Positions 1 to 64,000 of a stretch of 64,000 nt of DNA are shown here, piece after piece (the stretch's first letter is position 1; the number at the start of each line of letters is the position of its first letter). Where the stretch lies: contig MU004236.1 of assembly GCA_010405405.1 (NCBI GenBank), positions 1,990,070 to 2,054,069 of the forward strand. The letters run 5' to 3'. The notes under the pieces are model-generated. The model saw only the letters and a list, made by a program, of their open reading frames with translations. It was not told the origin of the DNA and ran no database searches. Both the position numbers and the translations under genes were made by a program. Source of the stretch: Microthyrium microscopicum (taxonomy: Eukaryota; Ascomycota; Dothideomycetes; Microthyriales; Microthyriaceae).

Positions 1-368
1 GGGTATGTAAAATCTATCTATCCTCGATTATCGATACTATTCAAGTCTACTCTGGAAGCATCATAGCCATCACAGGGCTAGCTTCGAACCTTGGGATTCA
101 ACAAATCCATTCGTAGTGCAGGAAACAAGACGAGTTGCCACGTTCCTACGCCACCGGATATTCATAGAATCTTCAACATTGTCGTGGGTGGCAAACAGAG
201 CATTTAGCAAGGTGTATTTTTAACGAAGGCCCGCAATCCATGGCAGTATACAATCCATTAGCGATCCTCGTGGACTGTAACATTCAAAGTTCGGCTTCGC
301 ACTCGTGCAGTCAAGTCAAGACAACTCAAAAGACTCTGCAGCTAAACAAGAAAGCCTACTTCAAACGA
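1..368. other. Window edge and 3' flank of the first gene
   Basis: Normal-GC sequence downstream of the minus-strand gene that ends at 369. It should hold that gene's 3' untranslated region and poly(A) signal. The short open frames here and just inside the gene have no low-complexity or family signal and look like chance frames. I see no RNA gene or repeat. Confidence 0.4.
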
Positions 369-2929
369 CTAAGGGCGAGGGAATGGCGCACCATAATAAT
401 GGGCTTGAGGCATGGCAGTTCCGGCAGGCGAAGCAGAACCATGAGGACTACCCGCATTGGCATTTGGAGGATTGGCCGAACGTGCAGGGAAGGGTGGAGC
501 TTGAGGCATGACACCATTATTTGCTCGCTGGAAGGAAACTCCATTGTGCGGAACTTGAGATGTGGCAGCACCTAGAGGTAAAGCCAAGTTTTGTAGCATC
601 GGGTTATGAGTTGCAGCCTGACGAACTGCGACTCCGGACTGCTGTGCTTGTCGAACTCCAGCAATATTTTGAGCTTGGGAATTCGCGAGACCGAAAGTTC
701 GAGTTTGAGGGATCGCTTGGCCGCGAGGCCGAACTGAAAGCAGAGATACGCCAGCACCAGAAGCTGCCAGTCGTTCAGTGAGAACACTAATTTGGCCTAA
801 TTTCGGATGGGCAGAGCTGGCGAACTGAAATTGAGGATTGAAATGTCCAGTAGGTAGACTCAGATCACGGATACCGAAGGAAACAGGACCTTGAGCATTG
901 GCTGAGGTAACAGATTCTTGAGCATTGAGTGAAGAGGTGGCCTGTGTGGTTTGTTGAAGACATGGCATTCGTGCCAATGCTCTCAATCTGAAGCGATGAC
1001 CACGATGGCTAACTGATTGAATCTCATACTCCAATTGTCGTTGAGATGCTAGGGTCATAATCAGCTCGAGCTGTTCGATGTCTTTGACTACGCCAGATCC
1101 GGAATGTGCCAATTGTCGAGCACGATTCCAAACATCATTTTGAGAATAGCAGCCAAGGAAAAAGCGCGTATCGCTAACCTGATCGTCTATATCTTCCAGC
1201 ATTGACTGGACGAATTTCTGGTAGGCCACTTCCACTCCTGTCAAATCATAGTTTCTCACGATCTGTGGAAGTTTTTGTGGTCCCTTGATCACTGTTGCGC
1301 GAAAGTCAAAATATTCCGTCAGAGGTCCGAATGGTTCTTGACTGTCTGGAGAATATATCAAGGGGTATCGATAACGAGGCCGGGATCCTTGAATACGCAG
1401 TATCTACAAGGAGTTAGAAAATCGACTTCAAGAAGATAGGAAAAGCGTGAAGATCCAGGTAGAACACTTACCTTGGAGTGAAGCTTTGGTAGAGTCACAA
1501 AGAGAACAAAGTCGTTCTCTGTGAATTGTTTGGTGGCTTTGTCGGTGGCAATGTATGGCACAAATATACCAAATGGTAATAACATGTTGCCATGTAGGTC
1601 GAGGTGCTGAAATTTGATATATGTCGGATCGATTGCGCGTCGGAACTTTAACACATCAATAAGTTCTGACTGATGCTTTGCTAACTGCTCGATGCTGCAT
1701 GTTCTTCGGAATGAGCGATGCTGGGTGATAAAGGAAATCGAGACCCCTGTGAATTGGCATTGCGCAACGAATGCACGACTTAGAGCTCGTAGACCCTCAA
1801 GCAGGGAGTAGAATTCGACGTCCCAAGCTATGTCCAGGGATGGGGTATAGTTGACCAGCTTGACCATCAGGTTAACATGACGTGCTTGTGTCATTGCATA
1901 AGGCAGCGTCATCGTTGAATCAGAATAAATAGCCGCGCGCCGAAGATCCTGTTGAGCTATGTCTACCGGAAAGCTATACATGTTACCACAAAACCGGAAG
2001 CCATAGCTGTCAATAAGAATCTCGAAAGGGCGTGCTGCTGTTTGATACAGAAGTACCTCCACCTTGAACATGTCAGCATCACTATAGTAGCATGGAACGA
2101 ATGAACTTACATCGGCCTTGAATTGGCGGCTTACTAGCAACATAGCAAAGAGGTTGCATTCCTTTTGTGCTAACGGCATAACCAGGTATTGATAGCCATT
2201 CTTTGGGGATCGTAAACTAGCCTTCTTTTCGTGAGCAGTGATAGGGCGGTCTGGAAGATTCATAGAAAGGATGAGCTGGCGTATCTCCGTAGGCAAGCAT
2301 GAGAAGCGATCTGGACAGGCCTCCTGAGAACTGAGATCGAAAACTTTATGGTCAGGACAGATTTCGAAATGATGTGGATCCCAATGGAAGATCTTGTTGC
2401 ACGCTTGTCCGTTATCGACATATTTGCAATGACCCGCGAGAAGCTTGACGTGGGAGTGGCTTTGACACACCGGCAGGTAAATGCCGCTTCGAGACTTTTT
2501 GGGGGCGTTTGTGCAAGGTAGACCCTTTACCATATGATAGGCATGGCACTTTTGTGGATGGTAGTCGGGTAGAGGTAGACGAACGCGGGAAGGGAACCAA
2601 TTAGACTTCCGCACTTCTGCGATATTCAGGGCATTGGAGATGATGTGGAGCTTTTGAAGACGTGCGATGTTGTTGTTTAGCTTAACTCGTGCATCTCGAT
2701 CCATTCGATCTCGAGCCTGCGATATCAGCGCCATATGAAGGTGAACGAGAGTAAGAGGCATGGCGATAATTGCTGGTGTGGTAGTATTGGTCAATGAGCT
2801 TGATGCATCTGCCATGACAACATCCGTCGACTCTCTAGGCCCGGTAGAATTGCTTAGACTGCCAGTCATGAGGGCATTAGCGAGTTCACGAACACCGTCA
2901 GGCTGGTCCGCAACATTGGCCATGGCCAT
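369..2929 (-). CDS. Cys/His-rich protein with F-box-like motif, 814 aa, three exons
   Basis: Function not recognised. Proposed exons are 2929-2111, 2062-1472 and 1403-369. Intron 2 (1404-1471, 68 nt) has a GTAAGT donor, a CTAAC branch site and a TAG acceptor, and joins the two long frames exactly in phase. Intron 1 (2063-2110, 48 nt) is a multiple of three, has a GTAAGT donor and a GCTGAC branch site, and its removal restores alignment to the paralogue at 4325-5818. Residues about 128-194 form a Cys/His cluster (LPVC-x-SH, AGHCKY, CNKIFHW, CPDH) that could bind zinc. It is followed by LPTEIRQLIL, which resembles the F-box opening of fungal proteins. The last 200 or so residues are Pro/Ala/Gln/Asn-rich and look disordered. 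An in-frame ATG at 3104-3106 would add 59 residues of unlike composition, so I chose 2929 (MAMANVADQ); an ATG two codons later is equally possible. Substrate-adaptor activity in ubiquitination would be speculation. Confidence 0.72.
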
Positions 2930-4324
2930 GAGTTGGTCGTCAGAACAGACAGTGTCTGCTACACGATATGAGGGGAAAAAGATTGTGATTATTGAAATCG
3001 TCGTTGAAGTGCTGAAATGATGAATCGGTTGGTGGGATAAGCGGTGGGTGGAAGGGAAAAAGTAATTGATTGTCGAAAAACCCCGAAGGTTTAAGTACCA
3101 ATTCATGGGGACTCGAAGGACCAGTTACTGAGGGAACTAGTTCAAGATAGTCTAGATCAACGGGGTTCTATGGCAGGGAAAATGGCGATGGGCAGGCACA
3201 GTCGATTTGATAGAGGCGTGCCAGAGGCAGGAAAGGTGAAATTGACGAGACGGAGGTAGTAATCCCAGCGATGAGATCGCCATGGCTTCAGATCCTCGCA
3301 GCTAGAGGCTGAAAATGGTAATGGTGGGCAAGAGCCAACGATCTGGACGAACGGGGATGCGAGCTAGCATGAAGAGGAATTTCACCGGTGAAGATTTGCT
3401 TAGAGATATCGTTACTGGTTGTTTGCGACGAGGGTATGGCGCTCAGTACGCGGAGAAAGGTAGAATGATCACTGGCAGCATGAAAGTTCATCCCTTCATT
3501 GGAGGTAAGCTGAAGTGAGTAGACAGAGGCAGAGCAAAGCGGTCATTCGCGCGGATACTCGCTTGAAATCTCGGCGCATTCATTATATTCTCCAGATAAA
3601 CAAAGCAAACCCCACGCGCGTGGCGAAGTTGTCTATGAAAGATTGATTGTTTCTGCGTTTGGCATAGTTCTACCACTTTTAGAGAAGGGGTCGGGGACTA
3701 CCAAACCATAAGTGTATTGAGAGTAGTATCAGGATCTGGATGACCCTTTTTATGTTTGTGCGTCCACAAATCTAATTCAAGATACAGCATACCTTGAGGA
3801 ATCATTATTGACTCCTATAAGCCATGTGAGAGTGTGTATGACTTGAAGCCAGATTAGAATCCTTCCAGTGAGCCTTGAAGTATATGTGAACATGGTTACC
3901 TCAGGTCAATCGCGAGAGATACGAAACTCTTGTGTTGCGTGTCCAATCGAGGTTTATGAATTGAAGAGTGTCAACCTCAAAAGAAGATGTTGTGCGGGCA
4001 TTGGACATGCTGTGTTGTGTCATTGATCGAAAAAGGGCAAAGTTCTTAGTCTCTATGGTGTTCGTACCAGACTAAAACAAGATGAAGGTAGCAAACGAAG
4101 AGAACAGAGGCAGACCAGGACTGTCTTCTTTGCACGCTTCATACTCAAGTGTTGGTTAGATGTGTCAAAGCCAACCATGTGTTACCTCGTAGGTACTTTG
4201 GATAAAACAGCTTAAGATATAAACCTCAACTTTCCTGTTTCCAGAACATCACTTTTCATACTCCCATTAAATTGGCGGTTGATTCGACTTTGCAGTTCTG
4301 GAAGCTGGATGGTTTTTGACTATA
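2930..4324. promoter_or_regulatory. Shared divergent upstream region of two paralogous genes
   Basis: About 1.4 kb between the start codons of the head-to-head paralogues at 2929 (minus) and 4325 (plus). Both promoters must lie here. Small open frames on both strands near 3288-3676 are short, overlap each other antisense and have no recognisable motif, so I do not call them genes. No tRNA or repeat was seen. Confidence 0.45.
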
Positions 4325-5818
4325 ATGTCCAAGCGAGCAGCGCCCAAATACACCACAGTACAGCTGAAGATAATCGAGGAAGCTACCCACATATTCGAGT
4401 TGAGGCGCGACAAACACTTCCCAAAATACGTCGTGCCCCTGCCACTCCGCATTGTCAAAGAAAACAGCTGCAACGCGTGGCACAAAACAAATAATACCTT
4501 CTGCACAAGATCACCGTCCGTGAATACTCGAACTATTGGATATCTCCCAGTTTGTCCCAGCCATATGAATACATACAAGCTGATAGCCGGCCGCTGTCGA
4601 TACACCAATGCTGGAGTGCGTTGTAACAAATTACTCCACTGGGCACCGCCGGAGCCTGAGTTATGCTCCAGTCATAGAGGATGGGATGGACTACCAGATC
4701 GACTGACACAACTGCCTGCAGAGGTCAGGCAGATGATTCTGGGATACATCCTGCCCAACACGACGATATGTGCGTCGAGTATATGGGAAATGGAAATGAG
4801 TTGTCTAAGTGCTGTGCTTCAAGTCAACAAGCAGCTGAATGCCGATGCTACTACGCTACTCTACCTGAATCCATTTGAGTTGGTTATATCCCTAGACGGC
4901 TTCGACTTTTGCGGAAAAAGCTTTGCTTTTCCTCGATCTGGTCCACTCAAGTGTGATCCTCGCCGCTCTTGGCCCAGAGAGTTGACCATACCAGAGCACC
5001 TGTTACGAGTTCGTAAATTGAATCTAACGATTCAGTTTATGGAGTTCCAACTCGGAGACTTTGCATGCTTACTGGAGGGTGTGCGAGCAATGACTCTATT
5101 CCTGAAAGGTTATTGGGACAATTGGAAAAGTTCAGCGAGTTCAGACAGGTCGGACGATCCCGTCCTCAGTGAGATCAATATTTCTTTTATCACTCGAAAC
5201 CGCCCATGGCGCTCCGATCTATATCAAAAGAGCAACAGGACAGATGTCGAACTCAAGCGATACTAAAATAAGGTAATTGCAGCGCTGGAACTGCCCACTA
5301 CTACCACAAACGTCAACTTCACCCACAGCCATCATGAAGAGAATGGCGCCAGTCATAAGACGTGGGAGATTGAAAACTCACGATTTCTCGACGTGAAAAA
5401 AGTCCTAGAAGACAGAGCAGCAAGTTCGCTGAGATCCAGGAGTAGTCTCCAAGTCGCCTTCGAACGCTTTACCACCGTCGCAGCCAGTTTACATGAAAGC
5501 GGATATTTGCCATCTAAGCTGTTCCCTGGCATTGGGAATCCAAAGGACCACTGGCGTCAGGCTCGAGGGCTTACATCTGTGAGCGCAATAGATAGGTTGA
5601 CTCGCAAGGTACTGAAAGCAGCCGAGCTATTGCAGATTGAGGACGTTGCTAAAGCGAAGGTACGGGCGGACCGGTATACCGACACAAAAGCCTGGTTCAT
5701 GGAACAAGCAGATGGGAGGAAACGTACCGAGTTGACAGACTCAGATACGAAAGGCGTGAATGATCAGACGGAGGGCTTGAAACGCAAGAGATCAAGATCG
5801 GATGTATCAGACAATTGA
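4325..5818 (+). pseudogene. Paralogue of the first gene, interrupted by one in-frame TAA
   Basis: A 498-codon frame from ATG 4325 to the stop at 5816-5818, open except for TAA at 5264-5266. Residues about 49-115 repeat the Cys/His cluster of the gene at 369-2929 (YLPVCPSH, AGRCRY, RCNKLLHW, CSSH). They are followed by LPAEVRQMILGYILP (F-box-like) and a block shared with the paralogue (LDGFDFCGKSFAFP against IDSYGFRFCGNMYSFP). Likeness to the paralogue continues past the TAA in the same frame (FERF and DHWRQAR downstream, against YQKF and DVWNRAR). The stop therefore sits inside the ancestral coding sequence rather than at its end. No phase-preserving intron that removes it was found: the GTGAGA donor at 5169 would delete conserved coding sequence and break frame. 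Options are a recent nonsense allele giving a 313-residue product, stop read-through, or a sequencing error. The N-terminal half may still be expressed. Confidence 0.62.
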
Positions 5819-6116
5819 CTGGTGAATGCGCACCTCATCGGAGTGAAATCTATAGGCACTGGTCAATCATGCGGTACGTAATGAGTTGTATTTTGGGGTC
5901 AATGATACCAGACTAGGCTAGAAGCATTGTTACAGGGCATAGTAACGTGGAGAAATAAAGGATTCGAAATCCATGTTTTCGAGAACTTCCACTAAAAGTT
6001 GGTGTATTGCGTTCTATATCTAAGTTAGCAGAAACTTAATTCTGATTTACTGTAAGAGACTGAGTTCAGAAAGTGTGATCTCAAATTGCCGTTCGTCCCG
6101 AGAAATGGTTCATCAA
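5819..6116. other. Convergent intergenic spacer
   Basis: A 298-bp spacer between the 3' ends of the plus-strand gene ending at 5818 and the minus-strand TBC gene ending at 6117. It is rich in A/T runs such as AATAAA at about 5955, which would serve as a poly(A) signal for the plus-strand gene. Nothing else seen. Confidence 0.4.
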
Positions 6117-7750
6117 TCAGTTCCTCGTGGTACCGCCCAACGTCTTCCACATACTAATTAAGGCAGTGCCAAACATCCTTTTACGGTTCGCGATATCATC
6201 ACCTCTGCCTAAGAAAACCGCCACCACCGCAACAGCCAACGTCAAGCCAAATGCAGCCGGTCGTCTCCATCGCCAAGCAGTCTTGCTCACACTCATATAT
6301 AGGGCATGCATACGCGCCTGCCGATCCGCCTGGCGCGTCTGTTCTGCCAGCCAAGCCTCCCCATCCTCAAGGCTCTGAGCAACAACATCAGGCGCGCCAA
6401 CCATAACAGTCTTGAGCGCGCTCTTACTAGACACTGCGCGCCAAGCGCGTCCCAGACTCGACGGTGGATGCCGCTTTAGCAGCACGCACGCGTCCTCGAT
6501 AAGGTCGTCCATGTCCAGCTGGCGATGGGCAGGCAGTTTAGTGAGCGTAACATGCAGCATATCATGATCGCCCGGATCGATATCAAGCAAGTCATCGCGA
6601 CGCGCCCGCACGACAGCGGTGAAGAGGTACAGGGAAGCAGTGGCAGGAGCGGCTAGTATAAAGTCAAAGAGACGGGTGATGTGAGTGTAGCTCTGAACAT
6701 CGTGGGCGTAGAGGGTGAGGAGGGCGGATATAGCCCAAAAGGGGTTTGGGGGGAGGTAGGGGGCTAGTGCAGGGTCGGCTGCGCGCAGGAGCGCAGGCAG
6801 GAGGTGCAGCTGCGTTACTGCACCTGACAGGCTCGGGAGCATGAAATCCCGGATGCGCAGAAGGGAGAGTCTGGCTAGTGCTGGAGGAGAGGATGATGGG
6901 CCGAGGACTAGGAGGAGTACTTGTGCGATGTCATGGTAGCCTTGGAAGTAGGAGAGTGATGGATGAGTCCGTAGAACGGACAAGATTAATGTTGATAGTT
7001 GTCCTCTTAATGTGTCTAGTGGTAGAGAAGACGAATCTGCATGAACCGGAAATTAGTTGGAAAGAGGTAAGATAATTTGGGAGAAATTCGGAGGGGAGAG
7101 AAAACAACGGGTTGTACGAAACCGAGATATCGATAAGAGATCAGGCCAAGATTGGCGCGAATCTAGCTACGATGCGCGGCTTCCAACTGAAAGGCTTGAG
7201 TTATATTAAGGCGGCAGAGCAAGGTGCAGCAGTTTGCAGCATTCAAACTTACCGTTAGGATAATAGACGAATGAACGGTCGACATCAAGCCCAACTTGGG
7301 CTTCGTCTTTATGAGCTGGGAGCGACTTCCATTCTCCGCCCACTTCAGCTCCAACTTCATCGAATTCTGATTCATTTGATGACCTAGAACCCAGCAGAAT
7401 TGGCCCTGTATAAAACAGTCAGATATTGCAAAAATGGTGTGCATGATTAAAAAGGTAGAAAATTCTACGATTGGACATTGAAAAGATGGGTCGGATCGGG
7501 ACTAATTATTACAGGAGGGTAACTTACATGCAGCCTTCCTAAGGTCATCATTTAAAAGTCCACCATTGGAGCTTGCAAGCGCCACCAACAATGAGACATC
7601 TGCATCACCACAGGCGTCGCGAATCTCTTGGGCTTTCGGTGATTCCGGGGTAGCTGGTTGTTGGTCCTCGGCCGGCGATGAATCTACTTTGGGAGTTTGA
7701 TGCTGGGGATCTATGGCAATCTGGGAATGTTTGGGTTGTTGCGGATCCAT
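6117..7750 (-). CDS. TBC-domain Rab GTPase-activating protein with C-terminal membrane anchor (TBC1D20/Gyp8-like), 431 aa
   Basis: Exons 7750-7528, 7405-7253 and 7036-6117. The introns (122 and 216 nt) have GTAAGT donors and CAG acceptors, and both junctions are in phase. TBC proteins accelerate GTP hydrolysis by Rab GTPases through a dual Arg/Gln finger. Both residues are visible: Arg in LDVDRSFVYYP (about residue 118) and Gln in YFQGYHDI (about residue 157). The N-terminal part reads GGLLNDDLRKAAWPILLG across the first splice, then WKSLPAHKDEAQV, as in TBC1D20 and yeast Gyp8. Near the C terminus a hydrophobic stretch (AAFGLTLAVAVVAVFLG) is a single transmembrane anchor, which in the family places the protein on the ER or early secretory membranes; known TBC1D20 acts on Rab1. 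The first about 40 residues are polar and Pro/Gln-rich. The start is ATG 7750 (MDPQQPKHSQ), since upstream codons in frame lack family likeness. The Rab target here is inferred. Confidence 0.87.
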
Positions 7751-9068
7751 GGTATGGCGCTGGACAGCATGATACCAGTTCGTACCATGTAAAACTGCCA
7801 GCCAAGAGTGGAGAGCAGGACTAGCAGCGCCTAATGGATGAAAAAGACCGAGATGTGTCTTGTTGGAAAGACAAGGCAGCAATTCTTGGAGATTGCAGGA
7901 CTAGGCGGCAGAATGCAGTGATGATTTGTGGGAGTTTACATGAAGGGTGAGCACAAAGAAGATAGTAAAGAGAGAGAAAGCGCAAGAACAGTAGTACAGT
8001 TTGATATTGGAAAGACCGTATTGGGGAGAAAGGGTGATGAGACTTGAGTGTGACCTGATCAGATTTGATGCATGGCAATGGATTGACCACTTGTAGTTGG
8101 ATGAGAAAAGAGACACCTTCCATAGCCCCCATTAGCTGACACTAAACTGTTAGCGGCATCAGCAGCCCCATCTCACTCCAGATGCAGACTCCAAGACTCC
8201 AAGAAACCAAGAAACCAACCACAATCACATTACTGCTGCTGTGCTCGACGTCTTTTCCTTTTTACGAGCTTTAGTTTGCATCTGTCCAATCCTACGCGCG
8301 TGAATTGTCACAAATCGTCTTTTCTCGCCTATTTCTCCTCTTATTTTACAACCCGCTACAAATGTGGTTACTCTACGCGAAAGACAACCTTCAATTGTGA
8401 CGAGTCGAGTATCTCTGCTTTAAGGCATATTGCAATTCCAGTCTTAGCCTCCTTTGGCCTCTTTGGCTGCTTCTACTTCAAGTACATTGCTGCAAAAATC
8501 AAGGGCACTCTTGCAGACCCAGTAGCACGGCTTCGTGAGTCGGTCCTGTCAATTCGGCCACTTGTTCGGAGCATGCACCGCTGTCGTACAGTCACCACTC
8601 TTCTCGAATTCTTCCAATTTGAGCTTACTTGGTCGAGTTCGTACTCGTCCTCCTCTCACTTTATAGAGTGATCCATCTGTTGCGCTCAGTTGGCTGACAC
8701 GGATTCCGGGGAAGCAGTGTCTCGAGACATACCCTCCTTGGTATCTCTTCCGGGCATCACTGGGAACATACAGTTGCATATTGTCAACTATCTTGTCTAA
8801 GCCCCGGTTCTTTTCTCCGCCACTATCCTTAGAGACCTATAACATGGTTTTGAACTAGTATTGACATATGCGCATACAATCAACCTGATTGCGCAGCTAC
8901 AAGGTTGACTTGTTCTATTCGTGTTCCACAATGCGCAATAGCGTTGCATTTGCGAATCCAACAAGTACAGAACGTCTACCACTATCATTTAGCCCATCCT
9001 GCTGCGATTGAAGCAGACATCTCGAATTCGTCCGGCGCCTTGAGCTCAATTTTCTTTTGTCTATTCCA
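7751..9068. promoter_or_regulatory. Divergent promoter region between the TBC gene and the MMS1-type gene
   Basis: About 1.3 kb between start codons pointing away from each other (7750 minus, 9069 plus). A 131-codon open frame at 8276-8671 begins at TTG, not ATG, and I see no conserved domain in it, although it contains a short hydrophobic stretch. I treat it as noncoding or leader sequence. No tRNA or repeat seen. Confidence 0.45.
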
Positions 9069-12000
9069 ATGGATGGACAGGTTCCTTCTGGACGTCTAGG
9101 TCGAATTTCCATTCAGGACATCATCAACCAACCTAGTCGCTCAAATGTCTCCAAGACCTTCCCTCGCATTGGTCTTTTTCACAGGACACTGGTGAATAGT
9201 CCGTGTACCCGACAGATACTTACCGCAAGGATCCGCCATCGTCACCTCAACGATCTCATATTTGTTGGCGAAAACTTTATAACTATAAAGACCGTAGATC
9301 CATCAGATACCACTCCCCGTCTCGTAACGGTTGGAACCAAAAACGATTTTCGTTCCAGAATCCGAGCTGCCGCCATAATTGGTGAACAATATGTGCCAAA
9401 ACAGGGCCTGGCCACGAAAGTTACGGCACCATTAGACGATGTCTTTCCACCGAACATTTTGATTCTGTCTCTAGAAAACTCAGAGATTCTATTTCTCGTG
9501 GCCGACAAGAAACTTGAGAATGGTAATCTACAATTTTATCAAAGCTGTGTGTATGGAACTCCCGTGCGCAATACCCTTTTCAACGAGCCTGGGGCTTACA
9601 TTGCTGTCGATAACCGATGCAATGTCATTGCTGTTGCTGCGCTCGGTGGCCTTGTAGAAATTGTGCTATTGAAAAGCTGGGCTGAAATTGCTGAAGAGTT
9701 TCAAAGAAACAGGAAGAACTGGTGCGCAGTCAGACGGTCTCGTTCTCTTTCAGATACTCCCTTGAATGGAACAATTCTGAAAATAGCTTTCCTCAACTCA
9801 GGGGAGAAAGATGAGAACGGTTCTCTACTTGCGGTTGTCCAGCGAGTTAGGGACCACACTCGACTTTCTTGCTGGCAAGGAGACCTCTTCGTTGGTCCGC
9901 AAACGGCACATCCGTTTCTCATTGAATTTCCCCTGGAGTCTAAACTTCCTACACAAGGCTTCAAAAATGGTCAGTACTCTGCCCTTGTGAGATACATTGA
10001 TTGACTCTTCTAGGGATATCGTGCCCAGATTTGATGATTCCTTATGAATGTTCTCCTCGCTTTATATTAGCATGCTCCAGTACTCTTCATATCTTCAAAA
10101 TCGAAGCCGGCGAGGTGAAGCACGAATTTGTAGAAACTCATCCTGAGCATGACGAGCAATTCAAACCACGACATCCAGAGACTTACGAGATATTTCCCGC
10201 TTTCACCTCATATTCTCATTGTTTCAGAGCGGCTTCTGCCAAGAGAAAGAAAGCGGAATTCCACTTACTTCGAGAAGACGGGTTTTTGGTTTCCGTACAA
10301 GATTTAAAAAGTAACGGACGAGCAGGAATAACACTAACACGCTGTGCAGAGTTCGCCTGCAAAGGATCTACTGCCGTCAGCGACTTTCTCACCACCGGAT
10401 ATCTGATTGATCCAGATAGTGTCATCGTTGGAGGATGCTTGAGTGATGGCCGTTCAATGAGTGTCGGGGGGTATGAAGTCCCATCAGGGTCAAATGTTCT
10501 CAACCGTGGAGACGCCATGACTGCCAAAACTATTCAGTCGTTTCCAAACTGGGCCCCGATTCTGGATCTTCAATTCACTCAAGCACAGCCAGCAAATATC
10601 GCCACGGAAACGAGCCTCTACGTAACATCTGGTCAGCAACCATATGGATGTTTGACCGAGATGGTATTCGGGGTTAAAGGAGCAGTTGAGATAGTTATCC
10701 CACTACCAGGCATTGCTGACGCCGGAACCGCTACAGCGATGTGGATAGTGAAAAATTGGTCGAAGACCGAAGGGAAACTCTACTTCATTTCTTATGCATC
10801 TACGACACTCTTACTATACGGACCGTTGGATGCCCTATCTATTACGGATCTGGATGAGGAGACCATCGGTATAGCACAAGAAGAGGACGTTATCCTGCGC
10901 GTGACACATCGAAGCCTCTCTGTATACAAAGCAGATGTCATATGTGCAAAACCCGAGGATATCTATCACTCGGCCAGTCTTTCGTTCAACGACGCATCTC
11001 ACATCACTGCTGCTTCGGCGATTCCAGGAACCATTCAAGTCATAGTGGCTATCACAGACGAAGATCAACACAACAGACTGGCGTTGTACATGGTCCGAGA
11101 GAAAGCTAGCGATGACCGGCACGCCGATTACGCAATTGAACTTGTTGGTCATGAGCTCAAGAATCTGGGATATACGCCAACTTCTACGACAGTCTTTTTG
11201 TTCAATAACAGGTATTTTGCTGCCATTGGTTCCACCAATGCCTCAGTACACATCGTCTCCATCGATCATGAAACGGGCTTGGCCTCAATTGGCTCTCATA
11301 GTTTCTCTACTATCAATTCCACACAACAAGCCAGAGCAATTCAGTCCGTCGGTATCCTCAGGGATGAGCACAGAGGCACTTACACTATTCTTTGTGGCTG
11401 TCGTGGAGGCAACCTATATACAATTTCGCTCCGTCCAAGTTCTGACCTCGATGATAGTCCACTCCTCGATACCAGTACCTCGCATTCCCTTTCAATCGGT
11501 ATACACCCCGTCACTGTGTATTCAGATCTCTCCATCAACCATCAACCACACGCAGCATATCTTTCATGTTCTTGGAAGACTGTCCGAGTCACTGCCGATG
11601 AAAGCACATACGGCCCAATCAAGCTTGACAACCTATGGCACATCAAAGATGGTGCAGACCAAACTCCCATCAAACAGCCACAGTACCCAGTCATTGGATT
11701 CCCATCAGACCTTCAAACGCCAGAACTCTCTAGGATCTTCACCACTTGCGACGAAGGCATCTTCCTATCTTCAATCGTGAAATCCGGTACCCAAGCCCTA
11801 GAAATCCCGCGCAAAATACCACTATCAGTGCAACTGAGCGACCCAGCCGTGAAATTAGAACCAGGAGAACAGCCCGAGATTGAGGAAGGTGGCTCGCCTT
11901 CCGCTTTACTCTATATCTCTCGACTAAACACAATGTTGGTGGCATCAATTCGAAAGGAAGTGGTTTCTTCTCCACCAAATTCAACAAATACACGACGACT

Positions 12001-13683
12001 CTGGAGACATGCCCTTCAATACGTGCCCCTGGACGAGTCTTCACGTACTGGAGACGACAACTTATCGGAGCATTCGTTTTATCTGAATACTGAGGATCGC
12101 ACCGTGCTGCCTTTGGGTACGTTTGAGCGAGTCTTATGCATGTGCGAATGGAGCTACAAACTGGATAACGAGCCATTTTCACCTGTAACACATCAAATAC
12201 TCGTTTCAACGAGCGTCAAAGAGGCCAATGGTCGAAGTGGAAAGCTATACTTTCTTCATGCCAGCAGACACAAAGGCGGCCGTGGCATTGAAACTACTAT
12301 TCAGAAGGTAAAGACTGTTCGGAAGCCGTTTAAAGCTATGGTTGCTTATAGTGAGAGCAAACTGGCTGTATTGGACAAGGATGAACTGTCGATATACAGT
12401 CTAAATAAAGATGAACACGGGTAAGTTGACTCTCGCTCAATCATGCATGGCTCAGTCATGCGTGGTGATAACATTCTTCATACCCATTTACGTAAGGCTA
12501 ACTTATTTTCAGTGCCATAAAATGGAACCGTTGTGCTGCTATTTCACTACAAGACATCCCAAGGACAATCACAGCGAAAGCTCCAAACCTATACGTAACT
12601 ACCGCTACCAAGTCAATCATGGTATACACATACATTGAAGACACGACTATAGCTGGTAGACCATCCGGAAAGCTAATCAAAGCCTTTGGTGATGAGATGG
12701 GTCGGCCCACAGCCGCTCACCTTGTACTTCCCCTGAACAACACCACAAATTTCTCTCTCTCACATTCACAGCAGCCTCTATCACAGCAGCCATCACTCGC
12801 ATCGGCTTCCATAATCCTCCTCGCCTCCGACGACTCAACCCTCGCCATCATCGACCATCCACCCACACCAGCAAGCGATCATCCTATCCTTCCCCTCGGC
12901 GCCACCACCCTCCTGAAGACAGACGTTCCCCAACCTATCTCCAAACTCGCCATCGCCACCAACCGCCCTCCCTGGCTGCTAGACTCGGCGAATCCACCAG
13001 GTATACTAGGGCCTGACATCTTAGGTACCAGTCCAGACGGCGCATTACGACATATGCGTGTTCTCTCTGCGCCGGCTACGCATTTGCTGCAATTCCTGGC
13101 TGGTCTTTTAGCATATACGCAAATCGGCTACCGTGCCGAATCCTCACTAGACCAAGGGCCAGATGTGAACCTTGGCAGCAGAGAGCAGATACTTGACGCA
13201 CCAACCATAGACCCAGCGCACCAAATCTTGAATGAAAGCTTAGCGACCGAATACGCTGATCCCACATCCACGGGCGCGGGTTTGGCAACAGCAATGACTC
13301 TACCCACACGCACCGACCGCGCCATCGACGGCGACACGCTGGCATGGCTACGCCATGTCGATGGACCAGCTAAATTACGCGAGATGCTAACGCAATTGAC
13401 GTGGGAAGTGCTCGTGGCTGGTACTGCAAAATATGAGGTGACAATGACGGCGAATCGAGTGCTTAATAGCCGGGAAAAGCGAATGGGAAGGTTTATAGCA
13501 CTGGTGAATTTAGTGCTAGGTCCACCCGCCGAGCGAAGACACGGAGCGCAGAGAAACGGGGACGCGAGTGCAGGTGCAGATGAGATGGAAGTAGATCTCG
13601 GAGGAGAAGTGTCGGCTAGGGAATTAGAGGAAGCGATTGAGCGGTGCGTCAAGTGGTTCAGGATGCTCTGGGAGGTTGTCTAA
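9069..13683 (+). CDS. MMS1/DDB1/CPSF160-superfamily beta-propeller protein (MMS1_N-type), 1,492 aa
   Basis: Exons 9069-9969, 10014-12420 and 12513-13683. Intron 1 is 44 nt (GTCAGT donor, GATTGAC branch, TCTAG acceptor). Intron 2 is 92 nt (GTAAGT, GGCTAAC branch, TTTTCAG). Both preserve phase and give a single 1,493-codon frame including the stop. The layout, a very long protein made of repeated beta-strand-rich segments with no catalytic motif, fits the DDB1/Mms1/CPSF160 superfamily: tandem WD-like propellers that scaffold Cul4-type ubiquitin ligases, cleavage/polyadenylation factor or splicing complexes. The exon 1-2 join reads KNGISCPDLMIPYE, and the Arg- and Leu-rich tail includes GALRHMRVLSAP. 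Fungal proteins of this length and shape are usually annotated by an N-terminal MMS1 domain. Whether this one belongs to a DNA-repair ligase or an RNA-processing complex cannot be told from sequence alone. ATG 9069 (MDGQVPSGRLG) is the first ATG in frame with the family-like region. Confidence 0.75.
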
Positions 13684-13989
13684 AATTTACGAAAGTGTCA
13701 TGAATAATGGGTTAGAGGATTTGCATGGAGGACAAAGCATGATTCAGTACGGTGGGCATATACACGGGTGAATTGAATGGCCAGGCATGAAGGGCATAAA
13801 AAGCATATGTATGTTCAGGGTATATGGGTATGTTATAATACAATGCGCTCCCGTATGTTCACAGCGTGGCCTCCTCTACTATAAACAAACATCTTCTTTA
13901 CAAAATCGCTGGATGTAATCATTCCTCCTATGCGACGAAGCGGATAAACCTTGGAGCAGAAACGGCACCCGCCCGAAGTAGGGGCTCGC
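13684..13989. other. Convergent intergenic spacer
   Basis: A 306-bp region between the 3' ends of the MMS1-type gene (plus) and the PPR gene (minus). It should hold both 3' untranslated regions. Short frames here are antisense or chance. Nothing else seen. Confidence 0.4.
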
Positions 13990-16900
13990 TCATTTCCTTT
14001 GGGCCTTACCCTGGGCAGTACGAAGCAGCTTGATAAGACTTTCGTCCTGGGCGTCCAATTCGTCAAGCGAGCGAGGCTGTTTTGGACGATCACCATCAAC
14101 GGATTCTTCGTCTATGATATCCTCAGAATCATCGAGACCAGGCAGAGTGTCGCTGCCCAATTTCGAGTATGTCCGCGTAGGCTCTTTTATGGGTAGCCAT
14201 TTGCGTTTGGGGCCGCGTTCAGCGAGCAACTTGAGCTTTGAGTTGACTTCCTCGGAGCCGGCGTCTCTGCCGTCGAGGCGCCTGATAAGTTGCTTGACTT
14301 GCTCCGCTGTCGCTGGGGCGGCATCTTCGTCAACGTCAAAAAATCCGAGTTCGGGTATGAGAGACTCTGGATGATTGGGAATGCGCCTGAAAGGCTCTCG
14401 CCGATGGTCGCGCCTGGTGACCAACTGGTATTGTTCTCCTGTTGCTGGGGCGGTGTCTTTGTTGGCGTCAGAGACTTCGCATCCGGGTAGCATAGGTTCT
14501 GAATGACCCGGAACGTCTACCACTGAACGTCCCGGCTTGTCTTGTTCTCCTGTCATTGGAGCAGAATCTCTGTAGACGTCAGAGAATTCGGGTTCGCGTA
14601 TCACAGGCTCAGGATGGCCCAGAGTATCTACAACTGCATGATCCGGAATATCTCCCTCTGATTCGTCCGCAAGGTCTTTGTCTGTATTCCAATCCATGAG
14701 TTGGCTGAATGATTCCAACTGATTCGGACCAAAGGCTGATTCACGAGCAAATTCGAGACGCTTGTAAAGGCCCCTTTGCCTTACTATCTTATCATCGCGA
14801 GCATTGATTTCTCTCCGAGTTAGCATGTAATCGCTTTTATGATTGACAAACTTGTCGCCTGTCCATGCTTCTACCGCAGGAGTCAGTTTTGCAGCGACTT
14901 GTTGCAGAACACTGCTGAGAGTAACGGCCGAGGCAAGTCCGTCAAAGTACCGGCCTAGGCGATCCACTGACGATATCTTCGCTGCTTGCAGAATGTTCTT
15001 GAGAATTATCATCGTCCGAGGTTGAATATAGAGAAACTTTGTTCGCAAGCGATATTGAGAGTTAGTGAGCGCCTGGCGTACAAGTTTGGCGTCCTCGTCA
15101 TTGCCGGTGATTTCCTGGTGATATTTACTAAAATCGGGATTGAGGTGTATTTCAGCGGCTCGAAATGCTGCGACGACGTGGCGCGGGGATTCAGACCTGC
15201 AAAGGACTTGGACGTACGTGTTCCACGTGGTGGAAGTTAACTGGAATCCTTTTGTCTGGACTTCGTTCACGACTTCAACGATAGCGTCAAATTCTCGTCG
15301 ATCACCAAGATTGGTGATATACCAATTAAGAGGCCAAGAGAGGAGATGCCGTACATCGTAGCCACCCGGCATCGAGATCTCGCCCAGCCCGTCGATATCC
15401 TCGCCATCTGCATCGTCCGCAATCCATTGAATGCTCTCTCGCATGTCATTCAGCACTTGCTTAGAAGCATATTCGGAGAGCTTGCCGAGTTCATCAGATA
15501 CTGCTCGAACGTGGGCGGACAATTTACGGAGGCACGCCTTCCACAGTATCTCAACCTCATCATGGTTACCCGCAAGCGCATTTGCTTTCAGTAGGCTCTT
15601 GAGTATAGAAAGCGATGGCCCGCCATGAGCTACGTTTATATACCATTTCTGAACATAATTGACCAAGTCCCAAGCGCCAACTTCCGAGAAAGCCTCGAGA
15701 ACTTGATAAAAGTGGACATCAACTGGTCCAGCATGCCATACAGGCGGAAAGTCGGGGTTATATCGCAGATCCATCGAGGTTTGTGACAGGTTCGCTCTTA
15801 GTAGAGCTAGAACATGCCGATCTTCTTCTGCCTCAGGCCTGTTCAAGCGACAGAATGCGGCAAGGCGAAGAGCTCGTGAGGTAACATCCGGTGTTTGACC
15901 AGCTTGCACAAGCTCATCATATGCTTTTAAGCAATCGGTGTATCGGTATTCGTGAAAGTACCCTTGCATCAACAATGCGTAATGCCCAGCATGAGTGGGA
16001 ATATTTGATTTGGGCAAAACCTGGTCGACAATTTTTTGCGCTTGATTGGTGTTCTTGCTTCTGCAATGAAGTCTGACGAGATTCAAATACATGGTCCCAT
16101 CAATTGGAACACCTTTCGCTTCCAAGCCGTTGAAGATTGACATGGCTAGACTATAATCTTTGGCGCTCACTGCAGTGATGAATTTTGTCTTTTCAATACC
16201 ATATTCTCCCGGGTGCTGTACTGGATAATGACCATCCTGAAAGTCCGTTTCTTTTTTAAGCAACGTCTCTGATTTAGCAGCTGCAGGTGTGTCTTCAGAT
16301 CGGATATGTGCCAGCACAACGTGCTTAAGCATGTTTAGATCGATTGGTACGTTTTCTTGTCTTGTTATGCTGATCAGTGTGGTAACTGCTTTTGCGTCGC
16401 CAATCGCGCCACAGATGGCGATCAGTTCTCTCAACGTATGCCGAGTAACATGACATCCAGCTTTTGGCATACGGTCGAACACTATCTCGAAAGCGGCACC
16501 AAATCTTCGTGCACGCGCATGAGACCGGATGACTTCGATCCAGACTTCTTCAATCTGGAGAATCCTTGGAAAGAGTTGTGAGAGTCGAGAGAAGAACTCT
16601 TCTGTACGGTAGAAGTTGCCAGCTACGACGTGAACACGCAGAAGGGAGCAGACCCGTTCCGTATCCTGCTCCATCTCCAGCAAATTTCGATCAATTCCAG
16701 ACAGTTCCCCAATAGTAGGTCTCAAACTTGAATTTAGAGACTGTACAATGGAGAGGTTGCCTTTCCGAGAGAACAGTGTCATCATGGATACGATTGCCGC
16801 ATATGGCAAGTTCATGAAGCTCTGCGAAGCAACGGAACAAATCTCTTCAAGCATTTGTTGAGTCTGTGTAGCGGATACCACATTGATCCGGGAGAAGAAG

Positions 16901-18300
16901 GTGAGTGTGCTCAGGATTTTCTCGATTAAAGACGGGCTGGCTCCTCCGGTCGACTTGGCGGATTTCAGGTATGCGGTCCATAATAGACGGAGCAGATGGA
17001 ATTGACGATGCTTTGACTGGTTTGTCGATTCCTGTATCTTATCACAGAGACTTATTAGGGCATATCTTAAGAGGCGTTTTTCGTTGACATTGGCCCTTTT
17101 CATCATTTCGAGGACTGAGATGATGGAATCGCTGGTCTGCGAAAGGGATGAGAAGGCAGCAAGAAGGAACTGGAAAGACAGGGACTTTACGACGTAGTAC
17201 TGCACATCTAAGCGATTGACGGCATATGTCAAGTACGCGTCTACGATGTCAGTGAGGCCTGGCAGCCTTATTGCCACTCTCCAGAGATCCTGCAGTTGTT
17301 GTCGGGTTCCCTCCAGATCCGAAGATTCCGTCATTCCAGCATAAACTTCAGTCGACACCTGTAGCACCCTCTGCCAATCCTTCGCTCGAATGGCGTGAGC
17401 AAGTAAAACATCAGAACCAATGTATGTGCGAAGGTCTCGCTGTCTTGCAGCTGCATGTAGTTTTGCCGCATTATCAATTCTGCCGGTAAACAAATGAACA
17501 ACGGTTGCTCTCCAAAATGCGTACGTCTCATCGAATCCCGGGCTGTTTGTGATGAAAAACAGCCGAACACTATCTTCTTCACTGTCTGAAAAAGAAAGAA
17601 AATTGGCGAGTTGAATTTTGGCCTCAATCGTCTGCTGCTCAGGAGGAAGGTCTCTGTATAATGCCCATGCGTGGGAATACGAGAGGTTATCCCCTGGTAA
17701 TGGAATAGTCCCTTGAATATGTGAAAGGAAGTCTTTGCGTGCAGATCCGTCCTCGGCCTTAGAAGCACGAAGTGCTTTGATCCAATCCAACTCCTGTAAT
17801 TTGATTTCTTGGAAATTCAATTCGTCGGATTGTTCATTGTGCTCAGCATAATGTGGTGGCGGCTGAGGATTCTCGCCTCCGTCTGCAAGAGTACTCTGTT
17901 TTCGATAGCCAATCGAACCGTGACCCGAGATCTGCACTCTTTTTCTCGCGCTCATCGCCGGACTGCTCATTCGTAGTTCTTTTTTTCGAAAATAGATCGT
18001 GCCAATTGACGTTCTTGACAGCCTCCTCATGAGAGCCAGTGTTTTGGGTGGATATAAGAAGTCTAACATTCCACTTGTTGGTTGATCTGATTTTGGGGAA
18101 CTCCTCGGCTTCGAAAGAGTATCGGTGAAGAGGATACACATTTGATTGAGGAGAGTGTCCCACCATGGAGGAATGGTAGGAGATGGAGCGCCATGGTTCC
18201 AAAAGGAGTGGAGTTCGCGCTGTGAGCGGAAGGGGCGCTTTGGAGACGTGCAAGAGTGAAGAGTCGCAGGATCTGGGCATTTCTTGATCCTCAGGGGCAT
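13990..18300 (-). CDS. Large pentatricopeptide-repeat (PPR) protein, probably mitochondrial, 1,436 aa
   Basis: A single uninterrupted frame of 1,437 codons including the stop. PPR proteins are helical-repeat RNA-binding proteins that act mostly in mitochondria. The middle of the protein shows repeated helix-turn-helix units of about 35 residues with PPR character, for example VPIDGTMYLNLVRLHCRSKN and AGHYALLMQGYFHEYRYTDC. The N terminus is basic and Ser/Arg-rich, as expected of a mitochondrial presequence, and contains LHSFWNHGAP and LLDFLYPPKT-like motifs that I associate with the fungal CYA-5-like PPR group needed for cox1 expression. That assignment is from memory and tentative. The frame continues upstream to a GTG at 18324, but ATG 18300 (MPLRIKKCPD) is the first ATG. 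Near the C terminus there are about three degenerate acidic tandem repeats (see the separate entry). The family does not usually need introns, and none is indicated. Confidence 0.82.
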   Translation of the reverse strand: MPLRIKKCPDPATLHSCTSPKRPFRSQRELHSFWNHGAPSPTIPPWWDTLLNQMCILFTDTLSKPRSSPKSDQPTSGMLDFLYPPKTLALMRRLSRTSIGTIYFRKKELRMSSPAMSARKRVQISGHGSIGYRKQSTLADGGENPQPPPHYAEHNEQSDELNFQEIKLQELDWIKALRASKAEDGSARKDFLSHIQGTIPLPGDNLSYSHAWALYRDLPPEQQTIEAKIQLANFLSFSDSEEDSVRLFFITNSPGFDETYAFWRATVVHLFTGRIDNAAKLHAAARQRDLRTYIGSDVLLAHAIRAKDWQRVLQVSTEVYAGMTESSDLEGTRQQLQDLWRVAIRLPGLTDIVDAYLTYAVNRLDVQYYVVKSLSFQFLLAAFSSLSQTSDSIISVLEMMKRANVNEKRLLRYALISLCDKIQESTNQSKHRQFHLLRLLWTAYLKSAKSTGGASPSLIEKILSTLTFFSRINVVSATQTQQMLEEICSVASQSFMNLPYAAIVSMMTLFSRKGNLSIVQSLNSSLRPTIGELSGIDRNLLEMEQDTERVCSLLRVHVVAGNFYRTEEFFSRLSQLFPRILQIEEVWIEVIRSHARARRFGAAFEIVFDRMPKAGCHVTRHTLRELIAICGAIGDAKAVTTLISITRQENVPIDLNMLKHVVLAHIRSEDTPAAAKSETLLKKETDFQDGHYPVQHPGEYGIEKTKFITAVSAKDYSLAMSIFNGLEAKGVPIDGTMYLNLVRLHCRSKNTNQAQKIVDQVLPKSNIPTHAGHYALLMQGYFHEYRYTDCLKAYDELVQAGQTPDVTSRALRLAAFCRLNRPEAEEDRHVLALLRANLSQTSMDLRYNPDFPPVWHAGPVDVHFYQVLEAFSEVGAWDLVNYVQKWYINVAHGGPSLSILKSLLKANALAGNHDEVEILWKACLRKLSAHVRAVSDELGKLSEYASKQVLNDMRESIQWIADDADGEDIDGLGEISMPGGYDVRHLLSWPLNWYITNLGDRREFDAIVEVVNEVQTKGFQLTSTTWNTYVQVLCRSESPRHVVAAFRAAEIHLNPDFSKYHQEITGNDEDAKLVRQALTNSQYRLRTKFLYIQPRTMIILKNILQAAKISSVDRLGRYFDGLASAVTLSSVLQQVAAKLTPAVEAWTGDKFVNHKSDYMLTRREINARDDKIVRQRGLYKRLEFARESAFGPNQLESFSQLMDWNTDKDLADESEGDIPDHAVVDTLGHPEPVIREPEFSDVYRDSAPMTGEQDKPGRSVVDVPGHSEPMLPGCEVSDANKDTAPATGEQYQLVTRRDHRREPFRRIPNHPESLIPELGFFDVDEDAAPATAEQVKQLIRRLDGRDAGSEEVNSKLKLLAERGPKRKWLPIKEPTRTYSKLGSDTLPGLDDSEDIIDEESVDGDRPKQPRSLDELDAQDESLIKLLRTAQGKAQRK
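14270..14655 (-). repeat. Degenerate in-frame tandem repeat near the C terminus of the PPR protein
   Basis: About three copies of a unit of roughly 40-45 codons, each with a GH/NHPE-like core, an acidic FSDV/VSDA/FFDV block and an APxTxEQ ending (APMTGEQ, APATGEQ, APATAEQ). The copies have diverged, so the expansion is not recent. The segment is acidic and probably disordered, outside the RNA-binding helices. Confidence 0.6.
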
Positions 18301-18740
18301 AGCCTGGACAATAGAGACGACCACATGTGATGTGGAAGGAGACGGAGAAGATGCTGACTCAAAGTCACCGAATGCTAGAAGAGTGAGTGAGAGGCGACAC
18401 GATAGATAGTCATTACGAACCGGATCAAATGCATTGAGACAGGACTGTTTGAGAGTTGGAGCAGCCCTAGAAGAGAAGAAAGGGATGGGGGGGTCCTAAA
18501 TGAGGTGACGAGAATAATTGAAGAGATTGAAGATGGTCGCAAGAATTCCAAGGTTGAGGACTCAATGAGCCTCACATTCTAAACTTTTTCTCCCGGCAAG
18601 TGGTCAAAGCGCCTCCTGTATATGGATGTCTTGGCATCAATTGATCTCGAATTCAGAGGATTGTGACTCCGAAATCAAACATTAAGCAGCAACTCAATCT
18701 TCAATTACCGATTAAATGCATTATATACAGAGCTCAGGCT
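18301..18740. other. Intergenic region upstream of the PPR gene and downstream of the MFS gene
   Basis: A 440-bp region. Both neighbouring genes are on the minus strand, so it holds the promoter and 5' leader of the PPR gene (next to 18300) and the 3' end of the transporter gene (next to 18741). A G-rich run lies near 18,488. No further gene or repeat seen. Confidence 0.4.
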
Positions 18741-20724
18741 TTAAACCCGATTATCCAACTCCTTCTCATTCACAGCCTTTCCTCCGTCAGCACCAAGTGT
18801 TGATCTCCTCCTTCCTACCACACTCTCCTTCCTCTTGCGACTCGTATCCAAGGACTGCGCAAACTTCGACTTTTCGCGGATCGCAGGCCCTTTCTTATAG
18901 AACACATATATAGGCACAGTTACAGCCACCGAGATACAAGCCAAGATCGTCGTTGCATATTCCAGTGGTCGACCCGGGATGTTCTCATACATTGGACCAG
19001 CGTACATGGCAGCCACACCAGCCAAAAAGTCTCTGGCAAGATCGTTACCTCCAGTTGCACTAGCTGCGTAAGGTCCGTATGCAGCGGTCATGTAATCAAT
19101 TGAGGATTGGTAAATAGCGTACTGTGGAAGAGATTAGCCAGTATGTCTGATACGAAAGGGGTGGGTGGGTTACATTTGCTATGCCAACGAGGCATGAGAA
19201 TATCATTGGAGCAATCCATGGGATTCCGTAGCTTGGGCCAAGACTTGTCCATGCGAAACCAAACAGCCCGATGGCTTCTAATGGAGCAACTTCGATGTGT
19301 TAGCTAGATCTCACGGGAGTTCTACTTTGTACTCACGGTATAGTAACCACCAGAGACGCGCTTCTGGCTTCAGACGATCTGGATCCTTCCGGCGGATTCC
19401 CCGAAATCTATGTATTGAGGGCAAATACGAGAGGTATGACAGGACATAACCAACGAGGAGCCTTCGAACCTTGGTTAGTGGCCATAGAGTTAAGGGACTG
19501 TTAAACTTACGGTATGAACGCCAAAGTAATTCCAATGGTTCCGAACCCCCATTGCTTATATACGGGAGTGAAACTTTCCAAAAAGGTAAATATCAGAGCG
19601 TCTGAAAACCCACTGAGAAGTGACAACCAAAGAACAATAGGTTCTGTGAAGAACATGTAGAACGGTCGATCTGTAACACATTGTCAATTGCATATCATCT
19701 GGAGTCCTTTAAGAATACTTACACCAGATAGTCCAGACCTCCTTTGCTGTTAATTTCGGTCGAAGCTCATTTGGCCCATAGACATTCGGCTCACTACCAT
19801 TCTTGCGTCGTCGTTTCGCCTCGCGATCCAAAAGGACTGTAGCCCGAGTTTCAGGATTTGCCACGAGATGGATAACTTGTACAATAACCCCAACGATCAA
19901 TTGTGTCCAGAAGATCCAAGAGAGAGGTTTTTGCACTTGGACGAAACCGCCTATGACGGCACCGACAACGCTACCGCCGACAGATGATAGAACCAAGAAT
20001 GCGACCGCGTATTCCTGATCACTGCACTATTATCAGTATGATGTTCGAGATATCATGCGACCGGAGAGTGAACGTACTCGGGCGTCCACATATCAGCAAG
20101 AGTTCCTAGAGTAACCGATCCGCCTAAGTAAAGGTCAGTATACATCGAGCTTGAGCCATGTACTCAGTGCGTATGTACCTGCTGTCGAAAGACCACCAAG
20201 TGTGCGACAAACCACATATGTCCCAAAATTGGGTGCCAGTGCGCATGGTATTTGCCAGATGTTAACCAGAAACAAACTCGCTTGCTGAATAGGCCATCTC
20301 CCAATTTCTTCAGACCAAGGAGCCCAAAGTTCGCATCCTAAAGTATCAACAATTAGCTTGCCCGTTATTTCTCCCTGAAGAAAGTTGAAATACCAAATGC
20401 ATATGCAATAAGAAAAACCGCCTGCGGAACTCTCGCCGCCTGCGTACTAACACCAAACTTTTTCGAAATCCCATCCACACCATTCGAATACATGCTCGCA
20501 TTCAAATTCATTGATATCTGAATCAAAAACACCACACACAAGATCTGCCACTTTCTCCACGTTGGAAACGCGTACCCCAAGACCTCAGGTGCATCCGTGT
20601 CTGTGAGCTCATATTTGCCGTCCTTCTCAATGCGCGTGGGAGTATTACTCGACTTTTCTTCGCGATCGCCTAGATCTCCGTATTTGCCTGGATCTTGCTC
20701 CGTTTCTGGCACAGAAGTCGCCAT
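18741..20724 (-). CDS. Major facilitator superfamily transporter (DHA1-like drug/polyamine group), 538 aa, eight exons
   Basis: Exons 20724-20394, 20337-20179, 20123-20078, 20021-19723, 19670-19511, 19461-19337, 19289-19174 and 19121-18741. Seven introns of 47-56 nt sum to a single in-phase frame of 539 codons. MFS_1 proteins move small molecules across membranes by proton exchange. About twelve hydrophobic segments are visible. After a polar N-terminal tail the protein has PTWRKWQILCVVFLIQ (first membrane segment), then AFGCELWAPWSEEIGRWPI, which matches the loop 2-3 signature region of the family, then GGLSTAGGSVTLG, DDQEYAVAFLVLSSVGGSV, and a charged central loop (KRRRKNGSEPN). The C-terminal tail is basic and Lys/Arg-rich. 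The substrate cannot be read from sequence: multidrug or polyamine efflux is the usual role of the nearest-looking fungal members. Upstream is the boundary with the AT-rich block, about 540 bp away. Confidence 0.9.
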
Positions 20725-21259
20725 TTTCTTACGCCCGCGTATACAATGCGATTATATGCGACGAAGATAGCAAAAAGATTGTGTGAATAAAAAGTGGGGT
20801 TTGTCCAAGATCACATTGACATTTGACACCAAGGCTTTGTTTCCTTCTGGGGCTTGGTATGGTCTTGTATGAAGCTTACCCATGCTTGTTGAAGCACGAG
20901 AGTGCGCTAAAGTTACCGCGAAATCCGGGGTATGACGTTGCTTGACGTTGGTCGCATTCTCGTAAACCTCAACACCAAATATGGACACCCAGTTAACAGC
21001 CCCAAAGTGAGCCTTGGCTGCGGACCCATGCTTGGCTACCGTCAGAGACCGCTGTAGGATTCATTGAAGGTGTTGATCTTGACTCAGTTGGGTGTAGTGC
21101 ATCGAGCATCTGATCCCCGCGTTGATCGTAAAGAGCAAGGTGATCAATTTGGCTTTACAGTGCCACCGCAGCTCAGTTGTCCCCCCCCCTAGATTATGAA
21201 ATGGCGCTTCAGGGCGTAATTAGAGGGCAAGAAGATCTAAAGAGTGCGTTAGTATGCAA
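20725..21259. promoter_or_regulatory. MFS gene upstream region, ending at the edge of the AT-rich block
   Basis: A normal-GC spacer that holds the transporter promoter. It includes a run of nine to ten C residues near 21,181-21,190. From about 21,260 onward base composition changes sharply. No coding signal seen. Confidence 0.45.
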
Positions 21260-21699
21260 ATTTAGCGGCATAGCCCCTTAGTTCAATCTTACTAACTCTA
21301 TCCTTTTCCTAAATTATAATATTAACTATCCTAAAGCTAAATCTTTATTAAATATCTTAATTTTTAGTATTCTAATACTATAACGAATAACTCTTTAATA
21401 TGCCGCCCTATCTTAATAATTTAGAGTAAAAACAAGTATAGAATATAATTAATCTTAGCTATACTAAGACTGTTATTACTAGGGCTATTAAATACTATCT
21501 ATAAATTATAAAATACTAACGTTAAATACTAAAGATTAGGGGCTCGTTTAAGCCTATAAAGACGTATTTAGGCCCTCTACTAGTATTAGATTATAATATA
21601 CGTATTATATTATTTAAATATCTACTAAATTAACCTAATTTAATATAATTTAAGATATATAAGTTTATTTTAGATATATTTAGATTAGTAATATCTTAA

Positions 21700-22440
21700 T
21701 AGTAAGTATCTAAAGTCCTAAATAGGCATAATTATACTAAAAAGAAGGTTAGTAATAAAGTAATACTAGTAGACACGTTCTTATATTTTATAGTTAAAAG
21801 TTATTACTACCTAACGCTCTACTAAAACTTATTATAAATATTATCTCTATATATTAAAATATACTTTTAAATAGCTTATCTTTATTAATAAAGTAGGCTA
21901 TAGAATTACTAGCGTCTTAAGAATAAGAAAGTAGAGTAAATTAGGTATTAAACCTAATATTAAAAGCTTCTTAATAGCTAATAAGTAGAAATTAAAGAAT
22001 ATTAATAATACTACTAAATAGTATAATATTCTACTAATATATAGCGTTAATAGCATCTTATTAGTAAATATCTATAAAGCTAATAGTAATAGTAATAGCT
22101 TTACTTAGTAGTATAAGAATAAGCTTTTAGATATCTATTAGCCTTATTTTCTTCCTTAAAGTATTATTATTATAAATAATACGTCCTTTTATTATAGTAA
22201 AGAAGTTTATAAGATATTTAGGACTATAAAAGTATAATTAGAATTCCTACTACTATACTACCTAGATTTTAACCCTATTAAAGAGTTTTTTAGTAATTTA
22301 AAAGCCTAGTTAAAAATAAACAACTACTAGTAATATAGCTATAAGAATTCTTTATCTTTTAAGTAGTTTTTAAGTATTAGAATTAAAGTTTTAGGTAAAG
22401 GAGTACTTAGTAGAAAGCAAGCTAAAGGATATATTTAATA
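21700..22440 (+). mobile_element. Tc1/mariner-type (DDE_3) DNA transposon relic
   Basis: A plus-strand frame with the C-terminal half of a Tc1/IS630-family transposase, best between about 22,160 and 22,327. It reads NNTSFYYSKEVYKIFRTIKV, then a LDFNPIKEFFSNLKA block, the usual third-catalytic-residue region of this family (family form PDxNPIExxF...LKxWL). In-frame stops sit where the family has Gln or Trp codons, as expected from RIP. Recognisable inverted termini were not found, so the ends of the element are not set; the coding relic is what I can support. It sits at the inner edge of the gene-rich/AT-rich boundary. Confidence 0.7.
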
Positions 22441-23440
22441 TAGTAGTTATATTATAAAGGAAGCTAAAATCCCTTAGGGCTTAGAGTTATATAGAAATAT
22501 CTAGAAAATAGCTTTAATTATTACTTCTAATCCTAACTTCTTTATACTATAATAAAAATTTAATATTAAACTACTACTATTATAAATCTTACTTGCTTAA
22601 CTTAGAACTAGTATTATTAAGAAGAGAAATCTAATATATATAGTACTAATAGAAATTAGTAATAAATTCCTTATAAAGTTTAATTATATCGTCAAAATTC
22701 TATATTATAGCCCTTACTAAAAGATACTTAAACTAAGTATAATCTTTACCTACTACATAGCCTAAATAATATCCTTTATCTTAAAAAGCCTTAATAATAG
22801 CTAAAAATACTAAACGCTATTAGAAACCTAAATTAATATTATACTAGCTATTAAATATATTAAATTTATCCTCTAGATTATATTTTTAGACTAATAGTAG
22901 CTTAGAGATTAAATCTAAAGCTATAGCTAATCTACTACGACGCGGTAAAGAGCTAGAGCGCGTACGCTAACTCTAGCTACTCTAAACCCTACTAGAAGCC
23001 CTACTAAGTAAGTTTAAGCTCTCTTAATTATAATAAATATTAATATAAATAAGTTACGAAGTAGAATTTAATGCTATTATTATTTAATATTAATAGTAAG
23101 CTCTTTAAATAGTAGTGCTTTCTAATAAATTTATTATTATTATATTAAGTAGTATTTTAATAGTATATTTACTCTTTACTATTACTTAAGCTTAATTATT
23201 TAAATCTTTAGCGTTAAGGAAGATATATTTATTATAAGGATCTTTATAATAATACCTTCCGTTAAGATTATTTAGATACTCCTTCTTTTTATAGAGGTAT
23301 TTATCTACTAACTATATAAATTTAGAAGTAGAATTAACACGTTATTAATATTCTTTATAGCATAGATCTGCCTATTCTAATATCTTTGCTACTATTACTA
23401 ACGCTAGAAAAGGACGTTCTAGCTTAGTAATAGTAAATAG
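22441..23440. other. RIP-degenerated sequence, no assignable element
   Basis: AT-rich sequence without CpA/TpG between the Tc1/mariner relic and the first gypsy fossil. I see no motif that I can place in a family. A slightly GC-richer patch lies at about 22,930-22,960. Confidence 0.5.
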
Positions 23441-26400
23441 AATCTATAACGAGCTGTAGAACTTAGAGCGAGCAGATAATTAGATTATATTCTAGAATCT
23501 ACGAATAGGAGAGAGAGAGAAGAAAATCTAGAAGAGCTATAGATCTACGAGGGATATAAGTCTACTTAGTAGATCCTTAGGCGTGCTAACCTCCTTAGGT
23601 CTAGCGCGTAATCTTATAATAAGATCTCTCTTATAATACTACTATAAAGCTTATAAAGAGGAATTATTATATAACTTCCTCCTTTAGTATAACTCTTTAG
23701 GCTATAGATTACTAATTATAACTACTTTCCTAATCTATTCTATTCTAATCTAGTCTAGTTTAGTCTAGTCTAGTCTAGTTTAGTCTAATCTAATAAACTT
23801 TTAGTAATAAATAATATTTTAATCTTTCTATAGTGTAATACTAACCTTACTAATTATTTAGAGCATCTTAACCTCTAGCCTACTAAGGTAACTATTAAGA
23901 AGTATTAATAAACTTTAAGATATCCTTAGAATACTCTAATTCTTAAGTCCTAGTAGTTTAGTAGTTAGTAATCCTATTAGTATAAAGGAATTAGTAATAT
24001 AATTATTTACTTCTTCTAATTAGTAGAAACACTATTAGAGTTGTAATTAATACTATTGCTAGTAGGCTTTAGTATTAGTAATATTTAGGTAGGATATAGG
24101 TCTAGCTTACTAAGGTACTAAACGTAAAACTTAGTAATAAGCTCTAGTACGTTTTTAATAACTATCTAATTATACTATTTAGCTTTATTATAACTAGTAT
24201 ACTTAATCTTATATTATAGCTTCTTATATTAACTAGTAAAGTAGCTATTAATAATAGCGTTAATAGACTATTTATTATTATTTATAGTTTCTCTAATAAC
24301 TACTAGTAATAGATTAGCGTACTTAAGTAGCTTAGCGTTATTTATAATATAGTAAAGAACCTAAGCGTAAAAGATATTATATATCTTTATAAAAGAGAGG
24401 AAATTAAGTTTATAAGTAATAATATTAATTTTCTTAATTATATAGAAAGAATTTATATTCTTATTATTTAGAGTCTTTAAGAGACGTAAAGTAGAGTAAT
24501 TCTATATATCTAAGTAAACCTAGTTACTTAGTAATAAGTCTAGAGCTACGTAGTAATAGTAATTAGTATATTTTATTTACTAAGCTTATACTTAGATTAA
24601 TTACTTTATTAAGTAATTATATATTTTAGCGTAACCTTTTTATATTATGTTTATATTAATAGCTTCCTTATTAGCAGCTATAGAGATATTTATAGGTTTT
24701 AAGAAGTAATATAAGGACTTAAGGCCTAAATAAGGATTAAATTTATTTTAAGCTTTAAAGAATATAACTCCTATAATAGCGTTTATAGTAGAATTAACTA
24801 TAAATTTAGTAAAAAGTAAAAGAGCTACCTAGTTATCTTAATCCTAATTAATAAACGTATATAAAAATTATTTAAGTATAGTAACTAAGATTTTTATTAT
24901 ACTATTAGTTTTAGGGTAAAATACTATACTAAGATAAAGTATTATACTTACGTATTTATATAAGTACTTCTAAAATATAAAAGTAAATTAGCTACTATAG
25001 TCTAAAAGAATTATTAATAGCTAGCTAATAAGCTTCTATATATAGTTAATAAAAGCTAGTACTATTAAGTCTATAGATAAGTTTAGTAGTAAGATAAAAC
25101 GTTAGGTCTATATATATTAGTTAATAACTATTATAACGTATTAATAGATTATACTTTAATATAAATAGTAAGGTAGTAAGATAGTAAAGTTAATAAAGAT
25201 ATTAGACTACGTACGCTTAAAGAGAGAGAATTAATATAGAAAGCCTTACTTCTTTTAGTAAATAAGTTTAGTAAATATATATTTATAACCTTTAATAAAG
25301 CTTTTAACGTTCTATAATATCTTAGGCTACTAGTAATCTTTCTATAAGTAGTAGTAAGTTATTACTACTTTACTATAACTTATAGCTTTATAACTATATA
25401 TGCTTTATATAGCGCAATATTAAAACTTACCTTAAGGAATAAAGATTTAGTTATAATAGAGGATTATCTTATTAGTAGCTACTATATAGTCTCTAAGCTT
25501 AATTTACTCTTATTCTAAAGTACTAAAGAATAAGAAGAGCTAGTAGTTAGTTTTAGCGTAGTAAATAGTAATTATTATTTTATTATACTTTACTATATTT
25601 ATAATATCTTATAAGAACTAGTTACTATTAAAATCTAGGAATAGATTATCTCTTAAGGAATTAAGTAGCTTACCTTTAAGTATCTTATTATTACTAAGAG
25701 ACTCTTTTATAGAATTAAGTAGCTTACCTATAGAATTAGAAATATCTAACTTATCCTAAGTAATAGTAACTAAGTATAGTATTAAAAAGTAGGTAGGTTT
25801 AATAAGTAATATAGCTAGTTTTACTATATACTTTATATTAAATTAATAGAGGAATAGTAAAAGTTAGACTTATTAAGAGATATAAAGATTATTATTACTT
25901 TATAAGATATCTTATAATTAATAGGTAAGGGTATCTACCTTTCTATTAGCTATACTTAGTTAGTACTTTATTTTAAAGTAAAACTAAAAGAGGAACTTAG
26001 CCTATTTAGCTTATTATTAAGAGAGACGTTTTATTATTATAAACGTCTAAAGGTTATAATAATTAAAGAATACTTAAATAAGGTTAATAGAGCTAAATAG
26101 CTCTAGTTTTTATTCCTTAAATATATAGATAATAGCTAAAAGTTTTTTATTATAAATATTATAATTATATTTTACTAGAGTTATCTTCTTTAAGAAGTAT
26201 ATAACTAGGTAAAGCTTTCTATTATTACTTTTTTAAAAGAAGACTATAGTATAAACTTAATTTAAGATATCTATTTCTAGCTATATTTCTTTAGTATAGT
26301 TAAAGTAGTATAATATCTTAATAGATATAAAGTCTATTTTTAACTTCTTAAACGTACGTTTCTTTAGCTTATTAAGGTTTTAAGGAAAGATTATTATAGC

Positions 26401-29400
26401 GTCCTTTTTTATAAGTACTATTAGTAGTACTATAGTCTTTAAGTATTTAAAAATAAACTAGTAATAAAAATTTATAAAGTTAAGAAAAGCTTAAACGTCT
26501 TTTATTAAAGAGAGACGTTATTAGTTAACTATACTTTAAATCTTCTCTAAGTCTATCTTAATACCTTTAGTAGTAATAATTAGGCTAAAGTATTTAACTT
26601 ATTAGGTATTAAATTTATACTTCTAGATATTTAAGTATAATCCTACTTTATTTATTATTTTTAAGATTAAGTAAGTATAAGTAGTATAGCTAGCTTTAGT
26701 ATTACTAAAGACTAATAGATTGTCTATATAGCCTATAATAAAGTCATTAAGGTAATTAATTAGAATATAATTAAGATAAGCTTAAAAAGTCTTTAAGGCT
26801 CTAATAAGGCTAAAGGATATAACTTTAAATTTATATAACTTATAGTAAGTTAGAAATATAGTTTTATATTTATTACTAAGTTTAATATAAATATATATAA
26901 AGGTAATAATAACGTTAAACTTAGAGAAGTATTTTATATAATAGATATAGGTTAAAGTTTTTAGTAGCTATAGAGAAATATTATAATTCTTTTATATAAT
27001 CTTATTAAGTCTATAGTAATTAATATAAACTTAAATTCCTCTTTCTAATTTATATATATATAATATTAGTATAACGTAATATAATTTACTAGCCTAAACT
27101 TAATCTTAACTAAGTATCTAATTAACGTATTATTTAACTATAAGGAATTCTTAATAACTTAAGCTATTATAGTAACGTTTAGGAATTATAGCGTCTAGAA
27201 TAATATTAATAAAGTAATCTTATTTACTATAGTATAGTATAAGTTTATTACCTAATTTTAGGTTAAAGACGTCTATATAATAATAATATTCTTTTAGTAG
27301 GCGTTTAAGAATCTCTTCTTATAAAAAAGGAGATTTATTATATTTCTCTTACTACTTTTTAAAGTCTTTAAGTAAGATTTTGCCTAAATTAATAGTAATA
27401 TCTTCTTTTAGTATAGGATCTAAATCTAGAAGTTTCTTATCTTTTTTATCTTTAAAATTATTAGGCTAGATTTTACTAAATTACTAGCCTTATTCTAATA
27501 GTTTAATAAAGGTAGTAGTGCTAACTATAATAACGTTCTTAAAGTAAGAGTCTATTAGATTAATTAAATAACCTTTATAATTTACTAAAATTAAATAACT
27601 AGCTAGTAAGTAGTATACTAAGTAGTAGTCTAAATTAAAAAGGATTTACTTCTTTCCTTCTTTAAGAGTAACCTTATAGAGGTTAATCTATAAGTTACTA
27701 AGAATAAGGTTATAGCTAGTAATATTTATAATAAAGTAGTAGATTTATTTAATATATCTTCTTAAATAGATATTAACTATAATAGCTTTATTAACCTTTA
27801 TAATAGCCTTATTATTAGCTAATTATATAATTTAGGAGGTAAAGAGATTAATAGTAGGAATTCTATATTATTTAATAAAGTTAGAATAGATAATTCTTAT
27901 TACTTTATTCTTAGTATCTATAAAGATATTAATTTTTAAGTAGTAGCTTTACTTTAGAGAAAATATAATACTATAAGTAGTCTATTAATTACTTACTATA
28001 AGTATAGTAGCTACTTCTTAAGAGTAAAAATTATATACTATAGAGGTAAGGAATATCTTAATAATAGCTAGTTTAATATTATTAAATATAATAGGCTCTA
28101 AGAATAATACTTATTAGAGATTATCTTTTAGGCATTAAATAGTTTTATTAACCTTATATTAGATTTATTCTTTAAAGAGAACTAGCTTAGGGTTAGGTTT
28201 ATTCTTTTTTTATTACTAGTTATACGCTTCTTACTTATTTAGCTCCTTTACGCGTTTCTATAGAAAAGCTTTTAGTTTTCTATATTATTACTATAATTAT
28301 ATTTATTATAATTATTCTCTATAGTTAGAGACTAAGAAGATTAAGTAGTAATTTAATTATAAATAGTAGTAAACTTTATAATAATAGCTATAACCTTTAG
28401 TTATATCTTAGCGTCTAATAAGATATCTCTATCTTTATATAATACTTTATTTTACTAGTAACTATAACTCTTTTTACTATATTTTATATAGTAGTTATTT
28501 ACTTTTAATATATTATAAATTTCTAAAGGATAGTTATATTTAGGCTTTTATCTACTACTTTTAGCTACTAAATAATTATTATTATTATAGCTATATAGAT
28601 TTATAGAAGGGACGTATTTAATATAATAGGCTATAGTATATAAGCTTTCTATAAAGTTAATAAAGGTCTTTAATTTTATAAAGAGTACTCTTTCTATAAA
28701 CTTTAGAAGTAAGAGGGATTATATTTTAATAATCTTATCTTAATTACTTAGCTTAACTTTACGTAAATTTTCTAAAAAGTAAGCTAGGAACTTTTTAAGT
28801 TTCTTAGTAAGCTTTATTATAACTTCTTAACTCTTAAGCTAAGTTTTAGTAATAATATAGCTATTCTTAATACTATATTTATAATCTAAATTAGACTATA
28901 TTTCTATAATAGATAAATATAGGTTAGTTAACTTATAGTTACTCTACTTATTAATAATACTAAATACCTAGTTCTTTATTACTCCCTAGATAACTTAGAT
29001 CTTAAAGGCTTTAATAAAGTAGACTTAAGTATTATTATCTAAGTAGTTTAGTACCTTACTTTTCTAAGTATAATACTTCTATTTATTCTTTTTAAAGAAA
29101 AATAAAGGCTTATTACTTTATACTTTAAGAAGGAAGGTACTACTAACTAAGTAAAGATTAAAAAAAGAAGTAGTTTAATATAAGTCTAGTACCTTTAAAG
29201 GTATATTTAAGTTAGGTTAGTCTATATCTTAAGCTAGAAAGGTCTAATAGAATAGATTATTATTTACTAACTTATTATAATTAAGATAAGAATTAGTTAC
29301 CTTAATAGCTAAGAGTTTCTTTTAAAGGGCGTTAACCTAAGCTTAAAGAATAGTAGCTTTATTTACTTTCTCTTATAGAGCCTTATAATATTTACTAATC

Positions 29401-30686
29401 TTATTAACGTAAGTAGTAAGTACTTCCTTAAGTAAATTATTATTATATTATAGCTTCTATACTTTTTAGTAAGTAATTACTATTTTCTTAAAAGTAATAG
29501 TATTATCTTAAATCTATATTTTAAAGTAAGTAATCTACTTTATACGTTTATTATTAGTTTTAGCTAAGTCCTATATTTCTTTCTAAGCTTCTAAGGCTTC
29601 TTCCTAAAGAGTATAGATTAAGTCTATATTATAAGTATTTATATTCTACTTAATTTTAAAAAAGTAGATTATAGTTTAAGAAACTAATAATAAGACGTAG
29701 AGCTATATAACTAAGTTATCTAGTATAATCTTTCTTATTAATAAATATTCTAAGTCTATACCTAATTTAATTAGGTAGTAAGAGTAATAGTAAAGGTTTA
29801 ATTACTTTTCTTTATAATAGAGGTATACTTCTACATCTTTTAGCTTATTACCTTTTTTATTAAGTATCTTTTATACTTAAGTAGCTTAAAAGATTAGAGA
29901 GTTTTTATTAATAGTTAAAGTAACTAGTTAATTAAGGTTTACTACTATAAAGTAGTAAGATATTAATATAGATAGTACTCTAAGGCCTTTAATTTACTAG
30001 CGTAGTTTTATTAGCTATTTATATATTCTAAGAAATAGTTTAGTATTATTATTAGGTTAAAAAGAAGCTAGTAACTAGTTATCTCCTATATTTATTTAGT
30101 TTAGTAAAGTTATTTAACTAGTATTTTAAGGGACGTCTTCTAACGCTTTAGTCTTTTTATCTTTATAGCTTTATTCTAATAAATAATTATCTTCTAACTT
30201 ATTTTTATCTTTTAATAACGCTCTTAAGTCTAGTTCTAGTAGTTTTAATAGTCCTAAGACGCTCTCTACTAAATCTACTACTTTCTAAGTAGTATTTAAT
30301 TATATTATATTCTAAGTATTAAGTCTACTTTAATACTTAGTATATATAGTAAAGAGGTAATATAATAAAGATAAATAACGTAAGTATATAAAAGATAGAG
30401 ATAGGTACTAATTATTAAGCTAAGTATAAGTAATTAAGGATAGTAAGTAAGCTATATAGCTATTAACTTAGGTTTATTAGTTAGAAGCTTTATTAACTAT
30501 AATTATAAATAATAAAAAAGGATACTAGAAGGGAATGCTTATTTATTTAGCGCGTTTTAATAGTAAGTATATTAAGTATAATTATAAATATTTAGTAGTA
30601 ATATAGAAGATAAACTTTAGTATTCTATAGAACTAAGAATAAGAGGTAATTAATGCTTAGATTATTAATAAGTTAAAGAGTATTAG
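23440..30686 (-). mobile_element. Ty3/gypsy LTR retrotransposon fossil (outer element, host of a nested one)
   Basis: A minus-strand internal region, heavily degenerated (many dozens of breaks). Reading right to left on the plus strand, parts appear in gypsy order: a gag/protease-like stretch about 27.3-30.2 kb, reverse transcriptase about 26.4-27.25 kb (YFSKF-type and GYID-LLVFS-type blocks visible), RNase H about 25.4-26.4 kb, integrase core about 24.65-25.4 kb. The left LTR end is near 23,440-23,507. A stretch of about 57 bp there is also found at 39,655-39,712, which suggests that the right LTR lies beyond the nested element and that the whole insertion spans about 23.4-39.7 kb. LTR ends are not sharply set. 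Age cannot be dated, because RIP dominates divergence. Confidence 0.75.
23734..23795. repeat. Pentanucleotide (TAGTC)-type microsatellite
   Basis: About twelve imperfect copies of a TAGTC/TAGTT/TAATC unit in a row. It looks like a simple repeat that has partly diverged. It lies close to the left terminal repeat of the outer gypsy fossil. Confidence 0.75.
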
Positions 30687-30954
30687 TATTAGAAATGAGT
30701 CGTTCTAAGTAAGTAAAGACTATAATTATTATAGTTCTAGTAAATATATAAAAATAGAGACAAGAGTAATTACTAAGGAGTTACTTAAACCTTTATAATT
30801 CTTCTTCTTTATTACTTAGAGCTATAAGGACTCTACTAAGCTATCTATATTTATAATAAGTTATTATTAGTTAACCTAATTAATAATACTTTATTCTACG
30901 TAGATGTATCCTATTAGTAGTTATCTTAAACTAGAGGTGTCTTAGTTCTTAATA
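30687..30954. repeat. Left LTR of the inner gypsy fossil
   Basis: A 268-bp terminal repeat, paired with 39,198-39,465 of equal length. It is immediately preceded by ATTAG. It begins TATTAGAAAT and ends TTAATA, as expected for TG...CA ends after RIP. Confidence 0.85.
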
Positions 30955-31636
30955 TTATCCTCTTTCTTAAGACTATTTATTCTAAAGAGTATATTTAAAA
31001 GTTCTAATAAATATTTCTTATACTTATATATAGTTTTTAACTATACCTTATTATACTAAAACTTAAAAAAGAATAAGGCTTAACTAAATATATAAGATTA
31101 AGCTACCTATACTTTAAAGAGTTTTTTATAACTTAGTAATATTCTTATTCTTTAGCTTTAGTATATTACTTATTTAAGATAGATAGTTCTTTATTTTTTA
31201 CCTACTCTAGATAGATAGCTTTCTATTTTTTACTAGTCTTAGGCTATAATTAACTATATTAACTTAAACTTAAAGGAGTTTAATTATTAAGGTTTAGTAT
31301 ATTAATAGAATATCTAATAAGTAGTTACTAACTTTATTAGAGTCTTAATTAGTTAATACTAGCTTTATAAGAGCTAAATTAACCTATTTATAAACGTAGC
31401 GTAGTACTATAGTTTATATTTAATTAGATCTTATTAAAATACTACTAAATAGTTATTCTATATATAGTATAGGTTATTTAGCTATTAAAATATATATAGC
31501 TTAACTTAATTAGTTATACTATATTAGATATACTAGATTTATATTAGTTTAGTATACTTAGCTTTATAGTAGGTTAAGTAGCTATAATTTATATATAAAA
31601 CTACTTTATAAGCCTTATTTAGCTCTAGATTAGAGA

Positions 31637-33847
31637 TATATTTTAACTCTATTTTATATTAAAAAAGGTTCTTAAAAAGGTACTCCTTATATATATATTT
31701 TAATACTTCTTATGTCTAATTAAAAATCCTTTTATATTATTTATAGTAAGGCATTTAAATTCTTACTTAAAAGTTTAAAGACTCTAAGGCTTAGATTATA
31801 CCTTTCTATTTAGAAAGTTATAACCTCTCTAAGTACTTACTATACTATATATAACTTTTTTTTATTATAAGAAGCTTATATAAGTCTTTACTAAGTGCTA
31901 TTATATTAATACTTAGCTATTTTAGAAAGGTAGAGAGATTTAAGTATAAAATAACTTTTCTTACTCTAAATCCTCTATTTCTTATTCTTTATACTCTAAA
32001 TCTTAAGGTAAGTAGAAATTTTATAGTTTTATAAATATATATAAAGATTATTATTATTAATCTATTTTATATTATAAGCCCCTCTCTAATAACTATAACT
32101 TTTCTTTTCTTAGTTATTAGGTTACTTAGTACCTTCTTAAGTTCCTTTAACCTATTTTAGTATACTTTATATCTTTCTAACTTTTAATAATATATCTTAA
32201 CTAATCTATATACTTTTAAACTTATCTTTATTTAAAGTAGGTATTAATATAAATAAGTTACTTAAAGATTCTATTAAAGGCTCTTAAGTTTTTATTAAAA
32301 GCAACTTTAACTTTAGTAAGACTATAGTAATTATTCCTACTAGTAATAATATTAATACGTCTTATAATAACTAAATCTTAACTACTAATATTATAAACCT
32401 TACTAAAGTAGTCTCTAAGAATAAAATAAAGTAGGAATATACTAATAAGAGTATTATAGCTTTACTTAGTTTATTATAGTACTACTTAATCTTAAATCTT
32501 TATTAGCGTTATATAGAGGTCTATATAGTATATTTTTCTCCTTTTTTAACTACTAAACTCTACCTTATTCCTAACTTAGACTATTATTATACTTAGTAAG
32601 TTAGTTTAGATAAGTACTTTATTAAATACTTTAATATAAAGTTAACTAAGAATTATCTAGAGATAATATTTTATTCTAGCTTATTTTATATTATATTATA
32701 CTAATATAGATAGGTTATTTCTTATTAGGACCTTTATAATAAGGCTAAGCTTATCTTAGTTTACGTTACTATTAATAAGATTATTTATATTCTTAAGAAT
32801 AGTTCTTAGAATAAATTATCTTATAAGAATAAGTATATACTTTATAATAATATTTAGTATACTTATAAGTACGTAGTAACTCTTTATAAGTTATAAGTAC
32901 TTATTTTAATTAATTCTAGTTTAGTTTTATATATTTAAATACTAATTAGTTTATAGTTATATATCTAAGTAGCTAGTAGTTAACTTTTTTTTATTATACT
33001 TTAGTATTACTAAAAATAGCTTCTATATAACCTATGTACTTATTAATTACTATATAGGTACTAAAGCTACTTAAAAGATAATAAATAATAGTCCTTTAGA
33101 GTTAGAGAAGTATATTATAGCTTATCTAGCTTTCTTAGGTACTAATATCTAATTCTATTTTCCTAAGCGCTTTAAGTATTATAATATATTATATTCCTAG
33201 CATATAGACTTCTATTATATTATTAGTCCTTAAAAACCTAATATATCTTAAATAAGTCTTTTTATATTTATACTAAATTACTTTATATCTAACTATCTTA
33301 TAGTAACTTACTAATACTAAGAATAATCTAGCTAGTATCTTTTTAAACTCTTAAGTACTTCTTAAGTGCTATAAGGCTTATCTTAGCGCTTCTAAGTATT
33401 AAAAAGTTAAAAGCTATATTAAAAAAGCTACTAAGGCTTTCTATAAAGATAGTTATACTAATAAGGATTATTCTAAGGTTAAGGCTATAGCTCTTACTAC
33501 GAAAAAGCGTAAGATAAGCTAAGTAGCTTCTTCTTAAGTTAAAATAAAGTTAGATAAATTATCTTAGGTCTTTTAGAATTTAGTATTATTTATACTTAGC
33601 CTTAATTAGCTAAGTAGGGCTATTTCTTATTATATTAAGTTATTTTATATCTTTTAAGGATAAGTTAGTTAGTAAATACTCTTCTAGAACTTCCTAAAGA
33701 TAGGTTTATTAGTAGATACTTTTATAAAACTATTATATAGCTAATTTAACTCTTAGTTAGAAATTACTTATTCTTTTATATATTTTCTAATATATATTTT
33801 AACCCTATTTTATATTAAAAAAAGTTCTTAAAGGAGTACTCTTTCTA
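31637..33847. repeat. 55-bp direct repeat pair spaced 2.2 kb apart inside the inner gypsy fossil
   Basis: Copies at about 31,637-31,690 and 33,793-33,847, sharing a TATATTTTAACYCTATTTTA core. The sequence between them has gene-like patches in the plus direction (for example at 33,390-33,500), but I cannot assign a family. It may be a small nested element with direct terminal repeats, or a duplication inside the 3' part of the host element. Only this short stretch is clearly alike. Confidence 0.4.
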
Positions 33848-36800
33848 TACGTATAGTAACTTATTTTATATATTATTTTAAGTTATTTTATATATTTATA
33901 ACTTAGTAGTTTTTTCTATATACTTATTATTTAATACTATTTTTAAGTTACTTTAAATTAATTTATTATAATATATATATAAGAAAGTTAATTTAGGTTC
34001 TAATTAGTAAAAAAATTATAAAGTAACTATTCTTTTTCTTTAAAAGCTTATCTTAAGTCTTTTAAGTCTTTTTTAGCCTTTTTAGCTATTTTTTTAGTCT
34101 TATAGAGTTAAAATCTATTAATCTATTTATAATATTATCTAGATATATTATTTTATATTTAACTACTCTTTTAATTATACTTATTATTAGTATAATATTC
34201 TTTTTAGCTAACTTTATATAATAGTACTTTAAAGTAGTTAAAAAAAGGTTAGCTATAAGCTCTTAGGTTAATTCTAACTCTAAGTAACCTTTCTATTTTA
34301 TAAAGTAGTAATATTTACTCCTTTTATTTACTATATACTTTATTACTCTCTCTATATTATATATATCTAAGTCTTCTAAGTTTAAAGAATTTTATAGTAA
34401 TATAAACTTTTATAAAAAGTAAAGGTTTAGTTTATATAGCTCTAATAGAGAGATATAGAATATATTATAAACTTATATATTCTTTAGAAAGTTAAGCTAA
34501 TAAGTATTAGCGTTTATAATCTTTATAATCTTAAAAGAGCTTATATACTTAATATTAAGCTTCTTCTTAATATAAGTAGTCTAAATATTCTTTATATTAA
34601 GTAAAACTTAGTTATTAATATTTAAATAAATATCTTTCTTTCCTTTATTATATTAGTTAGCTTAGTATAGCTATACTTTAGCTAATTTATTCTTTATTAT
34701 ACGCTATAAGGATAAAATATAGTTTACTATTTCTTTAGCGTTAGGTATAATATTTTTTAATAGTATTTTAGCTAATTTAGAAGTATAGGAGTTTCTTCTA
34801 GTATATATAATAAAAGGAATAACCTTAGTTAATAAGTAAATACTATTATTATAGTTAAACTTAGCTAAACTAAGCTATCTTACTTAATTATTCTATTCTT
34901 AATATTTATAAATCTATAAGTAGTGCTTAACCTCTTAGTTTAAGTACTCTATTTAACTATTAATCTATAGGTAGAATACTATTAAAAGCTTTCTAAGGAT
35001 AGAAAAGTAATAAAAGAATATTTTCTAGTACTTAAAAATAAAGAGAAGTTCTTAATTAAATATAATAATATAAAGTACGCTATATAGGTATATAATCTTT
35101 TATAAGAAAATCTTAGTAAAGTCTTTTATATCTATATTTTTTCTTATTAAGATATAGTAAGCTATTTTAGTTAGTTTATTAATAACTACTATAATAAAGT
35201 TATAAGTTTAATTATTATAGATACTTAGAGGTAAATTTATAATAAAATCTATAGTAATATTCTCTTATAGCGCTTTTAGGACTAATAAGGCTATTAGTAA
35301 TCTTTTCTAAGCTTATCTAATAGATTTATTATATTAGTAGTTAAGGCAAGCTTTATAATAGTTCTTAACGTCCTTTTAGACGTAGTCTTAAGTATAATAG
35401 CGCTTAATCTTCTTAAGTATCTTTTTTAATTCTTTATAACTACCTTCTATAGTATTATTATAGAACCTTTATAGAATTTTCTTTTTTTATAACTTTTTTT
35501 TAATAAAAATAAGATTTCTACTTATCTATTTAGCTTTATTTAAGTTATTTTTAGCTAGAGGGGGTTTATTAATAGCTAAAATCTTACTAGAGCTTATTTT
35601 TAGATACTTTTAGGTCTTAGTAGGCTTATCTTAACCTTTCTTAAGTTAGTTTATAGTAAGATACTATATATTAATACTAACATACGTAATAATAAAGTCT
35701 ATAAGTTTAATAGTATTAGTTTTAGCTATAAAAGCATTATTAAGCTATAACTTATTATAAAATAAGTTAAGTAATACTTCTATAGTCTTTTTCTATTCTT
35801 TTTAGCCTTTTTTAATATAGTCTAGACGTCTAGAGGATTTATTAACTAGATTTATCTTACTTAGGTAGTACTTAATATTAAAATTATATTCTAAAAGTAA
35901 ATTTACCTACTTTATATATATTAATAATATTTTTAGTATTATTTTAAGTAATTTAAAGTTTATATAGTTTATTAAGACCTAAAATTAGTCTAGTAAGCCT
36001 TATAAGTATTTTCTAAATACTTTTAAGGAATCTATAATTACTAAGAATTCTTATTATAAAGTCTTATAGTAGCTTTCTAGTAGAGATAATTTCTAAGAAT
36101 AAAATATAATAAGTTTTTATAGGCTATCTTAGTTTTTATTGCACTATTTCTAACTTAATATTTTATAAATTACTCTTTTAAAGATATTAGTTTCTAACTA
36201 TATAGGAAGTATAGGATTAAAATAGGCTAAAATTAGCATATTTATAAAAGAATTTTTTAGTTTATTAAAAGAATCTAAGGCGTCTAATAGTAATTTAATA
36301 TCTATAGACTCCTCTTATTATAGCTTTAGGCCTTTTAGAGCCTAACTTAGTTCTTTTTAGGTTAAGGCGTTTAGTAGTATAGTAATATAGGAGAATCTAA
36401 TAATAAACTAATAATAGTAGTTTATAAAGCTAATAAATTCCTTTACTTAATATACGTTATATAGTTTTAGCTAATCTAGGCATATATTAACTTATAATTA
36501 ATTTATAGTAATACTATCTAGAGTTATAATATAACCTAAATACTCTATATTACTAGTATAAAACTTATACTTAAATAGTTTTATATATAAATAGTACTCT
36601 ATAAGTTATTATAGAACTTCTTAGACGTTTTTAATATATTACTTCTTAATTTTAGAGTAAATAAGAATATTATTAAAGTAAATAATATATATTATATTTA
36701 CTAAGCCTTTTAATACTTAGTTAATATATACTTAGAAGGCTATAAAAGTATTTATAAGTTTAAATAAGACTACTATATACTTAAATATCTTATATTTAGT

Positions 36801-39197
36801 CCTAAACGTAGTTTTTTACTTATTACTATCTTTAATACGTAAATAGTAGTAAGCTTTATATAAGTTAAAGCTAATAAAGAACTTAACGCCTTAAAGTTTA
36901 TCTAAAAACTTTTTAATAAAAGGTAATATATATTAATCCTTAATAGTAATATTATTTAGGCTTTAGTAGTCTATATAAAGTTATAATATTCTATCTTTTT
37001 TTTTTATAAAGAGAATAGAGGCTTTAGTAAGAAATCTTAACTTTTAAATCTAACTTTTTATAAGGTAAGTATCTAAGTATTTATATAGAATAATTAACTT
37101 AGCTTTTAAGAGACTATAAATAGGTCTATATAGTACTATAGTGCCTAGCTTTAGATTAATCTTAAGGTTTTATAAACTATATTAGGCTAGTTTAAGTATA
37201 TCTTGCTTACTAAAGGCTTTAATAAATTATAAATACTTACTTAAGAGCTTTTTTATAAATAAATTTAGGTCTAGTAACTTAATTAGATAATTAAATAGTT
37301 AGAATAAACTATCTTAAGCTAACTTAGAAAACTTATTAGTATTTACTATCTCTATTTTGCTATAAAAGCTACTAAAAAGTTACTTCTATATAAGAGTCTT
37401 ATTCTTAAAGTCTAGAAAAGAATTCTATTTCTCTAACTAGAGTATTCTTATAATAATAGAGTAATATAGAGAGTTTATAATATAAAATAACCTTATTCTA
37501 GTCTTAGAGAGGCTATTTAAGTTAACTACTATTATTATAGCTTTTATAACTTTATAAATTTATATAGAAATATTATCTAGATATATTATAAGTATTTTAG
37601 AAAGAAGAGTAATATAGAGCTAAAGTTTTTTAGCTAGCTTAACGTCTATAATATTAAAGTATAATTTATAATTAACTATAATATTTAGAGATAAGGCCTC
37701 TTAGCTCTTATTATTTCTTAGACTCCTTTATAAGTATATTTACTTTAACTTTAGTCTTATAAAGTCTACTTTACTAGGTAAGTTATTATTCTTAACCTTT
37801 AATGTCTTTAGGACGTATATAATAATAGTTTTATAAAGCTATTTAGTACTAGGCTAGGCTATTTTATTAATAAGAGAAGCTACTAAGTTCTAGTTTATAA
37901 CTTTATAGCTTTATTTTTTCTTTATAGCTTAAAATATTCTATTTTAAAGTAGAGTTTACTATATTTAAAGTATTTAATCTTTTTTAGGTTAGACTTTAGT
38001 AGAATATCTATATTCTAAGTTATTTTAAATATAGCCTATTTTACTTTACTATTCTTTAAAGAATAGAAGGACTTTCTAAGTATTCTTAGCTCTTTTAAGC
38101 TCTTCTTATACTTATACTTATTTTTTAAGAAATATAAGTATTATTTTAAGAAAAGTTATCTTAAGTTTATTTTTTTAGAAGTAGAATAAGCCTTAGCCTC
38201 TATAGAACTAAGAGTCTAGTATAAATTAGCCTTTTTAAGGGCTTTTTTAACTATAGTAATAGTAAACTTCTTATTAAAAAGAATCTTCTTCTATATATTC
38301 TTAAGAAGGCTTCTATAGAACTAAAAGAGGTAACTCTTCTAGTTATTATATCTCTATTTCTTCTATAACTTAAGGAGATTATTATAGAGCTTCTAAGAGT
38401 AGTATTAACCTAATTTAATTATTTAAGACTTCTTAAAAGTAATATATTCTTACTTTATAAGGTAGCCTAAATAGCTTAGTGTATAGTCTTAGACTATTTA
38501 CTATATTTTTTAAAATTTTAGGTTTTAAGACTCTTTATAGAAAATAAAATTATCTAATCTTATTTATAATAGCTCTTTTTTAAGCTAATTATATTTATAA
38601 ATATACTAATAAAGTTACTAGTTATAAGTATTCTTCTAATAAAAAGGTTTAATAAACTTTTATTTAATATTATTAATTTAGAATATATATTCCTAAAGAC
38701 TTTTTTCTTTATAAGACTCTATTTTAAGTCTATCTTAATTTAAAGGTCTTAAGAAGGTAAGAGCTTAGCTTAAAAGATACTAATTAAGTCTTATTATATT
38801 AACTTAGCTAAAGTTCTTTAATTCTTAGGTAGTTTTAAGCTTACTAGACTAAATTACCTTAGCTTTTACTATTAGCTCTTATACCTTAAGCTTTAGCTTC
38901 TTTTTATTAATAAGTATATTAAGTTTCTCTTTATAGTATATTATAAAGTTATTTTAGGTCTTTCTAGGCCTAAGTAAGTTAGAGTTAGCTATTTTAATAT
39001 TAGATAGGTTTAATAAACTTCTAAATATATTAGTTTAGAGTAGAATAGGTATTAGTAACCCTTAGCCTAATAGTTAAAGCTATTTAAGTTCTATCTAGGC
39101 GCTAAGGTCTAAATATTTACTATTAGATATAGTTTCTAATTAGATAAGAGATAAAAATAATTTCTTTAAGTATTTAAGGATTAAGAAGTAATTACTA

Positions 39198-39465
39198 TAT
39201 TAGAAATAAGTTATTCTAAGTAGGTAAAGACTATAATTATTATAATTCTAGTAGATATATAAAAATAGGAATAAGAGTAATTACTAGGAAGTTACTTAGA
39301 CTCTTATAATCTCTCTTCTTTATTACTTAGAGCTATAAGGACTCTACTAAGCTATCTATGTTTATAATAGGTCATTATTAGTTAACCTAACTAATAACGC
39401 TTTATCCTACGTAGATATGTCCTATTAGTAGTTATCTTAAACTAGAGGTGTCCTAGTTTCTAATA
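39198..39465. repeat. Right LTR of the inner gypsy fossil
   Basis: The partner of 30,687-30,954, followed immediately by the same ATTAG pentamer. Equal length indicates no indels between the two LTRs since insertion. Confidence 0.85.
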
Positions 39466-39470
39466 ATTAG

Positions 39471-39712
39471 AGAATTCTAATACTCTAATTAAATAAGGAG
39501 TTAGTAAAGCTAATAGATTTAGTAAATCTATAAAGAATCTTTAATAGGGTCTAAGACTATACGTATAGAATATTAATCTATATAGGCGCTTCTTTAGAAG
39601 TAAATTCTAGGGTACGTAATATAAGCGTATAAGTAGTTAAATAGTTCGTAGATTATATAATAAGCTATAGAACTTAGAGTAAGTAAATAATTAGATTATA
39701 TTTTAGAATCTA
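39471..39712. mobile_element. Probable remainder of the outer gypsy fossil and its right terminal repeat
   Basis: Sequence following the inner element's target duplication. Bases about 39,655-39,712 match about 23,450-23,507 near the left end of the outer element. I read this as the far end of the outer Ty3/gypsy fossil, separated from its body by the nested insertion. The boundary is approximate, and how far the match extends leftward is unclear. Confidence 0.5.
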
Positions 39713-39782
39713 TAAACGACATCGTGAAAAAATTATTATACATTGCAAATTGGACTACGTATTATACTAGAAAAGTTATATT

Positions 39783-40270
39783 TAACTTATTATAAAGATA
39801 TCGGATGCGTATAAGATAACTACGTACTTTATTAAAAATATTTTAAAAGTATTTAAAATATTTTAAACTTATTAGGTACATCGTAGTTATTTTAAACTTA
39901 TTATAAAAACATTAGATGCATATAAGATAATATATACTTTATTAGAAATATTATAAAACTATTTAAAATATTTTAAACTTATTAGGTACATTATAGTTAT
40001 TTAAAACTTATTATANNNNNNNNNNTATTAGGTACATTATAGTTATTTAAAACTTGTTATAAAAATATTAGATACGTATAAGATAATATATACTTTATTA
40101 GAAATATTATAAAACTATTTGAAATATTTTAAACTTATTAGGTATATTATAGTTATTTTAAACTTATTATAAAGACATTAAATGCGTATAAGATATTATA
40201 TACTTTATTAGAAATATTATAAAACTATTTAAAATATTTTAAACTTATTAGGTATATCGTAGTTATTTAA
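39783..40270. repeat. 110-bp tandem satellite repeat interrupted by the assembly gap
   Basis: At least four head-to-tail copies of a unit of about 110 bp. Key landmarks are AAACTTATTATAAA, GATGCGTATAAGATA, TTTATTAGAAATATT and TTATTAGGTACAT. Starts fall near 39,783, 39,894, 40,004, 40,050 (right of the gap) and 40,160. Copies differ by point changes including CpA/TpG losses, so RIP acted on the array. The gap lies inside one copy, so the true copy number is unknown. Confidence 0.9.
40016..40025. other. Assembly gap (10 N)
   Basis: Exactly ten N inside a tandem satellite. Both sides carry the same repeat unit, and the phase breaks across the gap (46 bp instead of about 110). The fixed length suggests a placeholder for a gap of unknown size. 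Confidence 0.98.
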
Positions 40271-40329
40271 GTATAGCTTATACTATACTTAAGTAAATTT
40301 ATTATAGCTAGAGCTACGTATAATAGAAT

Positions 40330-40430
40330 ATAAATAATGCTTACTAGTAACTTTCTATATATCTAGATATATCTAGACATGTTTAGATATGTCTAGATAT
40401 TAGTATCTAGATATGTCTAGCACTTAGATA
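40330..40430. repeat. Short interspersed palindromic AT-rich motif
   Basis: Several copies of a TCTAGATAT/TCTAGACAT-like motif that is close to its own reverse complement. Related TCTAGATATATCTAG strings recur in the modular array up to about 44.7 kb, always just before AGATAAAGTAGTAACG-like sequence, so they are part of that repeat module. Confidence 0.5.
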
Positions 40431-40699
40431 AAGTAGTTACGATCTTTAGGTAGAAGATGTAATTTTTAGGAAAAGGGATTAAAGATTACTATATAACTAG
40501 CTACTAAGGCGTAATAGCCTTTTCTAATTAGTTAAGATATTGCTATTTTTATATCTTACGCTTTAAGTAAGCTATGCATCGCCTTTATAGTCTATCCTTC
40601 TTAAACGTTCTAATTAGCCTTTAATATTATTATTCTAGTCCTAACGGGTTATAAGCAGGATATACGACTAGGCTTTTATCTCTTAGACCTAATAGAAAG

Positions 40700-43600
40700 A
40701 TATATCTCTTATATTCATTATAGCCAACTAAGGAGGTATTTAAGGACTTAGTAGTTACTACTATAAGTAGTTACTAAGGAGTAATAACCTTTTCTTTCTA
40801 GTTAAGATAGCGCTATTCCTATATTTTACGCCCTATTAAGCAAGCTATGTATTACCTTTATAGTCGAATTGAGTAATTACGTTAATAAATGCGTCTATAC
40901 TCCTAACTAGTTAAAGAAATAGCTAAAGATTATCTTAAGCTCTATTTACGGGTAGGTAGATTAGATGCTTAGAGTAATAATAGTTGTTTAGGGGTCGTTA
41001 CTACGTATAGGAACGTCGCTTACTAGTAACCTCTATTATATCTAAATATATTTAGTACTTAGATAAAGTAGTAACGATATTAAGAGCAGGTAAGGCAAGG
41101 TAAGGTAATAGTACCTTTAGCAGTATATTAGTTAACTATAATAATAAGAGTAATAGTAAGTAGTATATAAATTAAGCTAAGTCTATGCATAATGCTTCTT
41201 ATTGTCGCAAAGCGCCACTATATCCGCTTTTATCCCACTAGTTTTTAGGACGTAGACCATAATAGTAACTGTCGCCCTAGCACCGTTGTTAATCGTGGTA
41301 TTACTAATGCTCGTACCTAGGACTTCTATCTCTAACTCTATTCTACGCTTTAAGGCACTACTTATCCTATATACTATATAATCCTCTATAATAAGGTCCT
41401 ATATGCTCACTATATTAAGGGTAAGATATTACTCCTATTAAGCTATAAGTAGCCTAATTATTATTTTAATCGTATAGTGCTACTTATCTCTTTACGTAAC
41501 TAGCAAAGTTAGAGATTTATCTACTATTCCTAGTCTAATAGAGATTAATGTTAAAGACTAATTATAGTATATTAAAGAAGTCTTTCCTACCCTATGCTAC
41601 TCAAAAAGTATTATTAACTTCTTTCTTTCTTGAATTATCTTTCCTATAGGAATAAGAGAGTTTCCTTTGAAAATTTCTATATTTAGTACTATTATATAGC
41701 TATTAAACTAGGTAAGAATACTTAAGCGATACGATAGAGGAAAAACTACCTTAAGCTCTATTTATAGGTAGGTAGATTAGATGCTTAAAGTAATAACTAG
41801 CGTCTATAGTAGTAAATCTATTTAGCGTATCTAATTGCGTCTATAGTATACTCTGAAAATTCTATACGAAGCCTTACAACCTTTAATACTATATATTATC
41901 TAAGGGTCGTTACTACGTATAGGAACGTTACTTACTAGTAACCTTTATTGTATCTAAACATGTCTAATACCTAGATAAAGTAGTAATAATATTAAGAGTA
42001 GGTAAGGTAATAGTACCTTTAGCGGTGTATTAGTTGACTATAATAATAAGAGTAATAATAAGTAGTATATAAATTAAGCTAGAAGTAGTCTAGTTATCGT
42101 TTTAATCATATAGTGTTACTTACTCCTTTACGTAATTAGTAAAGTTAGAGATTTATTTACTATTCCTAATCTAATAGAGATTAATATTAAAAACTAGTTA
42201 TAGTATACTAAAGAAGTCTTTCCTACCTTACGCTACTTAAAGGGCGCTATTAACTTCTTTCTTTCTTAAATTATCTTTCCCGTAGGAATAAGAGAGTTTC
42301 TTTCGAAAATTTCTATATCTAGTACTATTATATAGCCGTTAAACTAGGTAAGAATACTTAAGTAATATGATAGAGAAAGAACTACCTTAAGCTTTATCTA
42401 TAGGTAAGTAAATTAGATACTTAGAGTAATAACTAGCGCCTATAGTAGTAAATCTATTTAGCGTATCTAATTACGCCTATAGTATACTCTAAAAATTCTA
42501 TACGAAGCCTTACGACCCTTAATACTATATATCGTCTAAGGGTCGTTACTACGTATAAAAACGTTGCTTACTAGCAACCTCTATTATATTTAGATATATC
42601 TAGCACCTAGATAAAGTAGTAACGATATTAAGAACAGGCAAGGCAATAGCACCTTTAGTAGTATATTAGTTAACTATAATAATAAAAGTAATAGTAAGTA
42701 GTATATAAATTAAGCTAGAAATAGCCTAGTTGTTATTTTAATCGTATAGTGCTACTTACCCTTTTATATAATTAGTAGAGTTAGAGATTCATCTACTATT
42801 CTTAATCTAATAGAGATTAATATTAAAAACTAGTTATAGTATACTAAAGAAGTTTTTCCTACCCTACGCTACTTAAAGGGCGTTATTAATTTCTTTCTTT
42901 CTTAAATTATCTTTCCTATAGGAATAAGAGAGTTTTCTTCAAAAATTTCTATATTTAGTACTATTATACGGTCCGTTAAGCTAGACTTAAGGGGCTTCTA
43001 GTAGCGTTCCTAACTTTAGCAGTTTATATACGTATTAGATTTAAAGTCTAAAGAATTCACTAAGTAGAATATATTTCTAACACGATCCTACTTAACGACA
43101 AGAAGAAATATTTAACATACTATAAGCCTCTATAAATGCCTTTAATAAGCCGTTAAACTAGGTAAGGATGCTTAAGTAATGTAGTAAAAAAAGAACTACC
43201 TTAAGCTCTATCTACGGATAGGTAGATTAAATACTTAGAGTAATAATAGTTATCTAGAGGTCATTACTACATATAAGAACGTCGTTTACTAGCAACCTCT
43301 ATTATATCTAGACATATCTAGCACCTAGATAAAATAGTAATAATATTAAGAGTAGGTAAGGTAACAGCATCTTTAGCAGTATATTAGTTAATTATAATAA
43401 TAAGAGTAATAATAAATAGTATATAAATTAAGCTAAAAGCAGCCTAGTTGTTATTTTAATCGTATAATACTACTTACTTCTTTGCGTAACTAGCAGAGTT
43501 AGAGATTTATCTACTATTCCTAGTTTAATAGAGGTACTATTATATAGCCGTTAAACTAGGTAAGGATACTTAAGCAATATAGTAGAGGTATTAAGCAAAT

Positions 43601-45000
43601 AAATGTTTCCTTAGTCGTTTTAGTAGCGTCCTATACGAGCTCTTCTTCTAAGACAACGAAAGGGGTTCCCTTATAATAAATATAGTTAAAGAACGCTGTG
43701 CAAAGCTAGGGTCGTATTTAAGAACTTAGTAGTTACTAAAGTAGTTATTAAGGAGTAATAATCTTTCCTTCCTAGTTAAGATAGCGCTATTCCTATATCT
43801 TACGCCCTACTAAGTGAGCAGTGTATTGCCTTTATAGTCAAATTAAGCGATTATGTTAATGAATGCGTCTATACTCCTAACTAGTTAAAGAAATAGCTAA
43901 GGACTACCTTAAGCTCTGTCTGTAGGTAGGTAGATTAAATGCTTAGAGTAATAATAGTCGTCTAGGGGTCGTTACTACGTATAGGAACGTTGCTTACTAG
44001 TAACCTTTATTATATTTAGATATATCTAGCACCTAAATAAAGTAGTAACGATGTTGAGAGTAGGCAAGGCAATAGTACCTTTAGCGGTATATTAGTTAAT
44101 TATAATAATAAGAGTAATAGTAAATAGTATATAAATTAAGCTAAAAGTAGCCTAATTATCATTTTAATTATATAGTACTACTTGCCCCTTTACGCAACTA
44201 GCGGAGTTAGAGATTTATCTACTATTCCTAGTCTAATGGAGGTACTATTACACAGCTATCAAACTAAATAAGGATACTTAAGCAATGCGGTAGAGGCATT
44301 AAGTAGGCAAATGTTTCCTTAGTCGTTTTAGTAGCGTCCTGTACGAGCTCTTCTTCTAAGATAACGAAAAGGGTTCCCTTATAATAGATATAGTCAAAGA
44401 ATACTGTACAAAGCTAAGGTCGTATTTAAGGACTTAGTAGTTACTAAAGTAGTTACTAAGAAGTAATAACCTTTCCTTCCTAGTTAAGATAGCGCTATTC
44501 CTATATTTTACGCCTTACTAAGCGAGCAGTACATCGCCTTTATAGTTGAATTAAGCGATTACGTTAATAAATACGTCTATACTTCTAACTAGTTAAAGAA
44601 GTAGCTAAGGACTACTTTAAGCTCTATCTATAGGTAGGTAGATTAGATACTTAGAGTAATAACAATCGTCTAAGAGTCGTTACTACGTATAAGAACGTCG
44701 CTTACTAGCAACCTCTATTATATCTAGATATATCTAACACCTAGATAAAGTAGTAACGATATTAAGAGCAGGTAAGGTAATAGTACCTTTAGTAGTATAT
44801 TAGTTAACTATAATAATAAGAGTAATAGTAAATAGACTAGATTTTTTTAAATGTTTCCTTAGATATTTTAGTAGCGTCCTATATAGGCTCTTCTTCTAGG
44901 ATAAAAAAAGGGGTTCCCTTATAATAGACGTAGTTAAAGAACGCCATGCAAAGCTAGGGTTAAGGGTTTAGCATCTTTATAATTCTCGTATTAGTAAGGA
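40700..45000. repeat. Modular long-period repeat array of unknown identity
   Basis: At least three modules recur in plus-strand orientation. One holds GGGTCGTTACTACGTATAGG followed by a TCTAGA-like box and a run ending in ATAATAATAAGAGTAATAG; copies start near 40,995, 41,895, 42,540, 43,258, 43,968 and 44,672. A second, about 160 bp, begins TAGAGATTAATGTTAAAG and ends in a CCTATAGGAATAAGAGAGTT block (near 41,540, 42,180 and 42,810). A third begins AAATGTTTCCTTAGTCG and contains ACGAGCTCTTCTTCTAAG (near 43,603, 44,310 and 44,856). Successive copies lie roughly 640-900 bp apart. Modules combine in different orders, so this is a higher-order array built by duplication. No function is visible; protein-like patches occur but belong to no family I know. 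Confidence 0.75.
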
Positions 45001-46017
45001 CTTAGCAATCTAATAAACATTATTGAGAAAAGTAGCTATCCTTAAGTTAATAAGAGCATACTAATTATTAAGGTAGGAAAGCCTATATCGTAATAATAGG
45101 TGTTTTCCTAATCTAAGGCTAATAAATAAATTAAGTAATAGAGAAGCTTCTATAAAGAAGAGTAGAACATCTAATAATATTAGAGTTATTAACCTACTAA
45201 CGTACTAAAAATAGTTTAATTATAGTACTATAAGAGATTCTTATAAGCTAGGTACTAGTTTTAGTAATAAAGTAATTAAAGAATTTTAAGACTTTAAAGC
45301 GTCTATTAGTAAGTAATGCTTCTAGAATATATATTAGCTAATTACTAACAAATTTCGTATACCTATAGGTTATACCTTCTAAGTTAAGAACTATAAAAAT
45401 TAGTTTATTAACTAAAGTAGTTAAAGAGTCTATATATTCTATACTCTTTACTACTAAATCTATCTCTTATTAACTTTGCTTTCCTTTTAAGTATTTAGCG
45501 TACGCTTTTATAAAGTTAAAGTACGAAACTAAGTAATCGCGTTAATAAATACGTCTATACTCCTAACTTATTAAAGAAGTAGCTAAGGATTACCTTAACT
45601 TCGTTTATAAGTAAGTAGATTAGATGCTTAGAGTAATTATTTATAGTGACGATAATTGCGTTTGCCTTAACTTTAATATAATTAAGATTATTCAAACACT
45701 AGACTTATTTTTAGTATCGTTGCCTAAAGCTTTAGCGACGAGATTATAGCCTTTAAATATTCCTATAGTAAGTATAATAGTTAGTACTTTAAAAGTTTAG
45801 GTAAGTAATGGCGAAGGACGACTTAGTAATTAGACGGCTTCCTAACGTCCTTAGCCTAACTAGCTTTTATAAGCGTGTAAAGAAATTATAGCTATTAAGT
45901 ATACTCTTAAGAATGAGAAAACAAGCTCCTACTAAAATATCTAAGCTCTTATTATAGATACGGCAAAGCTAAGATAGCTAATTATTAATAGATTACTAAA
46001 TAAGGATAATAATCTAT
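45001..46017. other. Unassigned AT-rich sequence with more surviving CpA/TpG
   Basis: A mixture of low-complexity and somewhat GC-richer sequence (about 45,630-45,960) in which I see no tandem structure and no family motif. It may be the degraded end of an adjacent transposon. Confidence 0.4.
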
Positions 46018-46738
46018 AGATAGTAGGTAGTTGTAGCTTATGCTAAATACGGAAACTTTATATTAGTTCCCTAAGTATAGGATTAGGATTAGGTAGTAAC
46101 TTCTTATTAAAGAAGCAGTTATTATTAACGTTAGCTAAGCTATATATACCCTTCGCTCGTATAACTACCTAGCTAGCTTTATTCTTTCGCTCTTTTAGAT
46201 AGGTTAGTTTTATGTAAATACGAAATAAGAACTAAGCTAATCCGTATATATTAACAGTACCGTAATTACCTTAATAGGATATTATAAGCTTAGGTAATAG
46301 CCTATTAGGGTAGAAAGCTGCTCTACTAACGTTAATATTAACTAATATATAGGAAATCGTAAGTTAAGTACTAGTATAGATAGTAAGTAGTTGTAGCTTA
46401 TACTAAATATAGAAACTTTACGTTAGTTCCCTAAGTATAAGATTAGGATTAGGTAATAACTTCTTATTAGAGGAGTAGCTATTATTAATGTTAGCTAAGC
46501 TATATATACCCTTTACTTATATAACTATCTAGCTAATTTTATTCTTTCGCTTTTTTAGATAGGTTAGTTTTACGCGAATATGAAATAAGAACTAAGCTAA
46601 TCTATATATATTAATAATACTATAATTACCCTAATAGGATATTATGAGCTTAAGTAGTAGCCTACTAAGATAGAAAGCTACCTTACTAACGTTAATATTA
46701 ACTAATATATAGGAAATTATAAGTTAAGTACTAGTGTA
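46018..46738. repeat. 360-bp unit in two tandem copies
   Basis: Two head-to-tail copies of a unit of about 360 bp, beginning near AGTAGTTGTAGCTTA (46,026 and 46,386). Landmarks such as AGGATTAGGTAGTAA, CTTCTTATTA, CTAACGTTAATATTAACTA and GGATATTATAAGCTTA recur at the same offsets, the last in variant form. The copies differ by scattered transitions. No third full copy is adjacent. Confidence 0.85.
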
Positions 46739-48120
46739 GTATCCTTAGAGAGCTAATAAGCTGCTATTAAGATAAAGCTATTATAGATTAGCTCTAATAA
46801 ATGGAAAGACTTTTCGTAGTCTAATTGTAGCTACGTTTGTATTAGATTAGTAAAAGTGGTTAAAGAATATATTAAGAGATTAAAAAAGGGTTAGCTAATT
46901 ATTATAGCTAGCGTTAGATGCTATCTTAATTAATATAAACTAAATAGCTACTAAGATATTTATTATAGGGAGTAGTAACTAAAGGTAATTTCTTAGCTCT
47001 TTATAACTTTACTATAATTTGCTAGCCTAATAAAGAATTCTTCTAAGATGAGCTATTTACTTTTCTTTTATAATATAATATAGAGTTAGTTAAATACTTT
47101 ACTTAGTTTACCTAGAAGAGATTATCTTATTAGTAAGTGCTTTCTAGTATTAAGAATCTATATTCTTAATTACTCTACTAAGTTAACTATAATCTAGGAA
47201 TAGTAAACTTACTTAATTAACTTCTAATCTAGGAAGGTATACTTAAAATGCCTCTTTCTATCTATTAGTAATAAATATATTACTAAATTATTTAATATCT
47301 ATAACTTTAATAGTATAAAAGTTATATAGCTATGCTAAATATCTATATATATATTATCTATATGCTATATATAACTAAAACTACTTATTAAGTATATATA
47401 GGTAAAAAATAGTACCTACTTATATAAAACTATATAGTTATTTCTATATCTTAATAAATATAAGCCTATAGAAAGCGGTCTTACTATATATAATAGTATA
47501 ATATTAATTAAATAGTAAATAGGATAGAGCTTTATAACTTTTTTATGCTCTTATAGTAAATAGGTATATAAATATATATAGTCTATTGCTAATTTAAAAA
47601 GATAAGAGTTACTTAGAACTTTATTTATTATGTTTATTATAAAGAAAGAGACTATAAAGTAAGTATACGTTTTACGTAATTAATTTAAAGAAACTAAGTA
47701 AGTATAGAAAATAGAGTAAAGAAGAGAAATAAGCTACCTACGCTTAGCTATTAATTTTTCTTATCTTCTATATAAAGAATGTCTATAATATAAAAAAATA
47801 GAGTTTCTTTTACTTTATATATAAGGTTTAAAGTCTTAAGTAGCTATAAGGAAATATACTTTTTTAAGTATAGTAGTGCTTTAGTATTGCGCTATATAAA
47901 AGCTATTAAAATAACTTTAATAAGCGCTTTCCTTATACTTAAGCTAAGTAGAAAGTAGAATAAAAAGAGAAAGAGGAGGTTAAATTAAGTTAAAGCTAAA
48001 GAAAAGATTTAGGAAGAGTACTATCTTAACTAAGAAGGAAAGGTTATTATGCCTTAGTAATTGCTTTAGTAACTACTAAATCTTTAGATATTTACTATTC
48101 TAATATAGTTAAAAATAATT
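46739..48120. other. Unassigned AT-rich sequence
   Basis: RIP-degenerated sequence with scattered longer stop-free stretches. I see neither a domain signature nor a repeat that I can name. It precedes the 63-bp minisatellite and could be part of the same decayed element. Confidence 0.4.
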
Positions 48121-48189
48121 TTTGCTTAGGGTTTATCTCCTTATTACTTTAACTTCTATATTCTTTAACTTAATAAGCCCTTTATGTCT

Positions 48190-48480
48190 TATTGTAGTAA
48201 TTATAGTAGCTATAGAGGTAAATTTTATGGTGGTTAAGGTGGAGGTAGGTTTAATAGAGAAGGAGGTGGTGGCTATAAAGGCGAATTCTATAGCGGTTAA
48301 GGCAGAGGTAGGTTTAATAGAGAAAGAGGTAGTAGCCATAGAGGTAAATTCTATAGTAGTTAAGGTGGAGGTAGGTTTAATAGAGAAGGAGGCAGTGGCT
48401 ATAGAGGCAAATTTTATGTTAATTGATGTGGAAATAGGTTTAATAGAGAAGGAGATAGTGGTCGTTATTATTATTAATTA
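48190..48480. repeat. 63-bp minisatellite, Gly/Arg-rich in one frame; a partial copy follows at about 48,630-48,790
   Basis: Four copies of a 63-bp unit: AGGTTTAATAG starts at 48,247, 48,310, 48,373 and 48,436. The period is a multiple of three. A plus-strand frame reads a Tyr/Gly/Arg-rich RFNREGGG-YRG pattern, as in RNA-binding RG tails, while another frame gives the longest open frame in the AT-rich block (133 codons, 48,122-48,523). The RG-rich reading looks like the ancestral one; the long frame is an artefact of the period being a multiple of three. The sequence is degenerated. The host element is unidentified. Confidence 0.65.
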
Positions 48481-48799
48481 TACTTCTTCTAGTATCTGCT
48501 TAATAGCTTTAATAATAGCCTAGTTATATCTTTTATTTCTATCTTTTTTCTTCTTACTACTTCTAAACTCTAATATAACTCTACTACTTTACTTATAAAG
48601 CTAACTAAAATATTAGAGGTCTTAGGATATATAGAATATATAGTAGAGGCGAATTCTATAGTAGTTAAAGTGATAATAGAGAAGGAGGTAGTAGTAGTAA
48701 AGGTAAGTTCTATAGTAGTTAAGGTAGAGATATAGAAGGGCTAAGGTAGTAGCTATAGAGGTAACTTTTATAGTAGTAAAAGTAGAGTAGTATATTAAG

Positions 48800-50430
48800 T
48801 ATTATTATAATATCTCTAACTTTTCCTTATATAAAGTAGACCTTATAGAGAATAAAGGATGCTAAGTAGTAAATACTTAAAGTACTTTTTTAGACGTTCC
48901 TAGACTTCTAAGGTGCTTTAAAAGCGCAAGTAAGGAAAGGTAATGTAGCTATATATAGTAGTAATAGCCTCTAGATATAGTGTTTTTTAGGGAAGCTAAG
49001 TAGTAGTAGCTTTCCTTTATAATAATATATATTAAGTTAAAAGTATTACTTCTATGCTAGATATAGTTCCTATGCTAATAAAGAAGTTTAGTAGTTTAAT
49101 ATTATTATAATTACTATCTTAGATAGGTTGGTTAGAATATAGGTAGTAAAGCTAGTTAAAGTTAGTTGTAAAGCCTTACTTAAGTATTTTAAAGAGTAAT
49201 AGTGTTGTTATTAACTTTATAAACTCTAACTTCATGTTTTGGTAGTATAGGTTTATTATAGGATAATATAAGCTAAATAAATAAGGTAAGCGCGTAATTG
49301 CTTTAGTTAAGGGCACTCTTTAGTGGTATATTAATTGTCTATAATAATAAGAGTAATAGTAAAGGACTAGTTTTTAGGCAGTAGGCTTAAGATGAGGGCA
49401 ATCTGTTTAGAAATAACTAAGACTAATAAGTGCGTAAATAATAGCGTAAGTAATGATAAATATTAAGGTAAAGTATAATAAGCGTTAAGTTAATCTCTAT
49501 CGCTATTAAGAATGGTTACGTATTTAAAATCCTCTTTAATATTCTGCTTAATAGTTTAAAAATAGTAGTCCTATTACTAGATACATAATTACCTACTTTA
49601 AGAACCTTATTTAGTATTTATAATTTTTTATAATATATATATCCTATTAGCGTATAACTAAAGTCTTAACCCTTATAATAAATAGCGAGCTACTCTTATA
49701 TAAATATTAAGAGGTAATAGTTACCTTTATAGCTAGCATCTTAGAGGCTAGTAAAATAGAAACTATAAGGGCATTTAGCTATAATAATAAGTGTTATACA
49801 TAGAAGGCTTATAGTAGTATTATTAATAGGATAGAGCCCTTTGTATAGTTTGTGGAGTTAAGGAAGTTTGGTATTAAGGGCTATTTCGTATTATTCTTCT
49901 AATATACTATCCTAGTAGGTAATAACGTTAGTAAGGTATCTTTTATGCTTAGAATACTAAAGTATAAGATATTGCTTAGATAGAGTAGTTAGCCTAGTTT
50001 TAATTTTATCCTTAACTTTAGAAATTGCTTTAGTAATATAGGTTCGTAATGAGAGTAACTACGTAGTAAGTATAAGATAAAGTAGATATAAGATAATAGT
50101 CGTTTATATACTAATCTATTTTATAAGTAAATATAGGTTTATATATACTTAAAAGTCTAAGAATGTCTATAAAGACTTAATTTAAACTACTAAAGCTGAC
50201 TTTAGTATGTTCTATAGTATAATAAGCTATAGTATAAATATATAACGTTCTGTAAATTAGATTTATAAAGTACATAGTAGTAGTGCTTATTATAATACTG
50301 CTAAGCTCCTAAATAATAGATAAAGATATTAGAGTAGTGACTTTAGAGTAAAATTCTGTTATTTATATAAATTACTATTATTACTAATAAGTCTTTTGCT
50401 TTTTATTTAATATGCCGTTTCTCTTCTATA
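48800..50430. other. Unassigned AT-rich sequence with one isolated repeat-module motif
   Basis: Most of this is degraded sequence with no family signal. Near 49,340 a single copy of the ATAATAATAAGAGTAATAG motif seen in the modular array recurs, some 4.5 kb beyond the array. A stretch around 49,700-50,040 reads rather like a protein in the plus direction but is not assignable. Confidence 0.45.
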
Positions 50431-50436
50431 AGATCT

Positions 50437-50850
50437 TATTAGAGAAAATATTATATTAATACTGTTTTATTATTAATGTAATGCCGCCTTAAGTATTATA
50501 AGTTGTTGCTTAAACTCGTTTATAGAGGGGAAGGAATCTATACTTTAGTAATATGCTGCTACGCGTTATTATTATTATTGTTATTATATAATTAGTATAT
50601 ACTTGTAGTATAATGCTTATAAAAATATTATTAAAGTAATATAATAATGTTTACCTTAGTGCTAGCGCTGTAATTGCTCTTCTATAGTACTATCCTAAGG
50701 CCGTTCTGCTTTTATAGTAATTATATGTCGACTTTCTAAAAAATAATATTGCGTTAATGCTGTTTTATTGTTAATATAATGCCGCCTTAAGTTCTACAAA
50801 TCGTTGCTTAAACTTATTTAAAGATAGAGAGGAGCCTATACTTTAATAGT
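50437..50850. repeat. Direct repeat pair of about 110 bp, about 300 bp apart
   Basis: Copies at about 50,437-50,550 and 50,738-50,850, each with TAATGCTGTTTTATT-like and ATGCCGCCTTAAG blocks, a TTGCTTAAAC block and an AGGAGCCTATACTTTA-like tail. Key positions are offset by 298-300 bp. They may be solo terminal repeats or two rounds of a small insertion. Confidence 0.55.
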
Positions 50851-51249
50851 AGGAAATTAAGAAAGTTAGGAAGAGGGTCTAGCTTTAGCGCTTTAGCGCT
50901 CTAATATAGTATTAATAGACGTAAGCTAGAGTATATTAAATAAGGTATTAATAAGTCTAAAAATCTTAATAACCTTCTGCTTTAGTATATAGTTTAGCTT
51001 AATTTTAGTTGTAGGTTTATTACGTATTATAGCTACTATAAATAGCTACTTATTTAATTCGAATAATAGTAATAAGTGCCTAAATATAATATAGGATATA
51101 ATAGCTATAGGTATAAGTAAGAAGGAGTATAGTAAAGTATAAGGAACGTATTAAGAATATTAGCAGAAGATAAGGCGTATAAGAGTTAAGTTTAGTTTAA
51201 TGATAGTAATATTTTAGTAAGTTTTAGTTTAGTCGCGACTTTAGAGATA

Positions 51250-53300
51250 TTCAGCCCTAAACCTATTAATAGTACTATTTAATATTCCTTTTTATTTAGC
51301 TGCTAAAAGCTTTTATAACATTATTATTAAGCTACTAAAGAATAATAACTTCTAAATCTTCTAAAAAAGCTCTTCTTATTAGCTACTAAAAACGAAAACT
51401 ATTTCTCTCTACGTTACTATTAATAAAAAGTCGTAATTAAGCTTATTACGTTAGTTTTATTACTTAAAGAATTAAACGCTTTTTAGTTAGTAACTATTAA
51501 GTTTACTACTAAGAACTAGCTTTATTATAATAAATTAGGCTACGAAAAATTCCTTACTTTATTTATAGCTTTAGGTCTTAATATTATAACGTGCAATAAA
51601 TGTTTCTATTAGATATATATTTAGTATAAGAAAGCTAAACATACTAGGTAAGGTGTTTAGTTATTATATCTTTTTAATAATATAATATAGAAAGATACTT
51701 AAACTTCTAAAATCTCCCATTCTTATTAATAGCTCCTATATCTTATTTTAGGATTACTCTAAATAATAGACACTATCTCTTTAACACGTGCTAAGATATT
51801 ACGATTCTAGACTAATAAGATATAATAACTATCTTAAAGATAAGGCTTTATAAGCTATACTTACACTAGCTACAGAGATAAATTAGTAGCATTGCAACGC
51901 TTATAAATTAATAATTAAACTAGATACTAGCTACTACTATATATAGTAAGCTATGCTTTTTAAGTTTTTGTCTTATATTAATATATTAAAAAATTAGTTA
52001 CAAATATAGTTAATTAGTTCTACTATATTTATAGCGTTAAGTAGAAGAAGTATTACTATCTATAGTAGAATAAGAATTAATTAGTTGCTAAAGCTAACGT
52101 AATTATTAATTAAGAGCTAGCTAGAAGATGACGAGTAGTACTAGTAGAGTAGGTTTAACGTATAAAAGAGGTAAGATAGGAGCTAATTAACTAATATTAA
52201 TATACTTATTTGCGATGACTTAAGAAGATTAGGCGTTAACGTCTAGAATGCACTATGCTAAAAAAAACCTAGCTTTATACCTACTAGGACGCGAAGAATA
52301 GATTTAAAAGCTCTAACTATAAAGTCTTACTTACTTAAAAATAGAGAAATTAAAGATACTTTAATAGGACTATGAATTCTATTAGGCTTATATTGAACTC
52401 TTACCCCTACTTTCCTTAAATAGTGTATTATCTATACCTATATCTCGTCCTTTCTCCCTATCTATTTAAAAAGAGATACTTTATATCTTTATATAATAAC
52501 TATCTCCTTATTACAAGCTTTACTGTTTATGGCTAAGAAGAGAAGATTTTTGCTATACTCTAACTAGACTATAATATAGTATACGTTATATAGATAGCTA
52601 TAGATTTAGCGCCCTATAAATATCTTAATATATATTAAAATACTACGCCTATATTTTCTCTTTCGTTATTAGTACTAGTATTAATAGCCTAACCGCTTTT
52701 AGAAAGACGCTAAGGCTCTACTTAAGAATCTAGTTTTTGCGTATTTATATAGTAACGACTTACTTATCTACTTCTAGGACTGTATCTTACTAAAGAGAGT
52801 CTAGTAATATAGTGTTTATAAGTTAGCTAATAGTCTGTTTAGTAGAATTAAGGTTTTACTAATAAGTAGTATAAGAGTCTAGGTAAACTTTATACTTAAG
52901 TTCAGTTTAATTAGTTTCTAAGGGAGATTCTGTGTCTAAGTCTAGGGCATTATTATTGTTCTCTTCTAGCTTAGGAATTAATTTAGCTAGCATAATAGCT
53001 TTAAGGAGTTAAGGAGTAGTTTAAGATTCTAGATATTCGTAATTTATATTTTTTAGATAGGAGCGTGCTTTAAATAAGGGTACTAAGAGAATTAAGTATA
53101 GTTTTTAGTTATCTTAAAGACTATAATATATAGTTTATAGTAGAATTAAATAAAAGATGCAATAGTATTATGATAAGTAGTAGTAAAGCTATTAATTAAC
53201 TAAGCAAGTTATTATGAATAAAGAAGGTTATTAGAAACTAAGATAATAAAGATATATAACGAAGGTAAATAGCTACTATTTTAATTATTACTATAAATAG
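51250..53300 (+). pseudogene. Unidentified decayed coding sequence
   Basis: A long stretch whose plus-strand reading looks coherent (fewer stops than the surrounding DNA, balanced composition, a basic Gln-rich tail near 53,100-53,250). I could not match it to a family. It lies upstream of the Plavaka-like relic and on the opposite strand to it. It could be another transposase-like gene. Start and end are unknown. Confidence 0.35.
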
Positions 53301-53499
53301 TAGATAATTATTAGGTAACGTTTAGGTCTAGTAATTAGATAAGCTCTTTTTAAAAGCTTAAGGTAAAGTATAGAAAAGATATATATATTAGAAGTAAGAT
53401 AAAGAAGTAAAATAAGTTTAGATTACTATAAATACTAAAGAAAAAAGATTTAAAATTAATAACCTATTATTTTATTTGAAGAATTATGAATTAAAAGCT

Positions 53500-56400
53500 A
53501 TTAAAAAGAATGAATAATTTTACCTCTTATATATATACTATTCTACGTAAATATATATTCCTAAAGTTCTTAAGTTAATTTATTCTATCGTATTTTATAT
53601 TATACTAACTATTATATTTAAGTCTATAACTAATACTAACGAAACTAAATTACTTAAGAAATAATATTATAATAATAATAATAATACTTAGTAATCTATA
53701 AAATATACGACTCTTAGGTAATAAAACGTTTATTAGACCTTTATTTTACTATATATCTTCGTTATTATTGCTATTATTTTCTTTGCTATTATTGCTAGTT
53801 TCTTCTTTGCTATTTTTGCTAGTCTCCTACTTACCTTCTCTACTACTATCTAGTTTATCTTCTCTATTTTTTACTTCTTTTCTATTACTACGTTTTATTC
53901 TCTTTGCCCTATTAGTAAGCTTCTTAAAATAAACTTTAATCTAGGCTTTATAAAGCTCTCTATTCTTTCTTTCTAGGGCCTTATGTCTTGTTATAGTTTT
54001 AGCCTTAGCTACCTTAATTCCTTATTTACTAAAGATAATTAGGTTATATATTCTAGTATAATTATTATAATTAGAGTATAAATTTAACTAATAATAATTA
54101 AGATACTTTAAGTCTCTATAAGAAACTATATATATAATAATTAATAGTTTGTTTAGTTTATATATTTTCAACTTTATAACTAGCTTAAATAATATAAGAC
54201 CTAATAGCCTATTAAACGTAAGTTTTATAGCTTTTCCTAAAATTAGTATATACTCTTAAACTAAAGCTATAAGAAATCTAGCGTATTTATGTTATAATTT
54301 AAAATCTCTTATTATTTAATTTATATTATATACTATATAAATAATAAGTAGTTATATAGGAAGTTAACCTAAAAGACTAAAATTATTATTAAGCTTTTTC
54401 TTAGATATGGGATAGGCTTAAGCCTATATAAAGTTACGTCGCTAGTAATTCTTAGTTAAGACTTTACTATACTATTAATTATTATCCTTACCTTTCTACT
54501 ATTCCTATTTATAGTAGGCTATAAAGGGTTACGTATTGTTCTTATTATTATCTATTACGTAGGTTATGCTACTATATAATATTATAATAAGGTAACTTAG
54601 CTAGAGAGCGTTAGGATATAATACTTTACTAGAGTATATAAAGTCTAGTCTGTCGTTAATAAAATCTTTATTTAAATATATTTCTTTACTCTATATATAT
54701 AATAGTATTAGCTTTAGAAAAGACTAGTGCTTCTTAAGGTCTTCTTTGTAGCAATTAATTAACTAGCTATATAAATAACTCTTAAGGTTGTTAAGCTTAG
54801 CCTATTTGCTAACATTCCTAGTAAAAAGTATACTAGATTTATAAATACCCTTATTATATAGCTCGTCTATATAATATAATTAGAGTTATAAACTATATTT
54901 AGGTATACTTAATAAAATAATTATAAGATAAGTTCTTTTAGATATAATCTTCTTCTTAGTAATATTATAGACTTAATAGTTATAGTTATTATTATTATTC
55001 TAGATTATATTCTTAATATGATTAGTAAGATAGTAGATTATTTAAACGTGCTAACTAAGTTAAAAGTTAGTCTATTTTGTTGCTAATATAGTATACTCCT
55101 AATATAACTTTTTTATAATATTAGAACTAGTTCTATCTATAGTGCTAAATATATGAATAGATAGTGCAAAGTAGATTAGGTTATAAAACTTAGGGAAATT
55201 AAGCCCTTTAAACCTAGCTTAAGAAGTCTTATATTTATATATTACTATTTTAGTGTATTCTATAATTTATAAATAGACTTATATATATTTAAGTATATTC
55301 TTATTATGTAACTTATAGCTAGAAAGTATAATAATATTTATTAAAGCTTTAATAAATTTTATTATAATTAGGTCCTTTGGGTTTAAAAGTAGAGCTAAGG
55401 TAGCTATAAGTTACTTTGAAAGTATTTATAATTCTAAGCTAGTCTTTTATTAAACGTTATAGTAGCCTTAGGCTATTCTTAGAAAGCCTAGATAAATAGG
55501 ACACTATAGAAACCTATAATTAATTATAGACTTTATTTTTACGCTAAATATAAACTTCTTTTTTTTCCTCTTCTATTTAGTCTTTAGTATATTGCTATTC
55601 TTCCTTTTAGTCTTTAGCGTCTTATAAGTATAAATTTTTTATATAGCTCTATTATTCTTTATTTTAGCTATTAGTACTATAGATATTACTAGTACTCTCT
55701 TTTCTAAAATAATTTAGGCTGTCTAGTCTATTGCTTACTTAACTAGTCTATTTAAAAAGAATATATATAGTAAATTAAAAGTAATTACTATGTGAATATT
55801 TAATAAAGAATAATTCTAAGTAAAATTATAAATTTTATAAACATAGTCTTTGCCTTTAGTATTATTAGTAGTAGTAAGCTACTTAGTATACTCTCTTTTT
55901 TAATTAGTGTAGCGAAGTACTTCCTACTTTAATATATTCTTTTACGAAGTTATATAAGTCTGATAGGCCTATTTGCTAGTAAGGTCTTACTAATATAATT
56001 ATAGTACTAAGTAAATAGGATAGTAATGTTTAGACTAGATACTTGTAATTATAATAAGCTCTTTATAATCCGTACTTACGTAAGTAAGAATTAGAAGATA
56101 TCTTTAAAACTAGCTATTAGTAGTTACTATAACGTAATTACTCTTAGGGACTATTCTAAATTCTATATTTTATTAGTAAATAGCTTTATAATACTTAAAC
56201 GCGTAGTATTAAACTTTTAAATATAATATCTATAGCGTTATAAAATATTTTAAGTTTGTTATTAACGTTTATACCTTTTAACCTAAGGAATACTATAATA
56301 GAAAGAAATCCTAGTCTTTCTATAGCTCTTCTAATACTTCCTAATAGATTAAAAATAGTTATATAGTAAGCCTATATATAGTTGTTACTATGTTATTTAG

Positions 56401-57300
56401 ATATTGTAGTCTTATCTAACCCCTAGTAAATAAGGATAAGCATAATACCTAAATTAACCTTATCTTATAATTCTTACTATCTTTCTACTAATTAAGTATT
56501 AGTATAGATATGCTTACTATCTTTATCCTTTTATATTATAGGCTTAAAGTAGAGGTCTTTAGTAAAAGGCTTATAGAAGATAAAGAATTTAATAACCTCT
56601 AAGATACTCTAAAAGTATACTTTGACTTTACTACCTAAAAGATTTTTAATACTTTTTATTTTATTATATAATAGCCTCTTAAGTATTACTTTCTACTAAT
56701 TAAGTATAAAGCCTTTAAGGTTATTAATATTTTCTATTAGTAATTTGTAATCCTTTGCTTTCTAACTAAGTAAGTTATGTATTTTACTCCTAAAGACTAT
56801 TTCCTAGAATAACTTGTTTACTTTATTCTTTAACGTACTACTAGAAACTACCTAACTAGTAAACTTTAGTTCTTTCTTTAGTTAACTCTATAGCTTTACT
56901 CCTCTATAGAGCTTTTCTTTCTTTAAATAATAATATTAGTACTCTATCTTAATAATATCTTAGGGTAGTAGCTTATACTTATTAATCTAATTGTAGCTTT
57001 CGTTAGTTCTATAGGCTAGTATAGGTATATTTATTAGATATTTTAGATTTTATTATAAGTATATAATAACTTTATTAACTATATATTATATACTACTCTT
57101 AGACTTTTAAGACTTATTAGCCTTATCTATCCTATTTTATAAACTATATTTATACTATATTAAAGTAGTAACTCTTTTTGTAGCTTTAAGGGTAGCTAAA
57201 GATAAAGGTATAGTAAAAAGTGTAATTATTTTATCTTTTATTATAGACGTTTTAGACGTAGTATAGTTATAACTAGGATAAGTAGTAGATCTTATACTAG
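53500..57300 (-). mobile_element. Plavaka/KDZ-type DNA transposon relic
   Basis: A minus-strand relic of a large transposase. Readable blocks in order on the minus strand: FFYKPFTKDLYFKPI near 56,530-56,575, LGLDKTT-type sequence near 56,390-56,455, and an LTYVSTDYKELIIITSI block with KHYYP near 56,010-56,085, followed downstream by a Lys/Arg-rich C-terminal tail near 53,800-54,010. This matches the order of conserved blocks in Plavaka transposases of fungi (a CACTA-related KDZ lineage), where a DKTT-type motif is followed by a cysteine-containing LTxVSTDYxEL...HCPxC block. Many codons are lost to stops at former Gln and Trp positions. The ends are not defined; recognisable inverted termini were not seen. 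Confidence 0.65.
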
Positions 57301-58399
57301 TAGAGGGACTATTTATAAAGAGTTCTTTTATTAGAGTTTCTATTACTAGTATTAACCTTTATACTTAATTAAAAGGCCTTTAGAGGCGATTATAAAGGTT
57401 TGCGGTAAAGAGGAACTATATACCATTTAGAAGACTTAATATACCTATATTTAAGAAGATTAGTTTATAAGAATAGTAATATAACTTATTTAGGTTAAAT
57501 ATATACTAGGGGACTAAAACGTATAAGTTAGATAGGTCTATATTTAATTGCCTTTCTTTATTATTATACGCAATACTAGAAGAGTTATACTAGTATATTA
57601 ACTTCTATATCTATTTTATCCTTATTAACTTTTAAAGATATAGGTATATTTTTAGTATATAAGTAGTAAATCTAGTATTAAATTTATACTAGTAATAATT
57701 AGCGTTTGATTTTACTTAGTATTCTAAGGCTTAAGTAGTAGAGTTAATTTCTAAGAATATTACCTAATAATATTTTATTATATATATAATATACCTTTAC
57801 TTACTAGATATTTCTAAACGTGCTAGATATTTTTAGATATTTTAGATAGCTAGTACTAAGACTAAGTAAGAATACTAGCTAATCTTATATAACTAATAAA
57901 TTATAATATTATACTAGAGATATATTATATAACTTTATATTATTAATTACTAGCTTAGTAAGTTAACTTTTCTAGTAATAGTACTATTCTATCTACCTTT
58001 TTAGTCTAACTCCCTTATATATCCTTTTTTATTAAATTTTTCTACCTATATAATCTCTTTATTCTAAACCTTTTTTCTATTTAGTACTAACTATTATACT
58101 ATCTAAGTTAGTTAATTAATTAGCTAAATGAACTTTACTTTAAACTTAAACCTTCTTACTATCCTTTTCCTTATTACTATTTCTTACTACTAATCTTTAC
58201 TAACTTTACCTTCTTTATTAGCTTTATTAGCTTTAAATTCTTTATTCTTAGGTTTAAAACTATAAAGTAAGGTTAGTTCTATAAGATCTCTAATTACTTC
58301 TAGTTCTTTAAGTATAATAGTTTTAATCTTTTTATGTATATTTAGCTCTTTCTTGTGATAAGAAATTACTCTATTAAAGTTAAGAATATTAAGTTTCTC
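57301..58399. other. Junction between the Plavaka-like relic and the helicase relic
   Basis: AT-rich sequence with short TCTAGATAT-like motifs near 57,800-57,850, a polypyrimidine-rich stretch near 58,020-58,080, and a short tandem tract. No gene is assignable. It may include the 5' end of the Plavaka-like relic and the 3' end of the helicase relic. Confidence 0.4.
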
Positions 58400-60354
58400 T
58401 AAATTTTAATAAGAGTAATTATTAATAAATAGTATATACTATATATAGCTATTATTAATAAAATATTTTAGCAATCTACTAAGTATAGATTATTTGAACT
58501 CTTCCTATCTCTTAGCACTAGGGGCTATTATAGTACTATAAAGCTTTAAGTTACTAAAGAATAAGGATAAGTAGCCTTAAGATACTATAGTATTTATTTA
58601 TAGGTTTTCTATAAAGAAACTAGTGTAATCTTTTTGAACGAGATTAATAAGATTCTAATTACGCTTAGTACTAAAGCTGTTGTCGTAGGTAGTTATTAGA
58701 ACCTAGCTAAATTACGAAGGTATATCTTAATAGTCTTACTAGGTATACGTATAATTATCCTAAATATACGTAGTAACTTATTTAAGTAGCTAATCTTTAG
58801 TTTTAGTATAGAGGCTAATTTGCGTAAGGTAAGGAGTAATAACTATAGTATTAACGCTTTTTAATTGTATCTATAGTAGAAGTTTAATCTATATAAAGGC
58901 TATAATATAAGCGTTATGAGTATTAGAACTTAAACTAATGACGTCCTTTTTAACTTTACTATCTTTAATATTTATAAATATTGTGAGTAGCGTGTCTTTT
59001 CTGTGTTCTAAGAATAGGAAGAGCTAGCTTATAATATATTATAGTTAGTTAAATTTAAGGTTATTATTGTTAATATATTTAAGAATTTTATAGCTTATGT
59101 TATTAAGGAAATTATAGTGTGATAAATTAAATCTAAATACCCGTTTTAGTATAGTTTAGCTAAAGCTATTTACTATAGCGTTATATATTAATAGTGCTTA
59201 AGAACTGTTACGAAATGTAGCTTTTTTATATTTAAGATTATAGATAGGTCTAAGCTAGAATAGATCTCTAGTCTATATAATTATTTAAGGTCTATATAGA
59301 GATATAATAGCTATTATCTATAATCTATATAATGCTACTATTTTATTATAAATTTATAAGTTAATACCTATAAAATTTGCTTAGAAAAGCTCTTATAGGG
59401 CGTTATAGTTTATAAAACTAAGAAGAGTGATTATTAATTATAAATAATATTACTTTATATCTAATAATAGTTTGCTATAATTAGCGCTCTCTAACTTTAA
59501 GAGCTTCTTCTCGCTATAATACTTTTCATTAAGAATTTAGAGGTTAAAAGTATAATTAAGCGACTTTTTAATAACTATATCTATATCGTATTTTTGCTTT
59601 CCTATTACTAAGTTAATTATGCTAATTATCTTACTAGCTTAATCTATGAATTCCCTAAATGAGTATTTAAAACGTTTAATATAACGATTATGGATACTTT
59701 TAAAGTCTTAATGTTTAGTATTTATGTGGAGTTACTATAAATAGTAAGCACTATGCTATTTAGTAAGTAATACTATTTTAGTATCTAAAATATTAGTGCT
59801 GTAGTTATCTATGTCGTCTATGTTCTACTATTGCGTACTAGGACCTTAATTTTAGTAGACTTAGATTTGTGCCTCTTTTGATTTCTTTAAAACAATAGAT
59901 TTCTCTATCTTAATTAAGTATCCTTAGATAGCAAAAAATTGTAAAAGGTTCATAGGATTAACTTCTATGTAGATATTTATATACTTAGTAATAAGGTTAT
60001 TTAATTATGTGTTTATAGTATATGTAGCCAAAATCTTTATCTTAAAATTAAGATAAAATATTATAAGGGCGATTAATATTGCTATTATAGCTTTTATAGT
60101 TTTAGTCTTGCCGTATTCTAGCCTAATATAGTAAATATTAAGTCTACCCTTACTGCCTTTTAAAAGAACAATATTAATGAACTCTTTTTGATCCTTATAA
60201 AGAGCCTTTATAATACTAATCTATTCTACCTTTTTTATAAGATTTTGAATCTCTTTTAAGGTAATTCTAAAGTTAGTCTTTAGTAATTATGTAGAAGTAG
60301 CTATACCTAGTCCTATAAAAGTACTTAGTAACTAGTACTAATTATTATTAATAT

Positions 60355-60425
60355 TAGTATTATTAATATTAGTAGTATTATTATTATTATTATTATTATT
60401 AATATTACTATTATTAGTATTATTA
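60355..60425. repeat. ATT-type trinucleotide tract, Asn-rich in the helicase frame
   Basis: Runs of ATT and AT-rich triplets between the helicase core and the Ser/Thr repeats, reading as an Asn/Ser/Thr-rich linker on the minus strand. A further tract lies at about 60,500-60,525. Confidence 0.65.
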
Positions 60426-60544
60426 GTATTTTTTATAGGCGTAATCTTGTTGTCTAACTATTTATTAGAATTAAAAATATCTTTAGGTATATCTTTATAG
60501 GTATTATTATTATTATTATTATCGTTATTAGCGTCGTTAGCTAT

Positions 60545-60650
60545 ATTTAATTACTAACCCTATTTATTATTAGCTACTTTTAATTACTAACTCTATTCGT
60601 TATTAGCTACTTTTAATTACTAACCCTATTCGCTATTAGCTTTAGTAACC
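60545..60650 (-). repeat. 33-bp (11-codon) tandem repeat, three copies
   Basis: Three copies of a 33-bp unit (starts near 60,551, 60,584 and 60,617), with an L-K-V-A-N-N-E pattern in the minus frame. It lies within the decayed helicase gene, next to its Asn-rich linker. Confidence 0.75.
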
Positions 60651-60679
60651 TTTAGCTTAGTCTATTAATCCTAAGCTTA

Positions 60680-61090
60680 AGACTCTGTGGAGGGGGAGGT
60701 GCTATTATTAGTAGAATAGAGGGGCGCTGCTGTAGTAGTATTTAGGGATTCTATATTAACGTTGTCTTAGACGGAGGGGGAGGAAGGACGAAAGGTATTG
60801 TTATTAGTAGAATAGAGAGGCGCCGCTGTAGTAGTATCTAGGGATTCTATATTAATGTTATCTTAAATAGAGGGGGAGGAAGGATAAGAAGTATTATCGT
60901 TATTAAGATAGAGGGGCGCCGCTATAGTAGTATCTAGGAATTCTATATTAACGTTGTCTTAGATGGAGGGGCGGGGAGGCTAAGAGGTGCTATTATTAGT
61001 AGAATAGAGGGGCGCTGCTATAGTAGTATCTAGAGATTCTATATTAATATTGTCTTGGACGGAGGGGAAGGGAGAACGAGAAATACTATT
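60680..61090 (-). repeat. 96-bp (32-codon) tandem repeat, about four copies, in the helicase frame
   Basis: Copies have landmarks (GGGGCGCYGC) at 60,721, 60,817, 60,913 and 61,009, a period of exactly 96 bp, or 32 codons. In the minus frame each unit reads as Ser/Thr/Pro/Asn-rich with an SLDTTTAAPLYSTNN core. The repeats retain more GC than the surroundings, so they escaped the worst of RIP or arose after it. Confidence 0.88.
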
Positions 61091-63500
61091 ATTATTAGCT
61101 TTAAATTCCTATTTAAACTAAGATTTAGTTATATAGTTAGATAAATCTAGATTAAGTAGCTTATTAATTAGCTTTTATAAAGTAGAACTACTGCTTATTT
61201 TCTTTAAAGTTTCTTTAGTCTAACTAGTTAAAGGTTTTAACGTGTTATTCTTAATATTACTAGAGAATAAGCTACTTAATAGAGTATCCTTTTATACCTT
61301 ATTAACCTTTATAGTTAACTTTTTTAGTGTATTAGTATCTATTAATACTTCTTTAGTACGCTTTAATATAATACTAAACTCTACCTTTCTAAGGAGTAAG
61401 GGTAAGGTATAGATAGTAAGAATCTTCTCTAATAAAGGCTAATGTTCTAAGAAGTCTAGGTATAAGCTAAGTACTATAGTAAAGTAGTAATCTAGGTTAT
61501 ATTCTTTTTGTCTTAACTACGCTTAGTTAAGATTATTTATTTAGCATATAATAGGCTTATCTAAATTATATATATATACCTTAACCTCTAGCCCTTTTAG
61601 TTTAAGGAAGGCCTTGCGTAGATTCTTAATTAATTAGCTATAGTCTAGGGGAATAATAACTTCTTTAAGGATTTAGAATAAAGAGAATTAAGTATTATTA
61701 GTATATTTATTATTAGGTATAATAGAAGGATGATATATAATTATAAGCACGTTATAGGTAGCTTAAATATTATAGTTTTGGTTAATAACTTTAGTAGTAA
61801 ATTAAGAACCCTTAAGTCTAGCTCCTAGCTTAAGTTAGATTATATAGACGTTATTCTCTTAAAAATAAGGATATTTATGTCTATTTACTATAATATAGAA
61901 ATTAAGGCTTACTAGGAATTTATAGTCTTTACCTTCTAGTATTCTAGTAGCACATAATATAGTATTATAGGGAGCCTTATTCTATTTATACGCCTAATAA
62001 AGCTATTCTGCTAGATCTATACTCTAGGCTATAAATAGATGTAGGACTAAAGGATAGACTATGTGTAACAAACTCGTAATTCTGTTATTCTTTGCTTTTA
62101 TAAGATTATTATAATTATCTAGAAAAGTAATATAATCCTTCTATGGGCTAAAGACGCTATTTATAAATAGATAATTAATATTAGTAGGAATAATATCTAG
62201 ATTAGTTTATGTGCCTTAAGAGATTAGCTAAGGAAGATTCTTTTTTATAAGTATAGCTAAGCTGGCATTAACCTTAAAGAACTAGAAGACTATGGGGTAC
62301 TAATTCTAAATAGTATATTAGAGATAGTGGAGAAGTAGATTAAATTTAGTATCCTTGCTGCTAACTATTAAATTGCTAATTATAGTAGAGTAGACTTAAA
62401 AAAAGTTGTTTAATAGGTTAGGGTATATCTTAATAATAAGTATAGTTATATAGCCTATAGCTAATATACTTCTATAATATTTAATGTCTTAATTAATCTT
62501 GTAAGCTAACTAGACGAGTTACTTTTCTAAGATAACTGTAGGAAACTTAATAACTATTTAGTCTATCTTTTTCTTCTTTATAATTAGATTATTTAGTAAG
62601 AAATAAATGGTTTTAACTATTAGAGTTATAATATTTTCTTATATATTATTTTTGTTTTTATTAACTTTAAAAGTATTTCTCTTGTCTTTAAGATATAGGT
62701 AAATAGTTAAGGTTAATATAAACTAAGTAACTTATTTATTATTCTTTATTATAGAGAATTGTGTTTTAATATTAGAAACTATAGCCTATTAATGCTTCTT
62801 TTTTAATCTACGTATATATTTAGGCTTACTAATAGTATTATCTTAATTAACTTTATTATTAATGCTATTACCTAAGTATTAATTTGCTTTATTAATTAGA
62901 TTATCTCTACTAAGAGCTACCTTTAGACCTTTCTTTAGTATATCTTCTAGATAAGGCTTATCTAAATATACTTATAAGCTATAAATTTGCTAGATTAAAG
63001 GCTTGCCGTTAGATAGATTTACTATAAGATTGTAGATAGTGTATTAAGGATTCTTAGGATCTATTTAAGATATTAGTATAAGGGTATATTTAGAGGCTTT
63101 TAAACTATTCTAGACTTTTGCTTTACCTTTGTTCTTAGTTTTAGGATTTTATTTACTTAAGTCTAAGAATATAGGTAAAGGATCCTTTTTAGCTAGGTAG
63201 GCAAAAATAGCTATAGAATCTAGTTTATATAAGTAATTAGCTAAGGATAAGGGAACGAATTTCTTTAAACTTATATTTTAATAACCTTAGAATTATTTAG
63301 CTTACTATCCTTATAAGGAGCGCAAGTTTTACGCTAATTAGGAAGAAGTTTTAGGATTATAATAGCTAGATGGCTAAAGATCTTAGTAGGAATTTCGTCT
63401 TTACCTATATCTTAGCTATAGATTTAGCTATTATAATTATATACTAATTGTTAAGTACGTAAAGTATTATAAGTAGCTATACTTATGATAAGTAGAGTAA

Positions 63501-64000
63501 GAATTAAGGAAGAGATAGAAAATATAAAGGATTTAGGTAGTGTTTTCTTTAAGGAAGGAGAAGTATTAAGAAGAGAAGATAAATAATAATAATAAAAGTA
63601 ATAACTTACTTACTATACTAAAGCCTAAAGGCGTAACTACTAAAAGTTAGCTATTTAGCCTAAACTTTAGGTTACTAAGCTATACTATCTATAAAAGAAT
63701 AAACTTAAGGAATTATTTAAAAGGACTTATTTAATTCTTATAATTACGAAAGATAGTAAGAAAGAGAGGTAATAATAAGAAAGAGGTTATAAGAATAAAA
63801 TAAAGAATTGCTCTCTCTACTAGAAACGCGACTAGAAGTTTATCTATTAATAGAGTTATTATAAAGCTATGCTATTCTGTATATAATAACTAAGTATAAG
63901 ATAGATTTAAAAGAACTTATTTAATCTAGTAATTATAGAATAGTAGTAAGAGAATAATAGTAAGAGAGATTTAGTAATAAGAAGATAGAAATATTCCTTC
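63501..64000. repeat. AT-rich window edge with diverged direct repeats
   Basis: Two diverged copies of an AAAAGRACTTATTTAAT... segment with a polar AGTAAGAGAG tail (about 63,718-63,790 and 63,908-63,980) lie about 190 bp apart. Purine-rich AAGAAG/AATAAT runs dominate. No gene is visible at the window end. Confidence 0.45.

What the first reader, a model, noticed from the sequence alone, without database searches (positions are those of the whole stretch)
58400..63500. Decayed SF1 (Upf1-like) helicase gene with tandem Ser/Thr repeats in RIP-affected DNA
This minus-strand region reads far more coherently than its neighbours. It has a Walker A-like GKTKTI and, about 1.3 kb downstream, ITPYLTQ/ITTYDNSF blocks in the order expected of motifs I to VI in SF1 helicases. 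Upstream it carries 32-codon, 11-codon and Asn-rich repeats. A helicase this large, embedded in mobile-element heterochromatin, could be a subtelomere- or element-linked gene family with copies elsewhere. Its relative lack of CpA loss suggests recent arrival or partial protection.
Basis: partly seen in the sequence, partly recalled or inferred. Interest (0 to 1): 0.72.

Follow-up and report, generated by a model that had tools for sequence, protein, structure and literature searches.

The report
Giant Plavaka transposon with decayed helicase
The damaged helicase-like gene belongs to a very large fungal jumping element, present in at least nine copies that have all been wrecked by the fungus's own mutation defence and that also carries pieces copied from ordinary host genes.

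Summary
The reading frame is real. A minus-strand frame runs 63.4 to 58.1 kb, with the 32-codon, 11-codon and Asn-rich repeats where stated. Ordinary profiles find no helicase. A test that models RIP decay across nine copies puts SF1 motifs Q, I, Ia, III, QYR, IV and VI in order (0 of 1000 shuffles reach it), but most of the signal is in Q-I-Ia. I call it a divergent SF1 helicase, likely but not proven. The gene is one part of a larger repeat: nine copies at 88-90% identity, with 526 of 527 variable sites in the helicase half holding only transitions. The repeat carries a Plavaka transposase (Pfam E=1.9e-9, above cut-off; below cut-off in three more copies) and a left end, CATCGTG..., at 39720, found in 7 of 9 copies. 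It extends at least 34 kb, past the window. Beside the transposase is a mosaic of fragments from three host loci. Best reading: a giant Plavaka-type DNA transposon with accessory genes and captured host DNA, amplified and then silenced by RIP. The right end, TSD and species were not obtained.

The parts
39720..64000 (.). Part of the element inside the window; it continues through L034 to at least window-coordinate 74000
   Evidence: Left end shared by copies; the nine copies continue to the end of L034 or within 7 bases of it
39720..39749 (+). Left terminus CATCGTGAAAAAATTATTATACATTGCAAA
   Evidence: RIP-degenerate 30-letter pattern, up to 3 mismatches: 23 genome hits, reversed control 0; present at the far left end of 7 of 9 helicase copies
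39774..40270 (.). Subterminal tandem repeats, period about 110 bp (N run 40016-40025)
40728..44835 (.). Array of 636/708-bp tandem units; its length appears to differ between element copies
46015..46739 (.). 360-bp tandem duplication
51360..52259 (+). Host-gene fragment, part A: copy of the C15:608 kb IBR/RING gene
   Evidence: donor ORF hits IBR, E=5.9e-8
52250..52604 (-). Host fragment copied from C6:855 kb, inverted
52612..53579 (+). Host fragment copied from C14:502 kb (beside an ORF that I read as chitin synthase; not tested)
53583..53739 (+). Host-gene fragment, part B of the C15:608 kb locus
53750..57900 (-). Decayed Plavaka transposase region (approximate limits, by eye; frames -1 then -2)
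   Evidence: Pfam hit inside it; low-stop minus frames
56207..56644 (-). PF18759 Plavaka match, stops read as X
   Evidence: E=1.9e-9, 37.7 bits, cut-off 26.3; three more copies below cut-off, E=4.7e-5, 2e-4, 5.2e-3
58101..63400 (-). Decayed large ORF (about 1770 codons) with SF1 helicase-like C-terminal part
60071..60139 (-). SF1 motif I (Walker A)-like block
   Evidence: rank 1 of 725 positions
59981..60037 (-). SF1 motif Ia-like block
   Evidence: rank 1 of 725
59234..59284 (-). SF1 motif III-like block
   Evidence: rank 2 of 725; placed there by the forced chain
59084..59161 (-). SF1 QYR-like block
   Evidence: rank 8 of 725; forced chain, score negative (-5.8)
58796..58855 (-). SF1 motif IV-like block (ITPYLTQ)
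   Evidence: rank 2 of 725; forced chain
58547..58624 (-). SF1 motif VI-like block
   Evidence: rank 1 of 725; forced chain
60703..61098 (-). Ser/Thr-rich 32-codon tandem repeats
60537..60641 (-). 11-codon tandem repeats
60341..60430 (-). Asn-rich run

Best explanation
The ORF is an accessory gene of a giant (at least 34 kb) cut-and-paste DNA transposon of the Plavaka type (CMC/CACTA-like). Shown: a Plavaka transposase domain lies just downstream on the same strand in 4 of 4 copies tested; the element has a fixed CATCGTG-type left end (7 of 9 copies) with subterminal repeats; at least nine copies exist. Shown: host-derived fragments from three loci are built into the element. Strongly indicated: near-identical copies spread and RIP then destroyed them, since copies differ almost only by transitions. 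Inferred: the transposase bound the termini and subterminal repeats to mobilise the element; the ORF encoded a divergent SF1 (Upf1-like) helicase; that helicase helped replication-coupled or gap-repair steps of moving so long an element; and such repair synthesis picked up the host fragments.
For: Nine colinear copies. 526 of 527 variable columns in the helicase half are transition-only. Plavaka above the Pfam cut-off, and in three further copies below it. Left terminus in 7 of 9 copies, control 0, agreeing in CATC with the PlavakaB terminus CATCA (PMC12730594, section 3.2.2). The nine copies continue to the end of L034. Host mosaic: 216/258, 37/47, 211/282 and 93/109 mismatches are in the RIP direction. 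SF1: forced nine-block chain 26.3 bits, 0 of 1000 shuffles and 1 of 1000 random block orders reach it; with ten blocks 32.6 bits, 0 of 1000. Q 3rd, I 1st, Ia 1st, III 2nd, IV 2nd, VI 1st of 725 positions.
Against: Ordinary SF1 profiles and PDB searches find nothing. hhalign against seven SF1 proteins gives E=0.097. A single-copy RIP-aware local alignment and a nine-copy one are not significant. Blocks after Ia alone are reached by 66 of 1000 shuffles. Motifs II and V fell elsewhere in the forced chain, and Ic ranks 116 of 725 at my reading. In the free chain 10 of 300 random block orders reach the score. RIP-decayed real SF1 genes score far higher (z 36.5-67.9 against 5.2). The AlphaFold model is uninformative (pLDDT 33). 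The right terminus and TSD were not obtained; the terminus pattern gave no inverted partner that I could assign to a right end. The genome-wide PF18759 search found nothing, and rang in none of its controls.
Confidence: 0.7

Rival explanations
1. The Plavaka and the helicase are two different mobile elements, one nested in the other before amplification, so that the helicase was only a passenger.
For: Only a left terminus was located and no right end was seen. The transposase region ends close to the host fragments, at one side of the gene block. Retroelement frames elsewhere in this block of DNA are separate insertions.
Against: The nine helicase copies all share the continuation to the right (9 of 9), and 7 of 9 run to the same left end; the other two abut runs of N. 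No internal boundary between 53.7 and 63.4 kb was seen in the copies held, apart from ends in runs of N.
Confidence: 0.17
2. Segmental or subtelomeric gene-cluster duplications decayed by RIP (like the X3X3R8 cluster of Stagonospora nodorum), with Plavaka debris inside, and not a transposon.
For: RIP-damaged helicase/ubiquitin gene clusters in nine copies are described in S. nodorum (PMC3017866 passages). Partial left-end copies lie near contig starts of C16 and C6. A partial copy on C4 departs from the window at 50482.
Against: The same left end in 7 of 9 copies and in further partial copies, a transposase, subterminal repeats, and mostly interior positions.
Confidence: 0.08
3. The ORF is not a helicase: a large low-complexity element protein with a P-loop ATPase stretch (Q-I-Ia) only.
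For: Statistical weight is mostly in Q, I and Ia; the blocks after Ia alone are reached by 66 of 1000 shuffles; no profile hit.
Against: The forced chain, which uses no reading of mine for placement, put III, QYR, IV and VI on the stretches that I had noted by eye, before any scoring.
Confidence: 0.22

Closest known systems
Plavaka DNA transposons of fungi (PlavakaB; PMC12730594: abstract, section 3.2.2, section 4.2 and passages seen)
   Same: Plavaka transposase domain; left terminus CATC(G) against CATCA; accessory gene carried by the transposon
   Different: Helicase-like and repeat-rich genes here in place of TET/JBP; RIP destroyed the copies; at least 34 kb. The Plavaka families of section 3.2.2 are from Agaricomycotina; I saw no size for them
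'Plavaka giant repeats' of Amoebidium appalachense (PMC11244446, passages seen)
   Different: Many of those genes are tyrosine recombinases, in a protist; 'helicase' does not occur in that paper's main text; here RIP instead of methylation
AcademH, Academ DNA transposons encoding a helicase in animals and fungi (Kojima 2020; only its title seen, in the reference list of PMC8290104; the paper is not held)
   Same: By its title, a DNA transposon lineage with its own helicase, also in fungi
   Different: Academ, not Plavaka, transposase; kind of helicase not seen by me
hAT and Tc1/Mariner transduplication in Pyrenophora tritici-repentis (PMC3538342, passages seen)
   Same: Fungal DNA transposon carrying host-derived gene sequence
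   Different: Small elements (2.3 and about 5.6 kb for the hAT forms) in near-identical copies; here fragments of three loci in one giant, RIP-damaged element
S. nodorum repeat R10 and cluster X3X3R8 (PMC3017866, passages seen)
   Same: RIP-damaged repeats with pieces of three separately located host genes (R10), or nine copies with helicases (X3X3R8)
   Different: X3X3R8 helicases are Rad5/SNF2-like and its nine copies carry gene annotations; no Plavaka in the passages seen
Upf1/Sen1/Dna2/ZNFX1-type SF1 helicases (own-genome loci L001-L008; names are my reading)
   Same: Order of Q, I, Ia, III, QYR, IV, VI-like blocks
   Different: Far weaker match than RIP-decayed copies of those genes; Walker A lacks the usual GPPG start in the nine copies

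Membership tests
SF1 helicase (AAA_11/AAA_12, Upf1-like) | Curated profile match above threshold | tested here: not met
   0 families in window frames and in 9 of 9 copies
SF1 helicase (AAA_11/AAA_12, Upf1-like) | Motifs Q, I, Ia, II, III, QYR, IV, V, VI in order | tested here: inconclusive
   7 of 9 blocks at the read places, 0/1000 shuffles; II and V not placed there; after Ia alone 66/1000
SF1 helicase (AAA_11/AAA_12, Upf1-like) | RecA-like fold | tested here: inconclusive
   AlphaFold pLDDT 33
Plavaka DNA transposon | Plavaka transposase domain PF18759 | tested here: met
   37.7 bits against cut-off 26.3; three more copies at E 4.7e-5 to 5.2e-3, below the cut-off
Plavaka DNA transposon | Conserved CATCA-type or TGT termini at both ends | tested here: inconclusive
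   Left end CATCG..., 7 of 9 copies; right end not reached
Plavaka DNA transposon | 2-3 bp target site duplication | not tested
Gene-capturing (Pack-type) DNA transposon | Host gene fragments inside the element, multiplied with it | tested here: met
   Three donor loci; the mosaic lies within the aligned stretch in 3 of 3 copies for which I hold it whole (window, L035, L036)
Starship | Captain tyrosine recombinase (DUF3435; recalled) at one end | tested here: inconclusive
   No such Pfam hit in the frames scanned, but RIP hides most domains and the right end is missing
Helitron | Rep HUH nuclease with a helicase | tested here: inconclusive
   No Pfam hit for either in the frames scanned; RIP hides most domains. 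A Plavaka transposase is present instead

The most novel reading that the evidence does not exclude
A class of giant cut-and-paste (Plavaka) transposons in RIP-active fungi that encode their own SF1 helicase and other repeat-rich proteins, and use repair synthesis to collect host gene pieces.
Probability: 0.45. Interest if true: 0.65.

Novelty: new variant of a known kind. Interest (0 to 1): 0.47.

Why it matters
If right, it shows that Plavaka transposons can reach at least 34 kb in a fungus with strong RIP, carrying a helicase and fragments of host genes, and that RIP can hide such elements from standard annotation. Of the open-access papers that name Plavaka (11 found, 10 listed), I saw passages or sections of eight; one of these reports giant Plavaka-linked repeats, in a protist. 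This would be a second, independent case.

Tried and rejected
Ordinary Pfam, NCBIfam, PHROGs and PDB searches of the helicase frame with stops as X, Q or W: no helicase. The L23 hit (E 0.025) and the allophanate hydrolase hits were taken as chance, as were POX and FAM75 in L034. hhalign and local RIP-aware alignment were too weak. AlphaFold was uninformative, so no fold search was run. A viral-contig scan found no relative. The first alignment (A1) mixed strands and was discarded for A2. The apparent left ends of four copies at 50364, 53332, 55745 and 57556 are runs of N, not ends. The L034 plus-strand ORF looked SNF2-like by eye (GKTIQ), but no tool supports it, so I do not claim it. The PF18759 search of the genome gave nothing and rang in no control: uninformative. 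Four negative-control ORFs were run (z -0.7 to 2.0); up to seven were allowed for, but only three window ORFs qualified besides the L042 ORF. Two of these, 1501 and 807 aa, were cut to 800 codons.
Full report
Observation. The window lies in a 36.9-Mb genome of 20 contigs (C7:1990070-2054069). I take it for a fungus with RIP, from size and mutation pattern; the species is unknown. From about 22 kb to the window's end the DNA is 20-30% GC with strong RIP indices, against 46-51% GC in the first 20 kb.

A repeat family. Searching 58100-63400 in the genome gives nine copies at 88-90% identity, one of them in two pieces; the helicase half matches in nine of nine, each with 50-61 stops in frame. Across those nine, 526 of 527 variable columns hold only C/T or only A/G. 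So near-identical copies spread and RIP then hit each of them. The window copy is the least damaged: fewest stops of nine, highest CpA count of nine in the helicase half (57 against 4-23), and highest GC of eight compared over 5.3 kb (0.255 against 0.189-0.232). Its excess of CpA over TpG on the minus strand runs from 45.7 to 73.7 kb, so it is a strand bias and no protection of the gene.

Is it an SF1 helicase? Ordinary searches say nothing: Pfam 0 families for six frame pieces and for nine of nine copies, with stops as Q or W also 0, PDB profile 0, NCBIfam 0 for the helicase half. I therefore took ten motif blocks from an alignment of seven own-genome SF1 proteins (names are my reading) and scored them against the nine copies under a RIP decay model, whose rates follow the host/element comparison. 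Free chaining of ten blocks: 35.7 bits, shuffles mean 13.1, sd 4.3, 0 of 300 reach; columns shuffled inside blocks 0 of 300; random block order 10 of 300 reach. In that free chain only Q, I, Ia and VI lay where I read them. At the places read by eye (motif letters noted before scoring; Q, Ic and the numbering were fixed): Q rank 3, I 1, Ia 1, Ic 116, II 6, III 2, QYR 8, IV 2, V 16, VI 1 of 725; the sum exceeds all 724 circular shifts, also without Q, I and Ia. These places were chosen by me, so the unbiased form is the forced chain: nine blocks 26.3 bits, 0 of 1000 shuffles, 1 of 1000 random orders, with seven of nine blocks landing on the read places; ten blocks 32.6 bits, 0 of 1000; the blocks after Ia alone are reached by 66 of 1000 shuffles. 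Positive controls, own SF1 genes decayed in silico and left out of the blocks, give z 61.7, 67.9, 48.7 and 36.5 against 5.2 here; four negative ORFs give -0.7 to 2.0. So the protein is either a very divergent SF1 helicase or was already damaged before the burst. hhalign (E 0.097, right region, best of seven inputs), local alignments and AlphaFold (pLDDT 33) do not settle it.

The element. Homology runs far beyond the finding. To the right the nine copies continue to the end of L034 (the next 10 kb of C7) or within 7 bases of it; three of them (C2:3.62 Mb, C4, C5) match L034:1-5000 in two overlapping pieces. To the left, copies run to one sharp end at 39720, CATCGTGAAAAAATTATTATACATTGCAAA. A degenerate pattern for it has 23 hits in the genome, none for the reversed control; seven of the nine helicase copies carry it 16.8-18.4 kb beyond the helicase ORF (distances from the coordinates). 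The other two abut runs of N in what I hold (L036 and L040). Four repeats of about 110-bp period follow the end, then a 636/708-bp tandem array whose length appears to differ between copies. In the window copy the unit is at least 34.3 kb. A partial copy on C4 departs from the window at 50482, which I cannot explain further.

Transposase. In the helicase's strand and frame, 56207-56644 matches PF18759 Plavaka at E 1.9e-9, 37.7 bits against a cut-off of 26.3. In three further copies one of three frames scanned matches, below the cut-off (E 4.7e-5, 2.0e-4, 5.2e-3). Kojima 2025 (PMC12730594; outline and abstract, section 3.2.2, section 4.2 and passages read) gives PlavakaB termini as 5'-CATCA..TGATG-3' with 2 or 3 bp TSDs; the left end here agrees in CATC. 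I could not reach the right end, so TSD and inverted ends remain untested.

Captured host DNA. 51360-53739 is a mosaic: part A of a C15 locus whose donor ORF hits IBR, an inverted C6 piece, a C14 piece, then part B of the C15 locus, neighbouring pieces lying within about 10 bp of each other or overlapping by as much. Of the mismatches to the GC-normal host loci, 216/258, 93/109, 211/282 and 37/47 are host C/G to element T/A, with 61 of 67 CpA changed in part A; transversions are 32, 11, 59 and 7; setting the RIP-direction changes aside, identity is 92.6-95.4%, so the capture is not very recent. The mosaic lies within the aligned stretch of the window, C12:992-1001k and C2:3609-3617k copies, so it moved with the element. 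A further stretch, L034 7.8-10.0 kb, has a 72-74% DNA relative at C6:1999-2001k that itself has stops; not followed.

Mechanism. Shown: multi-copy unit, fixed left end, transposase, host pieces, RIP damage in every copy. Inferred: cut-and-paste movement by the Plavaka transposase; helicase as accessory in replication or gap repair of so long an element; template switching in such repair as the source of the host mosaic; loss of the copies through RIP.

Comparison and novelty. Giant Plavaka-linked repeats up to 50 kb are in print for the protist Amoebidium (PMC11244446, passages), with tyrosine recombinase genes; the word helicase does not occur in its main text. Transduplication by fungal DNA transposons is in print (PMC3538342, passages), and RIP-damaged repeats holding three host genes or nine copies of a helicase cluster are in print for S. 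nodorum (PMC3017866, passages). Academ transposons with a helicase are in print for animals and fungi (title only, in a reference list). In the open-access library I saw no Plavaka with a helicase (searches). Of the 10 listed papers that name Plavaka I saw passages of eight (PMC12730594, PMC11244446, PMC9674265, PMC7473861, PMC8290104, PMC6396904, PMC12633428, PMC11075540) and two in the listing only; subscription journals are mostly not held. I file it as a new variant of a known kind.

Noticed in passing
23502-28200 and 33902-38000, minus strand: Decayed Ty3/gypsy-type retroelement reading frames; the first hits RT_RNaseH_2 (E=1.6e-11); the second looks like a reverse transcriptase by eye only, with no Pfam hit.
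   Followed up: partly
38601-39716: Dispersed repeat directly abutting the element's left end (CGA between them); its last 250 bp has 25 other matches listed in the genome (a capped list).
   Followed up: no
C7:710185, C7:714555, C2:4069345, C2:2670585, C2:3459268, C14:53970, C5:882642: Copies of the 30-bp left terminus that look little touched by RIP, away from the nine large copies: possible short non-autonomous relatives.
   Followed up: no
C16:9.4-14.1 kb, C6:20.7-24.8 kb, C11:1.72 Mb, C4:1.70-1.71 Mb: Partial copies of the element's left part; those on C16 and C6 lie near contig starts; one on C4 departs from the window at 50482.
   Followed up: partly
L034:1800-7500, plus strand (window-coordinates 65.8-71.5 kb): Divergently oriented low-stop frame with 108-bp (36-codon) tandem repeats at 67235-67951; the frame from L034:4200 on is kept in nine of nine copies; no family found.
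   Followed up: partly
L007 (C17:9605-13753): Uninterrupted 905-aa frame with an AAA_11 match (E=3.8e-22) about 11 kb from a contig start.
   Followed up: no
48204-48787: 63-bp and 58-bp G-rich tandem repeats on the plus strand, with a low-stop minus frame (14-15 stops per 900 bp at 47.5-48.8 kb).
   Followed up: no
about 20.5-22 kb: Abrupt change from about 47% GC DNA to RIP-damaged DNA of 20-24% GC.
   Followed up: no
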